64,000 bases of DNA from Clostridiales bacterium (GTDB taxonomy: Bacteria > Bacillota > Clostridia > Lachnospirales > Lachnospiraceae): assembly GCA_020860715.1 (NCBI GenBank), contig JAJBTU010000004.1, positions 1-64,000 on the forward strand. Direction: 5' to 3'. How positions within the stretch are numbered: position 1 is the stretch's first letter; every line of letters starts with the position of its first letter. The notes under the pieces are model-generated. The model saw only the letters and a program-made list of their open reading frames with translations, was not told the DNA's origin and did no database searches. Below, one piece after another: positions 1 to 64,000 of this stretch. The position numbers and the translations under genes were made by a program.

Positions 1-172
1 TCTATCGAGCCTCTTTTTTTCGGCTCATTTTTTCATAAGCTACTTGACACTACCGTATTTTGATAATTTATAAAACTCTTTCATTTTAAGTCTAATGGTT
101 TTAGAAGTCAACACATATCCGTCTCACTTTTTTGTGAAATAATGGTAGTATAGTCTGCCATATAATCAGCTT
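1..172. other. non-coding left edge
   Basis: This AT-rich stretch contains no convincing gene. A short hairpin (7-11 pairing with 22-26) followed by a T-rich run could be the terminator of a gene to the left. The usual N-terminal and central parts of the helicase whose C-terminus starts at 173 are absent here, so the junction probably marks a deletion end point. Confidence 0.4.
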
Positions 173-661
173 ATGAGCCATTATGTCATGCTGCAGAGGA
201 ATCTTTTGTACACCGGTGTGACCCGTGCGAAAAAGATTCTCGTATTGATTGGTGAGAAAAAGGCGATTGCATATGCTACACATAATGAAACGACGACATC
301 CCGGAATACAAAGATTGCCGAGCGGATTGCCAGTGGGTGGAAAGATGCGGTAAAGAATGCGCAAAAGAATTCAGAAACAGGAATTCCGCAAACGTATAAA
401 CAGGACGTGGCCGAACTGCCAAAGGTAGCAGAAAAGAAAATGATTTATGGGACCATGCAGAGAAACGATAATGATCCTTTTGAGAATCTCTTTGCTCGTC
501 TTGCTCAATCGAAATTCTGCAGCGGATTTTCTTTAAAAGCTGCAGACAAGGCGTATGTCCGGGATATGGGTATGGACAAAATCCGTTCCCATGCCTGTGA
601 TTTTATCAGCAAGAGGCTGGCTCCTGCAGAACCAGTCAATGATGGAAAACAGACACCGATG

Positions 662-751
662 ATTCATGTCCGTGATTTGCCTCGGCAAATCATGGACGAA
701 GGCCACGCCATCGCGCAAATGCGCGATTCGGAATGGCGTGGCTCACTGTCG
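662..751 (+). repeat. double-hairpin palindromic element, copy 1 (in frame)
   Basis: Hairpin A pairs 668-680 with 685-697 (13 pairs, one G-U, loop CTCG). A GAAG spacer follows. Hairpin B has an outer stem 702-711/733-742, an inner stem 712-717/720-725 and a 7-nt unpaired spacer (726-732) on the 3' side only. It splits DUF4186 between KQTPM and GHPVF without breaking the frame. It shares GAC-GAAG-GCC.CGCCAT and ATTCGGAATGGCG with copy 2. Confidence 0.75.
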
Positions 752-1071
752 GGTCATCCTGTCTTTATTGCGCAGCACGCGACCGGATGCTGCTGCAGAG
801 GCTGTCTGGAAAAATGGCATCGGATTCCAAAAGGAGCAGAACTGACGGATGAGCAGCAGGAATATGTAGTCGATGTTTTGATGGACGAAATCAAACAAAT
901 CGCGCAAAAGGATGCAGGGCTTCGGGAAGAATTTCTACTGACAAGAGAACAGAAAAACCCGCTCTCGGCTTTCTGCGCGAAATGCAGGGAACTTGGTTAT
1001 CCCGTATATGAGATGGATGTCATAGCTGCAGGCGAGGAATCCTATGCGGCGATGAAGCGCAGCATACGGGA

Positions 1072-1147
1072 GAGCCGCGCCATTCCGAATCACGCTTGTG
1101 CGTGATGGCGCGGCCTACGTCGCGCATCTGCTGCTCAGATACACGAC
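1072..1147 (-). repeat. double-hairpin palindromic element, copy 2 (inverted)
   Basis: Read on the minus strand it has the same layout as copy 1: hairpin A (1147-1136 with 1130-1119), a 4-nt spacer, then hairpin B with outer stem 1114-1105/1083-1074, inner stem 1104-1100/1095-1091 and the 7-nt spacer on the 3' side. The imperfect pairs in hairpin A are G-U only when read on the minus strand. It disrupts the 3' end of the DUF4186 gene. Confidence 0.7.
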
Positions 1148-1248
1148 AATTAACGGCGGCGGTGAAAACTCACCTATGCTGGAAGCGGAGGATGACTTTT
1201 ACGAGTTATTCTTTGCCGGATTATAGGGCTTGTAGGAGATAGAAAGTT

Positions 1249-1422
1249 ATGAAATCTTCTCCGCAGGTACTGAGAGATGTCTATCTAGAATTATGCAAAG
1301 ATGCGGAAACATGGTCTGTGACAAATAATGCTGCCGGCCTGATCGAGATTGATTTCACGTTTTCTCTGTGCTCAGATGTATCAAAAAGCAATGCTTTGGA
1401 TTGCACAGATGAAAATCCATGA
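1249..1422 (+). CDS. small hypothetical protein (57 aa)
   Basis: The ATG follows a GGAGAT sequence at a suitable distance. The 57-residue product (MKSSPQVLRDVYLELCK...) has no signal peptide or membrane segment, and I do not recognise it. It may be the surviving N-terminus of a longer gene, since it lies directly behind the broken DUF4186 gene in a region of gene remnants. Confidence 0.35.
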   Translation: MKSSPQVLRDVYLELCKDAETWSVTNNAAGLIEIDFTFSLCSDVSKSNALDCTDENP

Positions 1423-1467
1423 AAAAATGCATATTGACAAAAGTTTAACAAAGATATATAATTCTTT

Positions 1468-1600
1468 TCAACAAGAGGGAGTAGTTGGCCGACAGGCTTT
1501 CGTACCGACTATCATGCAGATGATATGACCTGCACGGGATGAATTAAAAACAAGACTTTTGCGACAACGAACATTGTGGCAAAGGTCTTTTTCTTTATCC
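1468..1600 (+). promoter_or_regulatory. structured leader, possibly yybP-ykoY-like riboswitch
   Basis: The stretch opens with GAGGGAGTAG, continues with several short stems (GGCCGACAGGC, ATCATGCAGATGAT) and ends with an AAGACTTTTGC segment that is also the 5' arm of a terminator. GGGAGUAG at the start and an AAGAC.UUUGC segment at the end are features I associate with the manganese-sensing yybP-ykoY class, but the central ACAUAC-type motif is not clear. The gene downstream is a small membrane protein. Covariance-model testing would decide. Confidence 0.4.
1553..1596 (+). terminator. rho-independent terminator in leader
   Basis: A long stem (starting AGACTTTTGC.ACA, closing at 1588) is followed by TTTTTCTTT. 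Because it lies within a structured leader and before the ORF at 1643, it may act as an attenuator for that gene. Confidence 0.7.
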
Positions 1601-1642
1601 TGAAATGACCGGCGCCACCTGATTAGGAAAGGGAAGAACGAT

Positions 1643-1858
1643 ATGTTAGTACTTATTATTATGCTTTTGGGCCTGATGCTGTGGTTATTCTTTAAATTTA
1701 CATGGGTGATGCTGAAACTCTGTTATATATTTTGCATCGGGCTGCCACTGGCACTGATGCTGGGGATGCTCGGAATTGTGTTATGCTGTACACTGATTCT
1801 GGCACCGGTTGGAAGGGTATTGATGCATGCGGCGGGAAGAGTTATATATCCATTTTAA
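1643..1858 (+). CDS. small two-helix membrane protein (71 aa)
   Basis: A GGGAAG ribosome site precedes the ATG. Almost the whole protein is hydrophobic (MLVLIIMLLGLMLWLFF, then a Cys-rich helix), giving two predicted membrane segments and a short basic tail. I know of no function. Its position behind a structured leader and terminator suggests regulated expression, conceivably by a metal ion if the leader is a yybP-ykoY relative. Confidence 0.6.
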   Translation: MLVLIIMLLGLMLWLFFKFTWVMLKLCYIFCIGLPLALMLGMLGIVLCCTLILAPVGRVLMHAAGRVIYPF

Positions 1859-1917
1859 GTGAAAACAGGATGGCAGATACAGGACTGTGGTTATGAAAAA
1901 GGATTAAAGCAAATAAT

Positions 1918-1970
1918 ATAATTGCAAATGGAGAATGTACGTTCTTTTGCAAAGCCTGTTTTTTGGACTC
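1918..1970 (+). terminator. probable terminator after small membrane gene
   Basis: TTGCAAA at 1921 pairs with TTTTGCAA near 1958, with an inner GAATGT/ACGTTC stem, followed by GCCTGTTTTTT. It lies about 60 nt behind the stop of the 71-aa membrane protein. Confidence 0.5.
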
Positions 1971-2074
1971 GAAATTTTTTATACTGGATTCATGAAGACC
2001 TTAAATGAAAAAGTTAACCTGTACATGATATCTATAAAGATGTAAACCAGATTGGGGATTGTGAGGGATGTAAA

Positions 2075-2395
2075 ATGACAAAAGCAAACAAGAACGATAG
2101 AAATGAAAGCAAAAAGAACAGCCATCCTAACGAATTTGATATGATGATGGCAACGTATTTGCTGCATGAGGATATTGAAAAACAGACTCCGGTACGGAGA
2201 AATGCAGGTTCTGAGGTCTCCTGGTTAGAGGTAATCCTTTATTTTGTTGGCGGCTTCTTTCTTGAGTTTTTCATTTTGTATTTTCTGGGAGTTGATACGA
2301 GCAACCTTCCAGGTGCACTGGTATTGATCTTGTGGTTTGTATGCTCGATTCTGGTAATGATCGCAGCGGTCAACTACAGTACAAGAAAGCGATAA
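2075..2395 (+). CDS. small two-TM membrane protein (106 aa)
   Basis: The ATG is preceded by GTGAGGGATGT. The hydrophilic N-terminal half (rich in Lys, Asn, Glu) is followed by two membrane helices at about residues 50-70 and 78-98 and a basic tail (STRKR). No family is recognised. Gaps on both sides suggest it is transcribed alone. Confidence 0.55.
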   Translation: MTKANKNDRNESKKNSHPNEFDMMMATYLLHEDIEKQTPVRRNAGSEVSWLEVILYFVGGFFLEFFILYFLGVDTSNLPGALVLILWFVCSILVMIAAVNYSTRKR

Positions 2396-2661
2396 TGGCT
2401 GCTGATGAAACTGATTTAACAGGTTATTGATGGATAAGAGAGCGAGGTAGTACCATTGCGGTTCTTATATTGGATTCGGAAAACGCTGCGAGACGACAGG
2501 CATTGCAGGAAGTGTTGCATCATGTGTGAATATTATGAAATGTGCAGAAATGATGCTGAATAACTGGACAAAAGGAAAAGGGCGCTGCTAAAAAAACTCT
2601 GGTTTTACATAGAACCCTGAGTGTGAAAAAATATAATAAAAATGGATAGGAGAGAACGATT
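2396..2661 (+). other. non-coding, possible response-regulator relic
   Basis: No intact gene is visible. A frame near 2456-2529 reads TIAVLILDSENAARRQALQ, which resembles the first strand of a response-regulator receiver domain, but it stops after 25 residues. I treat it as a possible relic only. Confidence 0.25.
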
Positions 2662-2979
2662 ATGAGAAAAAAAGAAGGATACAGTAGAGAAGGAGCTTTT
2701 GGAACGATCAATCATTACGATGCAAAGGGAAAGAAGATTGGCGAGAGCAGGCCGGGTCTGTTTGGCGGTATGAACAATTATGATGCCAAAGGGCATAAGG
2801 TGGGGTATAGTACCGAGAACCTGACGGGTGGTTTGACACACCATGATAACCACGGCCATAAGACGGGCAGAAGTGATCCGGGAGTGTTAAGCGATTATGA
2901 TCATTATGATGCAAAAGGTCATAAGACGGGACATAGTGATTGGGGGCTTTTTGGGGAGATGAAGCATTATAAGAAATAA
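2662..2979 (+). CDS. tandem-repeat protein, HYDAKGHKTG repeats (105 aa)
   Basis: GGAGAG precedes the ATG. Nearly the whole protein consists of about five copies of a ~22-residue repeat with the core (H/N)YDAKG(H/K)K.G.S..GL(F/L)G, each beginning about 22 residues after the last. The repeats are rich in His, Gly, Asp and Lys, with no signal peptide or membrane segment. The pattern suggests a small beta-repeat fold and possibly metal binding through His and Asp, but that is inference. The repeats are similar in protein and diverged in DNA, so the array is not a recent expansion. Confidence 0.6.
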   Translation: MRKKEGYSREGAFGTINHYDAKGKKIGESRPGLFGGMNNYDAKGHKVGYSTENLTGGLTHHDNHGHKTGRSDPGVLSDYDHYDAKGHKTGHSDWGLFGEMKHYKK

Positions 2980-3043
2980 TCTCTTGATATCAGCTATTTA
3001 TCTGTAACGGTAGTATGAGTCATTTCGTTTGAAAATAAAATTC

Positions 3044-3078
3044 TTTATTTTACAAATGTAAAGCATTTGTAAAATAAA
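3044..3078. terminator. perfect 15-bp inverted repeat
   Basis: TTTATTTTACAAATG (3044-3058) and its exact reverse complement (3064-3078) enclose a 5-nt loop. It lies between the repeat protein and the next small ORF. It could be a bidirectional terminator, since both arms are AT-rich, or an operator. Confidence 0.5.
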
Positions 3079-3131
3079 CATTGGTATATTATAATTCTTC
3101 TTAGCGGTTTTGTTCCGCATACGAAGCCACA

Positions 3132-3377
3132 GTGTTACAGGTGCAGGAAGAAATCGCTCCTTTTGTAAAGAAGCATTTGTTCGGCCAAAACACGATTGAT
3201 GTAAAGAATATTCGGTATATGGTAGAAATACTTTTGAACCGGTATAATAATGTTTCCGTTACACAGGGAATGAATCATGGCAAAGATGGGAAACCTTGGC
3301 TGAAAATAACGGTAAGAACATTTTTGTTCAGTGAAGAAATATTTTTGGAGGTCACAGGCACTCAAAAAAGTGAATGA
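3132..3377 (+). CDS. small hypothetical protein (81 aa)
   Basis: The frame opens with GTG at 3132 without a strong ribosome site. The 81-residue product (VQEEIAPFVKKHLFGQ..., then LKITVRTFLFSEEIFLEVTG) looks like a soluble alpha/beta fragment. No family is recognised. It sits among pseudogenes, so it may be a remnant. Confidence 0.35.
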   Translation: MLQVQEEIAPFVKKHLFGQNTIDVKNIRYMVEILLNRYNNVSVTQGMNHGKDGKPWLKITVRTFLFSEEIFLEVTGTQKSE

Positions 3378-3466
3378 AAATCCGAACGGACTATAATTAT
3401 ATGGATGTATAGAGATATCCATTATTGGTTAAGCAAAAGAAAAAAATGGTTGGGGATATATGGCAG

Positions 3467-3733
3467 ATGACAAAATTTGATTATAAAAAGGCTCATGGAT
3501 ACAGCCATAATCATAAGCAAGAATTAGAGAAAGATTCTTTGTGCGGGTGATTTTACTGTCTTAAGATCTTCAATCTTATTGAAATTACAGATTGGATTGT
3601 AGAAGATAACGATTGTGATCACGGCGGTACAGCAATTTGTTCTTATTGTGGGATTGACTCTGTAATAGGTGAATCGGCTGGATTTCCGGTAATAAAAGAA
3701 TTCCTGTCTGGAATGAGGCAGGTATGTTTTTAA
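3467..3733 (+). pseudogene. zinc-ribbon-type cytoplasmic protein with in-frame TGA
   Basis: The translation MTKFDYKKAH.YSHNH... then LCG-stop-FYCLKIF and TAICSYCGIDSVIGES matches a small family with the pattern CGCFYC ... CPYCGIDS..GE. At 3548-3550 the second Cys of CGCFYC is TGA; the frame then stays open to 3733. A Cys codon differs from TGA by one base, so a nonsense mutation is the simplest explanation. Confidence 0.65.
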
Positions 3734-3829
3734 TATTATTATTATCATTAATAGTATTATTATGATAGGCTCTTCGAGGAATTTAATCCGTAGAATATAC
3801 CGGATGTAATCACCGCGGACTGATGAAGT

Positions 3830-4087
3830 TGGGGGAAGGCGTATGCACTGTCTGAGTTGGAGGCGGATGCGATTGAGACTATCCATCCATACGACACCAC
3901 GTGCTGATTGTCCATGGTACAAAAGATGAAATTGCCGATTGCAGCTATGCCCGCAGGGCAGCGGAAGTTTATCCAAATGCGGAGCTTGTGATAATTCCGG
4001 ACGGGAAGTACGGATTATCGATTATCCAATGAACACGATAAGATTGCGATGGAGTCTGTGGAGAGGTTTGTGAGAGCCGAAGAATGA
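3830..4087 (+). pseudogene. alpha/beta-hydrolase C-terminal relic
   Basis: Across shifting frames the stretch reads HHVLIVHGTKDEIADCSYAR, RAAEVYPNAELVIIPDG and DKIAMESVERFVRAEE, the end of an alpha/beta hydrolase carrying the acid-residue strand (VHGTKDE). A stop and a frameshift near 4018-4030 break it, the expected catalytic His motif is degraded, and the N-terminal half with the nucleophile is absent. No product is likely. Confidence 0.6.
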
Positions 4088-4172
4088 GTGGAATGACTCA
4101 AACATAGATCATCGGTAGAATGTTTTCAAAGGCAAAAAAATATAGAGGTAAATTAGAATCAAGGCGGTTGGT

Positions 4173-5078
4173 ATGAAGAAGATTATAAAAAGAAGCGCCT
4201 TCATTTCTCTGGCGCTGCTGCTTGTGGCTTGGATCGCGGCAGACAGGTATTACGCTCATCAGAATATGTTAGAAGTAAAGGCCACGTATCAGGAAGCAGT
4301 AGAACTGGCAGAGCAGAACTCCTATGGGGAAGCCTATGAACTACTCGAACAGATTAGCGAAGAACGATATTCGGATCTGGATATAGACGGGATGATTTCC
4401 CTGTGTCAGGCTCACATGAGTTATGACGAGGATGATATCGAGTCCGCTTATTCTGAGGTAAAGTCTTTGAATCTGGAGAATGTCAGCGACGAGATTCTGA
4501 CGGATTTGGACTCTTTCAAAGAGCAGGTAACTGCAGATTACGAGGTTTATCTGGAGGAAAAGGCGATCGCAGAGTCTGAAGCAGCGGAACAGCGGGCAAA
4601 AGAAAAAGCGGAGAGGGAAGCAGCGCAGGAAAAATCTTTTTTGGAGCGCCTCAGCAAGCAGGTTCCTTATGTGGGATTGTCCGAGGAGTATATCGGTAAA
4701 ACCGCCCTTGGCGCGCCGTCTTCAACAGTCCGGCATAATACGGAAATGATGAATGGCAAAGTTTATACTGCGAATCTGTATGATTTCAAGAGCGGCAATA
4801 CGACGATATTTACTGCACGATGTGTGCAGGGCGAGGTGATACAGGTTTGGGATAAACGCGATAAGGTATCATCCGGGAGTTCATCGTCTTCATCCAGCTC
4901 GGGCAGCAGCTCAAAAAGCATCTCGTCGAGTAGTTCAAAGAGCAGCAGTTCAAGCAGTTCCAGTAAGGATCAGTACAATGCGTCTGATTATGACGATCCG
5001 GAAGAATTCTATTATGATCATTATGATGATTTCGATGGCTATGAGGATGCGGAAGTGTATTGGGAAGATGCACAGTAA
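4173..5078 (+). CDS. membrane-anchored protein with coiled coil and Ser-rich linker (301 aa)
   Basis: A basic start (MKKIIKRS) and one hydrophobic helix (about residues 8-24) place the bulk outside the membrane. Residues ~30-120 look helical and TPR-like (YQEAVELAEQNSYGEAYELLEQ). Residues ~125-155 are a charged Ala/Glu/Lys coiled coil. A globular part (~160-230) ends in QGEVIQVWDKRDK. The C-terminus is a poly-Ser tract of about 40 residues and an Asp/Tyr-rich acidic tail. I know of no function. The Ser tract resembles the flexible linkers of secreted Firmicutes proteins. Confidence 0.6.
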   Translation: MKKIIKRSAFISLALLLVAWIAADRYYAHQNMLEVKATYQEAVELAEQNSYGEAYELLEQISEERYSDLDIDGMISLCQAHMSYDEDDIESAYSEVKSLNLENVSDEILTDLDSFKEQVTADYEVYLEEKAIAESEAAEQRAKEKAEREAAQEKSFLERLSKQVPYVGLSEEYIGKTALGAPSSTVRHNTEMMNGKVYTANLYDFKSGNTTIFTARCVQGEVIQVWDKRDKVSSGSSSSSSSSGSSSKSISSSSSKSSSSSSSSKDQYNASDYDDPEEFYYDHYDDFDGYEDAEVYWEDAQ

Positions 5079-5169
5079 GTGTTTTTTATCTTAAAAGAAT
5101 ATGCTGGCAAATGAATGACATATAAGATGTAGCTGTTATGATACAGAAATGGCAGAGGATTTAATAATT

Positions 5170-6372
5170 ATGGAACTTGGGTGGATTGATTTCTCGAAAA
5201 AGGACAGACAGAGAGTCCTTGATGTGATGAGCCTGCTGCATGAGCAGGGTGCTGTGGATGAACTGGGAATCGGCATCGTCCGGGATGCCTTTGCGAACGT
5301 GTTTTTCCCGGGGACATCAACCGTCCAGACCCGTGCAAAATATTTTCTGATTGTTCCGTATATTCTGAAAGATGCTGTTGATGGAAGATATGGCAGGGAT
5401 GTCAACCGTATTTTAAGATGCATTGATGAAGACGAGAAAACATGTGGCATACGTTTTCTGGAAAATAATCCGGATGAAGATGGGGTGATTGGGAAGCGGG
5501 TACTGCCAAATGGCTGGGTTGCCAGAAAACCGTCCGATATCTACTGGAATGGCATCCGCGCCTATGGTATTTTTACAGATGACACCCTGTCCATCCGGGA
5601 ATATGTGGCGCTCAGCATGAAGCTGAAGAATGATAAGCTGCGGCTGGCGGCAGGGAATCGCGGTGATGATGTAGCAGATGCAGACAGGGATGATAAAGAC
5701 GCCGGAGATTTTCGGATGTTCCGGTTTTGGAATATTCCTGTATGGTCGCAGGACTGGAGAGAGAATCTGCAGATGGATCTGACAAGGGAGGAAGCGTTGT
5801 TTTTAAAATCTCAGATCATTAGGAATACGGAACCTTCACTGTTATCCTATATTCTGAAAAATCATGTAGATATGGAACCTTATGGTGATTTTGAAGTCCT
5901 GACGGAAGCCCTGTCCTCTCAGCTTGATGAGCATACAGCATATCTGATGCGGCTTGCGAGTGATTTTAACAATCTGGTCTACATGGCGCGTGTCAGGTAC
6001 AATGTGATCCTCTCAGATGGTGAAAATGAGGAAGCTATTCGGGAGTGGAAATATCTGAGTGCAGACAGCGGAAAGTATGCTTCGGTCGATTTGAAAGCTG
6101 TTTTTGAAGAATTACAGATTAAAAATACGAAGACCTATGCTTTCCTTGCGGAACTGCAAGGGTGCTTTTATACAGGTCGGATGGAAGATGCGGATGCCTG
6201 TATCCGCAAACGTGAGATACAGCTGAAAGGTGTGGCACGGGCAAAGTTAAACCGATCGGAAGATTTCAATCCACAAGACTGGGTGGGTGGAAGAAAGTTG
6301 GATTACCGTTTTTCCAATGCGAAAAGAATCATACAGGACATTTATGCTGGGGAGGCTTGCGGCTATGTTTAA
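5170..6372 (+). CDS. DUF6361 protein, first gene of Azaca-like defence cassette (ZacA candidate)
   Basis: The start MELGWIDFSKKDR (ATG 5170, behind AGAGGA) is the typical beginning of DUF6361; an upstream ATG at 5149 would add seven residues. The segment LGIGIVRDAFANVFFPGTS followed by TRAKYFLIVPY is the family signature. The protein has about 400 residues, no membrane segment, and unknown biochemistry. Its last 8 nt overlap the start of the phospholipase-D-like gene and a large helicase follows, so the three are one translationally coupled unit. From memory this gene trio corresponds to the Azaca anti-phage system; I could not check that. Confidence 0.7.
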   Translation: MELGWIDFSKKDRQRVLDVMSLLHEQGAVDELGIGIVRDAFANVFFPGTSTVQTRAKYFLIVPYILKDAVDGRYGRDVNRILRCIDEDEKTCGIRFLENNPDEDGVIGKRVLPNGWVARKPSDIYWNGIRAYGIFTDDTLSIREYVALSMKLKNDKLRLAAGNRGDDVADADRDDKDAGDFRMFRFWNIPVWSQDWRENLQMDLTREEALFLKSQIIRNTEPSLLSYILKNHVDMEPYGDFEVLTEALSSQLDEHTAYLMRLASDFNNLVYMARVRYNVILSDGENEEAIREWKYLSADSGKYASVDLKAVFEELQIKNTKTYAFLAELQGCFYTGRMEDADACIRKREIQLKGVARAKLNRSEDFNPQDWVGGRKLDYRFSNAKRIIQDIYAGEACGYV

Positions 6373-8212
6373 ACCAAATGGAAATGAAGACCGCCGTGAT
6401 TACGGCCAGCTGCTAATGCCGCCGGATGGATTCCGGCTTGAAATGGCGGTCGGAACGACATACTCTCTGGATCTGGAATCGCTTGCTGCTGTGGCAATCT
6501 CTTTGGGAATATCGGAGGATATGGACAGCGAACTTTTGCAGAATCCGATCTGTATGCTGCATGCATTGCAGAAAGTCTCAGACAAAGTCATGATTTTTTG
6601 TGAAGCGGGGCAGATTAAAATGCCGGAAAATCCTTCAGTATTGTCTTTGCTGGTGGAGAAGATGGTGATACCGGTTGCTTTGCCGAAAGATAAAAAAATG
6701 GGAATATATCCGGCATTCCACCCGAAAACATGGATACTTTCTTATTATAATGATGCCGGAGAACGCCGATATCGTTTTGTTGTAATGAGCAGGAACCTGA
6801 CCTTTGACAGAAGCTGGGATGTCAGCTTTGCCATGGACGGAACTGTGGAAAGAGTGCGGGATAAAAAGACTGCGCCGATCATTTATTTTTTGAAATTCCT
6901 TACAGCACAGATCCCCGATGACTGGAGGGAAGCCGCCGGAAAAAGGTCCTCGATACGAGGACTGATAAGGGAGCTGCAGAATGTTTCGTTCTCATTGGAC
7001 AGCAGGGAGTTTGGAGAAGATTTTGAAGTGCTTCCGATGGGGATAGGAAAATACGGATATGATATGAGCCGGGATGTTCTGTTCTGCGATGAAAAATATA
7101 CGGCGGATTCTACGTTCAATGAGCTTGTAATCATGTCGCCGTTTTTGTCCGGAAGTATTATAGAATCTTTTAACCAGAATTATCACTCTCTTACGGAATG
7201 CAAACGAACGCTCATCACAAGAAGAAGTGAGCTGGAAAAATTAAAGCCTGAACAGGCAGATAATTTTGACATTTATGTGCTCAGAGATGAGATGGTAGAT
7301 GGGGAGGATTATCTCTCAGATGAGAGTGTGGGGAAATCCAGACAGGATATTCATGCGAAGATTTTTCTGAGAAGAAAATATGCGGATACTGATTTGTATG
7401 TTGGCTCCATGAACGCGAGCCATGCAGCTCTCCATAATAACGTGGAAATGATGGTTCGACTTCGGACAAAAAATCGGTATCTGAATGGCGAAACATTTTT
7501 GAAAGATATTTTCTGCGGACCTGCAGATGGTGACGGCAACCCGTTTGAGAAAGTAAGCATACCGGATGCGATACCGGAAAAAGAAGAAGATCGAAGGAAA
7601 GTCCTGGAAACAAAGATAAAAGAGATTTGCCGTTTAAATAAAACAGCATGTGCAGACGAGACGGATGCAGGGAAATATTGTGTCAGGATCCGGATAGAGG
7701 GTGTAAAAAAAGATGACAGCATTATGATTGCTCCATTTCGTTCTGTACAGAGAAAACCATTAAATGAGAAGATGGTCTTTGAAAATCTGGATCTGTTAAA
7801 ACTCTCAGAGTTTTATGAGATCACGGCAATGGATGAGGATTTGAAACTGCATCGGGTGATTATGATACCGACAACGGGCATCCCGGAGGAAAGAGACAGT
7901 GCTGTGGTAAATTCTGTTGTAAAAGACAGGTCAGCTTTTGTGGAATACGTTGCATATGTATTAGGGGATAATTATCTTTCAACTCTTATGGAGGAAAAAC
8001 AGTTGCAGGAGTCAGGGCTTTACCGCCAGTCAGGGGATGCCATGCCTGCCCTGTATGAAAAAATGCTGCGTGTTTCTCTGGAAGAACCGGAACGTCTGAA
8101 TGATATCCGTTATGTGCTGGATATGATTACGGATACGGATATTATTCCGCAGGAATTCCGGGATACCTATGAAATATTCTGTAAAACACCTAAGATACCT
8201 GCAAAATCCTGA
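6365..8212 (+). CDS. phospholipase D-like nuclease domain protein (ZacB candidate)
   Basis: I chose ATG 6365, which overlaps the DUF6361 stop in ATGTTTAA, rather than the open frame from 6287; this gives 615 residues. Two half-sites of a PLD fold are visible: HPKTW at H119/K121 followed by VVMSRNLT, and IHAKIFL at H330/K332 followed by LYVGSMNASHAALHNNVE. PLD-type HxK pairs catalyse phosphodiester cleavage, and in defence systems such proteins are often DNA nucleases. There is no signal peptide, so it is probably cytoplasmic. It lies between DUF6361 and the helicase in a tight operon (21 nt to the next ATG). Confidence 0.7.
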   Translation: MFKPNGNEDRRDYGQLLMPPDGFRLEMAVGTTYSLDLESLAAVAISLGISEDMDSELLQNPICMLHALQKVSDKVMIFCEAGQIKMPENPSVLSLLVEKMVIPVALPKDKKMGIYPAFHPKTWILSYYNDAGERRYRFVVMSRNLTFDRSWDVSFAMDGTVERVRDKKTAPIIYFLKFLTAQIPDDWREAAGKRSSIRGLIRELQNVSFSLDSREFGEDFEVLPMGIGKYGYDMSRDVLFCDEKYTADSTFNELVIMSPFLSGSIIESFNQNYHSLTECKRTLITRRSELEKLKPEQADNFDIYVLRDEMVDGEDYLSDESVGKSRQDIHAKIFLRRKYADTDLYVGSMNASHAALHNNVEMMVRLRTKNRYLNGETFLKDIFCGPADGDGNPFEKVSIPDAIPEKEEDRRKVLETKIKEICRLNKTACADETDAGKYCVRIRIEGVKKDDSIMIAPFRSVQRKPLNEKMVFENLDLLKLSEFYEITAMDEDLKLHRVIMIPTTGIPEERDSAVVNSVVKDRSAFVEYVAYVLGDNYLSTLMEEKQLQESGLYRQSGDAMPALYEKMLRVSLEEPERLNDIRYVLDMITDTDIIPQEFRDTYEIFCKTPKIPAKS

Positions 8213-8233
8213 AGAAAAGTGAGGGACAGATTC

Positions 8234-11200
8234 ATGCCAAAGTTTCATATAGATGAAATTGAAAAAGAAACTCTTGCGGGGCTAAAGGATTTCCAGCGGG
8301 CAACGGTTGACCGGATCGATCAGCTGTACAGGAGCGGGCAGAACCGGGTGCTTATCGCGGATGAGGTAGGGATGGGGAAAACCCTGGTTGCGAGGGGCGC
8401 GATTGTTAAGGTGGCCCGCCTTAGAATGGAAGAACAGGATGAACTGTTTAAGGTAGTATATATCTGTTCCAATCAGACAATCGCCAGCCAGAACATTCGT
8501 AAGCTTGATATTACCGGAGGAAACGCGATTGATTCTGTTACAGATACCAGATTGTCCATGCAGCATTTGAAAATTGCCCAGCAGGAAAGTTCCGAGAAGG
8601 TAAAAGAAGGATTTATCCAGCTGATGCCGCTTACGCCGGAGACTTCTTTTCACATGACATCCGGCGGAGGAAGCGTAAACGAAAGAGCCTTGATGTATGC
8701 CGTTCTAAAAAGGATGGATGAATTTAAGGAATATCTGGGACCTCTTGATGATTTTATGCAGCTGGATGCCCAAAATGCGTGGAGCTCATGGGCAAAGCAG
8801 CGTTACGAGGAAAAGGTGCAGGAGTGTGAGAAGCAGTCCGGTGGGAAATATCCGGCGAATGTAATCAACAAAATCCGGGAATATTCGGATTTTGAGGAAA
8901 TAAGGAAACAACTTATAATTCACCTCAGGGAACGGACAGACAACCGGGCGCTTTCCTGTTCCAATTATAAGATGATGAACCGTCTTCGTGTAATGTTTGC
9001 GAGAATCAGTGTGTCTATGCTGGAACCGGATCTGGTCATCATGGATGAGTTTCAGCGATTTAAGTACCTGTTGTCTTATGATGACAGTGAAATGGGAATT
9101 CTTGCACAGAAATTTTTAAGCGGAAGAGATACAAGGATTCTTCTTTTGTCCGCGACACCTTATAAACTTTATTCGACGATGGAGGAGATTGAAGAAAACC
9201 AGATTGATGAGCATTACGCGGAATTCTATCAGGTTATGGATTTCCTTTTTGAGGGAAAACAGGAAGAATTTCACACTGTTTGGAAAAATTATTCGGTTGC
9301 CCTTGTGGAAATGAAGTCGGGGCAGGATGCGGTAATACAGATTGAAGATCGCAAAAAACAGGCCCAGGATGAAATGTATCAGGGAATCTGCAGAACCGAG
9401 CGCATCTCGGTGATGGAGAGCGGTGACTATACGGACGACAGCAGTGTGCACGAACATCTGACTATCCATGAGAACGACATTGCTTCTTATCTGCAGATGG
9501 CAGGGCTTTTGAAAAAAACAGACTCAAAGGATTCACTTCCGGCCGATTATGTGAAAAGCTGTCCGTATCTCATGTCATTTATGAGAAAATACAAGCTCAA
9601 GGAAAGTCTGGAACAGTATTTTCGGAAGAACCCGGAGCGGGTAAAAGAGGCTAAGGGGGATCTGTTATGGATTGATGAGAGTAAAATCAACCATTATGAG
9701 AAGCTCCCGGGGACAAACGCCCGGCTTGCAGAGCTGATGGATCGTTCCCTCGGACATGGCGAAGAAATGCTTTTGTGGATCCCTCCATCAAAACCGTATT
9801 ATACGCTGCAGGGGGTATACAAGGACAGCAAATGTTTTTCCAAAATCCTGGTTTTTTCTTCCTGGGAGATGGTGCCAAGAATGATTGGCTCACTGGTCTC
9901 ATATGAAGCGGAACGAAAAACGATAGGTCAACTGGCAAAACAGGCCGATAACCGTGATAAGAAGAATGCAGTTTATTTTCCCCAAAAGAACATAAAAAAT
10001 GAGTCTGGAGCAAATGCAGCGAGATTTCCTGCACCCCGTCTGCAATTTCATGTATCTGGTGGACAGGCCAGCAGTATGAGTCTGTTTTGCCTGCTGTATC
10101 CGTCTGCAGTGCTGGCAGAGGCATATGATCCGATTGCTTTGATGAATGGGCACATGTCCCTGAAAGAGATTGAAGGACTTGTTGGGAAAAAGCTGGAAAG
10201 TCGCCTGGATGGGATAGAGAAAAGATATGGAACCGGGTTCATGTTCGGAAGGGCAGACGAGAGATGGTATTACCTTGCCCCGATGCTTCTGGATGGCATT
10301 CCCTATGTACAGGGATGGATTGCAGATATAAAAAAGCAGATGCAAACGGACAATGAGACCTTTATGGAAAAAGGAAACAAGGGCTTCCTGACGCACATAG
10401 CAAGGCTTGAACGCTATATATCCGATCCGGATCATATTGCGCTTGGGAAAAGGCCGGCAGATCTGGTGAAGATACTTGTAAATATGGCATTAGGCTCTCC
10501 TGCAATATGCGCGTACCGCTCTAACGGACAGGATGAAGCAAAGGCGACAGAGTTGGCCAGAGTATTCGTTAATAACTTCAATCTGCCGGAGGCTACCGCG
10601 ATTATTGATCTGGCATATGGAAAAAGCAGCGATGATAATTCCCATTGGCAGAATGTCTTGAAATACTGCAGGGATGGATGTCTCCAGTCGATGCTGGATG
10701 AATATCGGCATATCCTGTCAGAATCTGTGGGTTTTGGTGATGAAGAAGACAAGACAGAAGTGATACATACTATGATGGTGGAATCACTCCGCATCCATAC
10801 TGCCAGTTATGCAGTGGATACTTACAGGTCATTTAGCAGAAAAATTGCCGGGAAAAATACTGACGAGATACGTATTCGTTCAAACTTTGCCGTCGGGTTT
10901 ACGAAAGATGCAGGAGACAATGAAAGCCAGATAAACCGCAAGGAAAGCGTAAGAAATGCGTTCAATTCCCCGATGCGTCCGTTTGTCCTTGCTACGACAT
11001 CTATTGGTCAGGAAGGGCTGGATTTTCATAATTACTGCCGGAAAGTCATGCATTGGAATCTTCCATCCAACCCGATTGATCTGGAGCAGCGGGAAGGCAG
11101 AGTGAATCGATTTAAATGCCTTGCAATACGTCAGAATGTTGCAGAACGATATGGCGACATCACTTTTAAGAACGATGTATGGGCGGAAATGTTTGCGGCA

Positions 11201-11485
11201 GCGGCAGAGGGTGAAAAACAGGAAGGACAGTCAGAACTGGTGCCGTTCTGGTGCTTCGGGAAAAACCAGGACGTAAAAATCGAACGAATCGTGCCAATGT
11301 ATCCTGTGAGCAGAGACGAGGTGAATTATGAGCGTCTGGTTAAGATTCTTTCCATGTATCGGCTTACTTTAGGCCAGGCAAGGCAGGAAGAACTGCTGGA
11401 TTATATTTTTAAGGAATTTGATGACACAGAGAAACTGAAAGATCTTTTTATGGATTTGAGCCCCTATTCAAGGATTGCAAAATGA
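8234..11485 (+). CDS. large SNF2/DEAD-like helicase (ZacC candidate, 1083 aa)
   Basis: ATG 8234 follows GAGGGA at good spacing; the frame also allows GTG 8219. Superfamily 2 motifs are clear: Walker A DEVGMGKT (K49), Walker B MDEFQ (D271), motif III LLLSATP (S306), motif V TTSIGQEGLDF (near residue 926) and motif VI LEQREGRVNR (R953). The long middle region (residues ~330-900) separating the two RecA-like lobes is typical of defence-associated helicases of the DISARM/Dpd type. It should act as an ATP-dependent DNA translocase working with the PLD protein. The operon ends here. Confidence 0.8.
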   Translation: MPKFHIDEIEKETLAGLKDFQRATVDRIDQLYRSGQNRVLIADEVGMGKTLVARGAIVKVARLRMEEQDELFKVVYICSNQTIASQNIRKLDITGGNAIDSVTDTRLSMQHLKIAQQESSEKVKEGFIQLMPLTPETSFHMTSGGGSVNERALMYAVLKRMDEFKEYLGPLDDFMQLDAQNAWSSWAKQRYEEKVQECEKQSGGKYPANVINKIREYSDFEEIRKQLIIHLRERTDNRALSCSNYKMMNRLRVMFARISVSMLEPDLVIMDEFQRFKYLLSYDDSEMGILAQKFLSGRDTRILLLSATPYKLYSTMEEIEENQIDEHYAEFYQVMDFLFEGKQEEFHTVWKNYSVALVEMKSGQDAVIQIEDRKKQAQDEMYQGICRTERISVMESGDYTDDSSVHEHLTIHENDIASYLQMAGLLKKTDSKDSLPADYVKSCPYLMSFMRKYKLKESLEQYFRKNPERVKEAKGDLLWIDESKINHYEKLPGTNARLAELMDRSLGHGEEMLLWIPPSKPYYTLQGVYKDSKCFSKILVFSSWEMVPRMIGSLVSYEAERKTIGQLAKQADNRDKKNAVYFPQKNIKNESGANAARFPAPRLQFHVSGGQASSMSLFCLLYPSAVLAEAYDPIALMNGHMSLKEIEGLVGKKLESRLDGIEKRYGTGFMFGRADERWYYLAPMLLDGIPYVQGWIADIKKQMQTDNETFMEKGNKGFLTHIARLERYISDPDHIALGKRPADLVKILVNMALGSPAICAYRSNGQDEAKATELARVFVNNFNLPEATAIIDLAYGKSSDDNSHWQNVLKYCRDGCLQSMLDEYRHILSESVGFGDEEDKTEVIHTMMVESLRIHTASYAVDTYRSFSRKIAGKNTDEIRIRSNFAVGFTKDAGDNESQINRKESVRNAFNSPMRPFVLATTSIGQEGLDFHNYCRKVMHWNLPSNPIDLEQREGRVNRFKCLAIRQNVAERYGDITFKNDVWAEMFAAAAEGEKQEGQSELVPFWCFGKNQDVKIERIVPMYPVSRDEVNYERLVKILSMYRLTLGQARQEELLDYIFKEFDDTEKLKDLFMDLSPYSRIAK

Positions 11486-11583
11486 TGGATACAACAAAAA
11501 CTTTATTATTATAAATCCTTGTTGTTTCCGTTGAATAGCTGGAGAGACAGCACAAACCGTAGTAAATGTTATTGGAGGTTTTT

Positions 11584-12456
11584 ATGATACGAAATTCGAA
11601 AGAACAGGGGAATGATAATATAGTCTCATTTCGATTGAATCCAGAATGGGGAGGCGAAAATGCCGAAATATTTACCAATATGGGTTATGCACTTGAAAAA
11701 GGCACGTTGTTCGAACAGGATTATGAAAAAGCATTTCAAATGTATTGTATTGCAGCTGAGGCTGGTGAATCTCAGGCATTATCTAATCTGGGGTGGCTAT
11801 TTCAAAACGGTTTAGGTGTAGAAAAAAATATTTCTATGGCGATGAAGTTATATAAGCTGGCTGCGAAAGCTGATTGTGTAACTGCGATGATAAACCTTGG
11901 AAATATTTACGAAGATGGGGATCTGGGAGAGCCGGATTATAAAAAGTGTTTAAAATGGTATAAAAAGGCGGCGGAGTCTGGTAGCAAAATCGGATTATTT
12001 AATTATGCAAATTGTTACCACCTGGGTTATGGCGTCCAGAAAAATCATAAAAAGGCATTTCCAATTTTTAAACAACTGGCTGACGAGGGATATAAGGATG
12101 CTAATTTTTATGTCGGATTGTATTATCAGGATGGTAAGGGCGTAAAACAGGATTATAAAAAGGCCAGAAAATATTACCGACTTGGAACTGAGCAAGGTGA
12201 TATGCTTTGTTATAATCAACTCGGAGTTATGTATGCCGAAGGTCTTGGAGTCAAAAAAGATATTTGTGTAGCGTATGATTATTACCTTAAAGCGGCGCAG
12301 TTGGGAGATTCACTGGCCTATACAAACATTGCCTGGTTTTATGAGAATGGTGAGTTGGGTGAGGTTGATCTGGATCGAGCCATAGAGTATTATAAAAAAG
12401 CAGCAGAACAGGGAGAAGAAAATGCTATAGAGGCATTAAAAAGGTTGAAAATATGA
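11584..12456 (+). CDS. Sel1-like repeat protein (290 aa)
   Basis: A perfect GGAGG lies 6 nt before ATG 11584. From residue ~20 the protein is a chain of about seven Sel1/TPR-like repeats (for example ALSNLGWLFQNGLGVEKNIS and YNQLGVMYAEGLGVKKDI), each ~36 residues. Such solenoids bind other proteins; no enzymatic domain or signal peptide is present, so it is probably a cytoplasmic scaffold. Its stop overlaps the acetyltransferase ATG by 4 nt. The DNA is clearly richer in A+T than the helicase genes before it. Confidence 0.75.
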   Translation: MIRNSKEQGNDNIVSFRLNPEWGGENAEIFTNMGYALEKGTLFEQDYEKAFQMYCIAAEAGESQALSNLGWLFQNGLGVEKNISMAMKLYKLAAKADCVTAMINLGNIYEDGDLGEPDYKKCLKWYKKAAESGSKIGLFNYANCYHLGYGVQKNHKKAFPIFKQLADEGYKDANFYVGLYYQDGKGVKQDYKKARKYYRLGTEQGDMLCYNQLGVMYAEGLGVKKDICVAYDYYLKAAQLGDSLAYTNIAWFYENGELGEVDLDRAIEYYKKAAEQGEENAIEALKRLKI

Positions 12457-12884
12457 TTGTAAGAGAATTATCTATGGACGATGTTCCTTCTATCGGAAAT
12501 ATATATGTAGAGGCATTTGAACATCAACCGGGAACATTAAAATTTTACAGACTAGAGCCATATGTTCAATTTTGCAAGGACGCTGGTTATGCGTTTGTGG
12601 CTGAAGAATCTGGAAAAATCGACGGATTTATATTAGGTTATGAACATCCGGATATATTTAACGGAAGAATTGCATTTATAGAATTATTGGCGATTCGGCC
12701 AGAAGTTCAAAAGCAAGGTTATGCCAGACAGCTGATTGAACGTTTTGCAGAAGCTGCACGGGCTAAAGGTATTAGAGAAATATCTGTGGCAACGGCATGT
12801 TATAAGGATGCGTATTTGATTTATCGGCATTTAGGATTTACAGATTCCAGAAATGACATGAGAACACTTTTTAAAAGAATTTAA
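12453..12884 (+). CDS. GNAT-family N-acetyltransferase (143 aa)
   Basis: The length and layout match GNAT acetyltransferases: IVRELSMDDVPSIGNIYVEAF at the start, then beta-4 IAFIELLAIRPEVQKQGYARQLIE with the acetyl-CoA pyrophosphate loop Q-K-Q-G-Y-A, and a C-terminal YKDAYLIYRHLGF. The substrate cannot be read from sequence. It is translationally coupled (ATGA overlap) to the Sel1 gene, so the Sel1 protein may be its partner or target. Confidence 0.8.
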   Translation: MIVRELSMDDVPSIGNIYVEAFEHQPGTLKFYRLEPYVQFCKDAGYAFVAEESGKIDGFILGYEHPDIFNGRIAFIELLAIRPEVQKQGYARQLIERFAEAARAKGIREISVATACYKDAYLIYRHLGFTDSRNDMRTLFKRI

Positions 12885-12905
12885 ACTGTGCAAAGAGGTG
12901 GTTAG

Positions 12906-13151
12906 ATGAATACGAAAATGCCAATCACTGACTATATGAAAGAGAAAATACCTTATGCTTGTGAATATATAAAAAAGTATGGACGAGAAACGGAGGATGG
13001 TATGTGGGAATTTGATTTTCCAAATATCAACACAGCTGCATTGCCAACCCAATATAAGGGCAGGGTTGAGTTGCTGTTCAAAGAATGTATCGAGACAGGA
13101 AAGATATTAGAAGAGGTAATGCCATCCGCGCCTAAAAATGTAATTTTGTAG
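12906..13151 (+). CDS. small hypothetical protein (81 aa)
   Basis: AGAGGTGG precedes the ATG, 21 nt behind the acetyltransferase gene, so it may share its transcript. The product is acidic and soluble (MPITDYMKEKIPYACEYIKKYG ... WEFDFPNIN), with no membrane segment. I do not recognise it. Confidence 0.55.
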   Translation: MNTKMPITDYMKEKIPYACEYIKKYGRETEDGMWEFDFPNINTAALPTQYKGRVELLFKECIETGKILEEVMPSAPKNVIL

Positions 13152-13229
13152 TGATAAAAGTAGGTTACATACGGATACTATTGAGCATTATTAGCTGGAA
13201 TGGAAGACAGGCACTGAAAAGGTATTATT

Positions 13230-13802
13230 ATGAAAAAATTGAGAATCCTGATGCTGGGAAACAGCTACATATTTACAAATGATATGCCAAAGATGCTGGC
13301 AGAGATTACCGGAGCGGAAGTTGTATATCATACGCGCGGCGGCGCAAGGCTTTCAGAACAGTTGAATCCTAAAACGGGGATGGGTGCGAGGACTTTGAAA
13401 GCGTTTGAGGAAGAACATTGGGACTATGTGGTGCTGCAGGAGATGAGTAATGCACCTGTGACGACGAGGGAAAAATTTCTGGCAGCGGCGGCTGCACTTT
13501 GTGATAAAATACATTCGAGTGGTGCCACCCCGGTTTTTTACATTACATGGGCATACCAGAAGGGCGGCTTACAACTGGAAAAGTCAGGACTGGATTATGA
13601 TGGAATGTACCATGGCCTGCAGGACGCATACCGGATGGCGGCATCAAATGGCAATGCCCTGATTGCTGATGTGGGGACTGCCTTTTATGAAAGAAGCCCG
13701 GAGGAAAATCTGTATGCGGATGATGGAAGCCATCCGAATGAAGCAGGGTCAAGACTGGCTGCAGAAACAATAGCGGCGGTTATTCTGGCTGATTCCAAAT
13801 GA
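13230..13802 (+). CDS. SGNH/GDSL-type hydrolase (190 aa)
   Basis: The N-terminus LRILMLGNSYIF carries block I with the likely nucleophile Ser12. Block III is near QEMSN, and block V is DDGSHPNEAG with the Asp-x-x-His pair near the C-terminus. These are the marks of SGNH esterases/lipases, which deacylate lipids or sugar esters. The length is normal and there is no signal peptide, so it is cytosolic. The substrate is unknown. Confidence 0.75.
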   Translation: MKKLRILMLGNSYIFTNDMPKMLAEITGAEVVYHTRGGARLSEQLNPKTGMGARTLKAFEEEHWDYVVLQEMSNAPVTTREKFLAAAAALCDKIHSSGATPVFYITWAYQKGGLQLEKSGLDYDGMYHGLQDAYRMAASNGNALIADVGTAFYERSPEENLYADDGSHPNEAGSRLAAETIAAVILADSK

Positions 13803-13914
13803 ACAGATTTTTATGATGGGAAGCAGTCCATAAACGCCAGAACCGGGATGAGAGTGAAATATGTCAGATAATGGAACAGGATTCAAATGTTGACGGATAC
13901 AGGGAGGGATTTCT

Positions 13915-14911
13915 TTGATAGAAAAGGATTATCACTATCTGTCGCCGGACAGAAAGACAAAGATACATTTCCATGAATGGCTGCCGGAAGGCCATCCGAA
14001 AGCCGTGGTTCAGGTATCACATGGGATCACGGAGCATATCGGCCGGTATGGTAAACTGGCATCCGCTCTGGTAGAAAAAGGATATGCTGTGGCCGGGAAT
14101 GACCATGCGGGACATGGAGAATCCGAAAAACCGGACTGTTACAGGTGGGAGCACCTTGTGAAAGATACGCATCGTCTGCAGGAGTATTTAAAGCAGCAGT
14201 ACCCGACGGTGCCATTTTACAGCATCGGTTTTTCTCTTGGCTCCTTTGTTATATGTCCGTACTTGCACAGCAAGTATGGACGAAGGCCGCGCCAATCGCG
14301 CAGCGATTATTTGTTGCGCGGCTCTCCTTATTGTACGGGACCTGCTCGCACATTACCCTGACAGCGCAGATGCAGCGATACTGATCGGAACCGGTTTCCA
14401 GAGTGCATCGCAGCTTTCGTTTGCCAAAGCAATCGCCGGTCTGGAAGCAAAGCGGGTCGGAGACGGCAACCGAAGCAAACTCATACAGGCTTTGTCTTTT
14501 GGCACATATAACCGTTATTTCAAACCGAATAAGACAGAATTTGACTGGCTCTGCGAAAATGAGGATGGGAGAAACGATTATATTCAGGATGATGCCTGTG
14601 GAGAATTTATGCCTGCGGGATTGTTCAGGGAACTCCTTTGCGGGATGATGGCTGCGGGAAGTAAGGAGAGTATAGAAAAAATCCCGAAAAAGCTGCCTGT
14701 GCTTTTCCTTTCCGGAAATGACGACCCGGTCGGAGAGATGGGGAAAGGCGTAGAGCGGCTGATGAATGCGTATAAAGAAGCACAGATCAATGATGTTTCT
14801 GTAAACTTCTATCCGGGACGCCATGATATCCTGCATGAAGCATGTCAGGAACATGTCATTGGGGATATCGTTGAATGGCTGGACGGGCTTTATTGGCAGG
14901 AATATCTGTAA
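13915..14911 (+). pseudogene. alpha/beta hydrolase (monoacylglycerol lipase-like) split by palindromic element
   Basis: The first part, from TTG 13915 behind GGGAGG, reads HFHEWLPEG..., QVSHGITEHIGRY, NDHAGHGES and the nucleophile elbow GFSLGS (GxSxG). The second part, in another frame, continues RDLLAHYPDSADAAILIGTG to LFLSGNDDPVGEMG (acid) and GRHDILHE (His). The halves would join as GSFV-RDLLAHYP, but 79 nt of palindromic element at 14251-14329 lie between them and cause a +1 shift. Catalytic residues are intact on both sides, so the damage looks recent. It was a serine hydrolase of the S33 lysophospholipase type. Confidence 0.8.
14251..14329 (+). repeat. double-hairpin palindromic element, copy 3
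   Basis: Hairpin A pairs 14255-14266 with 14270-14281 (12 pairs, one G-U). The GAAG spacer and GCCGCGCC follow as in copies 1 and 2. Hairpin B has an outer stem 14286-14292/14316-14322, an inner stem 14294-14299/14303-14308 and a 7-nt 3' spacer (14309-14315). The insert is bounded by the hydrolase codons for GSFV and RDLL, so its length of about 79 nt can be read directly. Confidence 0.75.
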
Positions 14912-14948
14912 AAAAACAGACAAAATTCAGATCGGGGAGGTGAACCGC

Positions 14949-16457
14949 TTGTCAGAACGTTTCTATATCGCCATTGACTTAAAATCCTTTTATGCCTCTG
15001 TGGAATGTGCGGAGCGCGGTCTGGATCCGCTGACTACGAATCTGGTGGTAGCGGATCTAAGCCGTACAGAGAAAACGATCTGCCTTGCAGTTTCTCCTTC
15101 TTTGAAATCCTATGGCATCCCCGGCCGGGCAAGATTATTTGAGGTCGTCCAGCGTGTGAAGGAAGTCAATAATGAACGGCAGAGGCGTGCGCCGGAGCGA
15201 ACCTTTACCGGTTCCTCCTGTGATATTAATGAACTGAATGCAGACCCATCGTTATCTTTGGATTACATCGTGGCGACGCCGCAGATGGCGCATTATATGC
15301 AGCGCAGCACAGAGATTTATCAGATCTATCTGCGTTACATCGCGCCGGAAGACATCCACGTTTACAGCATCGATGAGGTGTTCATGGATGTGACAGATTA
15401 TCTGCGGACGTATGGGTGTACCCCTCATGAGCTGGCAATGAAGATGATACAGGAAGTCTTAAAGGAAACCGGAATCACGGCCACGGCTGGCATCGGCACG
15501 AACCTGTATCTTTGTAAGATCGCGATGGATGTGGAAGCAAAACATATTCCAGCGGATAAAGACGGAGTGCGTATTGCGGAACTGGATGAGATGAGCTACC
15601 GTCAGAAGCTGTGGACACACCAGCCTATCACGGATTTCTGGCGTGTAGGCCGTGGCTATGCCAGACGGCTGGAAAAAATGGGCCTGTATACGATGGGCGA
15701 CATTGCCAGATGCTCTTTAAGCAGCTATGGAGAGGATCAGCTTTATAAGGAATTTGGCATCAACGCGGAACTTTTGATCGACCATGCATGGGGATGGGAG
15801 CCCTGCCGCATTTCTGATATTAAGAGTTATAAACCGGAAAATAACAGCATCAGCTCCGGGCAGGTTCTGCAGTCGCCTTATGAATTTGACAAGGCAAAAC
15901 TTGTCGTCCGGGAAATGGCGGATTCCCTTTCGCTTGACCTTGTAGATAAAGGACTGGTTGCTGACCAGATCGTGCTGACCATCGGATACGATACTGGAAA
16001 TCTGGCAGATCCTGAGCGGCAGAAATCATATAAGGGTGCAGTCACTACCGATTATTATGGCAGAAGCGTTCCAAAACAGGCGCATGGTTCCATCAATCTG
16101 GGCAGGCAGACAGCTTCTACGGTTCTGATCACCAATGCGGCCATGGAACTGTTTGACCGTATCGTTGACCACAATCTGCTGGTACGCAGGATGTATGTTG
16201 TCGCCAACCACGTTGTAAGCGAAGATCAGGTAAAGCCTCCAGAGCCAGAGCAGCTGGATTTATTTACGGATTATTCCGCACTTGAAAAACAGCGGGAAAA
16301 GGAACAGGCAGAGCTTGATAAGGAAAAACGCAGGCAGAAAGCGGTTCTTGAGATCCAGAAGAAATTTGGAAAAAACGCGCTGCTGAAAGGGATGAATCTG
16401 GAAGAAGGAGCCACCGGTCGTGACCGCAATGCGCAGATCGGTGGACATAGAAGGTAG
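14949..16457 (+). CDS. Y-family DNA polymerase (UvrX/UmuC-like)
   Basis: The start is TTG 14949, placed 8 nt after GGGGAGG, giving 502 residues. YIAIDLKSFYASVEC at the N-terminus and YSIDEVFMDVT near residue 140 carry the catalytic acidic residues of Y-family polymerases; a helix-hairpin-helix/little-finger region follows to about residue 400, and a charged tail ends it. It performs error-prone lesion bypass. The YolD-like gene 62 nt downstream is its usual partner in Firmicutes. No LexA-type operator is obvious to me in the short upstream gap. Confidence 0.85.
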   Translation: MSERFYIAIDLKSFYASVECAERGLDPLTTNLVVADLSRTEKTICLAVSPSLKSYGIPGRARLFEVVQRVKEVNNERQRRAPERTFTGSSCDINELNADPSLSLDYIVATPQMAHYMQRSTEIYQIYLRYIAPEDIHVYSIDEVFMDVTDYLRTYGCTPHELAMKMIQEVLKETGITATAGIGTNLYLCKIAMDVEAKHIPADKDGVRIAELDEMSYRQKLWTHQPITDFWRVGRGYARRLEKMGLYTMGDIARCSLSSYGEDQLYKEFGINAELLIDHAWGWEPCRISDIKSYKPENNSISSGQVLQSPYEFDKAKLVVREMADSLSLDLVDKGLVADQIVLTIGYDTGNLADPERQKSYKGAVTTDYYGRSVPKQAHGSINLGRQTASTVLITNAAMELFDRIVDHNLLVRRMYVVANHVVSEDQVKPPEPEQLDLFTDYSALEKQREKEQAELDKEKRRQKAVLEIQKKFGKNALLKGMNLEEGATGRDRNAQIGGHRR

Positions 16458-16519
16458 TAGCAGGGAAGCCACTGTAAAAATAAAATGCCGAACAGTTATG
16501 AAGAGGAGATGCAGGAACA

Positions 16520-16966
16520 ATGGCTGACAGAAAGATAGAAGATTATCAGGACATTATTAATTTGCCCCATCATGTCTCTCAAAAACGTCCGCATATGTCC
16601 ATGACAGACCGGGCGGCGCAGTTCTCACCGTTTGCAGCACTTACCGGCTACGACGTTGCGGTAAAGGAAACCGCACGGCTGACGGATCAGCGTATGGAAC
16701 TGAATGAGGAAGAACAGCAGAAAATCTCGGAGCGCATCAACTTGCTCAAGTTCCATCTGAATGAGTCGCCCGTGATCGAAATTACGTATTTTGTTCCGGA
16801 TGAAAGAAAGAACGGTGGTGAGTATAATACCGTGACGGGTGTGGTGAAGAAGCTGGATGAATTCCGCCGGACTCTTATTATGACGGACGGTACATGGATT
16901 CCCGTTGAGGAGATTGTGGAGTTGGGCGGCGCATTGTTCCGCTTTATAGATGATTCTTTTGCGTGA
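16520..16966 (+). CDS. YolD-like protein (148 aa)
   Basis: The segment RPHMSMTDRAAQFSPFAALTGY is characteristic of YolD-like proteins, and the C-terminal beta region (VTGVVKKLDEFRRTLIMTDG) fits the family. YolD proteins are encoded beside UvrX/UmuC-type polymerases in Firmicutes and are thought to take the place of UmuD as accessory factor. AAGAGGAG precedes the ATG. It lies directly behind the polymerase and is presumably co-transcribed with it. Confidence 0.85.
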   Translation: MADRKIEDYQDIINLPHHVSQKRPHMSMTDRAAQFSPFAALTGYDVAVKETARLTDQRMELNEEEQQKISERINLLKFHLNESPVIEITYFVPDERKNGGEYNTVTGVVKKLDEFRRTLIMTDGTWIPVEEIVELGGALFRFIDDSFA

Positions 16967-17052
16967 AACGTAATACTGGTATCCATGGATGTCAGACTGA
17001 TAAAGGGAATCCTGTGGTTTTTGCAGGTACAGCAGTAAGGAGAACATTCCAA

Positions 17053-17406
17053 ATGAAACAAAAATCAGCAGTAAGCCAGGAATTATATCAGATCATGCTG
17101 GATAAAGGATATTCGGAGCGGTTCTGCGACTGATTACGCAGAGCCTCAATACGGATTTTACAGCGCGGAGGATGATCGGTTATTTGTCCCATTACAGTGA
17201 ACTTCCGGAAGGGGAGGTTGTGGATGAGATGCTCGCGATTTTAAGTGACAGGGTCGGCCAAACGCGAAGCGTTTCTTAAATGCCGACCCGATCTGCCGCT
17301 GAACGAAGTGAGGGGGCGCTTCCACCGGGAGCGGATTATGCAAAAGAAAGAGCTGGAACACAGCAACGCAGTTTATAACGAGTATCTGAACAGCAGAGAG
17401 AGGTGA
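17053..17406 (+). pseudogene. small conserved protein, frameshifted and element-interrupted
   Basis: The reading starts MKQKSAVSQELYQIMLDKGY, loses one base after FCD at ~17130, and continues in another frame as LITQSLNTDFTARRMIGYLS... EMLAILSDR. The palindromic element at 17251-17331 then interrupts it, and the C-terminus QKKELEHSNAVYNEYLNSRE resumes to the stop at 17404. It appears to be a small helical protein belonging to the polymerase/YolD cassette. I know no function for it. Confidence 0.55.
17251..17331 (+). repeat. palindromic element, related copy 4
   Basis: Hairpin B-like structure: outer stem 17251-17258/17282-17289, inner stem 17260-17265/17269-17274 and a 7-nt 3' spacer (17275-17281), the same spacing as copies 1-3. 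A weaker hairpin (GCCGCT ... AGGGGGC, ~17295-17317) lies on the 3' side rather than the 5' side. It is therefore a relative with different order, not a clean fourth copy. It interrupts the small gene between SDR and the KELEHSN tail. Confidence 0.5.
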
Positions 17407-17413
17407 TTGTCTT

Positions 17414-17698
17414 ATGCCTTTTACAATCGTCCGGCAGGATATTACAAAAATGAAAGTTGACGCAGTTGTCAATGCCGCTAACACGGATCTTCGGATGGCG
17501 GCGGCGTATGGTCACACGCATACCAGTCAGGAAGATGCTTATTTTCAGAAGTGTGTGAATGATTTTCTGAATGATCCGAAGTATATCTGCGAAGGAGAGA
17601 AGAAAGGAGCGGCTATTAATGTCGGCTGTATGCAGCCTTATATGGGTTATGAGCCGCGGACGTTGAAAGAGTTGCTGCCGCCGGAACTCCTCTCCTGA
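17414..17698 (+). pseudogene. macro-domain protein remnant
   Basis: The first 28 residues (FTIVRQDITKMKVDAVVNAANT, then DLRM) are the start of an ADP-ribose-binding macro domain. The glycine-rich loop that should follow is replaced by an unrelated sequence (HTHTSQEDAYFQKCVNDF), so an internal deletion has joined two pieces. At 94 residues it is about half the usual length. It is probably non-functional. Confidence 0.6.
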
Positions 17699-17861
17699 AA
17701 AGTTGAAATGAGAGATTTGTTGAGGTTGTGGAGCCTTGTTACGGAGCATCTGGCGAACAGAACCTATTTGACGTGTTTCAAGGCTCTGCGGGAACGGGGT
17801 ACCTGCCTTTTGGATATATCCACAGTACGAATGTCGAAAATAATATAAAATTCTCCCATTT

Positions 17862-19283
17862 CTATATGCGTACGGCCTCCGCGATCATTTCACTGAAAGA
17901 GGGATGCGGGTGAATCACTTCAGCAAGATCTTCCAGCGTGAGATGGTGATGTATTGCCTCGGTGAATTCACTGATCATGTCAGTCGCGCGGGCGCAGAGC
18001 ATCTGTGCGCCGAGGATGGTATGTGTGTCTTCTTCGTAAATGACTTTGACAAAGCCGCGCTCCTGAAGGGTCAGGACGGACTTTCCATTCGCCGAGCTTA
18101 ATACTTTGTGGCTGGCTGCCGCGATGCCCTTTGCTTTTGCTTCATCAAGGGTCATACCGACGGAAGCAATTTCCGGCGTGGTGTAGACACAGGAGGGAAT
18201 CAGAAGAGGCGCGGTGCTGTCAGGTATACCGGCAATATGACGTACGGCCTGAAGCCCCTGCGCAGCTGCTGCATGGGCAAGCTGTACCTGTCCGATCACG
18301 TCTCCAATCGCATAAATGCCCGGAATCGTTGTCTCATAATACTCATCTGTGAGAATGCGGCCGCGTTCTGTGGCCGGAGCACAGCCTTCGGCAAAAAGAC
18401 CTTGCGTGTACGGTCGGCGGCCTGTGGCAACCAGGACAGCCTGCGCGGTGACCGTCTGCGTTTGTTCCTTTTCCAGATAAGAGCAGCAGATGCCGTCCTC
18501 CGTCCTGGTAAGAGATTGTACGGCTGCTCCGGTATGGATATCGGTGCCTTTTTTCTTCATGGAAAGTTTCAGGCTCTGTCCGAGCTCCCGGTCCAGATTG
18601 GCAAGGAGGGACGGAAGCGCTTCCAGTATGGTAACCTTTGTGCCGAAGGCCTGCCAGATACCGGCAAATTCCACGCCGATCACTCCGCCGCCGATGATCA
18701 GCAGGGATTCGAAAGGCTCTCCGCCATAGGAGAGTAGCTCATCGCTGGTCATGACACCGGGCAGATCGTGCCCCGGTATGGGAGGCACGGAAGGCATACT
18801 GCCTGTTGCCAGAAGGATATGACTGGCTTTCAGCATCGTGACGGAATTGTCAGCGTCGGTGATGCGGACGCAGTGAAGCGACTGCTGCTCCGGTTCTGCT
18901 TTATCGCCGGGACCGGACAGAGTTTCGATTCCGGTCAGGGTTCCGACGCCGTAAAAGACATCGATCTTTGCCGCCTTCAGCCGCGCCGCGATGCCCTTTT
19001 GCAGGGAGGCGATGGTGTCTGCCTTGTGGCGCTGCACTGCCTGCATATCCAGGATCGGAGAGCCGGATGAGATGCCGAACCGGGATGCCTGCCGTATTTC
19101 GTCATGCAGGCCGGCGGTGTGGATCAGCGTTTTGGTCGGAATGCACCCGCGGTTCAGGCAGGTTCCGCCAAGGGAGTCTTTTTCAATCAGAGCCGTGTGA
19201 AGACCGAGCCGGGCAGCCTCAAAAGCCGCCTCATAGCCGCCCGGTCCGGCGCCGATGATAATGAGATCGTATGGATTGTTCAT
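17862..19283 (-). CDS. lpdA: dihydrolipoyl dehydrogenase
   Basis: This is the L-protein/E3 of the glycine cleavage system, oxidising dihydrolipoyl-GcvH with NAD+. Visible are the FAD motif IIGAGPGGYEAAFEAARLG, the redox disulfide GGTCLNRGCIPTK, the NAD-binding motif IIGGGVIGVEFA, the second FAD motif IYAIGDV and the C-terminal active-site His-Pro segment HPHPSFSEM. Its 473 residues are full length. It is last in the gcv operon and separated from lplA by about 180 nt, so a secondary promoter is possible. Confidence 0.92.
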   Translation of the reverse strand: MNNPYDLIIIGAGPGGYEAAFEAARLGLHTALIEKDSLGGTCLNRGCIPTKTLIHTAGLHDEIRQASRFGISSGSPILDMQAVQRHKADTIASLQKGIAARLKAAKIDVFYGVGTLTGIETLSGPGDKAEPEQQSLHCVRITDADNSVTMLKASHILLATGSMPSVPPIPGHDLPGVMTSDELLSYGGEPFESLLIIGGGVIGVEFAGIWQAFGTKVTILEALPSLLANLDRELGQSLKLSMKKKGTDIHTGAAVQSLTRTEDGICCSYLEKEQTQTVTAQAVLVATGRRPYTQGLFAEGCAPATERGRILTDEYYETTIPGIYAIGDVIGQVQLAHAAAAQGLQAVRHIAGIPDSTAPLLIPSCVYTTPEIASVGMTLDEAKAKGIAAASHKVLSSANGKSVLTLQERGFVKVIYEEDTHTILGAQMLCARATDMISEFTEAIHHHLTLEDLAEVIHPHPSFSEMIAEAVRI

Positions 19284-19464
19284 AGAGAGGTACCTCCGTT
19301 TCTGCAGCTATAATCTGAGTATATGTATTGTCAGTATTTTGTAACTATTCAGGACAGTACCTGGCACTTGCTGCGAGGTACGTATGAAAACGTATCTTTT
19401 ACAGGAAAAGGTTCCATAGCGCCGCGATTTTAAATGGTTTTTTTCCACTGTATTTTTATCATTT

Positions 19465-20460
19465 TTACAGATGCTCGAAAATCATGCATCGAAGATCGTG
19501 CCGGATCGTTTCCGGCGCATTTCGTTTGCTTAGAATGTCGTCAAGCGTATGCGCGAGCGACTCTGCTTCATACCTGCAGCCGGTAAACTGCGGGCCGATA
19601 TCCTGAAAACAGGCTGCTTCCATCGAGTCCGAGGAGAGCAGCGCTTCCTCGACGATGCCGCGGTTTACTTTCAATTGCAGTTCCGCCTCCCCCCAGTCAA
19701 AGCGTGCGCCGATATGGTTGGTAAAGGGAATTTTCTGTCCGTATTTCCAGGAAAAGGAAGCAAACCGTTCGCGCATGTGTTCCAGGTCTTCTAAGTCAAA
19801 ACGTTTTTCATCAAAAGATACGGCTGGTATGCCGTAGACTTCGGAGGCAGAGCGGATCATCGCTTTTTTCATGCTCTCCACGGTGATCTCCGGGCAGAGC
19901 GCAGACAGATTTACGACGCGGGAGCGGACGGAGTCAACACCGCATGACGCGAGTTTTTCGCGTGACGGGTTCAGATAGCGGGACATGGACGTGACGTCCA
20001 CATTAATCAGGAGAGTCCCGTGATGATAATAACAGCCATGCGAATCGTAGAATGCGTTGCCGGAAAATTTCTGCCCGTCAACGGCTGCGTCGTTGCGCCC
20101 GGTCATCTGCGCGTTGAGGCCGAAGGAGGCTGCCGCGCGCAAGATGACCAGCATCTGGCGAATGACATTGGAATTTTCTTTTCTCATGCAGAATGTGAAA
20201 TTGAGATTGCCCAGGTCATGGTAGACGGCACCGCCCCCGGAGAGGCGGCGGACCAGATGTCCGCCGTCCCGTTCCAGCTCGGTTACACGGCATTCCTTCC
20301 AGCAATTCTGGTTCCGTCCGATCACCACCGAGTGAGCGTTTTGCCAGAGGAACAGGATACATTCGTCCGGCTGCACATGGAACGTAAGAAATTCTTCTGC
20401 CGCCAGGTTTGCGTACGGGTCAGTCGTCCGGCTGACCCATATGGAAAGTTTTCTGATCAT
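19465..20460 (-). CDS. lplA: lipoate-protein ligase A
   Basis: Uses ATP to attach free lipoate to the acceptor lysine, here presumably of GcvH. The catalytic-domain signature RRLSGGGAVYHDLGNLNFTF is present near residue 75, preceded by VVIGRNQNCWKE, and a small C-terminal accessory domain completes 331 residues. No lipoyl synthase or octanoyltransferase lies nearby, so the cell may depend on scavenged lipoate for this operon. It starts 6 nt downstream of gcvPB in the operon. Confidence 0.88.
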   Translation of the reverse strand: MIRKLSIWVSRTTDPYANLAAEEFLTFHVQPDECILFLWQNAHSVVIGRNQNCWKECRVTELERDGGHLVRRLSGGGAVYHDLGNLNFTFCMRKENSNVIRQMLVILRAAASFGLNAQMTGRNDAAVDGQKFSGNAFYDSHGCYYHHGTLLINVDVTSMSRYLNPSREKLASCGVDSVRSRVVNLSALCPEITVESMKKAMIRSASEVYGIPAVSFDEKRFDLEDLEHMRERFASFSWKYGQKIPFTNHIGARFDWGEAELQLKVNRGIVEEALLSSDSMEAACFQDIGPQFTGCRYEAESLAHTLDDILSKRNAPETIRHDLRCMIFEHL

Positions 20461-20466
20461 ATAAAT

Positions 20467-21945
20467 TTACTCCCGGAAATACCGCACGATCGGCTTCCTG
20501 GCGGCGGCGACCTCGTCCGGACGCCGGATCGGAGCCGCCAGCGGATACTGACTCATCTCATCCGGTGTTTCCTCTGACTGTTTTAGTACGTCAAGGAAAA
20601 TCCTGATGGCCTCATCGAGCGTCTCCCGGCTTTCCGTCTCGGTCGGCTCGATCATCAGAGCTTCATGGACGATCAGAGGGAAATACATGGTAGGCGGATG
20701 AATACCGTGATCCAGAAGCGCTTTGGCGATGTCCAGCGCGGATACGCCGCGTTCCTGTTTTTCTTGCTCCAGTGTAACGACAAATTCGTGCATGCAGACC
20801 CGGTCGTAGGCCATGCGGTAGTGCCCTTTCAGGCCGTGCATCATATAATTGGCGTTCAGCACGGCTCCAGTGGCCGCCTCGGAGATGCCTTCCCGTCCGA
20901 GTGTCAGAATGTAGCAGAACGAACGGACGATGACGAGAAAATTCCCGCAGAAGCTGCGCACATCACCGATGGAGCGGTCGGCACGGCTCACAATATAATG
21001 GTTTTCCTGATCTGTGATGCCGAAATCAGAAGCACAGACAGCATCCGGAAGTGTGTTTGCGGTCAGAACCCGTATGCCGGGCAGATATTCCGCGAGAAAA
21101 TCCTTACACGCAACCGGTCCGCTTCCCGGTCCGCCTCCGCCGTGCGGTGCGGCAAAGGTCTTGTGAAGGTTCAGATGCATCACATCAAAGCCCATGTCGC
21201 CGGGGCGGGCGATTCCCATGATTGCGTTGAGGTTTGCACCGTCGTAATAGCACAGACCGCCTGCTTCGTGGACAATGCGCGTGACCTCGGCAATGTTGGG
21301 ATCAAACAGGCCGACGGTATTCGGGTTTGTGAGCATCAGACCGGCTGTATCATCGCCGACCGCCTTTTTCAGCGCGTCCAGATCGACGCATCCGTGATCA
21401 TCCGAAGCGATGTTTACAACATCAAACCCGGCCATCGCCGCACTGGCCGGATTGGTGCCGTGAGCAGAATCGGGGACGATGATCTTTGTGCGGTTTCGGT
21501 CGCCGCGGTTCGTATGGTACGCTTTGATCAGAAGGAGACCAGTGAATTCCCCATGCGCGCCCGCGGCGGGCTGCAGAGTGCACGCATCCATGCCTGTGAT
21601 CTCACAGAGCATGTCCTCCATCTTTGAAAGGACCTCCAGAGCGCCCTGTGCATCATCGACATCCTGCAGTGGATGGATGCCGGTAAAGCCCGGCAGAGCG
21701 GCGGCCTCTTCGTTGACCTTGGGATTGTATTTCATGGTGCAGGAGCCGAGCGGATAGAAGCCGTCGTTGACGCCGTGCGCCTGTTTTGCCAGCTCTGTAT
21801 AATGACGGCTGATTTCGGTTTCAGAGACTTCGGGCAGATGGAGCGGTTTTTCACGAAGCGCCGTATTCAAGACATAAGAGGAACGGCATTCGGGAACAAG
21901 CTCACTGCCGCGTCCGGGAGCGCCCATTTCAAATATCAGCTTCAT
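20467..21945 (-). CDS. gcvPB: glycine dehydrogenase (decarboxylating) subunit 2
   Basis: This is the PLP-binding half of the split P-protein, which decarboxylates glycine and passes the aminomethyl group to GcvH-bound lipoate. The PLP lysine lies in MHLNLHKTFAAPHGGGGPG, and GSCTMKYNPK and DSAHGTNPASAA are further family signatures. The 492 residues are full length. Its start overlaps the gcvPA stop by 4 nt, giving coupled synthesis of the two subunits. Confidence 0.93.
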   Translation of the reverse strand: MKLIFEMGAPGRGSELVPECRSSYVLNTALREKPLHLPEVSETEISRHYTELAKQAHGVNDGFYPLGSCTMKYNPKVNEEAAALPGFTGIHPLQDVDDAQGALEVLSKMEDMLCEITGMDACTLQPAAGAHGEFTGLLLIKAYHTNRGDRNRTKIIVPDSAHGTNPASAAMAGFDVVNIASDDHGCVDLDALKKAVGDDTAGLMLTNPNTVGLFDPNIAEVTRIVHEAGGLCYYDGANLNAIMGIARPGDMGFDVMHLNLHKTFAAPHGGGGPGSGPVACKDFLAEYLPGIRVLTANTLPDAVCASDFGITDQENHYIVSRADRSIGDVRSFCGNFLVIVRSFCYILTLGREGISEAATGAVLNANYMMHGLKGHYRMAYDRVCMHEFVVTLEQEKQERGVSALDIAKALLDHGIHPPTMYFPLIVHEALMIEPTETESRETLDEAIRIFLDVLKQSEETPDEMSQYPLAAPIRRPDEVAAARKPIVRYFRE

Positions 21946-23348
21946 ACCTGCACCTCCTCATCTTCCCGGCTTATGGATACCGGATCCGGATCATGTTCCA
22001 TTTCCGGCACGGCCTTCGTCTGCTCTTTGACAGCAGGCAGTATGGAGAGGATCATGCGGCTTAAGCTGCGGATTTCCTCTTCCGTGTTCATTTCCGTCGT
22101 GCACCAGAGCATTTCCCGCTTTCCGATTGGCAGCCCGGAAAGATAACCGTGCTTTGCGAGAGAGCGGGAGAGCAGTTCTGCGTCGCAGGGACAGATTGTA
22201 ACGAATTCATGGAAAAACTCATGGTCATATTTTCGCTGAAAACCGATTTTTTCCAGCTCTGAGAGAAGAAAATGCGCGTTTGTCACGCAGGCATCAGCGA
22301 CATTTTTAAGCCCGCGGTTTCCCATCGCGGAGAGGTAGACGGCGGCCGTCATCGCGCAGAGCGCTTCGTTGGAACAGATGTTGGATCCGGCTTTTTCACG
22401 GCGGATATGCTGTTCACGAGCCTGAAGTGTCAGCACAAAGGCACGGCTGCCTTCCGCGTCGGCCGTCTGGCCGACAATTCGTCCGGGAAGTCTGCGCATC
22501 AGGTCTTTTGTCGATGCCATGAACCCGAGATAAGGCCCTCCAAAAGCCATGGGAAGACCGAGCGGCTGCCCTTCACCGACCGCGATATCCGCACCGAATT
22601 CGCCTGGCGTTTCCAGAAGCGCAAGAGAGATGGGATTGCAGTACGCGACCAGCCTGGCGCCCGCGGCGTGAACCGATTCCGCTATTTTTCTGCAGTCCTC
22701 CATGATCCCGTAATAATTGGGAGACTGGATCAGAAGGCAGGCAGTCTCCGGACCGTTCATCGCCTCCCAGGCGGCCAGATCCGTCTGCCCGTCTTTCTCG
22801 GGCAGAATTTTCAGATCAGCGCCGCTTCCGAAACAATAGGTCTTTATCACGGATTGAATCTTTGGGTCGACAGTGCCGCTGACCACCACTGTTTTTCGCC
22901 TGCGGTCCCGGCACATGGCGAGCGCTTCCGCGGCAGCGGTGGCTCCGTCATAGACAGAGGCGTTTGAGACGTCCATCCCGGTCAGCTCACAGATCATCGT
23001 CTGGTATTCAAAGATGGACTGCAGGATGCCCTGACTGATCTCGGCCTGATAGGGCGTGTAAGCGGTGACGAATTCCTCTTTGGAGGTTACCTGCTTCACA
23101 ATAGAGGGAATATAATGGTGATAAGAACCGGCACCCCGGAAAATATGGGCAAAACGGGTGTTTTTTTCGGAAATCTCCGTTGCCTTTTGCAGAACCTCCA
23201 GCTCGGAAAGCCCGGACGGAAGAGAAAGCGGCTTCCTGCAGCGCAGCTCCTCCGGGATATCCGTATAGAGATCGTCAAAAGAGGTCATTCCGATCGCTTC
23301 CAGCATTTGCTGCCTTTCGGATGCGGTATTGGGAATGTAGCTTCCCAT
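21942..23348 (-). CDS. gcvPA: glycine dehydrogenase (decarboxylating) subunit 1
   Basis: The other half of the two-subunit P-protein found in Firmicutes and archaea. MGSYIPNTASERQQMLEAIG is the typical N-terminus, and FRGAGSYHHYIPSIV, TAYTPYQAEISQGILQ and YDGATAAAEAL are conserved. At 468 residues it is complete. It lies 14 nt after gcvH and overlaps gcvPB. Confidence 0.93.
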   Translation of the reverse strand: MGSYIPNTASERQQMLEAIGMTSFDDLYTDIPEELRCRKPLSLPSGLSELEVLQKATEISEKNTRFAHIFRGAGSYHHYIPSIVKQVTSKEEFVTAYTPYQAEISQGILQSIFEYQTMICELTGMDVSNASVYDGATAAAEALAMCRDRRRKTVVVSGTVDPKIQSVIKTYCFGSGADLKILPEKDGQTDLAAWEAMNGPETACLLIQSPNYYGIMEDCRKIAESVHAAGARLVAYCNPISLALLETPGEFGADIAVGEGQPLGLPMAFGGPYLGFMASTKDLMRRLPGRIVGQTADAEGSRAFVLTLQAREQHIRREKAGSNICSNEALCAMTAAVYLSAMGNRGLKNVADACVTNAHFLLSELEKIGFQRKYDHEFFHEFVTICPCDAELLSRSLAKHGYLSGLPIGKREMLWCTTEMNTEEEIRSLSRMILSILPAVKEQTKAVPEMEHDPDPVSISREDEEVQV

Positions 23349-23362
23349 GGTATCACTTCCTT

Positions 23363-23746
23363 TCAGTTCTTTCCTTCCTCTTCGCAGAAAGATTCATAGT
23401 CCGCGGCGTCCAGCAGTTCTTCTTCTTCTGTGAGACTGCCCACCTTCACGAACCAGGCATCGTAGGGTGCTTCGTTGATCAGTTCCGGATGATCGAGCAG
23501 TTCTTCATTGATCTGAAGTACGGTTCCGGAGACGGGAGAGTAGACGTCCGAGACAGCCTTCACGGACTCGACGTCGCCGAGTGCCTCTCCGGCAGTCAGT
23601 TCATCGCCCTCCTCCGGCAGATTGACGAAGACCAGATCGCCCAGCTCATGCTGTGCATAATCAGTCAGCCCGATGGTGGCGATGCCGTCCTCGATGCGGA
23701 CCCACTCGTGAGATTTGGAATAGCGAAGTTCTTTTGGAAAATTCAT
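23363..23746 (-). CDS. gcvH: glycine cleavage system H protein
   Basis: A 127-residue carrier protein with the lipoyl-lysine in [17 protein letters not shown]. The start [15 protein letters not shown] and the acidic C-terminus are typical. It shuttles the aminomethyl group between the P, T and L proteins; the lplA product two genes downstream can lipoylate it. GGAGGACAT provides the ribosome site. Confidence 0.94.
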
Positions 23747-23848
23747 AACAGATGTCCTCCTTATAATACATAGATTTTTAAGTGCTTACCGTCTGTATCG
23801 ATCCTGGCTTCAGGAAACGGCGCAAAATGTGCAAAGGCGCATTCTTTT

Positions 23849-24949
23849 TCATTTCCGGGATTTCTTCCGCGTCTCGGAATAGAAGGGAAGCGGCACGACT
23901 TCCATCTCTACCCTTCGTCCGCGGACATCCGCCGTCAGCTTTGTACCCACTGCGGAAACATCCGGCGCTACGAGAGCCATGGCGATGGGGTATCCGAGAT
24001 AAGGCGCATGTGTGCCGGAGGTTGTTTCTCCTATAGGAGTATCCCCCTGATAAACCGTCATATGCTCCCGTACGATGCCGCGACCTGTGACTTTAAGGCC
24101 GACCCGGATGCGGGTGAGCGGCTTTGCGGTCAACGCGTCCTTTCCGATAAAATCATCTTTCAGAAGCTTGACGGCGAAGTTCAGTCCTGCTTCGAGAGGC
24201 GAGATGCTCTCGTTCATCTCGTGTCCATAAAGCGGCATTCCCGCTTCGAGGCGCAGCGTGTCTCTCGCACCAAGTCCGCAGGGGAGCAGACCGTCCTCTT
24301 TGCCGGTCTCAAGCAGCAGCTTCCACATTGCCGGGGCGTCCTCTGCCGCCAGATAAAGCTCGTATCCGTCCGAGCCGGTGTAGCCGCTTCTGGAGATGAC
24401 ACAGCGCATCCCGTGGGTGGAAGTATCGAAATTTGCGCTGTAATATCTGACGGGAAAGGCTTCCTGCGGCAGCAGGCGTCCGAGGATTTCTTTCGCTTTC
24501 GGTCCCTGTACGGCAATCTGCGCGACAGAGTCGGAAATGTCAGTAAATACAGCGTTTCCTTCTTCATGTCCCTTCATCCAGGCAAAATCTTTCTCTTTGT
24601 TGGCGGCGTTGACCACGATGAAATAGTGATCTTCTTTCACTTTATAAACGATCAGGTCGTCAACGCAGCCGCCGTCCTCCTGACACATCACGCTGTAGCG
24701 CGCCTGGCCGTCTGTCATATTGGTGAAATCGTTGGTCAGCAGGCGGTTCAGAAGTGACAGCGCGTCCGAACCGGTGCAGGTGATCTCCCCCATGTGGGAA
24801 ACGTCGAACAGACCGCAGGCCTTTCGCACAGCCATGTGTTCGGCGATCACGCCGGCCTCATACTGCACCGGCATCAGGTATCCGGCAAACGGCACCATCC
24901 TGCCGCCGGATTGTCTGTGGGTTTCGTAAAGCGGTGTTGTTTTTTCCAT
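23849..24949 (-). CDS. gcvT: glycine cleavage system T protein (aminomethyltransferase)
   Basis: Transfers the one-carbon unit from GcvH to tetrahydrofolate, releasing ammonia. I start it at 24949 (MEKTTPLYETHRQSGGRMV, behind GAGGAGGGAC) rather than at the longer frame from 25039, which would begin inside the riboswitch terminator. Conserved pieces are FDVSHMGEI, YSVMCQEDGG.VDDLIVY, SRSGYTGSDGYELY and LEAGMPLYGHEM. The 366 residues are normal. It is the first gene of the operon and sits directly below the glycine riboswitch. Confidence 0.93.
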   Translation of the reverse strand: MEKTTPLYETHRQSGGRMVPFAGYLMPVQYEAGVIAEHMAVRKACGLFDVSHMGEITCTGSDALSLLNRLLTNDFTNMTDGQARYSVMCQEDGGCVDDLIVYKVKEDHYFIVVNAANKEKDFAWMKGHEEGNAVFTDISDSVAQIAVQGPKAKEILGRLLPQEAFPVRYYSANFDTSTHGMRCVISRSGYTGSDGYELYLAAEDAPAMWKLLLETGKEDGLLPCGLGARDTLRLEAGMPLYGHEMNESISPLEAGLNFAVKLLKDDFIGKDALTAKPLTRIRVGLKVTGRGIVREHMTVYQGDTPIGETTSGTHAPYLGYPIAMALVAPDVSAVGTKLTADVRGRRVEMEVVPLPFYSETRKKSRK

Positions 24950-25036
24950 ATAGTCCCTCCTCGTTTTTTGCGGTTTCCAGGGTCGGAAATCGGAACGCAG
25001 GCGTTTCATTCCTGACCTTTTGGTATTATCACAGAA

Positions 25037-25074
25037 CAAAAAGAGCGCGAAACAAATAAACTGTTTCGCGCTCT
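25037..25074 (-). terminator. riboswitch expression-platform terminator
   Basis: On the minus strand a 13-bp perfect stem (25074-25062 with 25054-25042) is followed by TTTTT. It begins immediately after the second glycine aptamer, so aptamer folding can decide between termination and read-through into gcvT. Confidence 0.88.
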
Positions 25075-25245
25075 GTCATGTGACCTGAAAGATTCCCGGG
25101 ACCATCCTCCCGGTTGCTTCTTCGGCGCGGCAATCCATGCCGCTTTCCAGAGTATCGTCAGAAGCTGGTCCTTTTGCCTGAGAGTTCTTCAGCCCCTTCG
25201 GCGTACTTCCCTGTATCTCTCCCAGCTTCGTCATCCGATCTATGA
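25075..25245 (-). promoter_or_regulatory. tandem glycine riboswitch
   Basis: On the minus strand the first aptamer runs from GGGAGAGA through GCCGAAGGGGC to CTCTCAGGCAAAAGGACCAG, and the second from ACTCTGGAAAG through CGCCGAAGAAGCAA to ATCTTTCAGGTCACATGACAG. These are the conserved blocks of the two glycine-binding domains. It precedes a terminator and the gcv operon, so glycine should turn the operon on. Confidence 0.9.
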
Positions 25246-25256
25246 GATTTGTGACC

Positions 25257-25285
25257 AACCTATCACAGAAATTTGAAAAAGTCAA
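25257..25285 (-). promoter_or_regulatory. gcv operon promoter
   Basis: On the minus strand TTGACT (25285-25280) and TAGGTT (25262-25257) are separated by 17 nt. Transcription would start near 25250, at the 5' end of the glycine riboswitch. Confidence 0.6.
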
Positions 25286-25499
25286 CCTCAAAAATAAAAA
25301 TTTCCGGCTTAAAAATAAGGTTTTGACGTTAAGGGTTTCCGGACATCGAAGGAATGTGCAGGATTTCATCCAGCGCGCGGGCTTTCTCGGCGCGATGGCA
25401 CTTCATTAAGTAAGGGGAACCGGTTTAACGGAACTAAAACGGAAATTATGGATTAGCAATATCAGCAGGAGCAGTACAGCACATTCGAAAAGTTCTGTG

Positions 25500-25625
25500 T
25501 TATCTCTCCGACATAGCGCGGATCTGCTCATATCCCTGAAAAGAGTTTACGTTCATATTTACCGCATACAGTGCCAGCGCGATTTCTACCTGATTCTTTT
25601 TAAAATATTCTACGAATTTTCTCAT
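25500..25625 (-). CDS. small ORF of 41 residues
   Basis: GAGGAC lies 8 nt before the ATG at 25625. The product MRKFVEYFKKNQVEIALALY... ends FQGYEQIRAMSER. It is amphipathic, basic at the start, with a hydrophobic middle, and has no Cys. It has good codon structure and is the only gene-like frame in the 650 nt between the riboswitch and the AraC gene. I do not know the family. Confidence 0.5.
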   Translation of the reverse strand: MRKFVEYFKKNQVEIALALYAVNMNVNSFQGYEQIRAMSER

Positions 25626-25900
25626 AATCTTGTCCTCACTTTCGTAAATTCAATATCTCACAGAATTTTTCCCGATTCAGATACCGTTCTGCGTCCTGTC
25701 CGGGTCTGCTATTCTGTATGTCTGCTTTGTTTCATTTTGTTTTGCCCTGCCGCATCTGTTTTTGTTTTGCTTCGTTACGTCCATGAGCATACCGTGCTTT
25801 TGTCCCGGACAAAAGGCAGGATATTGATTTGTTTTAAGTCGATATTGACATATTCCTGGTTCAATCCTATAATGAGCGATACGGAAAGGAGACTGCAAAA

Positions 25901-26791
25901 ATGTCCACACCTTATTACGAATCCTTCCGAACGCCGCTAACATCCGGTTTTCGTATTACCTATGTGACAGCGCCGGGCGGTTATCATCCGCCGCACTGGC
26001 ATGAGGAACTGGAGATTCTCTTTCATTTAAACGGGGAAAGTGACATCACCATCGATGGGAAAAAACATCAGCTTCATCCCAAACATATGATCGTGGTAGA
26101 CGCGCGACAGGTACACAGTACTTTTTCTCATGATCTGACTTCCATGTTTGTCTCTATCCATATTTCCAAGTCTTATATGGAGAAATATATTCCGGGGCTG
26201 GACCTCTATCAGTTCCGGTGTACGCCGGAGGACATTACGGATGATAATTTTCAGGAATATCTCGATATCTGCATGCTTCTTCAGGATCTGACAAAAGTTT
26301 ATATCCGGAATCCGGTGACGCTTTCCATGGAGACCGAAGGATATGTGCTGCAGATTTTTGCGCGGCTGATCCAGTATTTTTCTCATCCGCAGAGTGCTCT
26401 GCCGGAAAATGCCAGCCGTTTAAACTCGGAACGGATCCGCACTGCCATCAGCTTTGTGATCACACATTATAAAGAGCCGATCAGCCTGCAGGATGCAGCC
26501 GATCAGCTCGGTTTCAGCAAAGAATATTTCTGTCGTTTTTTCAAAAAGACAATGGGGATGTCTTTTTTACAGTATCTGAATGAAGTACGTGCAGCTCATA
26601 TCTACCAGGATCTGGAAAACACAGACCTGTCGGTCGCGGAAATCATGGAGCAAAACGGTTTCACCAACCAGAAGCTGTTTAACCGCACGTTCAAGGCTAT
26701 CTATGGGTGCACACCGTCCGCTGTCAGGAAGGGTACCTGGAACCTATTAGAAAAAACGCCCGAAAATCAGCTTGTGAAAAGCGGGATATAA
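25901..26791 (+). CDS. AraC-family transcriptional regulator (296 aa)
   Basis: AAAGGAG precedes the ATG. The N-terminal cupin domain (YHPPHWHEELEILFHLNG) would bind a small ligand, often a sugar. The C-terminal ~100 residues hold two helix-turn-helix motifs, ISLQDAADQLGFSKEYFCRF and LSVAEIMEQNGFTNQKLFNR, with the family closing FKAIYGCTPS.VR. It is transcribed alone, divergently from the gcv operon. No target operator is evident. Confidence 0.88.
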   Translation: MSTPYYESFRTPLTSGFRITYVTAPGGYHPPHWHEELEILFHLNGESDITIDGKKHQLHPKHMIVVDARQVHSTFSHDLTSMFVSIHISKSYMEKYIPGLDLYQFRCTPEDITDDNFQEYLDICMLLQDLTKVYIRNPVTLSMETEGYVLQIFARLIQYFSHPQSALPENASRLNSERIRTAISFVITHYKEPISLQDAADQLGFSKEYFCRFFKKTMGMSFLQYLNEVRAAHIYQDLENTDLSVAEIMEQNGFTNQKLFNRTFKAIYGCTPSAVRKGTWNLLEKTPENQLVKSGI

Positions 26792-26865
26792 GGTTATAAT
26801 AGAGCAGATGTACAGCCTGTGCTGAAATGGCTGCGCTTATCATGAGAGGATTTGAGGAGGAGATT

Positions 26866-28956
26866 ATGAGCAAACCCAAATATTATATGACGACGGCGAT
26901 CGCCTACACGTCGGGCAAGCCGCATATCGGAAACACCTACGAGATCGTACTGGCGGACAGTATCGCCCGCTTCCGCAGGGAACAGGGCTATGAGGTGTTT
27001 TTCCAGACGGGGACGGATGAACACGGGCAGAAGATTGAGCTGAAAGCGGCCGAGGCGGGCATGACGCCGAAGGAGTATGTGGATCAGGTGTCCGGGGAGA
27101 TTCATCGGATCTGGGATCTGATGAACACTTCTTATGATAAATTTATCCGGACGACGGACGCCGACCACGAGGCGCAGGTGCAGAAGATTTTCAAAAAGCT
27201 GTATGATCAGGGCGACATTTATAAGGGATCCTACGAGGGGCTGTACTGCACGCCGTGTGAATCGTTCTGGACGCAGTCGCAGCTTGTGGACGGCAAATGT
27301 CCGGACTGCGGCCGTGAAGTGAAGCCCGCGAAGGAAGAAGCCTATTTCTTCCGGATGAGCAAGTACGCGGACCGCCTGATCGACCATATCAATACGCATC
27401 CGGAGTTTATTCAGCCGGTCGCGCGCAAAAATGAAATGATGAACAATTTCCTGCTGCCTGGGCTGCAGGATCTGTGCGTATCCCGCACTTCGTTTAAATG
27501 GGGCATTCCGGTCACCTTTGACGACAAACATGTCGTCTATGTATGGCTGGATGCGCTGACCAACTACATTACGGGCATCGGCTATGACGCGGAAGGGGAG
27601 GGCTCGGAGCAGTTTCAGGAGCTGTGGCCGGCCGATCTTCATCTGATCGGAAAGGACATTATCCGTTTCCATACAATCTATTGGCCGATCTTCCTGATGG
27701 CGCTTGATCTGCCGCTTCCGAAGCAGGTGTTCGGACATCCGTGGCTGCTGCAGGGCGGTGAGAAGATGAGCAAGTCGAAGGGCAATGTGCTTTACGCAGA
27801 TGATCTTGTGGATGTGTTTGGCGTGGACGCGGTGCGCTTTTTTGTGCTGCACGAGATGCCGTTTGAAAATGACGGTGTGATCACCTGGGAGCTGATGACC
27901 GAGCGTGTCAACTCGGAGCTGGCCAATACGCTGGGCAACCTGGTGAACAGGACGATTTCCATGTCCAACAAATATTTCGGCGGCGTTGTGACAAAGACCG
28001 GTGTGACGGAAGCGGTGGATGACGATTTGAAGGCGACCGTGCTGGCAGTGCCTGCCAATGTGATCAGGAAGATGGATGACCTGCGGGTTGCGGACGCGAT
28101 CACGGAGATTTTTACACTGTTTAAACGCTGCAACAAATACATTGATGAGACAATGCCGTGGGCGCTTGCGAAGGACGAGACGAAAAAAGACCGCCTGTCG
28201 GAGGTGCTTTACAATCTGACCGAGAGCATCACGATCGGTGCTTCCCTGCTGGAATCCTTCATGCCGGAGACTTCCGGACGGATTTTAAAGCAGCTGAACG
28301 CGCAGAAACGCACGCTGGATTCCATGGACACGTTTGGGCTTTATGAGTCCGGCACGAAGGTGACGGACAAGCCGGAGATTCTGTTCGCACGCCTGGACGG
28401 AAAAGAAGTGCTGGCAAAAGCGGAGGAGATCCGCAAAGCGCAGATGGCGGAATTTGAGGCAGAAAACGCGAAAGCAGCGGCCGCAGGGAACGGCAGCGCA
28501 GAGAACGCAAAAGCGGCCGCAGAGAACGGCAGCACGGAGAATACAAAAGCGGCTGCAGAGAACGGCAGCGCGGAGGATGCGAAAGATGCCGGCGGTGATG
28601 CGGCGCAGGAAATTGCGCTCACACGGAAGGATGAGATTACGTACGATGATTTCGATAAGCTGCAGTTTGCGGTAGGCGAGATCATTGCCTGCGAGGAAGT
28701 GAAGAAATCAAGGAAGCTGCTTTGCTCTCAGGTAAAGATCGGAGATCAGGTAAAGCAGATCCTGTCGGGGATCAAGTCGGACTATTCTCCGGAGGAGATG
28801 GTCGGCAAAAAGGTCATGGTACTGGTGAATCTAAAGCCCGCGAAGATGGCCGGACTGGTCTCAGAGGGCATGCTGCTCTGCGCTGAGGACGCCGACGGAA
28901 AGCTGTCTCTGATGACGCCTGAGCGGACAATGCCGTCCGGGGCAGAGATTTGCTAG
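26866..28956 (+). CDS. metG: methionyl-tRNA synthetase
   Basis: ATG 26866 follows GAGGAGGAG; the product has 696 residues. Class I signatures are GKPHIGNTYE (HIGH) and KMSKSKG, with a zinc knuckle CTPCES ... CPDC. A C-terminal tRNA-binding OB fold (FDKLQFAVGEIIACEEVKKS to the end) completes the protein. Between catalytic and tRNA-binding parts (nt ~28455-28590) lies an Ala/Gly/Glu/Asn-rich linker built of three imperfect 36-bp (12-residue) repeats, which is unusual for MetRS and suggests slippage expansion. Confidence 0.93.
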   Translation: MSKPKYYMTTAIAYTSGKPHIGNTYEIVLADSIARFRREQGYEVFFQTGTDEHGQKIELKAAEAGMTPKEYVDQVSGEIHRIWDLMNTSYDKFIRTTDADHEAQVQKIFKKLYDQGDIYKGSYEGLYCTPCESFWTQSQLVDGKCPDCGREVKPAKEEAYFFRMSKYADRLIDHINTHPEFIQPVARKNEMMNNFLLPGLQDLCVSRTSFKWGIPVTFDDKHVVYVWLDALTNYITGIGYDAEGEGSEQFQELWPADLHLIGKDIIRFHTIYWPIFLMALDLPLPKQVFGHPWLLQGGEKMSKSKGNVLYADDLVDVFGVDAVRFFVLHEMPFENDGVITWELMTERVNSELANTLGNLVNRTISMSNKYFGGVVTKTGVTEAVDDDLKATVLAVPANVIRKMDDLRVADAITEIFTLFKRCNKYIDETMPWALAKDETKKDRLSEVLYNLTESITIGASLLESFMPETSGRILKQLNAQKRTLDSMDTFGLYESGTKVTDKPEILFARLDGKEVLAKAEEIRKAQMAEFEAENAKAAAAGNGSAENAKAAAENGSTENTKAAAENGSAEDAKDAGGDAAQEIALTRKDEITYDDFDKLQFAVGEIIACEEVKKSRKLLCSQVKIGDQVKQILSGIKSDYSPEEMVGKKVMVLVNLKPAKMAGLVSEGMLLCAEDADGKLSLMTPERTMPSGAEIC

Positions 28957-28969
28957 GCATGTTATTCCA

Positions 28970-30457
28970 TTATTCCATCGTCCGAATGTCGTAGAGGGTA
29001 TACTGATCGCGGCCGCTGTTCTTGGAAATGTAAAGTGCTTTGTCTGCTTTCTGATACAGATCCATAAAGTTCTTCGCATGCTGCGGGAACAGCGCGACGC
29101 CGATACTGCAGGATACGGAGAGCGTCGGCTCGGAATCGACTTTGATGGAACGGACCATCTGACAAACCATCTCCGCACGTTCGACCGCGGCTTCCGGAGT
29201 GGCATTCTTCATAAAGATACCGAATTCATCGCCGCCGAGACGGCCGATGATATCACTCTCCCGGAAGACTTCCTTGAGGCCGTTGCCGACCGCACTCAGG
29301 ACAATGTCGCCGACTGCGTGGCCGTAACCATCGTTGATGTGCTTGAAAAGGTCAATGTCCAGCATCAGGAATACCTGCGTGCCGTAGCAGGCCTCGTCGG
29401 CCAGCCATTGCTTGATGTATTCCTCTGCGGTTTTCTTATTGTTGATGCCGGTCAGGGCATCGGTCTCCGCAAAATGCACCAGATTCTTCTGCTTGCGGAA
29501 TGTGACCAGAACCAGGATAAGAACCAGGATCAGCAGCCCGGCTGCCAGCACCTGGAACAGCCGTGTCTCATAGAGTGTGAACTGGCCGTAGGACGCATGC
29601 GCGTCGTCTATGGATACGATGTAGCAGAGCATCCAGTCGGATACACTAAGAGGTTCGAAATAGCAATAATAAGAATCCGTGGCATTGGTCATAGTGAGCA
29701 GCCGCGTCTCTTCCGCCGCGAGATCCTCTTTCCAGGCAGTCACAGAATACTTTGAGGTGCTGCCGTCCGAGACGGCCGTCACAGATCGAAAATCCGTAAA
29801 GATAGTGAAGATACTGGAATCCGTGTCAAGCGAAAACAATTTCGTGCCGCTCTGGGAAACCACGGAACCTTCGTCTGTGAGAATGATAAACTGTCCATTC
29901 CCGTCATAGAGCTCATTGAACAGCAGGTCGCCCAGCGCATGGATATCGTAAGAACCGCCGAGCACGCCGATGACAGATTCCCCACTGATAATGGGTACGC
30001 TCAGTACGACCCGGATCGACCCGTCTACCTTGCTGACCACAGGCGTACTTAAAGAACGTGCGCCCGCAAGCGATTCCTGAAAATATTCACGCTCGGAAAG
30101 GTCGCGGATCGAGCCGTTGCTGTAATAGGCCATTCCCTCTTCGTCCATCAGGGCGATCAGGCTTAAGGAACTTTTCTCCGCCACATTGTAAACCAGCTGC
30201 AGAGACTCCTCGGTGATCAGATTCTCATTTTCTCCCAGATAAGCGGCAAGACCTTCCAGATATTCATACTGGGATTCGATCGTGGTCGCAAAATGAGACT
30301 GCTCACGGTTGACGCTTTCGATAATGGTATCCTGCGCATTTTCCTTGATCGCCTGTCTGTAAAAATTGAAAAAGACAAAGATACTGACCACCGCAAACAG
30401 TATGAACGCGGAAAAGCTGACCGCGTAAAACGGTGTAAGGTTTTTATTCTTCTGCAC
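28970..30457 (-). CDS. Cache-domain diguanylate cyclase
   Basis: I start it at GTG 30457, 9 nt after GGGAGG; the frame extends to 30484. The protein has an N-terminal membrane helix (~10-35), an extracellular dCache sensor (~40-275, with FNELYDGNGQFIILTDEG), a second helix (VLAAGLLILVLILVLV) and a C-terminal GGDEF domain. The active site RLGGDEFGIFM is intact, and RESD five residues before it fits the product-inhibition I-site. It should make cyclic di-GMP in response to an external small molecule. It is convergent with metG (13 nt between stops). Confidence 0.88.
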   Translation of the reverse strand: MQKNKNLTPFYAVSFSAFILFAVVSIFVFFNFYRQAIKENAQDTIIESVNREQSHFATTIESQYEYLEGLAAYLGENENLITEESLQLVYNVAEKSSLSLIALMDEEGMAYYSNGSIRDLSEREYFQESLAGARSLSTPVVSKVDGSIRVVLSVPIISGESVIGVLGGSYDIHALGDLLFNELYDGNGQFIILTDEGSVVSQSGTKLFSLDTDSSIFTIFTDFRSVTAVSDGSTSKYSVTAWKEDLAAEETRLLTMTNATDSYYCYFEPLSVSDWMLCYIVSIDDAHASYGQFTLYETRLFQVLAAGLLILVLILVLVTFRKQKNLVHFAETDALTGINNKKTAEEYIKQWLADEACYGTQVFLMLDIDLFKHINDGYGHAVGDIVLSAVGNGLKEVFRESDIIGRLGGDEFGIFMKNATPEAAVERAEMVCQMVRSIKVDSEPTLSVSCSIGVALFPQHAKNFMDLYQKADKALYISKNSGRDQYTLYDIRTME

Positions 30458-30613
30458 GAAACTGTTCCTCCCACAAAGGCACATGTACGTAACGAACTTA
30501 ACAAACTTAACGCACTTTTCGCTAGTATAGCATAATGTTTCGGAAAAGTGTAGAACTTTTGAGGGAAAATTAACAAAAAAAAATATCAGAATAAGAAAAG
30601 AACCGTCGGATTT

Positions 30614-31312
30614 TCAGATTCCCCTGAGCCCGACCTCGGAAACAAAGGGGCGTACAAGATCTGCGTACCGCAAAAGAGCCGCTTCGGCAGGCGCGTGCAG
30701 GCCCTCCTCCAGAACGGTGTCACGGTCGACAAAGCACTGCAGATAGTAGCGTTTCGCACCCTGGATCCACTGTGCGATCTCCGAAAAGGACCGGTCATCG
30801 TGAAATTCTTCTACTGCTGTGGTGCGGAATTCATAGTCCGCCGGTCCATTCATCAGAAGAGAGATTGAGGCGCTGATATTGGAGACATCAAAATCCGGAA
30901 TGCCGATGGTCGCGCCATAGCGTTCCGGGGAATTTTTGATATCCATTGCCACGTAGTCCGCCAGTCCGGCATTGAGGATCCGCTCCAGCATCCGCGGGTG
31001 GTTTCCGTTGGTATCCAGCTTGACGGCAAATCCCATATCACGGATCCGCGCAAGGAACTCTGGCAGGTCGCGGCAGAGCGTGGGCTCTCCGCCTGTCACC
31101 GCCACGCCGTCCAGCAGGCCGCGGCGTTTGCCGAGGAAGGCAAAAAAATCCTCCTCGGAAATCGTCTCCGTGCCGGGAGCGGCGGCCTCCCCGATCAGTT
31201 CGCTGTTGTGGCAGAACGGGCAGCGAAAATCACAGCCGCCTGAAAATACGGTGCAGGCGACCCTGCCGGGGAAATCCAGCAGGGTCATTTTTTGTAATCC
31301 ATGAATGATCAT
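30614..31312 (-). CDS. nrdG: anaerobic ribonucleotide reductase activating protein (radical SAM)
   Basis: A radical-SAM enzyme of 232 residues with the 4Fe-4S motif CDFRCPFCHN and the downstream GVAVTGGEPTL. The N-terminus GLQKMTLLDFPGRVACTVF matches the NrdG-like family (the longer TIGR02495 type) that installs the glycyl radical in class III reductase. The partner nrdD is not in this window. It lies 42 nt behind argG on the same strand and may be read through from it. Confidence 0.8.
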   Translation of the reverse strand: MIIHGLQKMTLLDFPGRVACTVFSGGCDFRCPFCHNSELIGEAAAPGTETISEEDFFAFLGKRRGLLDGVAVTGGEPTLCRDLPEFLARIRDMGFAVKLDTNGNHPRMLERILNAGLADYVAMDIKNSPERYGATIGIPDFDVSNISASISLLMNGPADYEFRTTAVEEFHDDRSFSEIAQWIQGAKRYYLQCFVDRDTVLEEGLHAPAEAALLRYADLVRPFVSEVGLRGI

Positions 31313-31354
31313 TGAAAACAGATTCCTTATAGAAAGATGCAGCAGTCTGCGATG

Positions 31355-32578
31355 TTATTTTTTGTTCTCCAGTTCCGCTTTTTTCATTGCGCGGACCTTC
31401 AGCGGCAGGCCGAACAGAGTGATGAACCCGCTCGCGTCGTGATGGTCGTACAGGTCGCCGGTCGTGAACGACGCCAGAGACTCATTGTACAGAGAGTACG
31501 GAGAAGTCGTTCCGGCCTTGATGATGTTGCCCTTGTACAGCTTGAATTTTACTTCGCCGGTCACATTCTCCTGCGTTACGTCAACGAACGCCTGAATTGC
31601 CTCGCGCAGCGGCGTGAACCACTTGCCTTCATAGACAGTCTGTGCGAACTGGCTGCCGAGACGCTTTTTCGTCTCAAGCGTCTCACGGTCGAGGATCAGC
31701 TCCTCAAGCTGCTCATGAGCCGCCATCAGGATCGTGCCGCCCGGAGTCTCATAGACGCCGCGGGACTTCATGCCGACCACACGGTTTTCTACGATATCCA
31801 CGATGCCGATGCCGTGCTTGCCGCCCAGGGCGTTCAGCTCGGTAATGATCTCGGATACCTTCATCTCACGGCCGTTCAGCGTCTTCGGGATGCCCGCCTC
31901 GAATGTCATGGTCACATATTCGGGCTGATCCGGCGCTTTTTCCGGCGTCACGCCGAGCACCAGCATATGGTCGTAATTCGGCTCGTTGGCCGGATCTTCA
32001 AGTTCCAGTCCCTCATGGCTGATGTGCCAGAGATTGCGGTCGCGGCTGTAGCTGGAGTCCTGCGCGAACGGAAGATGGATGCCGTGCTTTTCACAGTATT
32101 CGATCTCGTCCTCACGGGACTGCATGGTCCATACATCCGTCATTCTCCACGGAGCGATGATTTTGATATCCGGAGCGAGAGCCTTGATCGCCAGCTCAAA
32201 ACGGATCTGGTCATTTCCCTTGCCGGTCGCGCCGTGGCAGATCGCCACCGCGTCTTCCTTGCGCGCGATCTCGACCAGCTTTTTCGCGATAGCCGGACGG
32301 GCCATCGACGTACCGAGCAGATATTTGTGCTCATATACCGCGCCGGCCTTTACGCAGGGCATGACGAAATCATCGCAGAACTCATCGACAATATTTTCAA
32401 TATACAGCTTGGTAGCGCCGGACAGCTTTGCGCGCTCATCCAGACCGTCCAGCTCATTTCCCTGTCCGACGTCGATGCAGCAGCAGACGACATCGTAATC
32501 AAACGTCTCCTTCAGCCACGGGATGATCGCGGTCGTGTCCAGCCCGCCTGAGTATGCCAGAACCACTTTTTCTTTCAT
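31355..32578 (-). CDS. argG: argininosuccinate synthase
   Basis: Joins citrulline and aspartate using ATP in arginine synthesis. ATG 32578 follows GGAGGAAGGATATT; the open frame extends further upstream, but that part is the hairpin-rich leader. [19 protein letters not shown] is the PP-loop, and [20 protein letters not shown] and [13 protein letters not shown] are family signatures. The 407 residues are full length. argH is not adjacent. Confidence 0.93.
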
Positions 32579-32617
32579 AATATCCTTCCTCCTGTCATTT
32601 CTTCTGTGAACTGCGCT

Positions 32618-32692
32618 GCCGGCAGGTGTTTTGCGGCTAAAGCCGCACCCGGCCCGCGCGCGAGCAGGAGCCTTCCTTTCGCCTCCTGCTCG
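32618..32692 (-). promoter_or_regulatory. two-hairpin argG leader
   Basis: On the minus strand a 10-bp hairpin (32692-32683 with 32670-32661) is followed by a compound hairpin: outer GCCGG.GTG/CACCT.GCCGGC with an inner TGCGGC/GCCGCA stem and extra bases on one side (32653-32618). There is no U-tract and no T-box sequence. It may control argG. Its layout also resembles the palindromic elements at 0.7-17.3 kb. Confidence 0.4.
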
Positions 32693-32840
32693 ATCTTCGT
32701 TCAATATACCGCAACCGACCCGATTATGCAAGCGGGAATTGAAACGCGCCGCACAGAGGAGCGACCGGCCGGATCGAAAAGGGTAACCTGTTTTGCCAGT
32801 CTGCATATGATAGGATAACGGAAATTCTGTGGGTGTGGTT

Positions 32841-33371
32841 ATGGGCTATTTCAGTGAGAAAAGAAATAAGGAAGCCGGACAGAAAACAGGAGACAGGACG
32901 CATTCAGGCAGCGGCAGTCTGAACGGCAGCAGTGGTTTGAAAGGCTGCAGTGGTCTGAACGGCAGCAGTGGTTTGCATGAGGGAATGTACGGCGCCGCGG
33001 ACATGGGAATGCTGCCTGCAGGCGAACTCTCGGAAGAACGCGATTTTCGTATGCTGCAGGGAATGTATCCGCGTGAGGCGAAAGAACTGCTGGAACTGAT
33101 CGGGGAGGAATGTGACCGGCTGGAATATGAGGGGAGCCCCATGTTCGATGAATACCCGGATTACACGACCATTTACACGCTTCAGAAGAGAATCGCCGAT
33201 GCGGCTCAAAAAAAATCAGAGACGGTACGCGATGGCGCAGACATGGGCGCGGAGACCGAAGACGGGGATGCCGGAGGCGACGCCGTGCCGGAGGACCTCA
33301 TCCGGGTGATGCTGCTGCAGGAGATGCATCGCCGGCGGTCGCGCTACAGAGCCTGCCGGGGCGTTTTATAA
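32841..33371 (+). CDS. hypothetical protein with Gly/Ser repeats (176 aa)
   Basis: I take ATG 32841; the frame is open from GTG 32829, and no strong ribosome site decides. Residues ~20-40 hold a degenerate ([12 protein letters not shown]) repeat encoded by tandem 30-bp units. Residues 50-115 form a helical, acidic conserved-looking part ([37 protein letters not shown]), and the C-terminus ([18 protein letters not shown]) is basic. Function is unknown. It is divergent from argG. Confidence 0.55.
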
Positions 33372-33378
33372 AAAATCA

Positions 33379-33428
33379 GTGGCATTTTTCTACCTTAGAT
33401 AGTATACTGGTAACGGTTCAGAACCGTT
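33379..33428 (+). promoter_or_regulatory. promoter with overlapping palindrome
   Basis: A GTGGCA (33379) and TATACT (33403-33408) pair with 18-nt spacing forms a plausible promoter. Immediately downstream, AACGGTTC-A-GAACCGTT (33412-33428) is a perfect 8-bp inverted repeat covering the start of transcription, as an operator would. It precedes the 826-residue anchored protein. Confidence 0.45.
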
Positions 33429-33537
33429 TCGCGTACCGGAAATACAGGAATGCGTTTTTGCGGACGGCTGAACATATGTAAGAATCCGGCTGTAAGCCAT
33501 AATAGATAAAGGAAAAGATACGACAGGAGAGTATTTT

Positions 33538-36018
33538 ATGCAGAAGATATTGAAAAGGGCAAAAAATATGCTCATCCACGTGCTGGTTCTGCTGGCCGTG
33601 TTTATTACGGCAGTGTATGTGTTCGCGAGGATTTTGAATCAGACGACGCCGAACACCTCCTCAGCGATGGCTTCTTCGACCTTTCCGCTGGTCTATATGC
33701 AGTGTGATGATGTCAACTACAACTGTCTGCATGGATACGCCTGTGAAATGGACGTTACTTATATCCGTGATACGGTGACGATTCTTGACGCAAGCCATGA
33801 GCTGGACATCCGGATTCAGACGTTTGACTCCAATGTAGAGAGCGTTTCCTATGAGGTGCTGTCTCTTGACGGCACGGAGTCTCTGGAAAATACGAGTGTG
33901 ATCAATCTTACGGAAGATGAGGACGGGTATCTTGCCGCGACGCTGACGATCCAGAACCAGATGCTTTTGAATCAGGAATACATTCTGAAAATACAGGTGT
34001 CCGCGGGAGGGCGGGAGATCTATTTTTACACCCGGCTGCTTCTGGAAGACGGACTGCATCTGGATTCATATCTTGATTTTGTGAGCGGTTTTTACGCGAA
34101 GTGCGTCAACAAGACGGATCAGGATTCCCTGGGCGTTGTAGTGGAGCCGGACGATACGACAGGTACGAGCCAGACTCTGGCGACGATGGATATCCATGAT
34201 ACGGTGGCGCAGCTGATGTGGGGCGACCTGAATCCGCAGATCGCCTACAAGCCGACACCGAGCCTGGTCGACATCAACGGTACGACGGCCTCCTTCGTGC
34301 TTTCCTACCGGATTTCGGCTGTGGACGAGGACGGGATCACCTGTACGTACAACGTCAAGGAATTTTACCGCCTGCGTTATACGGATACCCGTGTGTACCT
34401 TCTGGATTTTACCAGGACGACGGACGAGGTGTTCAACACCGACCGTGCGGTGCTGGAATCCGGCGGCATCAACCTTGGCATTACGGACAGCGATGTGGAA
34501 TACGCGTTTGACGAGAGCAAGAGCGTGGTGGCCTTTGTGCAGGAAAACGCGCTCTGGACCTATGAGATCAACGGCGGGAAAATGACCTGCATCTTTGACT
34601 TCGCGCAGGAGGAAGATATCGATTACCGCGATTTTTATGACCAGAATAACATCAAAATTCTTAAGGTGGATGAATCAGGAGACGTATGGTATGTCGTTTC
34701 CGGCTATATGAACCGCGGAGACCATGAGGGCGAAAACGGCGTCGCGCTGTACCATTATGAGGATTCCTCAGCGACCTCCGAGGAACTTCTGTTTGTGCAG
34801 GTGGCGGAGGCCTACGACAACCTGAAGCTGGATATTGATTCTCTGGCGTATCTGACGGACGACGGCGGGGACTTTTATCTGTTGCTGGAAAATGTTGTGT
34901 ACCAGATCGACCTTGCGACCGGCGGGTACGAGAGCATCATCAGCGGCGTCAACAACGACTGCCATACGAGTTCCGAATCGAACCGGTATTTCAGCTGGCT
35001 TTCCGAGGGAGAGCGCTACAATTCCCGGACGCTCTGCACGATCGACCTGGAGACGGGTGAGACGCGGGAGGTCACCTGCGGTGAAAACGAACGCATCCGG
35101 CAGGTATGTTATATGGAAGAAAACCTGATCTACGGTGTGGCGCTTCTTTCTGATATTGACTGCTCCAGCGAGGGCACGGAGGTGTTCCCGATGTATACGC
35201 TTGTCATATTGGACGAAGAGGGCGAAGCGATCAAAAACTATACGCCGTCCGGGGCGTATGTGACGGATGTGACGCAGTCGGACAGCCTGCTGACACTGAC
35301 CCGCATGGTAAAATCGGACGGGGAATTTGTTGAGACGACATCCGATACGATTGTCAGCACGAACACGGAGGACAATGTCGAATATGGCATCGCGACAGAG
35401 ACGGATGATGTGAAACAGACGGAGATCCTGCTGCGTGTCGGCACCACGATCACGGATGAGAATCCGCAGGTCGTGACCGGGAAATTCGCCTCGGAGAGCA
35501 GCAGCGTATCCGTGGAGATCCCGGCGAATACAGAGAAAGAAAAGCTGTATTACGTCTATGCGGGCGGCAGCCTGGACAGCTGCTGGACGACCGCGGTGGA
35601 AGCGATTCTCCGTGCTGACGAGATGGTAGGCGTGGTGATCAACGATGCGAAGGAATATGTCTGGGAGCGCGGCAATCAGGCGGACGAGGCGAGCATCAGC
35701 CTTGATAAGATCCCGGATATCGTAAAGACCGGCACGATGGACGTGGATGCGCTGGAGGAGGCTCTGGGGCAGGACGTTGTGGACCTGACCGGCTGCACGC
35801 TGGATCAGGTGCTCTATTTTGTCAGTGAGGGCAAGGCGGTGACCGCCGCCACTGAGACCGGCAGCGTGATCATTACCGGCTACGATGATTACGGCAATCT
35901 GATCCTTTTGAATCCGGGTGAGACGGAGACCTATTATTACGGGCCGAATGACAGTCTGGCTCTGTTTGAGGCGGCAGGGAACCGATTTGTTTCGTATCTG
36001 AATACGGAGACGGAGTAA
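33538..36018 (+). CDS. large membrane-anchored extracellular protein (826 aa) with C39-like C-terminus
   Basis: AGGAGAG precedes the ATG. One membrane helix (about residues 12-33) anchors a long extracellular part: beta-rich domains to ~residue 250, a region resembling beta-propeller or WD-like strands (DESGDVWYVVSGY, LYHYEDSS), and a C-terminal ~160 residues resembling a papain-like C39 peptidase fold. The Cys is in DSCWTTAVEAIL, but the position of the usual His appears as GSVIITGYDD, so catalysis is doubtful. It may be a binding or scaffold protein of the cell envelope. No named family is recognised for the full length. Confidence 0.55.
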   Translation: MQKILKRAKNMLIHVLVLLAVFITAVYVFARILNQTTPNTSSAMASSTFPLVYMQCDDVNYNCLHGYACEMDVTYIRDTVTILDASHELDIRIQTFDSNVESVSYEVLSLDGTESLENTSVINLTEDEDGYLAATLTIQNQMLLNQEYILKIQVSAGGREIYFYTRLLLEDGLHLDSYLDFVSGFYAKCVNKTDQDSLGVVVEPDDTTGTSQTLATMDIHDTVAQLMWGDLNPQIAYKPTPSLVDINGTTASFVLSYRISAVDEDGITCTYNVKEFYRLRYTDTRVYLLDFTRTTDEVFNTDRAVLESGGINLGITDSDVEYAFDESKSVVAFVQENALWTYEINGGKMTCIFDFAQEEDIDYRDFYDQNNIKILKVDESGDVWYVVSGYMNRGDHEGENGVALYHYEDSSATSEELLFVQVAEAYDNLKLDIDSLAYLTDDGGDFYLLLENVVYQIDLATGGYESIISGVNNDCHTSSESNRYFSWLSEGERYNSRTLCTIDLETGETREVTCGENERIRQVCYMEENLIYGVALLSDIDCSSEGTEVFPMYTLVILDEEGEAIKNYTPSGAYVTDVTQSDSLLTLTRMVKSDGEFVETTSDTIVSTNTEDNVEYGIATETDDVKQTEILLRVGTTITDENPQVVTGKFASESSSVSVEIPANTEKEKLYYVYAGGSLDSCWTTAVEAILRADEMVGVVINDAKEYVWERGNQADEASISLDKIPDIVKTGTMDVDALEEALGQDVVDLTGCTLDQVLYFVSEGKAVTAATETGSVIITGYDDYGNLILLNPGETETYYYGPNDSLALFEAAGNRFVSYLNTETE

Positions 36019-36230
36019 AACATGACCTGTGATGATTCAGAATGGCGGGGCACAGACCGCCAGCGGAGTTGTCCGATAAAATATCTGAAAACTAAGAGAA
36101 AAATCTGACAGCGAAAACGCTCAAAATTGGGGCGGGACGCGAAATACGAAAATTTGAAAAGTAATCCTGCACAAAACGCAGGAAGGAAAACCGAACGGCC
36201 GGGCAGGGGAACAGAAAAGTTTTCCCGGAT

Positions 36231-36302
36231 TTATGCACAGCTCTGTGGATAAAAAACCCTGATAAAATGCATTTATACACTGACTTATCCACATTGTCCA
36301 CA
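36231..36302. promoter_or_regulatory. cluster of DnaA-box sequences
   Basis: Within 72 bp there are TTATGCACA (36231-36239), TGTGGATAA, the reverse of TTATCCACA (36244-36252), a perfect TTATCCACA (36285-36293) and TTGTCCACA with one mismatch (36294-36302). None of dnaA, dnaN or gidA is nearby, so this is unlikely to be oriC. It could titrate DnaA or make the downstream competence genes respond to it. Confidence 0.6.
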
Positions 36303-36440
36303 TTTTTGACGTAAAATTCACATGGTTTACATAGTTTCTTTACGAGAACGTCCGTTTTGTGGATTGTGATAAAAAGACGAAAAAAGGGAATTTTTGTCAA
36401 AAAAGAGTTGACAGATGAGAAATCGGTTAATTATTTCTGT

Positions 36441-36458
36441 ATTCAGAATATTCTGAAT
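36441..36458. promoter_or_regulatory. perfect 18-bp palindrome
   Basis: ATTCAGAAT joined to its exact reverse complement ATTCTGAAT forms an operator-like dyad about 110 nt upstream of the comEA promoter. A TTGACA hexamer lies just before it (36408-36413), so it could overlap a second, weaker promoter. Confidence 0.5.
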
Positions 36459-36567
36459 TGTTCATGCGGATTTTTGCTGCCAAACGCTGTCTGCCTGAAA
36501 ATCAGCCGGGCGGAACAGGGCTGAGAATGACCACAACCTTAATTTTTTTCTAAGGTTTAAAAATCTG

Positions 36568-36596
36568 TTGCAAATCTGTAATTTTTTCGTTAAAAT
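36568..36596 (+). promoter_or_regulatory. comEA promoter
   Basis: TTGCAA (36568-36573) and TAAAAT (36591-36596) are separated by exactly 17 nt, about 45 nt before the comEA start codon. Confidence 0.6.
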
Positions 36597-36640
36597 AAAT
36601 CCGCATATGGGGAAACGGCAGCGATGGCTGCAGACAATTT

Positions 36641-37480
36641 ATGCGAATGAATCAGAGAGGGCTGGTCACAGCCCTGTTGTGCGTTGCTTTCACGATGCTT
36701 TTTGGATGCGCGAAGGAGGAGCCGCTGTATACGGCGGGGCTTACAGCACAGACAGAGACGGAGAGCGCAGGCAAAGCGGATTCTGCTGCGGCGGAAGATG
36801 CTGCTGATGCCGCGGCTGATGAGGCTGCCGGCGGCACTTCCGTGGAAGGAACGACTGACGGCACAGGTTTGTCCGGTACGCTTGCAGGTCTGGATACAGG
36901 GACGGAACCTTTACCGGATACAGCCGAAATGCAGACGGAAGCAGCCGCAGGATATGTCTATGTCTGCGGCGCAGTGAAAGAGCCGGGGGTCTATCCGATC
37001 ACGGCGGATATGCGCGTCTGTGATGCGGTGAAGCTGGCCGGAGGCTTTTCTCCGGAGGCCGATGAGGAATGGCTGAATCAGGCCGCGGCAGTCAGCGACG
37101 GACAGAAACTTTATATCTATACAACGGAAGAGACGGATCTGATGCGCGCGTCGGGGATGTCTGCGGAAGGGCTGAGCGGTACATCGGATGCGGCGGCATC
37201 CGGGAGCGCAGGCAGTGCTTCGGCGGACGGTACAGACAGCACAGCGGCGGCAGGCGCGGGGACAGGGACTTCCGGCACGGAGGACTCCGGGAAGGTGAAC
37301 CTGAACACAGCTGCCCGCGATGAGCTGATGACGCTGCCGGGGATCGGAGAGTCAAAAGCGGACGCGATTCTTTCGTACCGGGAGGAGCACGGCGCGTTTG
37401 CGTCGATTGAGGAGATCCAGAATATTTCCGGGATTAAGAGCGGTGTGTTTTCGCAGATAAAGGATTTTATAACGGTGTAG
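36641..37480 (+). CDS. comEA: ComEA-type DNA-binding competence lipoprotein
   Basis: The N-terminus carries a lipobox (TMLFGC) rather than the plain membrane helix of Bacillus ComEA. A low-complexity Ala/Thr/Glu stretch leads to an SLBB domain (VYVCGAVKEPGVYPI ... DGQKLYIYTTEE, ~105-165), a second Ser/Ala/Gly linker, and a C-terminal double helix-hairpin-helix (VNLNTAARDELMTLPGIGES, IQNISGIKSG) that binds incoming DNA. The 279 residues fit the Clostridia form. comEC lies 3.5 kb downstream on the same strand. Confidence 0.85.
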   Translation: MRMNQRGLVTALLCVAFTMLFGCAKEEPLYTAGLTAQTETESAGKADSAAAEDAADAAADEAAGGTSVEGTTDGTGLSGTLAGLDTGTEPLPDTAEMQTEAAAGYVYVCGAVKEPGVYPITADMRVCDAVKLAGGFSPEADEEWLNQAAAVSDGQKLYIYTTEETDLMRASGMSAEGLSGTSDAAASGSAGSASADGTDSTAAAGAGTGTSGTEDSGKVNLNTAARDELMTLPGIGESKADAILSYREEHGAFASIEEIQNISGIKSGVFSQIKDFITV

Positions 37481-37584
37481 CAGCAGCCCGTCGACGGGCA
37501 GGCGCCGATCAGAGGATTTATAATAATATCGACAGTTGTGCTGCAGTGAGCAGCCGCAGGCTTTTGGGCAGTGAGGAGAAGAGC

Positions 37585-38274
37585 ATGGCGAAGAGAGTTC
37601 TGGTAGTAGATGATGAGAAACTGATTGTGAAGGGGATCCGCTTCAGCCTGGAGCAGGACGATATGGAAGTGGACTGCGCGTATGACGGCGAGGAGGCGGT
37701 CCGGCTGGCGAAGGAGAATCATTACGATATCATTCTTCTGGATCTGATGCTGCCGAAGCTGGACGGCCTGGAGGTATGCCAGCAGGTGCGGGAATTCTCG
37801 GATGTGCCCATCGTCATGCTGACCGCCAAGGGGGATGATATGGACAAGATCATGGGCCTGGAATACGGTGCGGACGATTATATTACAAAGCCTTTCAATA
37901 TTCTGGAAGTCAAGGCCAGACTGAAAGCCATCATCCGCCGGACCTCACAGAAAAACCAGCCGGAGCCAAAGGGCAAGACCGTTGAGGTGGGGGATCTGGT
38001 GCTCGACTGTGACGGCAGGAGAGTCAGTGTTGCCGGCAAGGAAGTGAATCTTACGACAAAGGAATTCGATCTTCTTGAACTGCTTGTATTTAATCCGAAT
38101 AAAGTGTACAGCAGGGAGAGCCTTCTGAATACGGTGTGGGGATATGAGTATCCGGGAGACGTGAGGACTGTGGATGTGCATATCCGCCGCCTGCGTGAGA
38201 AGATCGAGGCGAACCCGAGCGAACCGAAATACGTTCATACGAAGTGGGGAGTGGGTTATTATTTCCAGCATTAA
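37585..38274 (+). CDS. OmpR/PhoB-family response regulator (229 aa)
   Basis: ATG 37585 follows GTGAGGAGAAG. The receiver domain has the acidic pocket VVDDE (D9, D10), the phospho-acceptor D53 in LLDLMLP, LTAKG and TKPFN. The C-terminal winged helix ends in TVDVHIRRLREKIE and VHTKWGVGYYF. Its 3' end overlaps the frame of the histidine kinase, so the two are coupled. Location between comEA and comEC suggests, but does not prove, a role in competence or envelope control. Confidence 0.92.
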   Translation: MAKRVLVVDDEKLIVKGIRFSLEQDDMEVDCAYDGEEAVRLAKENHYDIILLDLMLPKLDGLEVCQQVREFSDVPIVMLTAKGDDMDKIMGLEYGADDYITKPFNILEVKARLKAIIRRTSQKNQPEPKGKTVEVGDLVLDCDGRRVSVAGKEVNLTTKEFDLLELLVFNPNKVYSRESLLNTVWGYEYPGDVRTVDVHIRRLREKIEANPSEPKYVHTKWGVGYYFQH

Positions 38275-39691
38275 GCTCATCGCAAAAAAGTATTTTAAAA
38301 GCCTGCAGGCGCGGATTTTCCTGCTGTTCATTCTGGTTGGAGTGACGCCTGTTCTTTTGATGCGTTATGTGGTCGTGACCAGCTATGTATCTCAGACTGT
38401 GGAGCAGAAGGCGCAGCTTCTGGAGCGGCAGTGCCAGCAGATCCTGGATCAGATCGAGGACTCCGGATATATGCACGGAAGCTCCTCGGATCAGGTGGAC
38501 CGTCTGATTGATCAGATGGCTTCGCTGTATTCCGGGCGGGTGATTCTGGTCAACAGCAGCTTCTGTATTATCAAAGACACCTACGAGATCGATGTGGACA
38601 AGGTCATCATCTCGGAGGAGGTACTTCTTACTTTTCTTGGAACAAATTCTACAAACTACGACGAGGACAATCAGTTTCTGGAGATGACGATTCCGATCAC
38701 CAACGGAGAGACAGGTGAGACAGAAGGAATCATGATCATCAGCGTTCCGACACTGGACATCGCGAACGGCAAATCCGGCCTTGGCATGATCGTATTCCAG
38801 ATGGAGGTGGTATTCTGCATCCTGATTCTCGGCGTGGCATTTTATGTTTCCCGGATCCTGACAAGACCGTTCGGGAAGATCACACAGTCTCTGGAAGATG
38901 TCGCAGGCGTGAACGACGAGGAGATCTCGATTCCGGATTATACCGAGACACAGCTTCTGGCGGAAGCGTACAACCGCATGCTGAACCGTATGAAGGTGCA
39001 GGAGGAATCGCGGCAGGAGTTTGTCTCTAACGTCTCGCATGAACTGAAGACGCCGATCACGTCCATGAAAGTGCTGGCAGATTCGCTTCTGGCGCAGGAG
39101 GATGCGCCGGTTGAACTGTACAGGGAATTTATGAGCGATATCGCGGAAGAGGTTGACCGTGAGAATAAGATTATTTCCGATCTGCTCTCTCTGGTCAAGA
39201 TGGATAAGCGGTCCTCGGATCTTCACATCGAGGAGACGAACATCAATCAGCTGATTGAGCTGGTGCTGAAGAGACTGCGCCCGATTGCGGATACGCGGGA
39301 TATCGACCTTGTGCTGGAGAGTTTCAAGCCGATTCTGGCCGAGGTGGATGAGACGAGGATGACGCTCGCCGTTTCCAATCTGATTGAGAACGGCATTAAA
39401 TACAATAAAGAAGGCGGATGGGTGCACATCTCGCTGAATGTGGACAACAAATATTTTTATGTCAAGGTAGAGGACTCCGGGATCGGAATTCCGGAAGAGG
39501 CACAGGAACACATTTTTGAGCGCTTTTATCGTGCGGACAAATCTCATTCCCGGGAGATCGGCGGCACCGGACTCGGACTGGCGATCACACGGAGCGCGGT
39601 GCTGATGCACCACGGGGCGATCAAGGTGTACAGCAGGGAGGGCGAGGGCACGACCTTTACCGTGCGTGTCCCGCTGAAGTTTGTGCCTTAA
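38174..39691 (+). CDS. sensor histidine kinase
   Basis: The only in-frame ATG (38174) lies well inside the response-regulator gene. The true start may be a rare ATT near 38258, behind GGGGAGTGGG, since homologous proteins begin just before KKYFKSLQARIF. Domains in order: membrane helix, extracellular sensor (~60-200), second helix (MEVVFCILILGVAFYV), HAMP, H-box FVSNVSHELKTPITSM, N-box NLIENGIKYNKEGG, and G-boxes DSGIGIPEEA and GGTGLGLAI. It should phosphorylate the adjacent regulator in response to an envelope or external signal. Confidence 0.88.
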   Translation: MCISAACVRRSRRTRANRNTFIRSGEWVIISSIKLIAKKYFKSLQARIFLLFILVGVTPVLLMRYVVVTSYVSQTVEQKAQLLERQCQQILDQIEDSGYMHGSSSDQVDRLIDQMASLYSGRVILVNSSFCIIKDTYEIDVDKVIISEEVLLTFLGTNSTNYDEDNQFLEMTIPITNGETGETEGIMIISVPTLDIANGKSGLGMIVFQMEVVFCILILGVAFYVSRILTRPFGKITQSLEDVAGVNDEEISIPDYTETQLLAEAYNRMLNRMKVQEESRQEFVSNVSHELKTPITSMKVLADSLLAQEDAPVELYREFMSDIAEEVDRENKIISDLLSLVKMDKRSSDLHIEETNINQLIELVLKRLRPIADTRDIDLVLESFKPILAEVDETRMTLAVSNLIENGIKYNKEGGWVHISLNVDNKYFYVKVEDSGIGIPEEAQEHIFERFYRADKSHSREIGGTGLGLAITRSAVLMHHGAIKVYSREGEGTTFTVRVPLKFVP

Positions 39692-39776
39692 GAGGAAAAG
39701 GATGGGAGTCATTGAGACTTTTCCCGTAATTGTGCGGGCATGGAACAGTTGTGAATGATATTTGTGGAGGTTGCAG

Positions 39777-40973
39777 GTGAGCAGAAACAAGCCGTTTTTT
39801 GCAATGCCCGTACTGATGGCCGTGCTGGCTGCCGTACTGTTGCTGACAGGCGGCTGCGGCCGGACCGATGAGGAGCAGAGCAGCAGTTATATCATTTATT
39901 ATAAGAATCCATCGGGGACAAGCCTGTATGAGGTGGCCTATATCCCGGCTGCGGAGACGTTTGATGAGATGGTGACGGAACTGATGGGGCAGCTTTCCAC
40001 GGTGCCGGCAGACGCGTCTTATACCAGCGCGCTTCCATCTGAAGTCACGTATCAGGGCTATGAGCGCGGCATTGACGCGCTGCGGATTGATTTTTCCGGC
40101 GATTACTATGATATGAACAATACGACTGAGGTGCTGCTGCGGGCGGCCGTGGTCAAGACGATTGTCCAGATACCGGGCGTGACCAGGGTGATGATCACGG
40201 TAAATTCAGAACAGCTGACGGACGCAAACGGCGAGGCAATTGAGGCGATGGACGCGGAGACCTTTATTGATACCAAGGATGGCGGGATCAATTCCTACCA
40301 GACTGCGTCGCTGATCCTGTATTTCCCGAATCAGGACGGAGTCATGCTGCAGAAGGAAGTGCGAAGCGTGGACTATTCCAGCAACATGGTGCTGGAGCGG
40401 GTCGTGGTGGAACAGCTGATGGCAGGCTCGGAGTCCGCGGATCGAAAGGCGGTATTCAACTCGGCCACGGAGATTCTGGATATTTCGACGAAAAACGGGA
40501 TCTGTACGCTCAATTTCAGCGCGGCTTTCAACGAGCGCCCGGCGGAGAACGCGCCGTCAGCCGAAGCGGCGCTGTATGCGATCGTCAATTCCATCTGTGA
40601 GACTGCAGATGATGTGAACGGAGTGAAATTTACCGTGGAGGGGTCGGGCAACGTCCTGTTCTGGGATGAGATCGACCTCGGCAACGTATTTATTATGAAC
40701 GAAACGGTCATCGAGACGGAGACTCTGGAGACGGAGAACATGGCGGATTCTACAGAGGCTCTGGCTGAAAATGCCGGCGAAACGGAGGCTTCCGGCACAG
40801 ACGGCGGCGACCGGGAAGACGCGGAGGTACAGGCTGTGTCCGGATCGGATTCTTCCGATGCGGACATCGCGGATCCGGCAGGAGAAGAAGAAAGTGCTTC
40901 CGCAGCCGAACAGGCGGAAACGGAATCCGTCTCAGGCGCGGACAGTGATCAGGTGCTTGCCGGAGTGAACTGA
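39777..40973 (+). CDS. GerMN-domain lipoprotein (398 aa)
   Basis: GTG 39777 lies 6 nt after GGAGG, giving a signal peptide with lipobox LLTGGC. Two GerMN-type domains follow (IYYKNPSGTSLYEVAYIP ... GVTRVMITVNS and LILYFPNQDGVMLQKEVR ... TADDVNGVKFTVEG). The C-terminal ~90 residues are a disordered acidic Glu/Ser/Ala tail. GerMN lipoproteins are known from spore germination and cortex assembly, and also occur beside two-component systems. It closely follows the kinase gene and precedes comEC by 19 nt. Confidence 0.85.
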   Translation: MSRNKPFFAMPVLMAVLAAVLLLTGGCGRTDEEQSSSYIIYYKNPSGTSLYEVAYIPAAETFDEMVTELMGQLSTVPADASYTSALPSEVTYQGYERGIDALRIDFSGDYYDMNNTTEVLLRAAVVKTIVQIPGVTRVMITVNSEQLTDANGEAIEAMDAETFIDTKDGGINSYQTASLILYFPNQDGVMLQKEVRSVDYSSNMVLERVVVEQLMAGSESADRKAVFNSATEILDISTKNGICTLNFSAAFNERPAENAPSAEAALYAIVNSICETADDVNGVKFTVEGSGNVLFWDEIDLGNVFIMNETVIETETLETENMADSTEALAENAGETEASGTDGGDREDAEVQAVSGSDSSDADIADPAGEEESASAAEQAETESVSGADSDQVLAGVN

Positions 40974-40992
40974 ATATTTAGGGGATGGTGCG

Positions 40993-43662
40993 ATGAAAAA
41001 ACGACCGCTGGCTCTGCTGTGTCTGGCGGCCGCAGTCATCCTGGCTCTGATCGGAGGCGCGCGCAGCATCGAACGAGACCGCGCGCTTACAGGGGTGCAG
41101 GAGTTTCTGACAAAGACCGCCGGCACGGACGGCGCACTCACATTTGAGGGCACCGTGACGGAAATCAATGCAGTATCTGAAGGCATTCGCCTTTCTGTAA
41201 ATTCTATTATTCTATATACCAATGAGGAACAGATCGGTTCTTTATCATCCGACTTAAAGATTATCATGACAATAGAATCTGAGGATTTTCTGCCGGGAGA
41301 CCGTGTGCGTGTGACAGGCACCTGCCGGCTGTTCGAGGCGGCCGGCAATCCGGGACAGTTTGACGCAGTCAGCTATTATTTTGCGCGCAGTACCGTGGCA
41401 CGGATTACGAACCCGAATGTGACCCTCATGATACCAGGCCCGCCCGGATTATCCCGGATGCTGGCCCGTTTTCGCCGTGCTCTGCGGTATTCCTACATGA
41501 AAATTCTGGAAGAAAAAGCGGCCCGCACGGTATCTGCCATCAGCCTCGGTGAAAAAAGTTTTATGGAGCAGGAGTGGAAGCAGCTTTATCAGGAGGGCGG
41601 CATCGCACACATTATTTCCATCAGCGGCCTGCACATCAGTATGATCGGGATGTGCGTCTACAGGCTGCTGCGGCGGCTGCGCCTGCCGTTTTTGATCGCG
41701 GCCGTTCCGGCGGCCGCGGTGGTGGTCCTGTATGCGCTGATGTCCGGATTCGGGATCTCCGCCGTACGTGCCTGCCTGATGTTTGTGATCTGGCTGGGCG
41801 CGCAGATCGTGGGGCGAAAGTATGACATGCTGACAGCCGCGGCGGCTGCGGCGGCTGTGGTTCTGGCTGGAAACGGCCGGGCGGCGTCGCAGTCCTCCTT
41901 CTTGCTCTCATTCGGCGCGATTCTCTCCATTGCTCTGCTTGTGCCGCGGCTCGCGGCTGTGAACCCGTTCCGCCGAAGACCGCCGTCGCCAGAGAATGGC
42001 AGCTGCGCGTGTACGCAGAAGCAGCATGGCGGACACCTGCCAAAGAGAGCGGCGGATATCCTGCGCCGGGGCGCGGCTGGCGGGTGGGACGCCGTCTGCG
42101 GGAGCGCGGGAGTCTGGCTCGGCCTGCTTCCGGTCACGCTCCGGTTCTTTTATCAGACGGAGCCCTGGAGCATCCTGGTCAATCTGGCCGTGATCCCGCT
42201 GATGTCCGCGCTGATGGCCTCCGGCCTGATTTCCGGCCTGGCCGGCCTGGTCAGCGTCCCGCTCGGCACATTCCTTGCAGCACCGGTCTATTATCTTCTG
42301 GGGCTTTTTGAGGGACTGTGCACCATCGAGCAGCAGCTGCCCGGCGCAGTCTGGATCGCGGGCTGCCCCGCGCTCTGGAAGACGGCGGCGTATTATGCGC
42401 TGTTGGCGGCCGCCGCGGGCCTGACTGGAAAAACTGCCGCGAAATCGAACGGAAAGGCCGCCGCGGGCCTGACTGGAAAAACCGCCGCGAAATTGCCCGG
42501 AAAGGCCGCCGCGGAACGAAGCGGTGTACGCGGGAAATGGCCGGGGCGGCAAAAGAAGAGCAGAGACACACACAGCAACATGCGCAGAGACACACACAGC
42601 AACATGCGCGGAGACACACACAGAAACACACAAAGAAACATACAAAAAAAGATGTACAGGGTCTGGCTTGCCGCCGCCGCGCTTGGCATCTGTCTTCTGG
42701 CCGTACGCCCGCGCAGCGGTCTTACCGCGGTCAGTCTGGACGTCGGACAGGGGGACGGGGCGCTGCTTATGCTGCCGGACGGCACCAACTGTCTGATCGA
42801 CGGCGGGAGCAGCTCGGTGAGCAGCCTCTGGGAATACCGGATCAGTCAGACGATCAAATATTACGGGATCAGCCGGCTGGACTATATCTTTCTCTCCCAT
42901 GCCGACAGCGATCATATCAGCGGAATACAGGAATATCTGGAAGAGTATCTGCCCGGCTTTGCGGGCGCGAACGCACATGGGATTACCCTAAAGAATCTTG
43001 TCCTGCCGCCGACGGCCGATGCGGCGGATTTTGAAGAACTGACTGCAGAAGCCGAAAGAGCCGGAGTCCCGGTGCTCCGGATGGAAGCGGGCGGCAGCGT
43101 CGGAAGCACGTCCGCCGGGTCAAATACAGCTGCCGGGACGACGCCCGCCGCCGGGACAGATACAGCAGCCGGGACGACGCCCGCCGCCGGGACAGATACA
43201 GCAGCCGGGACGACGCCCGCCGCCGGGACAGACACAGGCACCGGGACAGGATGGTCCCTCACCTGTCTTGCTCCTTCCTCGGATGCCCTGTCCGGGGACA
43301 AAAATGAGGATTCCATGGTGCTTATGCTGCGGTATGGCTCTTTTCGGATGCTGTTTACCGGCGACCTGGAGGGGGACGCCGAGGCGGCGCTCGCCGCATC
43401 CGGGGCGGACCTTTCCTGTGATGTGCTGAAGGTCGGTCACCACGGATCCAAAGGCGCCTCATCTGAAGCGTTCCTTCTGGCTGCGTCTCCTTCCTTTGGA
43501 ATCATTTCCTGCGGGAAGAACAACCGCTATGGTCATCCCGCTGCCGCCGCTTTGGAAAGGCTGTATGCGGCAGACGTGATTTTATATATGACCATGGACT
43601 GCGGTGCGGTAACGGTACGAAGCGACGGAAGCCGCTACAGGATAACGGGCTTCCTGGGATAA
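40993..43662 (+). CDS. comEC: ComEC/Rec2 DNA-uptake channel
   Basis: The inner-membrane channel for transforming DNA. An N-terminal OB-like domain (~40-150) is followed by the competence domain with many helices (IAHIISISGLHISMIGM, FGISAVRACLMFVIWLGA) and a C-terminal metallo-beta-lactamase-like domain (SLDVGQGDGALLMLPDG, LSHADSDHISG, VLKVGHHGSKGASSEAF). At 889 residues it is longer than usual because of three repeat-built linkers: two 45-bp-type Ala/Gly/Lys repeats (~42415-42520), 24-bp THSNMR repeats (~42562-42630) and three perfect 36-bp repeats (43132-43239). Confidence 0.9.
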   Translation: MKKRPLALLCLAAAVILALIGGARSIERDRALTGVQEFLTKTAGTDGALTFEGTVTEINAVSEGIRLSVNSIILYTNEEQIGSLSSDLKIIMTIESEDFLPGDRVRVTGTCRLFEAAGNPGQFDAVSYYFARSTVARITNPNVTLMIPGPPGLSRMLARFRRALRYSYMKILEEKAARTVSAISLGEKSFMEQEWKQLYQEGGIAHIISISGLHISMIGMCVYRLLRRLRLPFLIAAVPAAAVVVLYALMSGFGISAVRACLMFVIWLGAQIVGRKYDMLTAAAAAAAVVLAGNGRAASQSSFLLSFGAILSIALLVPRLAAVNPFRRRPPSPENGSCACTQKQHGGHLPKRAADILRRGAAGGWDAVCGSAGVWLGLLPVTLRFFYQTEPWSILVNLAVIPLMSALMASGLISGLAGLVSVPLGTFLAAPVYYLLGLFEGLCTIEQQLPGAVWIAGCPALWKTAAYYALLAAAAGLTGKTAAKSNGKAAAGLTGKTAAKLPGKAAAERSGVRGKWPGRQKKSRDTHSNMRRDTHSNMRGDTHRNTQRNIQKKMYRVWLAAAALGICLLAVRPRSGLTAVSLDVGQGDGALLMLPDGTNCLIDGGSSSVSSLWEYRISQTIKYYGISRLDYIFLSHADSDHISGIQEYLEEYLPGFAGANAHGITLKNLVLPPTADAADFEELTAEAERAGVPVLRMEAGGSVGSTSAGSNTAAGTTPAAGTDTAAGTTPAAGTDTAAGTTPAAGTDTGTGTGWSLTCLAPSSDALSGDKNEDSMVLMLRYGSFRMLFTGDLEGDAEAALAASGADLSCDVLKVGHHGSKGASSEAFLLAASPSFGIISCGKNNRYGHPAAAALERLYAADVILYMTMDCGAVTVRSDGSRYRITGFLG
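43132..43239 (+). repeat. three 36-bp tandem repeats inside comEC
   Basis: Units at 43132-43167, 43168-43203 and 43204-43239 each encode AGTTPAAGTDTA (the last ends TG). Copies 1 and 2 are identical, and the third differs by a few bases at its end. They lie in a surface loop of the beta-lactamase-like domain, and their near identity implies recent slippage expansion. Confidence 0.85.
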
Positions 43663-43729
43663 GACGGAAATGGGGGGAGTATAAGACAAAAAGGGCAGGA
43701 CGGTTGGGAAACCGCCCTGCCGGATGGGA

Positions 43730-45841
43730 TCATAAACGTTCAAATACCGGCATATATTCGATCGGCGCATCCACCGTCACGGTGCGGCCGCCCGCGTATA
43801 CCTCGCCGGTGCGCGTCAGCTTCCAGCTGCCCTCCGGCAGATAGACGCTGCGCGAAAACTGGTTCAGATAAAGGATCGGAGCCACCAGATATCTGCTTCC
43901 GAACATATACTGGTCGGAGAGTTCCCAGCACGCTGCGTCATCCGGAAATTCGTAGAACATGGTGCGGATCAGCGGAGAGCCGTTCTCATGCGCTTCCCGG
44001 TAGAGATCGCGGATGTAGTCGTGCATGGAAATCCGCAGGTCATAATAGCTGCGCATGATGCGGTAGTTGTCCTCGCCGTAGCTCCACAGCTCATTCGGCT
44101 GCCCGGTATGCAGATAGCCGCCGCCCCAGTCGCGGTCGTCAAGCGGCGGGATGTCGTAGGGACCGCGGTCGCCGTGCATCCGCAGCACTGCCGAATAGAC
44201 GGCAAACTGGTACCAGCGGATCAGAAGCTGGCGGAAATCGGGATCATTGACATCGTCTGTCATAAAACCGCCGATGTCGGTGGTCCACCACGGAATGCCG
44301 GCGAGCCCCATGTTCAGACCGGCCTGCAGCTGGTCACGGAACGCCTCGAAGGTGCTGGGTACGTCGCCGGACCAGATCACATTGCCGTATTTCTGGCTGC
44401 CTGCCCAGCCGCAGCGGAGCAGGTTGACGATACCATTGCACGCGTTGGACGAAGGAGCTTCCCCGGCACAGGAACTGTCCGCTGCGTTATCAGGGCAGGA
44501 AGACCGTTTCTGCCCGTATAGCTGACTCATATTGTCATAGAAAATCCGGCTGTACATCTGCGGGTAAAGGTTGCTGCAGGAGAGCGCCGGCCCCGCGCAG
44601 TAGCGGTAGTTGTCGAAATCATAGACACCCATATCCGGCTCGGAGTTGTCCAGCCAGAACGCATCGATGCCGTAGTCGTAATAATTCTTTTTGCAGACAT
44701 TCCAGACGTACTCGGCGGTCGCGGGATTGAACGGGTCGATCTCTACGCAGTCGCCCTGATAGTCATAGGTCTGCGGCTCACCGCGGTCGGTCTTCATCAG
44801 AAGCCCCTGCTCGAACATCGGCTCGAAATTCTCGCTCCTGCGGTCCACAGACGGCCAGATTGAGACAATGACTTTGATGCCCATCGCATGCAGCTCGTCC
44901 ACCATGGCCTTCGGATCCGGCCAGTATGTCTTATCGAACTTCCAGTCGCCCTGTACGGTCCAGTGGAAGAAGTCAATTACGATCTGATCAATGTGGATGC
45001 CCTCTTCCTGATACCGGTGAGCGACTTCCAGCACCTCCGCCTGCGTGCGGTAACGCAGCTTGCACTGCCACAGCCCCATGCGGTCCTCCGGGAACATCGG
45101 CGCATGCCCGGTCACCGCGGTGTAGGAAGCCAGAATCTCCTTCGGCGTATCCGCGGCCGTGAGCCAGTAGTCCATCTGTTTCGTCGAGCGGGCGATCCAT
45201 TCGGTATAATTTTTGCCGAAGGTCACACGGCCGACCGCCGGGTTGTTCCAGAGAAAACCGTAGCCCAGCGAGGAGACGGCAAACGGAATGGTGATCTGCG
45301 AGTTCCGCTGTTCAAGTTCCAGCACGCTTCCCTTGTGGTCAAGCCAGGGCTGCTGGTACTGCCCCATACCAAACAGCTTTTCATTGTCATTGCTTTCAAA
45401 TTTCAGATTCAGGCTGTAATAGTCGCTGCCCATGATGCCCTTCCATTCGCGGCTGACGATTTTCAGACAGCGGCTTTCCCGGGAAATGGTACCGTCATAA
45501 TTGCGGCTGTATTCGCGCAAAAACAGCACGTCATCTTTATAATAGGAAACGACTCCCGTCCAGTTGACAACGGCCCGAATCCGTCCGTTTGTAATCATGG
45601 CACAGCCCTTATCGCCCAAATGCGCATCAGAGCCGCTCAATCCGCGCCATTCGCCGGGAGCAAACACCTCAACCTTTGCCTCTGTCTGTTCCGGAGTCTC
45701 GGTCAGCGCCCAGTCCTGATGCAGGATCTCCGGGCACATCGTGGCGCGCACCCGCAGGGAATCCTTTCCCCACGCCTCAATCCGCAGCGTCTCACCCAGC
45801 CGGCGCGCAACGAGAGCGCCGTTGTCATTGATAAATTTCAT
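43730..45841 (-). CDS. glycoside hydrolase family 31 (alpha-xylosidase/alpha-glucosidase type)
   Basis: A 703-residue retaining glycosidase. An N-terminal beta-sandwich precedes a (beta/alpha)8 barrel with the nucleophile Asp in DAFWLDNSEPD and further conserved pieces KVIVSIWPSVDRRSENFEP, WSGDVPSTFEAF and GIPWWTTDIGG; a C-terminal beta domain with MFGSRYLVAPIL follows. No signal peptide, so it acts on imported oligosaccharides. The length and the WTVQGDWKFD segment fit the alpha-xylosidase branch, but alpha-glucosidase cannot be excluded. It is a single gene with GAGAAAGAC before the ATG. Confidence 0.88.
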   Translation of the reverse strand: MKFINDNGALVARRLGETLRIEAWGKDSLRVRATMCPEILHQDWALTETPEQTEAKVEVFAPGEWRGLSGSDAHLGDKGCAMITNGRIRAVVNWTGVVSYYKDDVLFLREYSRNYDGTISRESRCLKIVSREWKGIMGSDYYSLNLKFESNDNEKLFGMGQYQQPWLDHKGSVLELEQRNSQITIPFAVSSLGYGFLWNNPAVGRVTFGKNYTEWIARSTKQMDYWLTAADTPKEILASYTAVTGHAPMFPEDRMGLWQCKLRYRTQAEVLEVAHRYQEEGIHIDQIVIDFFHWTVQGDWKFDKTYWPDPKAMVDELHAMGIKVIVSIWPSVDRRSENFEPMFEQGLLMKTDRGEPQTYDYQGDCVEIDPFNPATAEYVWNVCKKNYYDYGIDAFWLDNSEPDMGVYDFDNYRYCAGPALSCSNLYPQMYSRIFYDNMSQLYGQKRSSCPDNAADSSCAGEAPSSNACNGIVNLLRCGWAGSQKYGNVIWSGDVPSTFEAFRDQLQAGLNMGLAGIPWWTTDIGGFMTDDVNDPDFRQLLIRWYQFAVYSAVLRMHGDRGPYDIPPLDDRDWGGGYLHTGQPNELWSYGEDNYRIMRSYYDLRISMHDYIRDLYREAHENGSPLIRTMFYEFPDDAACWELSDQYMFGSRYLVAPILYLNQFSRSVYLPEGSWKLTRTGEVYAGGRTVTVDAPIEYMPVFERL

Positions 45842-46088
45842 AGTCTTTCTCCTTCTTGTCCCAGTAAAATGATGGTGCCATCCATTTCCTGCTTTATAGA
45901 AACTTCGTTCCGATCAGGCAAAAAACGCCCGGCCAGCGGTTTAAAAAGCGGTTTTATTCTATCATGGAATTTCCGCGCATACAATCAGAAAATAAAGAGA
46001 ATATGCTGGCGGTACCGGCCGGGGAGACGGGAGAAAAACGAGGGGAGAATGTCGGGGCGGACAGAAAAAATTTTGGCTTACAGGAGGA

Positions 46089-46156
46089 GTTTTGCAAAAA
46101 AATATCGGATTTTGCAAAACAAGCGCCTTTACAAACGGAAAACTTTGTGCTAGTAT
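46089..46156 (+). promoter_or_regulatory. symporter promoter with upstream dyad
   Basis: TTTACA (46128-46133) and TAGTAT (46151-46156) are 17 nt apart. Directly upstream lies a perfect 11-bp inverted repeat, GTTTTGCAAAA (46089-46099) and TTTTGCAAAAC (46110-46120), centred about one helical turn before the -35 box, in a position suitable for a regulator. Confidence 0.6.
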
Positions 46157-46200
46157 AAACGTAAATTTTGAAACGTAACAGAGCAAAGGATGATTGCTTC

Positions 46201-46243
46201 GCAGGTGAAGGCTGATTGTTCAGATTTTCACCTGCATTTTTTT
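46201..46243 (+). terminator. leader terminator / attenuator before symporter
   Basis: GCAGGTGAA pairs with TTCACCTGC (stem 46201-46209/46227-46235) and is followed by ATTTTTTT. It lies between the promoter and the symporter ATG, so it would stop most transcripts unless antitermination occurs. Confidence 0.75.
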
Positions 46244-46309
46244 ATGCAGAACCAGACAGGACTGTATGGAACGATTACGTTTTAAAAAATGTTTGAGGAG
46301 GAAGAGATT

Positions 46310-47812
46310 ATGCTGCAAGTAGTAAAAAGTGTAAATGATGTCGTAAACGGCATCGTCTGGGGCTGGCCCGCGCTGATTCTTCTGGCGTTCGTCGGCGTGC
46401 TGATGACCTGCCTCACGAAGTTTTTCCAGATCAGCCATATCGGGCACTGGATGAAGAATACGATCGGAGCGATCTTTAAGGATAAGGATGTGACCGGTCA
46501 TACACAGGATAAGTCCATTTCCCAGTTCCAGTCGCTGTGTACGGCGCTGGCCGCGACGGTCGGCACCGGTAATATCGTCGGCGTAGCGGGCGCGATCATC
46601 GTCGGCGGTCCGGGCGCGGTGTTCTGGATGTGGATCATTGCCTTCTTCGGCATGATGACGAATTATTCTGAGAACGTGCTTGGTATCTATTACCGCAGGA
46701 AAAATCATGCGGGCGAGTGGTCCGGCGGCGCGATGTACTACTTAAGAGACGGCCTTGGCGCGAAGAAAGGCTGCAAGGGCATCGGCGCAGTGCTTGCGGT
46801 ACTGTTCTCGATCTTCTGTTTCCTGGCGTCGTTCGGTATCGGCAACATGACGCAGGTAAACTCGATCTCCGGCAACATGGAATCCGTATTCGGCGTACCG
46901 ACCTGGGTGACCGGTATCGTGGTCCTCGTACTGGCAGGTCTCGTGATCGTCGGAGGTCTGAAGCGTATCGCATCGGTTACAGAGAAGATCGTGCCGTTCA
47001 TGGTTATTCTTTACATAGTTGGTACGGTTGTGATCTTCTTTACCAATATTTCGCAGGTTGGCGCAGTATTTTCAGCTATTTTTAAAGGTGCGTTCGCGCT
47101 GAAAGCAGCGGGCGGCGGTGTGATCGGCTACGGCATCAAGCTGGCGATCGAGCAGGGCATGAAGCGAGGCGTGTTCTCGAATGAGGCAGGTCTTGGTTCC
47201 TCCGTTATGGTTCACTCGAACTCCAACGTCAGCGAGCCGGTTCGCCAGGGTATGTGGGGCATCTTTGAGGTATTTGCGGATACCATCATCGTATGTACGC
47301 TGACCGCGTTCGCGGTGCTTTCCTCCGGTCTGGTGGATCTGGAGACAGGTGAGACTGTAGCAGAATATGCGGGAGTTGCCCTGACAAAGGCCAACATCGT
47401 TTCTCAGGTATTCTCGATGCATTTTGGTCAGGTCGGCGCGGCGTTTGTAGCGATCGCGATCATGCTGTTTGCGTTCTCGACCGTCCTCGGCTGGAGCCAT
47501 TACGGCACGAAAGCCTGTGAGTTCCTCTTTGGTGAGAAATACACCATCGTTTACCGTGTCATCTTCGTTATCGCGATTTTCGGCGGTGCGGTTATGAGCG
47601 ACAACCTCGCGTGGGATTTGGCGGATACCTTCAATGGCCTGATGATGATCCCCAACCTGATCGGCGTACTGGTGCTCTCTCCGCAGGTATACAGGATCAC
47701 GCAGAACTATGTGGATCGTGTACTGAAAGGCAAGGACGAAAAGCCGATGCTCTCCGCGTTCCCGGATATCCAGAAGGAGCAGGAAGAGAAACTGAAGAAA
47801 GAAGGAGTCTGA
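46310..47812 (+). CDS. sodium:alanine symporter (AGCS family)
   Basis: ATG 46310 follows GAGGAGGAAGAG; 500 residues. The family signatures FQSLCTALAATVGTGNIVGVAGA and GVFSNEAGLGSS are present, with about ten membrane helices. It imports alanine or glycine with sodium. It is monocistronic, with its own promoter and attenuator upstream and a strong terminator downstream. A glycine substrate would connect it to the glycine cleavage operon in this window, but this is inference. Confidence 0.9.
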   Translation: MLQVVKSVNDVVNGIVWGWPALILLAFVGVLMTCLTKFFQISHIGHWMKNTIGAIFKDKDVTGHTQDKSISQFQSLCTALAATVGTGNIVGVAGAIIVGGPGAVFWMWIIAFFGMMTNYSENVLGIYYRRKNHAGEWSGGAMYYLRDGLGAKKGCKGIGAVLAVLFSIFCFLASFGIGNMTQVNSISGNMESVFGVPTWVTGIVVLVLAGLVIVGGLKRIASVTEKIVPFMVILYIVGTVVIFFTNISQVGAVFSAIFKGAFALKAAGGGVIGYGIKLAIEQGMKRGVFSNEAGLGSSVMVHSNSNVSEPVRQGMWGIFEVFADTIIVCTLTAFAVLSSGLVDLETGETVAEYAGVALTKANIVSQVFSMHFGQVGAAFVAIAIMLFAFSTVLGWSHYGTKACEFLFGEKYTIVYRVIFVIAIFGGAVMSDNLAWDLADTFNGLMMIPNLIGVLVLSPQVYRITQNYVDRVLKGKDEKPMLSAFPDIQKEQEEKLKKEGV

Positions 47813-47878
47813 ACTACCATACAGACAAAAAGATTTTGACGAGTCATTCCGCGAAAGAAGTCGTGAGAATCCGATTGG

Positions 47879-47910
47879 AAAAGCCGCCCGGCCGGGCGGC
47901 TTTTCTTATG
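47879..47910. terminator. rho-independent terminator
   Basis: A perfect 26-bp palindrome (AAAAGCCGCCCGG and its reverse complement, 47879-47904) followed by a T-rich run terminates the symporter transcript. The A and T flanks make it usable on both strands. Confidence 0.9.
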
Positions 47911-47997
47911 ATACAGGCGCCTTTTCTGATATGACAAAATTCCTTCGGGGGAATGCGCACGATGCACATAAGAAGGCTGCACAGGGCAATAAAAAAA

Positions 47998-48450
47998 CTC
48001 CCTTAGTAGGATAATAAGGGAGCCATTCTGTCAGGTGAAAAAACACATCAATTAAACAGGTTCTTCTCTCAACAGGCAAAATTCTACATCAATATGAGTT
48101 CTCTGTCAAGACGAACATGGAAAAATCCCTGATTTTTCCAATGGTCAAAAGCCTGAAAATCCAGAAAAACATAACGTCAGTGGTCAGATAAGTGGTCAGA
48201 ATTCGCAGTCAGATAAGTGGGCAGGATCCGGCTGTGAAAACCGGCCGCAAATGCCGGAAAAAAGCGGAAATTCTACGCTGCAGAACGTGGAAAATCGCTC
48301 CGAAAAATCACAGAAAAAATTAAAAAGAATTATCATCGCTAGTGGTCAGATAAGTGGTCAAAAATAAGCGGAAAAGGGTCGGGAAAAGACCAGACTCCCG
48401 TGAATCCGGCGTTTTCTGACACCGTATCCCTTATTATCCTACTAACGGAG
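47998..48450. mobile_element. 453-bp transposase-less element with inverted ends
   Basis: The left end (47998-48021) and the reverse complement of the right end (48427-48450) agree at 23 of 24 positions, with the shared core TTAGTAGGATAATAAGGGA. No ORF of size is inside. A perfect 20-bp direct repeat, AGTGGTCAGATAAGTGGTCA, occurs at 48179-48198 and 48341-48360, with a degenerate third copy at 48207-48226, and each contains AGTGGTCA twice. No target duplication is evident. It could be a MITE mobilised by an absent recombinase, or the joined ends of a deleted element. Confidence 0.65.
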
Positions 48451-48752
48451 CACCCGGGCGGCACATCAGCAAAGCAGACCAGTACTCTCAGAACAGCATC
48501 CGAATGATTGAAAGCGAGTCGCTTCGCCGCCGCGGACAATTCCGGACTACATATAGGGAGGCTTACTCTGTTCTTGTGTAAAGATCGGGCCGTGGGTTGT
48601 ATCAGACACCGGCGCGGGATACGGCAGGAGCAGAATGGCGAAGCTATACCCTGTATCATTCCGGTTCGGACACACTGCAGACGGAAATAATCACTGAAAA
48701 TAATGGAATACCCCTCCCAGACCCGAAACAGCGGTATGGGAGGGGTGTTTGT
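48451..48752 (+). other. intergenic leader of the surface-glycan island
   Basis: No convincing gene. Near its end a hairpin (48710-48719 with 48737-48746) has its 3' arm carrying GGAGG, the ribosome site for the following start codons, so folding would hide it. ATG 48753 could open a 16-residue leader peptide (MNEKNERTGGAAKIRR, stop 48801-48803) overlapping the CapD start. Confidence 0.5.
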
Positions 48753-48756
48753 ATGA

Positions 48757-50904
48757 ATGAGAAAAACGAAAGGACCGGCGGAGCAGCCAAAATCCGCCGG
48801 TGAAAAACGGGGTATGAAAAAGAAACTGCATCACTGGAAAGTGATCGCCGTATGTCTGATCTTGTATGATATCGTCGCCATTGTATTTTCCTGGTTCTTC
48901 GGATTGTGGCTGCGGTTTGACTTTCATTATACAGGCATCCCAACGGAATATTTACATGCATATATCAAATTTCTGCCATGGTATCTGATCATGGCAGTCT
49001 TTTTTTTCTGGTTCATGCGGATGTACCGCTGCATCTGGCGCTTTGCCGGATTTTTTGAGCTGCTGCGCTTCGGAATCACGTCAATGGCCGCGTCTTTGGC
49101 GCACTGCATACTCATCACGGTTTTCTTTCACCGGATGCCCTTTTCCTATTACATCGTAGGAACGGTCACGCAGCTGATCCTCCTGGTGAGTGTCCGCTTC
49201 TCGTATCGTTTTTATACGGAGATCCTCAGGAAAAAAGAACCCGCGGACGGTGAGCCGGCCAACACCGGAAGAGTGATGATCATCGGTGCGGGAGCAGCGG
49301 GCAGAAACGTCGTAAGGGAGCTGCTTCATTCAGAAAAAATGAAATGCACGCCCTGCTGCATCATCGACGACAATTCAAACAAGTGGAACCGCTTTATAGA
49401 CGGGGTGCCGGTGGTCGGCGGCCGCGATTCCATCCTCGCAAATGTAGAAAAATACCATGTAGACCAGATCTATTTCTGCATTCCGACGGCCGCGGCAAAA
49501 GATAAAAAGGCCATTCTGGACATCTGCAAAGAGAGCGGGTGCGGGATGAAGAGCCTTCCCGGTATCTATCAGCTTGCCAACAATGAAGTACTGGTAAGCC
49601 GTCTGAAATCCGTGGCAGTGGAAGACCTGCTCGGCCGGGAACCGATCAAAGTCGATATGGAAGGAATTTTCCAGTATATAAAAGGCAAGACCATCCTCGT
49701 CACAGGCGGAGGCGGCTCCATCGGCAGCGAGCTCTGCCGCCAGATCGCCGGACATGAGCCGAAAAAGCTGATTATTTTTGATATTTACGAAAATACAACC
49801 TATGCGGTAGAACTGGAACTGCGTGAAAAATATCCCGGCCTCGACCTCACGGTCCTGATCGGCTCCGTCCGCGACAGCCGCAGGATCAATCAGGTATTTG
49901 AGACTTACCATCCGGATATCGTATACCACGCGGCTGCGCACAAACACGTGCCGCTGATGGAATACAGCCCGAATGAGGCCATCAAGAACAATGTCATCGG
50001 CACCTACAAAACCGCCTATGCCGCACTGACACACGGCACACAGCGCTTCGTGCTGATCAGCACAGACAAGGCCGTCAACCCGACGAATATCATGGGCGCT
50101 TCCAAGCGCCTCTGTGAGATGGTCATCCAGAGTATGGACGCCGTCAGCAAGAGCGGGCGCATCGACCTGCTGCCGTTTGTCCATGCGCACAAAGATAAAG
50201 TGATCGATGGGCAGAAAGCCCTGGATCCGGTTGACCACATGGCAGTAAGCGGGGCGGCAGAGGAAGGAAAAGAAACGGCAGACGCTGCAGGCAAAGCGCC
50301 GGATCAAGAAGAAAAACTGAAAATAGAGAGCGTAAAAAACAAGGAGCGGACAGGGACACAGTTCGTGGCAGTCCGCTTTGGAAACGTGCTCGGCAGCAAC
50401 GGTTCCGTCATACCGCGCTTCCAGAAACAGATCGAAGCGGGCGGACCGGTCACAGTCACCCATCCGGAGATCACCCGTTTCTTTATGACAATTCCCGAAG
50501 CGGTGAGCCTCGTCCTGCAGGCCGGCACTTACGCCTGGGGCGGGGAAATCTTCGTGCTCGATATGGGAGAGCCCGTCAAGATCGACACCCTTGCCAGAAA
50601 CCTCATCAAACTGTCCGGATACAAGCCGGATGAAGACATCATGGTAGAATATACCGGCCTCCGGCCCGGAGAGAAACTTTACGAAGAAAAACTGATGTCA
50701 GAAGAGGGCATCAAAAAGACCGACAATGAACTCATCTACATCGGCAAGCCGATTCCGTTCGACGTGGAAGAATTTTTAAAACAGCTGGAAGAACTGGCGA
50801 ATGCAAGCTACGAAAACCGCCCTGATATCGTAGAACTGGTAGAGAAAATTGTGCCTACATTCCATCCGGTGGGAGAGCGGCCGTCTTTTAAAGGGCATCC
50901 ATAA
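48757..50904 (+). CDS. CapD/WbpM-type membrane nucleotide-sugar 4,6-dehydratase
   Basis: Four N-terminal helices (~25-150), a first Rossmann domain (VMIIGAGAAGRNVVREL) and a second, catalytic SDR domain (TGGGGSIGSELCRQIAGHEP; STDKAVNPTNIMGASKR) match UDP-GlcNAc 4,6-dehydratases that open surface-glycan pathways. An extra ~60-residue acidic Lys/Glu/Ala stretch (~HAHKDKVIDG to KNKERTG) is inserted just before FVAVRFGNVLGSNGSVIP, where homologues have only a short loop. The start is uncertain: 48757 or MKKKLHH at 48814. It heads the glycan island. Confidence 0.87.
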   Translation: MRKTKGPAEQPKSAGEKRGMKKKLHHWKVIAVCLILYDIVAIVFSWFFGLWLRFDFHYTGIPTEYLHAYIKFLPWYLIMAVFFFWFMRMYRCIWRFAGFFELLRFGITSMAASLAHCILITVFFHRMPFSYYIVGTVTQLILLVSVRFSYRFYTEILRKKEPADGEPANTGRVMIIGAGAAGRNVVRELLHSEKMKCTPCCIIDDNSNKWNRFIDGVPVVGGRDSILANVEKYHVDQIYFCIPTAAAKDKKAILDICKESGCGMKSLPGIYQLANNEVLVSRLKSVAVEDLLGREPIKVDMEGIFQYIKGKTILVTGGGGSIGSELCRQIAGHEPKKLIIFDIYENTTYAVELELREKYPGLDLTVLIGSVRDSRRINQVFETYHPDIVYHAAAHKHVPLMEYSPNEAIKNNVIGTYKTAYAALTHGTQRFVLISTDKAVNPTNIMGASKRLCEMVIQSMDAVSKSGRIDLLPFVHAHKDKVIDGQKALDPVDHMAVSGAAEEGKETADAAGKAPDQEEKLKIESVKNKERTGTQFVAVRFGNVLGSNGSVIPRFQKQIEAGGPVTVTHPEITRFFMTIPEAVSLVLQAGTYAWGGEIFVLDMGEPVKIDTLARNLIKLSGYKPDEDIMVEYTGLRPGEKLYEEKLMSEEGIKKTDNELIYIGKPIPFDVEEFLKQLEELANASYENRPDIVELVEKIVPTFHPVGERPSFKGHP

Positions 50905-51106
50905 AGGGCATCAAAGGATAACGAATGACGAAAAATATGTGCTTGCGCATGAACGATTGCAACTGTATGACGTGCTGACATTATTGATTCATTTGGGATA
51001 TTTAAGTTATGACGCAGCAAAAAAAACAGTTTCGATTCCGAATCAGGAAGTAGCAGATGCTTTTGGTGACGCCACAGATCAGGAAGGCTGGGGAGAAACA
51101 AAGTAA
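50905..51106 (+). pseudogene. AAA-ATPase/DUF1703 C-terminal fragment
   Basis: The frame reads VLTLLIHLGYLSYDAAKKTV then IPNQEVADAF, the hallmark end of the AAA-ATPase/PD-(D/E)XK proteins common in Lachnospiraceae. All upstream domains are missing and the reading fuses into the end of the CapD gene region, so this is a remnant left by deletion. It ends at TAA 51104-51106. Confidence 0.65.
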
Positions 51107-51143
51107 ATTCGACAGGGAAAGAGAATATGGAACATAAGAACGA

Positions 51144-51175
51144 TAGAGGGCAGCTACTGCCCTCTATTAAATTGC
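51144..51175 (+). terminator. hairpin terminator between CapD region and Thoeris-like genes
   Basis: TAGAGGGCAG (51144-51153) pairs perfectly with CTGCCCTCTA (51157-51166) over a 3-nt loop, with a T-rich stretch starting about 10 nt later. It separates the CapD transcript from the next genes. Confidence 0.55.
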
Positions 51176-51223
51176 GCTTTTTTGTGCGTTTAAAACCAGA
51201 ACGAAAAGAGCGTGGAGCAACAT

Positions 51224-51349
51224 ATGCGTGATCACAGTTTTAAGGAACGTATTGACAAGATTCAGAGGGGTGGAAGTGTTTTTCAGATTAGCGTGAAAGT
51301 AGACCCTTCTGAGAATCCGGAAAAGCAGGACACACATCGCAGGAGGTGA
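51224..51349 (+). CDS. 41-residue small protein before ThsA
   Basis: GTGGAGC lies before the ATG. The product MRDHSFKERIDKIQRGGSVF... is hydrophilic and ends in THRRR; it has no membrane segment. Its last codons contain AGGAGG, which serves as the ribosome site of the ThsA-like gene 12 nt downstream, so the two genes are coupled. I do not recognise a family. It may be an accessory of the defence pair. Confidence 0.5.
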   Translation: MRDHSFKERIDKIQRGGSVFQISVKVDPSENPEKQDTHRRR

Positions 51350-51360
51350 GAAGTTACAAT

Positions 51361-52287
51361 ATGCAGGGCATATATAAAAGGATAAAAGTAAACAAATCGT
51401 ATATATTTCAATTCGCGGGCAAATGGACAGCCGGCATATATGCCGCCTTTGGATTTATTGGCACATTCTCATCTTTAGACACCTGGCTGTATACTTTGTT
51501 GGAAAAACTACTCCAGGGCAAGACACCGTCTACTTTGGTATGCATTCTGGCAAGCATTGTGATTCTGCTGCTGGTCTTTATCATTTTTGGTGTTTACGCC
51601 ACAGTGCGTGTCATCAGAAAAGAACAATATGAATTGATGGAAGTCAGCGATGGGCATCACGTATACGTCCAATATGGAGATGTATTTAGCCCTGATGAGG
51701 TGAAGAATCCATCGGAACGGCGGAACATCATTATCCCTGTCAACAGGTGTTTCGATACCAAAATTGACGATGATCTTGTTTCATCGAGGACACTGCACGG
51801 GATTTGTATGCGGAGACTGTATGATGAAGGTCTATATACGGAAGAAACGCTTTCTGCGGAGATTCAGAAGTTCCTTGGAGAGAATGTACAGACTGAGCCG
51901 GAACTGATACCGTCAACCAAGAAGCGCAGCGGTAATTTAAAGAGGTATCCAGCAGGAACCGTGGCAGAAATTAAGGTATCAGATACGTGTACATATTTCT
52001 TCCTTGCACTTAGTTGGTTTGACCGGGATCTACACGCAAATACTTCGGATGAGGAGTATGTTGTAGCGCTTGTCAGGCTTTTGCAATGGTGCAATATCCG
52101 TTCGCAAAAATATCCAGTCGTTATGCCATTGATTGGCGCGGGAGCAGCAGATACGAGAAAGAGTGAGAAAGATATACTTGAATATCTGATTAAGCTGATT
52201 CAAATGAACAGGAGTCTGGTTAACAGTGATATGCATATTATAGTCCGCAGCAGCGGAAAGGATAGTATCGGAATTGCCGGTTTATAA
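51361..52287 (+). CDS. thsA: 2TM-macro effector, type II Thoeris ThsA-like (DUF6430)
   Basis: ATG 51361 (or GTG 51346). Two membrane helices (IYAAFGFIGTFSSLDTWLYT at ~25 and STLVCILASIVILLLVFIIF at ~60) precede a cytoplasmic macro-like domain with conserved DGHHVYVQYGDVF, RRNIIIPVNRCFDT, YPAGTVAEIK and YPVVMPLIGAGAADTRKSE. This matches DUF6430, which I recall as the effector of type II Thoeris: it binds an ADP-ribose-type signal made by a TIR protein and damages the membrane. A TIR gene follows 54 nt downstream. Confidence 0.75.
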   Translation: MQGIYKRIKVNKSYIFQFAGKWTAGIYAAFGFIGTFSSLDTWLYTLLEKLLQGKTPSTLVCILASIVILLLVFIIFGVYATVRVIRKEQYELMEVSDGHHVYVQYGDVFSPDEVKNPSERRNIIIPVNRCFDTKIDDDLVSSRTLHGICMRRLYDEGLYTEETLSAEIQKFLGENVQTEPELIPSTKKRSGNLKRYPAGTVAEIKVSDTCTYFFLALSWFDRDLHANTSDEEYVVALVRLLQWCNIRSQKYPVVMPLIGAGAADTRKSEKDILEYLIKLIQMNRSLVNSDMHIIVRSSGKDSIGIAGL

Positions 52288-52341
52288 CGAATGCATTAGT
52301 TAATTAAGTAAAATTAGATTTGAAGACAGGAGGGCTTACAT

Positions 52342-52764
52342 ATGGCTTACAGGAATGGAAATTATTCGGCATTTTATGTGTCGGAACCTTTCAGCGATAA
52401 CAATCTGGAAGCAAATTCTACACCAGATTTTACATATTACAATATGCTGCGAATGTGGAAGGGCGAGGACAATAACTTCCCATTTATAGATTCACATAAT
52501 AAAAATTATAACGTCAGAGATGGCAGCGATTGGGAAAAGACATTGAAACCGCGTCTGCATGACCGATTGAATAATTCAAAAAATATAATTCTGTTTTTGA
52601 ACTCAATTACGGCAAATAGCAGGGCGTTGAGGGAGGAAATCGACTATGGGATTAACACAGATGAGCTTCCTGTGATTGTTGTTTATCCTGAATACAAGAA
52701 TAAAAGCGACATTGTTGATGTGAACGGGGATTTTAAGGTTGAAACAACAGGTGGGTTGGATTAA
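52342..52764 (+). CDS. thsB: TIR-domain protein, ThsB-like, C-terminally truncated
   Basis: GGAGGGCT precedes the ATG. AYRNGNYSAF, TYYNMLRMWK, FIDSHNKNYNVRDGS and RLNNSKNIILFLNS are hallmarks of Thoeris-type TIR proteins. The probable catalytic Glu is in ALREEIDYGIN, followed by PVIVVYPEY. Relatives run some 50 residues longer; here the frame ends after KSDIVDVNG in an unrelated DFKVETTGGLD, 14 nt before the next gene. A deletion has probably removed the C-terminus. All catalytic-region residues remain, so activity cannot be ruled out. Confidence 0.75.
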   Translation: MAYRNGNYSAFYVSEPFSDNNLEANSTPDFTYYNMLRMWKGEDNNFPFIDSHNKNYNVRDGSDWEKTLKPRLHDRLNNSKNIILFLNSITANSRALREEIDYGINTDELPVIVVYPEYKNKSDIVDVNGDFKVETTGGLD

Positions 52765-52778
52765 GGAGAAGAAAGAAA

Positions 52779-53450
52779 ATGAATTATTTAATAGTAGTCG
52801 CTCATCCAGATGATGAAGTCCTTGGAGCAGGCGCGACGATTCATAAGCTAATAAAAGAGGGAAACAACGTGGCTGTTGTGACCATGGCGAATCATGCAGC
52901 AGCTCGCGCCAATATCTCAGAAACATTGACGGAAGACCAAGAGAAAGCAATGAGAATCCTTGGCGTGAACAAGACATACGCAGCTGATTTTCCCAATATT
53001 AAGATGAACACCGTTCCGCACCTTGATTTAGTACAGTTCATAGAGAAATGTATAGATGACTTCGGTGCAGAGGCAATCATAACGCATCATCCTTCGGATA
53101 CAAACATTGATCATGTGATGACGACGGAGGCTGTACAGGCGGCCTGCAGGTTGTTCCAGAGGAGAGATGGTGTGCCTGAATTGAGAAAACTGATGTTTAT
53201 GGAGGTGCCATCTTCTACGGAGTGGTCTGTCGATTCTTCATCAAATCGATTTACAGCAAATTATTTTGTTGAGGTTGGAAAAGAAGGGATGGAAACAAAG
53301 ATTCAGGCACTTTCTGCGTATAAAGGAGTCATGAGATCATATCCACATCCAAGGTCGAGCGAAGCTTTGATCGGGCTGGCTGCGTATCGTGGCTCACAGG
53401 CGGGATGTAATTATGCGGAAGCGTTTGAGTGTGTGTTTGGGAGAGATTAG
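52779..53450 (+). CDS. PIG-L/LmbE-family deacetylase (223 aa)
   Basis: The zinc motif AHPDDEVLG at the N-terminus and the second metal/active-site segment HHPSDTNIDH near residue 105 identify a PIG-L-type N-deacetylase, which removes acetyl from GlcNAc-like sugars. Full length, cytoplasmic. Followed by thiolase, reductase and LpxD-like acyltransferase genes, it is well placed to expose an amino group on a nucleotide sugar or lipid-linked sugar for re-acylation. Confidence 0.85.
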   Translation: MNYLIVVAHPDDEVLGAGATIHKLIKEGNNVAVVTMANHAAARANISETLTEDQEKAMRILGVNKTYAADFPNIKMNTVPHLDLVQFIEKCIDDFGAEAIITHHPSDTNIDHVMTTEAVQAACRLFQRRDGVPELRKLMFMEVPSSTEWSVDSSSNRFTANYFVEVGKEGMETKIQALSAYKGVMRSYPHPRSSEALIGLAAYRGSQAGCNYAEAFECVFGRD

Positions 53451-53464
53451 AAAGAGAAAATTGC

Positions 53465-54670
53465 ATGGAAAGAAGAGTTTTTATTATTGATGGAAAAAGG
53501 ACGGCAATAGGAAAATATCTGGGTTCTTTCTATAAAGCAGATCCGGCAAATGTGTGCGTTCAGCTGATTCAAAAAGGTTTTTCCGAATCTCTAATAAAGG
53601 ATATTCAAAATGTAATAATCGGAAATGTTTTGTCGGCTGATTTGGGACAGGGAATTGCAAGAAAAATAGCTGTTATGGCTGGAATTCCGTTGGAAGTACC
53701 GGCGCATTCCGTGAATATGGTATGTGGTTCTGGCATACAGGCAATTATTGATGGGATGAAAGACATTCAATGTGGGGAGGATCTTGTGCTTTGCGGAGGA
53801 TTCGAATTTATGTCCAATGCCCCGTATTCTGTTAATGCCGAAATTCGACAAGGAAAAAAAATGGGTGATTTTTCCATAACGGATCTGCTTGTGCATGATG
53901 GACTGCAAGACAGTTTTAGCGGTTTACATATGGGAATCACTGCTGAAAACATTGCAAAGCAGTTGTCTATTTCTAGGGCTGAACAGGATGAATATACTTA
54001 TATGGCTCAACAACGAGCTATTATAGCCGTAGATGGCAGTAAATTTACAGAGGAGATTGTTCCAATTACTGTATGTAGGGGTCGAGGAAAGGAAGTCCTT
54101 TTTGATACAGATGAATTCCCTAACAGAAACTCAACGCTGGAAAAACTTGCATCGCTAAAGCCTGCATTTCAGAAAGGGGGAACTGTTACGGCCGGGAATG
54201 CCTCGGGACTAAATGATGGTGCTGCTTTTGTGCTTCTGGCGTCTGAGGAATATTGCATGAAAAAAAATATCAGGCCGATAGCAGAAATCTGCTATGAGAC
54301 AGTAGTTGGGTGTGATCCGAATGTAATGGGCCTCGGTCCATATTACGCAATCGACAGGCTTCTGACGAAAACGAATCTGAAAATTGAGAATATTGGTTAT
54401 TTTGAAATCAATGAAGCGTTTGCTGCTCAATTACTAGGGTGCATAAAGTTACTTTCTGAAAAATATCATAAACCAGTGAATGAATTGCTGCAGAGCACGA
54501 ATATTTATGGCTCAGGCTTGGCCCTGGGGCATCCGCTTGGTGCAACAGGAACGAGAATTGTTGTTACACTTGCGCATATTATTCATTCCCTTGATTCGGA
54601 ATATGGAATTGCTTCGCTTTGCATTGGCGGAGGTATGGGGGCGGCACTATTGCTAAGGAACATTAAATGA
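53465..54670 (+). CDS. acetyl-CoA acetyltransferase (thiolase)
   Basis: ATG 53465, 401 residues. The acyl-accepting Cys87 lies in NMVCGSG; NEAFAAQ, GHPLGATGTR and the second Cys in CIGGGMG complete the active site of biosynthetic thiolases, which condense two acetyl-CoA to acetoacetyl-CoA. Finding one inside a glycan island is unusual. Its neighbour, an SDR reductase 16 nt away, would give 3-hydroxybutyryl-CoA. The codons are more A/T-rich than in the core genes. Confidence 0.85.
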   Translation: MERRVFIIDGKRTAIGKYLGSFYKADPANVCVQLIQKGFSESLIKDIQNVIIGNVLSADLGQGIARKIAVMAGIPLEVPAHSVNMVCGSGIQAIIDGMKDIQCGEDLVLCGGFEFMSNAPYSVNAEIRQGKKMGDFSITDLLVHDGLQDSFSGLHMGITAENIAKQLSISRAEQDEYTYMAQQRAIIAVDGSKFTEEIVPITVCRGRGKEVLFDTDEFPNRNSTLEKLASLKPAFQKGGTVTAGNASGLNDGAAFVLLASEEYCMKKNIRPIAEICYETVVGCDPNVMGLGPYYAIDRLLTKTNLKIENIGYFEINEAFAAQLLGCIKLLSEKYHKPVNELLQSTNIYGSGLALGHPLGATGTRIVVTLAHIIHSLDSEYGIASLCIGGGMGAALLLRNIK

Positions 54671-54686
54671 GACGGAGGAAAAAACA

Positions 54687-55406
54687 ATGCTGTTAGAAAA
54701 CAAGGTTGCTATTGTTACTGGTGCATCAGGTGGGATAGGAAGAAAAATCTGCGAAGTATTTCTGAAAAATGGTGCTTCCGTAATAGGAATCGATATCTCA
54801 GAAAATCATGATCTGTCAGAAAATATAGATTTTACTGCTGCTGATATAACGGATGGAGAGGCATGCCGCAAACTGTTTGAAGTTTTAACCCGGAAATATG
54901 AGCATTTGGACATCCTCGTCAACTGCGCAGGAATAACAAGGGATGCCATGACAAAAAAAATGACGGAAGATCAGTTTGACGCGGTGGTAAATGTAAATCT
55001 GAAGGGTGTCTGGAATCTAACACGATTTGTTGGCCCTTATATGCAGGCACAAAAATCAGGTTCAATCATTAATATTTCCAGCGTTGTTGGAGTGTATGGA
55101 AATATAGGGCAGGTAAATTATGCGGCCACGAAAGCAGGAATTGTTGGAATGACGAAAACCTGGGCGAAAGAATTTGCATTAAAAGAAGGAAATGTGCGGG
55201 TGAATGCAGTTGCACCCGGATATACGCTCACAGATATGATAAAGACTGTTCCTCAGGATCTGCTGGATAAGTTTGCCTCGCAGACAATGTTAGGCAGACT
55301 GGCTGAGCCGGAAGAAATAGCAAACGTAGTATTGTTTCTGGCTTCTAATTTAAGCAGTTATGTTACGGGTACTTTGATTCAGGCTGATGGCGGAATGCGG
55401 TTATGA
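54687..55406 (+). CDS. SDR-family 3-oxoacyl reductase (FabG/PhaB-like)
   Basis: The Rossmann motif GASGGIGRK, catalytic Ser (NISSVVG) and YAATK pair, and the C-terminal GTLIQADGGM are those of beta-ketoacyl-ACP/CoA reductases (239 residues). Between a thiolase and an LpxD-like acyltransferase it most likely reduces acetoacetyl-CoA (or an ACP ester) to the 3-hydroxyacyl donor. GACGGAGG precedes the ATG; the stop overlaps the next start by 4 nt. Confidence 0.88.
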   Translation: MLLENKVAIVTGASGGIGRKICEVFLKNGASVIGIDISENHDLSENIDFTAADITDGEACRKLFEVLTRKYEHLDILVNCAGITRDAMTKKMTEDQFDAVVNVNLKGVWNLTRFVGPYMQAQKSGSIINISSVVGVYGNIGQVNYAATKAGIVGMTKTWAKEFALKEGNVRVNAVAPGYTLTDMIKTVPQDLLDKFASQTMLGRLAEPEEIANVVLFLASNLSSYVTGTLIQADGGMRL

Positions 55407-56338
55407 TGAAAGCGGGGACTCAAATGAAATTTGGAATACGACAAATAGAAGAAATATTAAGGAATTACGGCATTAAATATGAAATAGTGGGTGATAAAGA
55501 TACGGAGGTATCATATTATTGTCCTTTGAATCAGTTAAAAGATAATTCTATCACATGGGTGAGAAACATATCGGATGTTTCAGTTCCACTTATGAATTCA
55601 ATACAGAATGTTATCCTTGTTGCGGAATTGGGCAAAAATCTTGAAGGGGCTGTTTTTCCTGTCATTTATGCAGAAAACGCACACAGGACTTTTTTCAGAA
55701 TTGTTCAGCATCTTTTCATGGATGCTGATCCTGAAATGAAAGGGGCCAGGATAGAAAGAACAGCGATTATTGAAACTAGTAAAATCGGAAATGATTTGTA
55801 CGTTGGTCATCATACGTACATAGGAAAAGATGTAATTATTGGCAACCACGTTAGGGTAATGCACAATGTTGTAATTCAGGGAAAAGTAGAGATCGGATCC
55901 TATACGGTCATCGAATCTGGCACAACGATCGGAGCCTGTGGGTTTGGGCATTACAATGATGAAGATGGAAATCCGGTCTGTGTTCCTCACTTTGGCGGAG
56001 TAAAAATTGGAGAACATGTAAAAATAGGTGCAAATAATGCAATCTCCAGAGGCTGCCTTGCAGATACAGTCATAGAAGATTATGTAAAAACAGACAATTT
56101 GTGCCATATAGCTCATAATGATCATATTAAACATGGTGCCATGCTGACAGCAGGCACTATTATTTCGGGGAGCACTACAGTGGGAGAGAATGTTTGGCTG
56201 GCTCCCGGTACGCTTCTTAATAATGCTATAACAGTAGGGGATAATGCATTTCTTGGTATTGGTGCAGTGGCTACAAAGAGCATTCCAGAGGGTGTTATAG
56301 CGGCTGGTGTCCCTGCGAAGATTCTTCGGAACAGGTAG
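55403..56338 (+). CDS. LpxD-like N-acyltransferase
   Basis: The N-terminal ~100 residues form a small alpha/beta domain (FGIRQIEEILRNYG), and the rest is a left-handed beta-helix with hexapeptide repeats (IGNDLYVGHHTYIGKDVIIG, LAPGTLLNNAITVGDNAFLG). The conserved HIAHNDHIKHGAML holds the likely catalytic His of LpxD. Lipid A is not expected in this organism, so it probably transfers a 3-hydroxyacyl group to an amino sugar of the surface glycan. MKFGIRQ at 55424 is an alternative start. Confidence 0.82.
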   Translation: MMKAGTQMKFGIRQIEEILRNYGIKYEIVGDKDTEVSYYCPLNQLKDNSITWVRNISDVSVPLMNSIQNVILVAELGKNLEGAVFPVIYAENAHRTFFRIVQHLFMDADPEMKGARIERTAIIETSKIGNDLYVGHHTYIGKDVIIGNHVRVMHNVVIQGKVEIGSYTVIESGTTIGACGFGHYNDEDGNPVCVPHFGGVKIGEHVKIGANNAISRGCLADTVIEDYVKTDNLCHIAHNDHIKHGAMLTAGTIISGSTTVGENVWLAPGTLLNNAITVGDNAFLGIGAVATKSIPEGVIAAGVPAKILRNR

Positions 56339-56400
56339 ACTGGCCAAATAAATTATAAAAACAAGCATTTGGAATCAAAAATGGAATGAACGGAGAAAGA

Positions 56401-57084
56401 ATGGGAAACCAATCAGCATATATACCGCAAGCTGTATTTACAAAAGCACAGATCAGATATTTGAAAATAAAGCGAGCATCAGACTTTTTAATGGCTCTTA
56501 TTATGCTGCTGATACTCTGGCCGATTCTTCTTCTTGCAATGCTTTGGATCAAACTGGAATCAAAAGGTCCGGCAATATTTAAACAGAGAAGGCCGGGATA
56601 TCATCAGGAAATCTTCTCAATCTTTAAATTAAGAACCATGCGTACAGAAGTTGTCGATAAAAACGGACGACCTCTTACAGATGAAGAAAGAATGACGAAA
56701 TCCGGAAACTTTCTTCGGAAAACAAGCATAGATGAGCTTCCCCAGTTAATCAACATCCTGAAAGGTGAAATGAGTTTTATCGGACCACGACCATTCTTAA
56801 TCAATGATCTTGGCAGCTATAATCAGCAACAACTGATTCGCTTTGACGTTTTACCAGGAATGACAAGCTGGACTGCTATCCATGGAAGGAATAACCAAAC
56901 AATACAGGATAAGTATAATCAGGAAATCTATTATGTGAAACATATTGGCTTCAAAATAGATTTTGAAATTTTCATAAAAACTATTTTGGTTGTGTTTTCT
57001 CAAAAAAATGTGGAAGACCATACGAATGACGGAAGAATCGGCGCGGAGATCATGGATGACTTGAAAATTGGTGATGGAAAATGA
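56401..57084 (+). CDS. undecaprenyl-phosphate sugar phosphotransferase
   Basis: The start is taken at ATG 56401 behind GGAGAAAG (56386 is possible). One membrane anchor (ALIMLLILWPILLLAMLWI) is followed by the WcaJ/PglC-type catalytic core: KSKGPAIFKQRRPG-like ESKGPAIFKQRRPG, FKLRTM, RKTSIDELPQLINIL and GPRPFL. It transfers a sugar-1-phosphate to the lipid carrier and so starts assembly of the repeat unit on the cytoplasmic face. The short 228-residue form lacks the N-terminal four-helix domain. Confidence 0.9.
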   Translation: MGNQSAYIPQAVFTKAQIRYLKIKRASDFLMALIMLLILWPILLLAMLWIKLESKGPAIFKQRRPGYHQEIFSIFKLRTMRTEVVDKNGRPLTDEERMTKSGNFLRKTSIDELPQLINILKGEMSFIGPRPFLINDLGSYNQQQLIRFDVLPGMTSWTAIHGRNNQTIQDKYNQEIYYVKHIGFKIDFEIFIKTILVVFSQKNVEDHTNDGRIGAEIMDDLKIGDGK

Positions 57085-57935
57085 AAAAGATATTGATTAC
57101 AGGTGCTAACAGTTATGTCGGGACATCGGTAGAGCAGTGGCTGAGGAAATGGCCAGATGAATATAGGATAGACACTCTGGACATGAAAGAAAATAAATGG
57201 GAAAATTTTAGCTTTTCCGGATATGATGTCGTCTATCATGTCGCTGGTATTGCTCATGTCCCAACAAATCATGAAACGGATGAACTGTATTACAGCATAA
57301 ATAGAGATCTTGCCATAGAAACAGCAAAGAAAGCAAAAGCTGAGGGTGTCAAACAGTTTATTTTTATGAGCAGCGGAATTTTGTATGGCATAGATGAACC
57401 TGTAGGTAAAAAAGTAATGATAAATAAAGAGACCATTCCACATCCATTAAATGCCTATGGAATAAGCAAACTGGAAGCGGATAATGCACTTCAGAAGATG
57501 GCAAACAGTGAATTTAAAGTAGTGTGTATGCGACCACCCATGATATACGGAAAGAATTGCAAAGGTAATTTTCAATTGCTGAACAAATATGCGGACAAGT
57601 TATTTCTTCTTCCTAAAATTGAAAATAGGCGTAGCATGATTCATATTGAAAATTTGGCGAGCTTTGTAAAGACAAGGATTGATGCGGAAGATGGAGGAGT
57701 TTTCTGGCCGCAGAATGCGGACTACATTTCAACAAACAATATAGTTGAAGAAATCAGAAGACAGCACGGAAAGAAAACCCACTATTCAAAATTTTTGGGA
57801 ATAGCTGTGAAATATATGTCAAGAATTACTCCAATGCTGAGAAAAATCTATGGAGATTTGGCTTACGATCAAGAAATCTCGGCAAGAGAATATATTGTGA
57901 ACGATTTTACTGCTTCTATAAAAAAATCTATTTGA
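57081..57935 (+). CDS. NAD-dependent epimerase/dehydratase
   Basis: An extended SDR protein of 284 residues, overlapping the transferase stop by 4 nt. ITGANSYVGTSVEQWL is the NAD-binding start (GxxxxxG), and NAYGISKLEADNAL holds the Tyr-x-x-x-Lys pair. Such enzymes modify the sugar of a nucleotide or lipid carrier; adjacency to the sugar transferase suggests it acts on the first sugar. The exact reaction cannot be assigned. Confidence 0.82.
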   Translation: MKKILITGANSYVGTSVEQWLRKWPDEYRIDTLDMKENKWENFSFSGYDVVYHVAGIAHVPTNHETDELYYSINRDLAIETAKKAKAEGVKQFIFMSSGILYGIDEPVGKKVMINKETIPHPLNAYGISKLEADNALQKMANSEFKVVCMRPPMIYGKNCKGNFQLLNKYADKLFLLPKIENRRSMIHIENLASFVKTRIDAEDGGVFWPQNADYISTNNIVEEIRRQHGKKTHYSKFLGIAVKYMSRITPMLRKIYGDLAYDQEISAREYIVNDFTASIKKSI

Positions 57936-57966
57936 ATAATGGACAATTGGGAAGGAATCTATATCC

Positions 57967-59634
57967 ATGAAAAAGGCATTGCTTATTTCAAATGTAATAT
58001 CAATGATTTATAAATTTAATTTAAGCAATATTAAAATTCTTCAGGAATTAGGATACGAGGTTCATGCAGCCTGCAATTTAACAAACACAAGTTTTTCCCC
58101 AAAAGAAAACAATGAGCGATGGATGGCAGAACTGCAAGAGATAGGGGTTATTTTTCATCAAGTGGATTTTGGACGCCGCTATGCGGCGTACACAACAATA
58201 GGTAAATGCATTAAACAAATCAGAAGTATTCTTGATGCAGATGAATTTATGTTTGTACATTGTCATTCCCAAATTGCAGGTGTTTGTGGACGATTGGCTG
58301 TAAAAGGTCGTGATGTTAAGACAATTTATACTGCGCACGGATTTATGTTTTTTAAAGGAAGCCCATTGTTAAACTGGATATTATTTTATCCACAGGAATG
58401 GTTGCTATCATGGGGGACAGATTTATTGATTACGATCAATAAAGAAGATTACGGACGTGCGAAAAAACATTTTCACGCGAAAAAAACTGTATATGTGCCT
58501 GGGGTTGGTGTAGATATTCAGAAGTTCTCCTCTCACAAGATCTTAATGGAAGATAAAAGAAAAGAACTTGGAATACCAGATGATGCATTTGTGCTTCTTT
58601 CTGTCGGAGAATTGTCTGATAGAAAGAATCAACAGGTAGTAATAAGGGCTCTTGGGGAAATAGGTGATAAGTCTATTTTTTATGTTATCGCTGGCTATGG
58701 AAATAAGTATGACGAATATAAGAGGATTGAAAACGAAGTTGGAGTAAGCAATCAGGTTAAATTACTTGGATGCAGGAATGATATTGATGAATTATGTGAT
58801 ATGGCAGACGTTTTTGTGCATCCAAGTGTTAGGGAAGGATTGGGCATTGCGCCTTTGGAAGCGATGGCGGCGGGGCTTCCACTTATATCGTCATATATAA
58901 ATGGAATGAAAGATTATACAGTGGATGGTGAAACAGGGATATGTCTGAAAGATCCAATGAGTATTGAAGAGATGAAAAATGCTATTTTAAAGATGAAAGG
59001 AGATGAAGAGTTTCGAAAAATATGTTCTTCTAATAACATAAAGATTGCAAAAGAGTATGATGTGACTAATTCAGATGCAATCATGAGAGAGAATTACGGG
59101 GGGGGTAATCTAAATCATTTAACAAGAATAATTGAACGGAGTAGAATAAGAAAAGAATTGTCGGTGAGCAAAGGTGAGATATTATTCATAAGTATTGGCG
59201 AATTAAGTAAAAGAAAGAACCATGAAGTTTTGATTCATGCTTTTTCTAATATAAAAACAATAAACTGGAAATTGTGTATATGTGGTACAGGAGAATTGGA
59301 GGATTATTTAAGTGATAAGATAAAAAAATATAATCTTGCCGATAAAGTGAAATTACTTGGATATAGGGACGATATTGACAAGCTATTATTAGCGGCGGAT
59401 GTTTTTGTTTTTCCATCTTTACAGGAAGGGCTACCTGTGTCCGTAATGGAGGCTATGGCAAGCAGATTACCATGCTTAGTAAGTAGAATCAGAGGTAATA
59501 CGGACCTTATTGATGAAAGCAAAGGCGGAGAACTTTTTGCACCAAAAAATATTGATGAAATAGAAATTGCAATAGAGAAAATAATAAATACTGACTGCGA
59601 AGAAATGGGAAGATATAATGCAATTAAAATTTAA
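57967..59634 (+). CDS. GT4 glycosyltransferase fused to a second GT4 C-terminal half
   Basis: Residues 1-377 are a complete GT4: N-terminal Rossmann domain (HCHSQIAGVCGRLA, TAHGFMFFKG), then LLSVGELSDRKNQQVVIRAL and the donor-site Glu pair in VREGLGIAPLEAMAAG. Residues ~390-555 repeat only the C-terminal GT4 half (FISIGELSKRKNHEVLIHAF, LQEGLPVSVMEAMASR). The join is a run of eight G (59098-59105): with seven or nine G the first GT4 would stop within a few codons at normal length. It is strongly A/T-rich. Either a phase-variable fusion or a sequence error. Confidence 0.8.
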   Translation: MKKALLISNVISMIYKFNLSNIKILQELGYEVHAACNLTNTSFSPKENNERWMAELQEIGVIFHQVDFGRRYAAYTTIGKCIKQIRSILDADEFMFVHCHSQIAGVCGRLAVKGRDVKTIYTAHGFMFFKGSPLLNWILFYPQEWLLSWGTDLLITINKEDYGRAKKHFHAKKTVYVPGVGVDIQKFSSHKILMEDKRKELGIPDDAFVLLSVGELSDRKNQQVVIRALGEIGDKSIFYVIAGYGNKYDEYKRIENEVGVSNQVKLLGCRNDIDELCDMADVFVHPSVREGLGIAPLEAMAAGLPLISSYINGMKDYTVDGETGICLKDPMSIEEMKNAILKMKGDEEFRKICSSNNIKIAKEYDVTNSDAIMRENYGGGNLNHLTRIIERSRIRKELSVSKGEILFISIGELSKRKNHEVLIHAFSNIKTINWKLCICGTGELEDYLSDKIKKYNLADKVKLLGYRDDIDKLLLAADVFVFPSLQEGLPVSVMEAMASRLPCLVSRIRGNTDLIDESKGGELFAPKNIDEIEIAIEKIINTDCEEMGRYNAIKI

Positions 59635-59776
59635 AAATTTGATAAGAAATAATTAAATAAAGATATTATAGAATTATATTATAAAATCGATCTGGAGAAA
59701 TAGGTAACAAGAAAATAGCTAAATTGTGTTTTATAAATTAGTTAGATTATATATATTCAAAACGGAGAAAAAGGTT
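59635..59776 (+). other. AT-rich intergenic gap
   Basis: Nearly all A and T with no gene. It may contain a promoter for the GT9-heptose genes but no clear -35/-10 pair stands out. Confidence 0.4.
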
Positions 59777-60988
59777 ATGAATGTAAAGATAATGGCAAAC
59801 AGAACAATGATTGCAACCGATGCTTTTTTTCGCAGGCTTTACAATTTACATCAGCATAAAGTTAATCCAACTAATTTTAATTCAAATAGAAGAGTTTTAA
59901 TTGTGTTCCAAGGCCTTTTTGGAGATGCTATTGTCATTCAGAACTCTTTGAAGGAATATACTAGACTTTTTCCCAAAAAAGATGGGTATGAAATAACCTT
60001 ATTGGTTAGAGAGTCAGTTCATAGGTTCATGGAGTCGGTTCTTATTTTGCCTAAAGACATCACTTTAGAAAGTGTTGATTTTACAACATTTGTTAACAAC
60101 TACAGTTATTTTAGAAGTGTAATAAATAAGTATGGAAACGCGATATGGCTATTAATTGCACCAGGATCTAGTTTGTCTGGAGAGATTTTTGCATCGGCAA
60201 GTAATGCAACAAGAAAAGTGGCACTCAAAAGATGCAAAGATGTGACAAAACCTATTACGATGGCTATATTTTCGAGAATTGCTTATACAGAAGAAGTGCG
60301 CCCTCAAAAAGAAGATATGATGCTTTTACAACATCGTAAATTATTACAATATCTTGGAGATATAAATTATCAAGCTAGACTACCACAATTATTGAAGAAA
60401 GAAAGATTCGTTAAGGATGAGAGATATTGTGTTATTTGCCCAGGTGCGTCAAAAGAAGAAAAATGTTGGCCAATAGAACGTTTTTCTGAAATAGCAGATT
60501 TTATAATTGAAAAATATGATATGAATATTCATTTGTGTGGTGGAATGGATGAAATAGCCTATGAACATAAGTTTCTTTCTTCGATAAAGAATACGGACAG
60601 GATAGTAAGCCATATTGGAAAAACTACATTTTCAGAGTGGTCAGCAATTGTACAGTATGCGGAAATTGTAGTAGGAAATGATAGTGCTACTATACATCTT
60701 GCAGCAGCTTCAAGGAGGAAAGCTATTTGCATAGCAGGTCTTTACGATAAATATTTGTTTTTTCCATATAAAGTGGATCAATTGGAAGAAGAAGATGTAT
60801 TGCCTATAACTGTTATGACAGAGATGCCTTGTGAATGGTGTCGTACGATAGGATATTATGCAGGATATGGAAACAAGGATTGCAAAAAGAGAATTAATGC
60901 AAATCAATGCGCTTTGTGTATTGATACGATAACAGTACAGAGTGTTAAAACGGAGATTGACAAGTTGATGGAGTTTAATAAATCATGA
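59777..60988 (+). CDS. glycosyltransferase family 9 (heptosyltransferase-like)
   Basis: ATG 59777 follows GGAGAAAAAGG. The C-terminal half has the GT9 features [30 protein letters not shown] and [18 protein letters not shown]. The N-terminal half ([19 protein letters not shown]) matches the acceptor domain. GT9 enzymes transfer heptose from ADP-heptose, and the ADP-heptose genes follow directly with an ATGA overlap, which supports this donor. 403 residues. Confidence 0.85.
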
Positions 60989-62420
60989 GTTCTTTAAATA
61001 TAATCAAGACAAAGAATATACTGGTGGTTGGGGATGTGATGATCGATACATATTATTCTGGTGAGGTCAGACGAATATCTCCTGAAGCTCCAGTACCCAT
61101 TTTTCATAAACAAAGTGAGCGAAGCGTTCTGGGCGGAGCTGCTAATGTAGCAGCAAACTTGATTTCTGCAAGACAGAATGTCTCTATGATGGCAGTTGTA
61201 GGAAATGATAATGCTGCTGATAAGTTGAAAATAGCCCTTGAGAGTAAGGGGATAGATACAAGTCTTATCATGGCTCTTGATAGAAGTACAACAGAAAAGG
61301 TTCGCTTTCTGGCATCAGATAACAACCAACAGGTTCTACGACTTGATGTTGAGGACACAGATAATATTGATCGCACTGAGTGCAGTGTTTTGCTTGATAC
61401 ATTGGAAACAAAAATCGATTCATTCGATCTAATCTTAATGAGCGATTACCTGAAGGGACTTTTAAGTTTTGATTTTACACAGGATGTTATCCGACTGGCC
61501 AGAGCACATAATATCCCTTTGATAATTGATGTGAAGGATCCCCATATAGAAAAGTACAAAGGCGCTTATCTTCTGAAACCTAACAAAAAAGAACTTCATG
61601 ATTTAACTAGAATGCCTGTGTCAAATGATATGGAAATTATTCAGGCGTCAGAAAAACTGTTAAGTCTATGTGAATGTAACTATGTTTTAACAACATGTGG
61701 CTCACGGGGAATGGTGCTTGTAGGAGACGGAGCCCCATATTTTATAGATTGCGCAGAGCAGGAGGTTTACGATGTCACTGGCGCAGGAGACACAACGGTA
61801 GCATATCTGGCAGCATGTATGGTGAATGGATTTTCAATGCGAGAGGCTGTTGATATTGCAAATTGTGCTGCTGGGATACAGGTATCTAAGGTAGGAACAT
61901 CATCCGTATACTGGAATGAAGTCAGAGAATATCTTACAAGCCAAAAAAAGGGAATTGTCCATAAGATTTTAAATTGGGAAACACTTGATGATTTTAAGCG
62001 TGAAACATTAAGGAAAAAGGTGGTCTTCACAAATGGATGTTTTGATATTTTACATATTGGCCATATTCGCTATTTACAGGAAGCATCAAAATTGGGAGAT
62101 ATATTAATTATAGGTTTAAACAGTGATGATTCCGTACGGCGTCTAAAAGGAGCAAGTCGGCCAATCAATAGCCAATCCGAACGAGCGGAAGTACTATGTG
62201 CACTCGAATTTGTTGATTATGTAATCGTGTTTGATGAAGATACTCCGTACGAACTGATAAAAAAATACAACCAGATGTTCTGGTGAAAGGCGGAGATTAT
62301 TTGCCGGAGGAAGTTGTAGGAAAAGATATTGTGGAAGCACGAGGCGGGGAACTCGTGCTGATTCCTTTTGTAGAGGGCAAATCTACTACAGGTATCATCG
62401 AAAAAATGAAGGGAGAATAA
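60985..62420 (+). pseudogene. hldE: bifunctional heptose kinase/adenylyltransferase, frameshifted near 3' end
   Basis: The N-terminal PfkB-type kinase ([44 protein letters not shown]) phosphorylates heptose-7-phosphate, and the C-terminal nucleotidyltransferase ([16 protein letters not shown]) makes ADP-heptose. The frame ends at 62286, but the family's last 46 residues ([17 protein letters not shown] to IIEKMKGE) continue in another frame to 62420. The shift lies at a run of seven A (62259-62265); eight A would restore the frame. Slippage, phase variation or a sequencing error are all possible. Confidence 0.88.
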
Positions 62421-62431
62421 GATTAGCGGAA

Positions 62432-63007
62432 ATGGAAGAACTAATCAAACAGCGTATAAATGACAGTGTAGCAGTGAAACAGGCTCTGCTTAGTAATAAG
62501 ATTTTGATAGATACAGTTGAACAACTTGCAGGTGAGATAGTCAATACTATTGAATCCGGTCATAAGTTGGTTTTGTGTGGCAATGGTGGATCAGCATCTG
62601 ACGCCCTTCATTTTGCCGGTGAAATTGTTGGACGATTTCAAAAAGAAAGAGGAGCATGGCCGGCTGTTGTTCTAAATGCAGATGTTGCTACCATGACAGC
62701 AATAGCAAATGATTATGGATATGATGACATCTTTGCACGACAGGCAGAAGGGCATATTAAACCGGGAGACTTATTTATTGGCATTAGCACCAGTGGAAAT
62801 TCGGAAAATGTCTACAGGGCAATGAAAGTAGCTAAAGGAAAAGAAGCTAAAGCAGCGGCTTTGCTTGGTAAGGACGGTGGAAAGATAGGACAGCAAGCTG
62901 ACTATCCGATAATTGTTCCTTGTATGATAACAGCGAGGGTACAGGAATGTCATATTTTGTTGATCCATATTTTGTGCGAGATAGCGGAAAACGGGCTGAT
63001 AAGCTAA
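62432..63007 (+). CDS. gmhA: sedoheptulose-7-phosphate isomerase
   Basis: A SIS-domain isomerase of 191 residues that converts sedoheptulose-7-phosphate to D-glycero-D-manno-heptose-7-phosphate, the first step to ADP-heptose. CGNGGSASDALHFAGEIVGR, NDYGYDDIFARQ and STSGNSENVYRA are family signatures. It follows hldE by 11 nt and precedes gmhB. Confidence 0.93.
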   Translation: MEELIKQRINDSVAVKQALLSNKILIDTVEQLAGEIVNTIESGHKLVLCGNGGSASDALHFAGEIVGRFQKERGAWPAVVLNADVATMTAIANDYGYDDIFARQAEGHIKPGDLFIGISTSGNSENVYRAMKVAKGKEAKAAALLGKDGGKIGQQADYPIIVPCMITARVQECHILLIHILCEIAENGLIS

Positions 63008-63042
63008 ATAAAACGGCTATACTGGAGAACTAAAATAGTAGT

Positions 63043-63618
63043 ATGGAAAAGAAAACAAAAGCAATTTTCCTTGATAGAGACGGAACAATTAATGCAGAAA
63101 AAAATTATCTGCACGAAATCTCGGAGTTTGAATTTCTTCCGGGTGTTCTTGATGGTCTGCATTTATTACAGAATGCTGGATTCCTACTGATCATTTTGAC
63201 AAATCAGTCAGGAATCGCACGCGGATATTATACAGAAGAACAATTTCATGTGCTGAATAACTGGATGGTACAAACACTGCGAGAAGATGGAATCCAAATT
63301 GCTCATGTGTACTATTGCCCTCATTTACCTACTGCTTTTGAAGAAAAATATAGAAAAAACTGTGAATGCAGGAAGCCTAAAATTGGTATGTTCCAACAGG
63401 CAATAAAGGAATTTCATGTTTCCTTGCCAGACAGTTATGCGATAGGTGACAAAATCAGAGATTGTTCAATATGTGAGACAACTTTGTGTAAAGGGTTTTT
63501 GATAGGAATCAATGAAGAAAAAAAGATTATTGAGAAAGTGAAAGAAGGAAAACATCAGCGTGTCAGGTATGCGGAAAATTTATTAGAAGCTGCAAAATTA
63601 GTGACTTCAAAATACTAA
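63043..63618 (+). CDS. gmhB: heptose-1,7-bisphosphate phosphatase
   Basis: A HAD-family phosphatase of 191 residues. The nucleophile is in FLDRDGTINAEKNYLH, TNQSGIARGYYTEEQF is motif II, and the zinc-binding loop CPHLPT ... NCECRKPKIGM is typical of GmhB. It removes the C7 phosphate between the two HldE reactions. Confidence 0.93.
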   Translation: MEKKTKAIFLDRDGTINAEKNYLHEISEFEFLPGVLDGLHLLQNAGFLLIILTNQSGIARGYYTEEQFHVLNNWMVQTLREDGIQIAHVYYCPHLPTAFEEKYRKNCECRKPKIGMFQQAIKEFHVSLPDSYAIGDKIRDCSICETTLCKGFLIGINEEKKIIEKVKEGKHQRVRYAENLLEAAKLVTSKY

Positions 63619-63634
63619 GATGGAGGATTGTAAA

Positions 63635-64000
63635 ATGATTATAGTTACCGGAGGAGCAGGATTTATTGGAAGCTGTATGGTAAGAACTTTGAATGATGCC
63701 GGAATTGAAGATATTATTATTGTTGATAATATCGCATCCACTGATAAGTGGCTGAATATGCGGAACAAAAAGTATATTAAGTATGTTCATAAGGATGCTT
63801 TTCTAGCCGAGCTTCCGTCATATGAGGGAGTGGAGGCTATTATTCATTTGGGTGCGCAGTCATCCACGACTGAAAAAAATTTTGATTATTTATGGAAGAA
63901 TAATTTTGAGTATACAAAAATACTTTGGAATTATTGCGCAGAAAAACAGATTAGTTTCATTTATGCCAGTTCAGCTGCAACTTATGGAGACGGAGCAGAG
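63635..64000 (+). CDS. hldD: ADP-heptose 6-epimerase, 3' end beyond window
   Basis: TGGAGG precedes the ATG. MIIVTGGAGFIGSCMVRTLN is the NADP-binding start and SSTTEKNFDYLWKNNFEYTK is characteristic of HldD/RfaD, which converts ADP-D-glycero- to ADP-L-glycero-D-manno-heptose. Only 122 residues lie inside the window, ending within ASSAATYGDG of the active site. Confidence 0.9.
   Translation, partial: MIIVTGGAGFIGSCMVRTLNDAGIEDIIIVDNIASTDKWLNMRNKKYIKYVHKDAFLAELPSYEGVEAIIHLGAQSSTTEKNFDYLWKNNFEYTKILWNYCAEKQISFIYASSAATYGDGAE

Follow-up and report, generated by a model that had tools for sequence, protein, structure and literature searches.

Three copies of a double-hairpin element and their host genes

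The window, i.e. the whole 64,000-nt stretch of DNA that was analysed, carries three copies of a short palindromic element, each of which folded alone into a hairpin A and a compound hairpin B, with z-scores against dinucleotide shuffles of −7.2, −3.6 and −5.4 for copies 1, 2 and 3, respectively. The places and the shared architecture of these copies, described in an earlier sequence-only reading, were borne out. Copy 1 lies on the plus strand in an ORF of the same strand (173-1105; ORF list and Pfam), which encodes a UvrD_C_2 stretch and DUF4186 according to Pfam and is truncated at position 1105 by copy 2. Comparison with empty alleles delimited an inserted segment at 663-751 that replaces 2 nt and results in a net gain of 87 nt, i.e. 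29 codons in frame, in agreement with the approximately 30 added residues proposed before. The folded core spans 667-743, with hairpin A at 668-697, the spacer GAAG at 698-701 and hairpin B at 702-742, the latter formed by an outer stem (702-709/735-742), an inner stem and a 7-nt 3′ bulge. Copy 2 is located on the minus strand (inserted segment 1065-1151, core 1148-1073) with hairpin A at 1119-1147, the spacer GTAG at 1115-1118 and hairpin B at 1074-1114. By comparison with empty alleles it replaces 2 nt, and its net gain of 85 nt causes a frameshift. Copy 3 was found on the plus strand at about 14250-14331 (core 14254-14323), with hairpin A at 14255-14281, the spacer GAAG at 14282-14285 and hairpin B at 14286-14322, and its net gain of 82 nt relative to the empty alleles likewise causes a frameshift. 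It divides a Hydrolase_4 gene into two plus-strand ORFs, a 5′ part at 13915-14361 that ends just past the copy and a 3′ part at 14237-14911, which align to positions 2-96 and 88-237 of the Pfam family. The view that the elements are inserted inside genes was therefore upheld in the in-frame form for copy 1, but had to be corrected to frameshifting insertions for copies 2 and 3.

Among the relatives listed, the site of copy 1 was empty in 7 loci and filled in 3, that of copy 2 was empty in 9 loci and filled in G039 and G042, and that of copy 3 was empty in all 8, the three closest having flanks of 93-96% identity. The comparison of host genes with and without the insert, which had been suggested as a check, thus yielded empty-site orthologues for all three copies. 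Clear empty alleles were obtained at 10 further sites of the host genome and probable, less clean ones at L034 and L042; L047, L055 and L089 were left out because their element-free counterparts proved to be further members of a larger repeat. The empty alleles at the three window copies and the 10 other sites identify the copies as insertions. A target-site duplication was clear in a few copies (L034, L326, L345) and was missing or doubtful at the majority of coding sites; its length was not constant, ranging from none to about 10-12 nt. The left flanks of the empty alleles, inspected by eye, showed no obvious common sequence, i.e. no fixed short target 5′ of the insertion as is characteristic of IS200/IS605. 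In several copies, direct repeats containing the left arm of hairpin A stand on both sides, a pattern not accounted for by simple insertion. L045, L094 and L102 had suggested that the target is always the source of hairpin A, a notion that was rejected, as the empty alleles at copy 3 and at most other sites contain no trace of this hairpin.

A dispersed family defined mainly by its fold

In the element of approximately 80 nt, a T is followed by hairpin A, the spacer GNAG, hairpin B, which contains an inner stem and on its 3′ side a bulge of about 7 nt, and a final T; the unit measures about 75-85 nt and the core 71 nt on average. Among 116 well-formed matches of a descriptor search that demanded GNAG itself, a few of them chance hairpins, the spacer was GCAG in 72, GTAG in 25, GAAG in 16 and GGAG in 3. 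The T before hairpin A and the T after hairpin B were each present in 111 of the matches, and the one-sided spacer of hairpin B was most often 7 nt long (59 matches), less often 8 nt (25) or 6 nt (16). A GAAG-type spacer and a 7-nt spacer in hairpin B had been noted from the window: 7 nt was indeed the commonest length, but the spacer is not restricted to GAAG, GCAG being the most frequent form among these matches. Copies lacking GNAG also exist (e.g. L090, L100 and L106, found by the first model). The 5′ end GTCC is paired within hairpin A and the 3′ TCTCC lies beyond the stems, and neither the fold nor the alignment of copies revealed terminal inverted repeats joining the element ends.

When the host genome of 2.67 Mb was searched with a model built from the three window copies together with other copies, 58 matches were obtained, 53 of them with E ≤ 3e-6, a number far beyond chance. 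Of the 47 genomes examined in the genus, 17 contained at least 10 copies. An identical plan, though with different stem sequences, was detected in 14 of 397 sampled Lachnospiraceae genomes, host included, and in none of the non-family genomes of a 398-genome sample of the phylum. The proposed dispersed family, its covarying stems (see below) and Lachnospiraceae as its host group were all supported. Identical copies in G276 and G344, genomes of other genera, suggest recent spread. The canonical pattern had no exact match in viral contigs, and blastn of one 92-nt copy against phages and plasmids gave no match. Rfam returned nothing over the elements of the window at the gathering threshold, and 4 matches were obtained for 16 loci scanned with an E limit of 0.1, none over the locus's own element; as the earlier reading had presumed, no named family with this structure was found in Rfam or in searches of the literature.

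The observation that stems differ while pairing is kept was confirmed by strong covariation, which reached 0.428 versus 0.157 in shuffles for 12 equal-length sequences of the genus (taken from 15 sequences of one length class; 0 of 500 shuffles as high) and 0.710 versus 0.181 for 28 cross-genus sequences (0 of 500), whose alignment had been fitted to the structure. At fixed sites, compensatory double changes were seen in the inner stem of copy 1, compared with L146, and in the outer stem of copy 2, compared with L147. Such covariation can also come from template-switch correction of imperfect palindromes without selection. For the counting of pairs and wobbles, 216 descriptor candidates were reduced to 122. 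On the element strand, hairpin A contained 80 G-T versus 14 A-C wobbles, counts that are not independent of each other; collapsed to 59 clusters, 42 G-T stood against 13 A-C (p = 1e-4). The skew was weak in hairpin B (16 versus 6 in the outer and 2 versus 2 in the inner stem). In 21 copies spanning an antisense ORF, with ORFs assigned by a simple rule, 17 G-T and 0 A-C were counted. The restriction of G-U pairs to one element strand, read earlier as a sign of selection for an RNA fold, was thus confirmed as to the strand, but the antisense copies show that G-U alone is no proof of RNA. Because the wobble follows the strand of the element and not that of the host gene, the entity that is kept is the folded single strand of the element, be it DNA or RNA; the kept feature is the fold of the element's own strand, not that of the host mRNA.

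Mode of movement and gene context

Taken together, the element very probably represents a small non-autonomous mobile family of Lachnospiraceae, a group of gut bacteria, that is set by its two-hairpin fold more than by sequence and would be moved in trans as a folded strand. An enzyme supplied in trans would recognise the plus strand in its folded, single-stranded state (T, hairpin A, GNAG, bulged hairpin B, T) and would copy or move it into new sites, and harmful insertions would later be purged by the host; this mode of action would resemble that of REP/REPIN and of Rickettsia palindromic elements. A wider reading, which we put forward tentatively, is a superfamily of mobile nucleic-acid parasites that is restricted to Lachnospiraceae and defined by structure: only the two-hairpin fold and a small set of letters (T, GNAG and the AT at the end of a bulge) would be inherited across genera, and a non-HUH enzyme would move the element in the form of a folded single strand of DNA or RNA, seeding essential proteins with new in-frame segments.

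Neither a mobilising enzyme nor an autonomous relative of the element was found. Retroposition, in which the element's own RNA would be reverse-transcribed into new sites by the enzyme of a group II intron or of a retron, would fit both the wobble on one strand and the ragged junctions with variable or no target duplication, and is considered unlikely. Movement as a true REP/RAYT system, with hairpin B and the GNAG tag as the REP and a RAYT (Y1 HUH) transposase as its enzyme, appears improbable. The unpaired GNAG at the base of a hairpin with a bulge, the REP tag GTAG in 25 of the 116 matches and the report of intragenic REPs in helicases, tRNA synthetases and pseudouridine synthases (PMC3733652), the gene kinds hit here, speak for it. 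Against it, Y1_Tnp (PF01797), a model that very diverged enzymes would escape, had no match in the host genome and was not found in 6 of the 17 element-bearing genomes of the genus, host included, nor in 8 of the 13 bearers outside the genus, among them G276 and G344 with their identical copies. Moreover, the 7 scanned Y1 proteins, 5 of them from bearers, were IS200 proteins far under the RAYT cut-off, and no element match better than E 0.45 was obtained near 20 fetched Y1 loci. A Y1 transposase as mobilising partner was rejected, its presence being unrelated to the element (11 of 17 bearers versus 14 of 30 other genomes of the genus). Since several bearers have no detectable Y1 of either the RAYT or the IS200 type, the movement must depend on a different enzyme or on one that has since been lost. 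One further Y1 starts about 330 nt from an element (L247).

With regard to gene context, an intragenic position was confirmed for some copies, but 22 of 54 scored copies of the host genome lie between ORFs, where they often adjoin a ribosome binding site; genes broken by copies were seen in few cases. In G344, a start codon followed in sense 20-26 nt downstream in all 8 fetched copies, and in 13 of 15 when 7 copies picked by eye from G276, G415, G291 and G184 were included. This and the covariation would suit a cis-acting RNA, a 5′ leader kept for the control of translation or stability of the next gene. Such a role is nevertheless quite improbable in view of downstream genes that seem unrelated (N-termini compared by eye), copies of the genus that also lie inside genes and in both orientations, as judged by simple ORF picking, orthologues that survive without the element and the wobble kept on the element strand in antisense copies.

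In-frame hosts identified by Pfam include IleRS, CysRS, carA, carB, a topoisomerase, NAD synthase and RecD2 (at two sites). Altogether 32 spanning frames were found (17 antisense, 15 sense), of which seven sense frames (L059, L076, L086, L103, L114 and L126 twice) were set aside as shadows or chance without family search; L286, L100 and L108 matched no Pfam family. One frame (ESRAMQN...) was used in 13 of the 21 antisense in-frame loci and other frames in 6 and 2 (p = 0.012), despite six frames about equally open (0.47-0.58). Over six frames, 3.21 stops per element were counted, nominally slightly fewer than the 3.48 in dinucleotide shuffles; the 4.83 stops in pair-preserving shuffles and the share of elements with all six frames open (6.6% versus 2.1% in shuffles) speak instead for a greater lack of stops. 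Stop avoidance in all six frames was rejected as a feature given the small difference from the dinucleotide shuffles. A selfish peptide like that of Rickettsia palindromic elements, for which the open frame would matter and the fold be secondary, draws on the uneven use of frames and on the in-frame insertion into essential enzymes, and is held to be very unlikely as stops lie only slightly below composition and no more than 38% of the copies between genes have an open ESR frame.

Relation to known palindromic elements

The element shares with REP/REPIN (the RAYT-associated GTAG super-family) the short, dispersed palindromic form, an unpaired GTAG-like tag beside a bulged hairpin and the location of some copies within repair and tRNA genes (PMC3733652). 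In a REP, an unpaired GTAG stands at one end of a 20-40 bp palindrome; here hairpin A adjoins the other side of the tag. The element differs in its two dissimilar hairpins in fixed tandem order with the tag between them, in a tag that is mostly GCAG, in a unit of about 75-85 nt and in that no RAYT was found. Tagged REPs have been reported in 8 phyla in a text from which the term Firmicutes is absent (PMC3733652). Bacterial MITEs (Correia/NEMIS, ERIC, RUP) are likewise small, non-autonomous, dispersed elements with stable folds, whereas the element here has no terminal inverted repeats and no constant target duplication. The double-hairpin and repetitive hairpin elements of mitochondrial DNA, such as those of Allomyces, share the two-hairpin plan by name and belong to an unrelated host.

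The proposed likeness to Rickettsia palindromic elements was supported by insertions that lie in frame in protein genes and whose sites are empty in orthologues. Those elements also enter housekeeping genes in frame, and no dedicated transposase is reported for them in passages of PMC3733652, PMC10969869 and PMC2229807. They are described in PMC2229807 as long stem-loops of 105-146 bp, a form from which the element is set apart by this description through its two hairpins and shorter core. Some are short CGTC-tagged REPs with an unpaired CGTC tag (PMC3733652), while hairpin A here begins with T-GTC, the GTC being paired.

The missing transposase poses a sharp question on the movement of REP-like elements. 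Many sister species carry empty alleles, from which the course of insertion can be read directly. The element accounts for the interruption or lengthening of gene calls in these genomes, and aminoacyl-tRNA synthetases, carbamoyl-phosphate synthase and RecD2 that contain it in frame represent natural protein-insertion experiments. Intragenic palindromic elements, known in Rickettsia and REP-rich Proteobacteria, are hereby extended to a family of the Firmicutes.

Architecture and abundance of the element

The three copies proposed in the sequence-only reading were confirmed at 663..751 (+, copy 1), 1065..1151 (−, copy 2) and 14250..14331 (+, copy 3), and each folds as the claimed shared architecture of hairpin A, a four-base spacer and a compound hairpin B. 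All three fold better than shuffled sequence (z of −7.2, −3.6 and −5.4, respectively). A descriptor search with an obligatory GNAG was run on the collected loci and yielded 216 distinct candidates, 116 of which were well formed, including a few chance hairpins. The plan is T, hairpin A of 8-13 bp, GNAG, an outer stem of 8 bp, an inner stem usually of 6-7 bp, a 3′ bulge (6-8 nt in 100 of the 116 well-formed matches) and T. At four loci (L107, L100, L106, L090) copies are nested or truncated, with a hairpin-A unit followed by GGTACC, GATACC or GGAACC within or adjoining another copy. An extra GC-rich hairpin (GGTCGGTGCTAAACGAGCGCCACTGGCGCTCAG...) is inserted within hairpin B in two species, at L170 (the copy 1 site of genome G042) and at L318 near 4173 (genome G014).

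The proposed covariance-model search was performed with a first model built from 16 host-genome copies, and many dispersed copies were found in the host genome and its relatives. At least 58 matches, at least 53 of them with E 3e-6 or better, were obtained in the 2.67 Mb host genome among the 150 of 1104 candidates scored. When 98 relatives were scored, with at most 47 scored per genome, 17 of the 47 genus members, the host among them, carried at least 10 copies; there were marginal matches alone in two further genus genomes, and two marginal matches in 51 genomes outside the genus, the model being sequence-heavy. An exact pattern scan over 84,980 species genomes returned 33 stretches, of which 29 belong to uncultured Lachnospiraceae or Clostridiales assemblies and four, in high-GC genomes, were taken as chance. 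The exact pattern had no match in viral contigs, and blastn with one 92-nt copy gave none in phages or plasmids.

Other features of the window include Rfam matches to a glycine riboswitch at 25063-25160 (−) and a GA-cis RNA at 17247-17327 (+), and tandem repeats at 43112-43247 and 42408-42660, whose spacings (18, 24 and 48 nt) are all divisible by three. The first 48-57 bases of the window (1-54) recur at the starts of three contigs of the same genome (C14, C27, C39) and in congeners; thus, contigs break at a shared repeat.

Empty alleles and host genes

Comparison of host genes with and without the insert, also proposed earlier, revealed empty alleles at all three window copies. For copy 1, 89 nt stand where relatives read ..CCGATGA-RA-GGTCATCC.., a net gain of 87 nt in frame; among the loci listed seven are empty and three filled, and the genomes G008 and G042 carry both states in paralogous genes. 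Copy 2 (net +85) is empty in nine listed loci and filled in G039 and G042, and the host ORF now ends at 1105. Copy 3 (net +82) is absent from 8 of 8 relatives listed, including the three closest, whose flanks are 93-96% identical; two ORFs here each match part of Hydrolase_4 (Pfam).

A further 36 host-genome sites were prepared, 20 of which were used as query against three close genomes, and flanks were compared with all collected loci of relatives. A clear empty allele was found at ten of these further sites (L033, L035, L036, L040, L041, L043, L045, L048, L050, L053) and probably also at L034 and L042. Sites gained 78-85 nt net, usually 1-6 nt more than the element itself. Target duplications varied, with 4 nt or more at L034 and about 10 nt at L326, and at most coding sites none was clear. 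Direct repeats including the left arm of hairpin A flank several copies, and one stretch of this kind is already present in the empty alleles of L045 and L042. At L047, L055 and L089 the element lies within another dispersed palindromic repeat, with arms around cttcgccattgtctgagcgaagcgag / gcgaagcgagggataata; the same repeat is found without the element in G008, in G013 and in the named record L140.

Insertion inside genes was the original claim; simple ORF picking on 54 host-genome copies placed 32 overlapping an ORF and 22 between ORFs. Antisense and sense copies numbered 11 and 3 among those spanning an ORF, 7 and 11 at ORF edges, and 11 and 1 between co-directional ORFs. For 122 sequences from all genomes the bias inside ORFs was weaker (spanning 21 antisense and 17 sense, edges 16 and 15), and the antisense bias between ORFs was kept (24 vs 5). 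Among the sense cases, six belong to a single AAA-ATPase_like family and shadow frames probably account for some. Pfam hosts open through the element in the host genome include isoleucyl- and cysteinyl-tRNA synthetases, a DNA topoisomerase, NAD synthase, a nitrite/sulfite-reductase-type protein, an antiporter subunit, GH43, a pseudouridine synthase, hydrolases and both subunits of carbamoyl-phosphate synthase, the latter with the element near the gene end. Sister species add, among others, RecD2 (two in-frame copies in one ORF), EamA, DUF1848 and AAA proteins. Counting each locus once, 19 in-frame copies with a Pfam host are antisense and two sense, namely copy 1 and the AAA-ATPase_like family. 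Among the 19 antisense copies and two more without Pfam host, the antisense frame reading ESRAMQN... was used 13 times, the second 6 and the third 2 times (p = 0.012). The six frames are about equally open (0.47-0.58), and stops are barely below the expectation from dinucleotide composition. Four elements lie within about 2.2 kb in the RecD2/DUF4186 region of L313 (contig C66 of G042, about 1137-3279), which may therefore be an insertion hot spot.

Covariation and strand of the fold

That stems differ between copies while pairing is kept was borne out by covariation far above that of shuffles and by several Watson-Crick types at most pair positions, counted on 122 distinct filtered sequences of the descriptor candidates. 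In 12 equal-length sequences (of 15 in that length class) paired cells made up 94.3% of the two-hairpin structure (79.8% in shuffles), and its covariation score of 0.428 (shuffles 0.157) was reached in none of 500 shuffles. Double changes from G-C to A-T were seen in the inner stem at the copy 1 site (G014) and in the outer stem at the copy 2 site (G042). Template-switch correction of imperfect palindromes could mimic part of this covariation.

Non-Watson-Crick pairs of hairpin A on the element strand were G·T in 80 cases and A·C in 14 (42 vs 13 after collapsing to 59 sequence clusters, p = 1e-4); in hairpin B the skew was weak at most (outer stem 16 vs 6, inner stem 2 vs 2). The expected G-U pairs on the element's own strand were found, but a fold in the host mRNA does not fit as the selected RNA: the skew was 16 to 2 in copies spanning an ORF in sense (n=17) and persisted at 17 vs 0 in antisense ones (n=21), where the mRNA would have the complementary strand, so the kept fold is that of the element's own strand.

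Distribution in the family and possible mobilisers

Ten of 299 family genomes, among them the host, had matches to a two-hairpin model at E 1e-5. A cross-genus model, based on an alignment fitted to the structure (covariation 0.710 vs 0.181; 96.4% paired), found 2 to at least 12 copies each in 14 of 397 family genomes, which include the host and represent 14 genera; in a phylum sample of 398 genomes it matched only the host genome and one other family member. Between genera stem sequences differ, and inspection by eye shows the GNAG spacer and a bulge with AT at its end recurrently, although G154 has CTAC instead of GNAG. All eight copies fetched from G344 precede a ribosome binding site with the start codon 20-26 nt downstream. 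When seven loci picked by eye (G276, G415, G291, G184) are added, this placement holds in 13 of 15; other listed loci, such as L327 (G291) and L355 (G184), are without it. Seven copies in G276 and five in G344 score equally and are identical in those read, which suggests recent spread.

An origin as REP, a palindromic repeat mobilised by a Y1 (HUH) transposase (RAYT), is not supported because Y1 (PF01797) had no match in the host genome, G276 or G344, occurred within the genus in 11 of 17 bearers vs 14 of the remaining 30 genomes and elsewhere in 5 of 13 bearers from other genera, and the seven scanned Y1 proteins (five from bearers) are IS200 enzymes far under the RAYT cut-off. In none of the 20 Y1 loci fetched did an element match go below E 0.45; another Y1 starts about 330 nt from an element (L247 in G036). 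Candidate mobilisers are a recombinase, a reverse transcriptase and an HUH enzyme diverged beyond the reach of PF01797.

PMC3733652 divides REPs into a GTAG and a CGTC super-family and reports copies inside genes for repair helicases, tRNA synthetases and pseudouridine synthases. It also notes that CGTC repeats, including RPE-4 and RPE-6 (Rickettsia palindromic elements), have no transposase of their own; the words Firmicutes and Clostridi are absent from it. RPE and other MITEs are described in PMC10969869 and PMC2229807. A literature search, covering neither preprints nor most subscription papers, turned up no description of a family of this kind from Lachnospiraceae. The element works like both REP and RPE. 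It does not qualify as a REP on account of the transposase, the element being found without a RAYT partner, and the likeness to RPE is one of description. The element is a real structure-defined mobile element, widespread within a portion of one genus and patchily distributed in the family.
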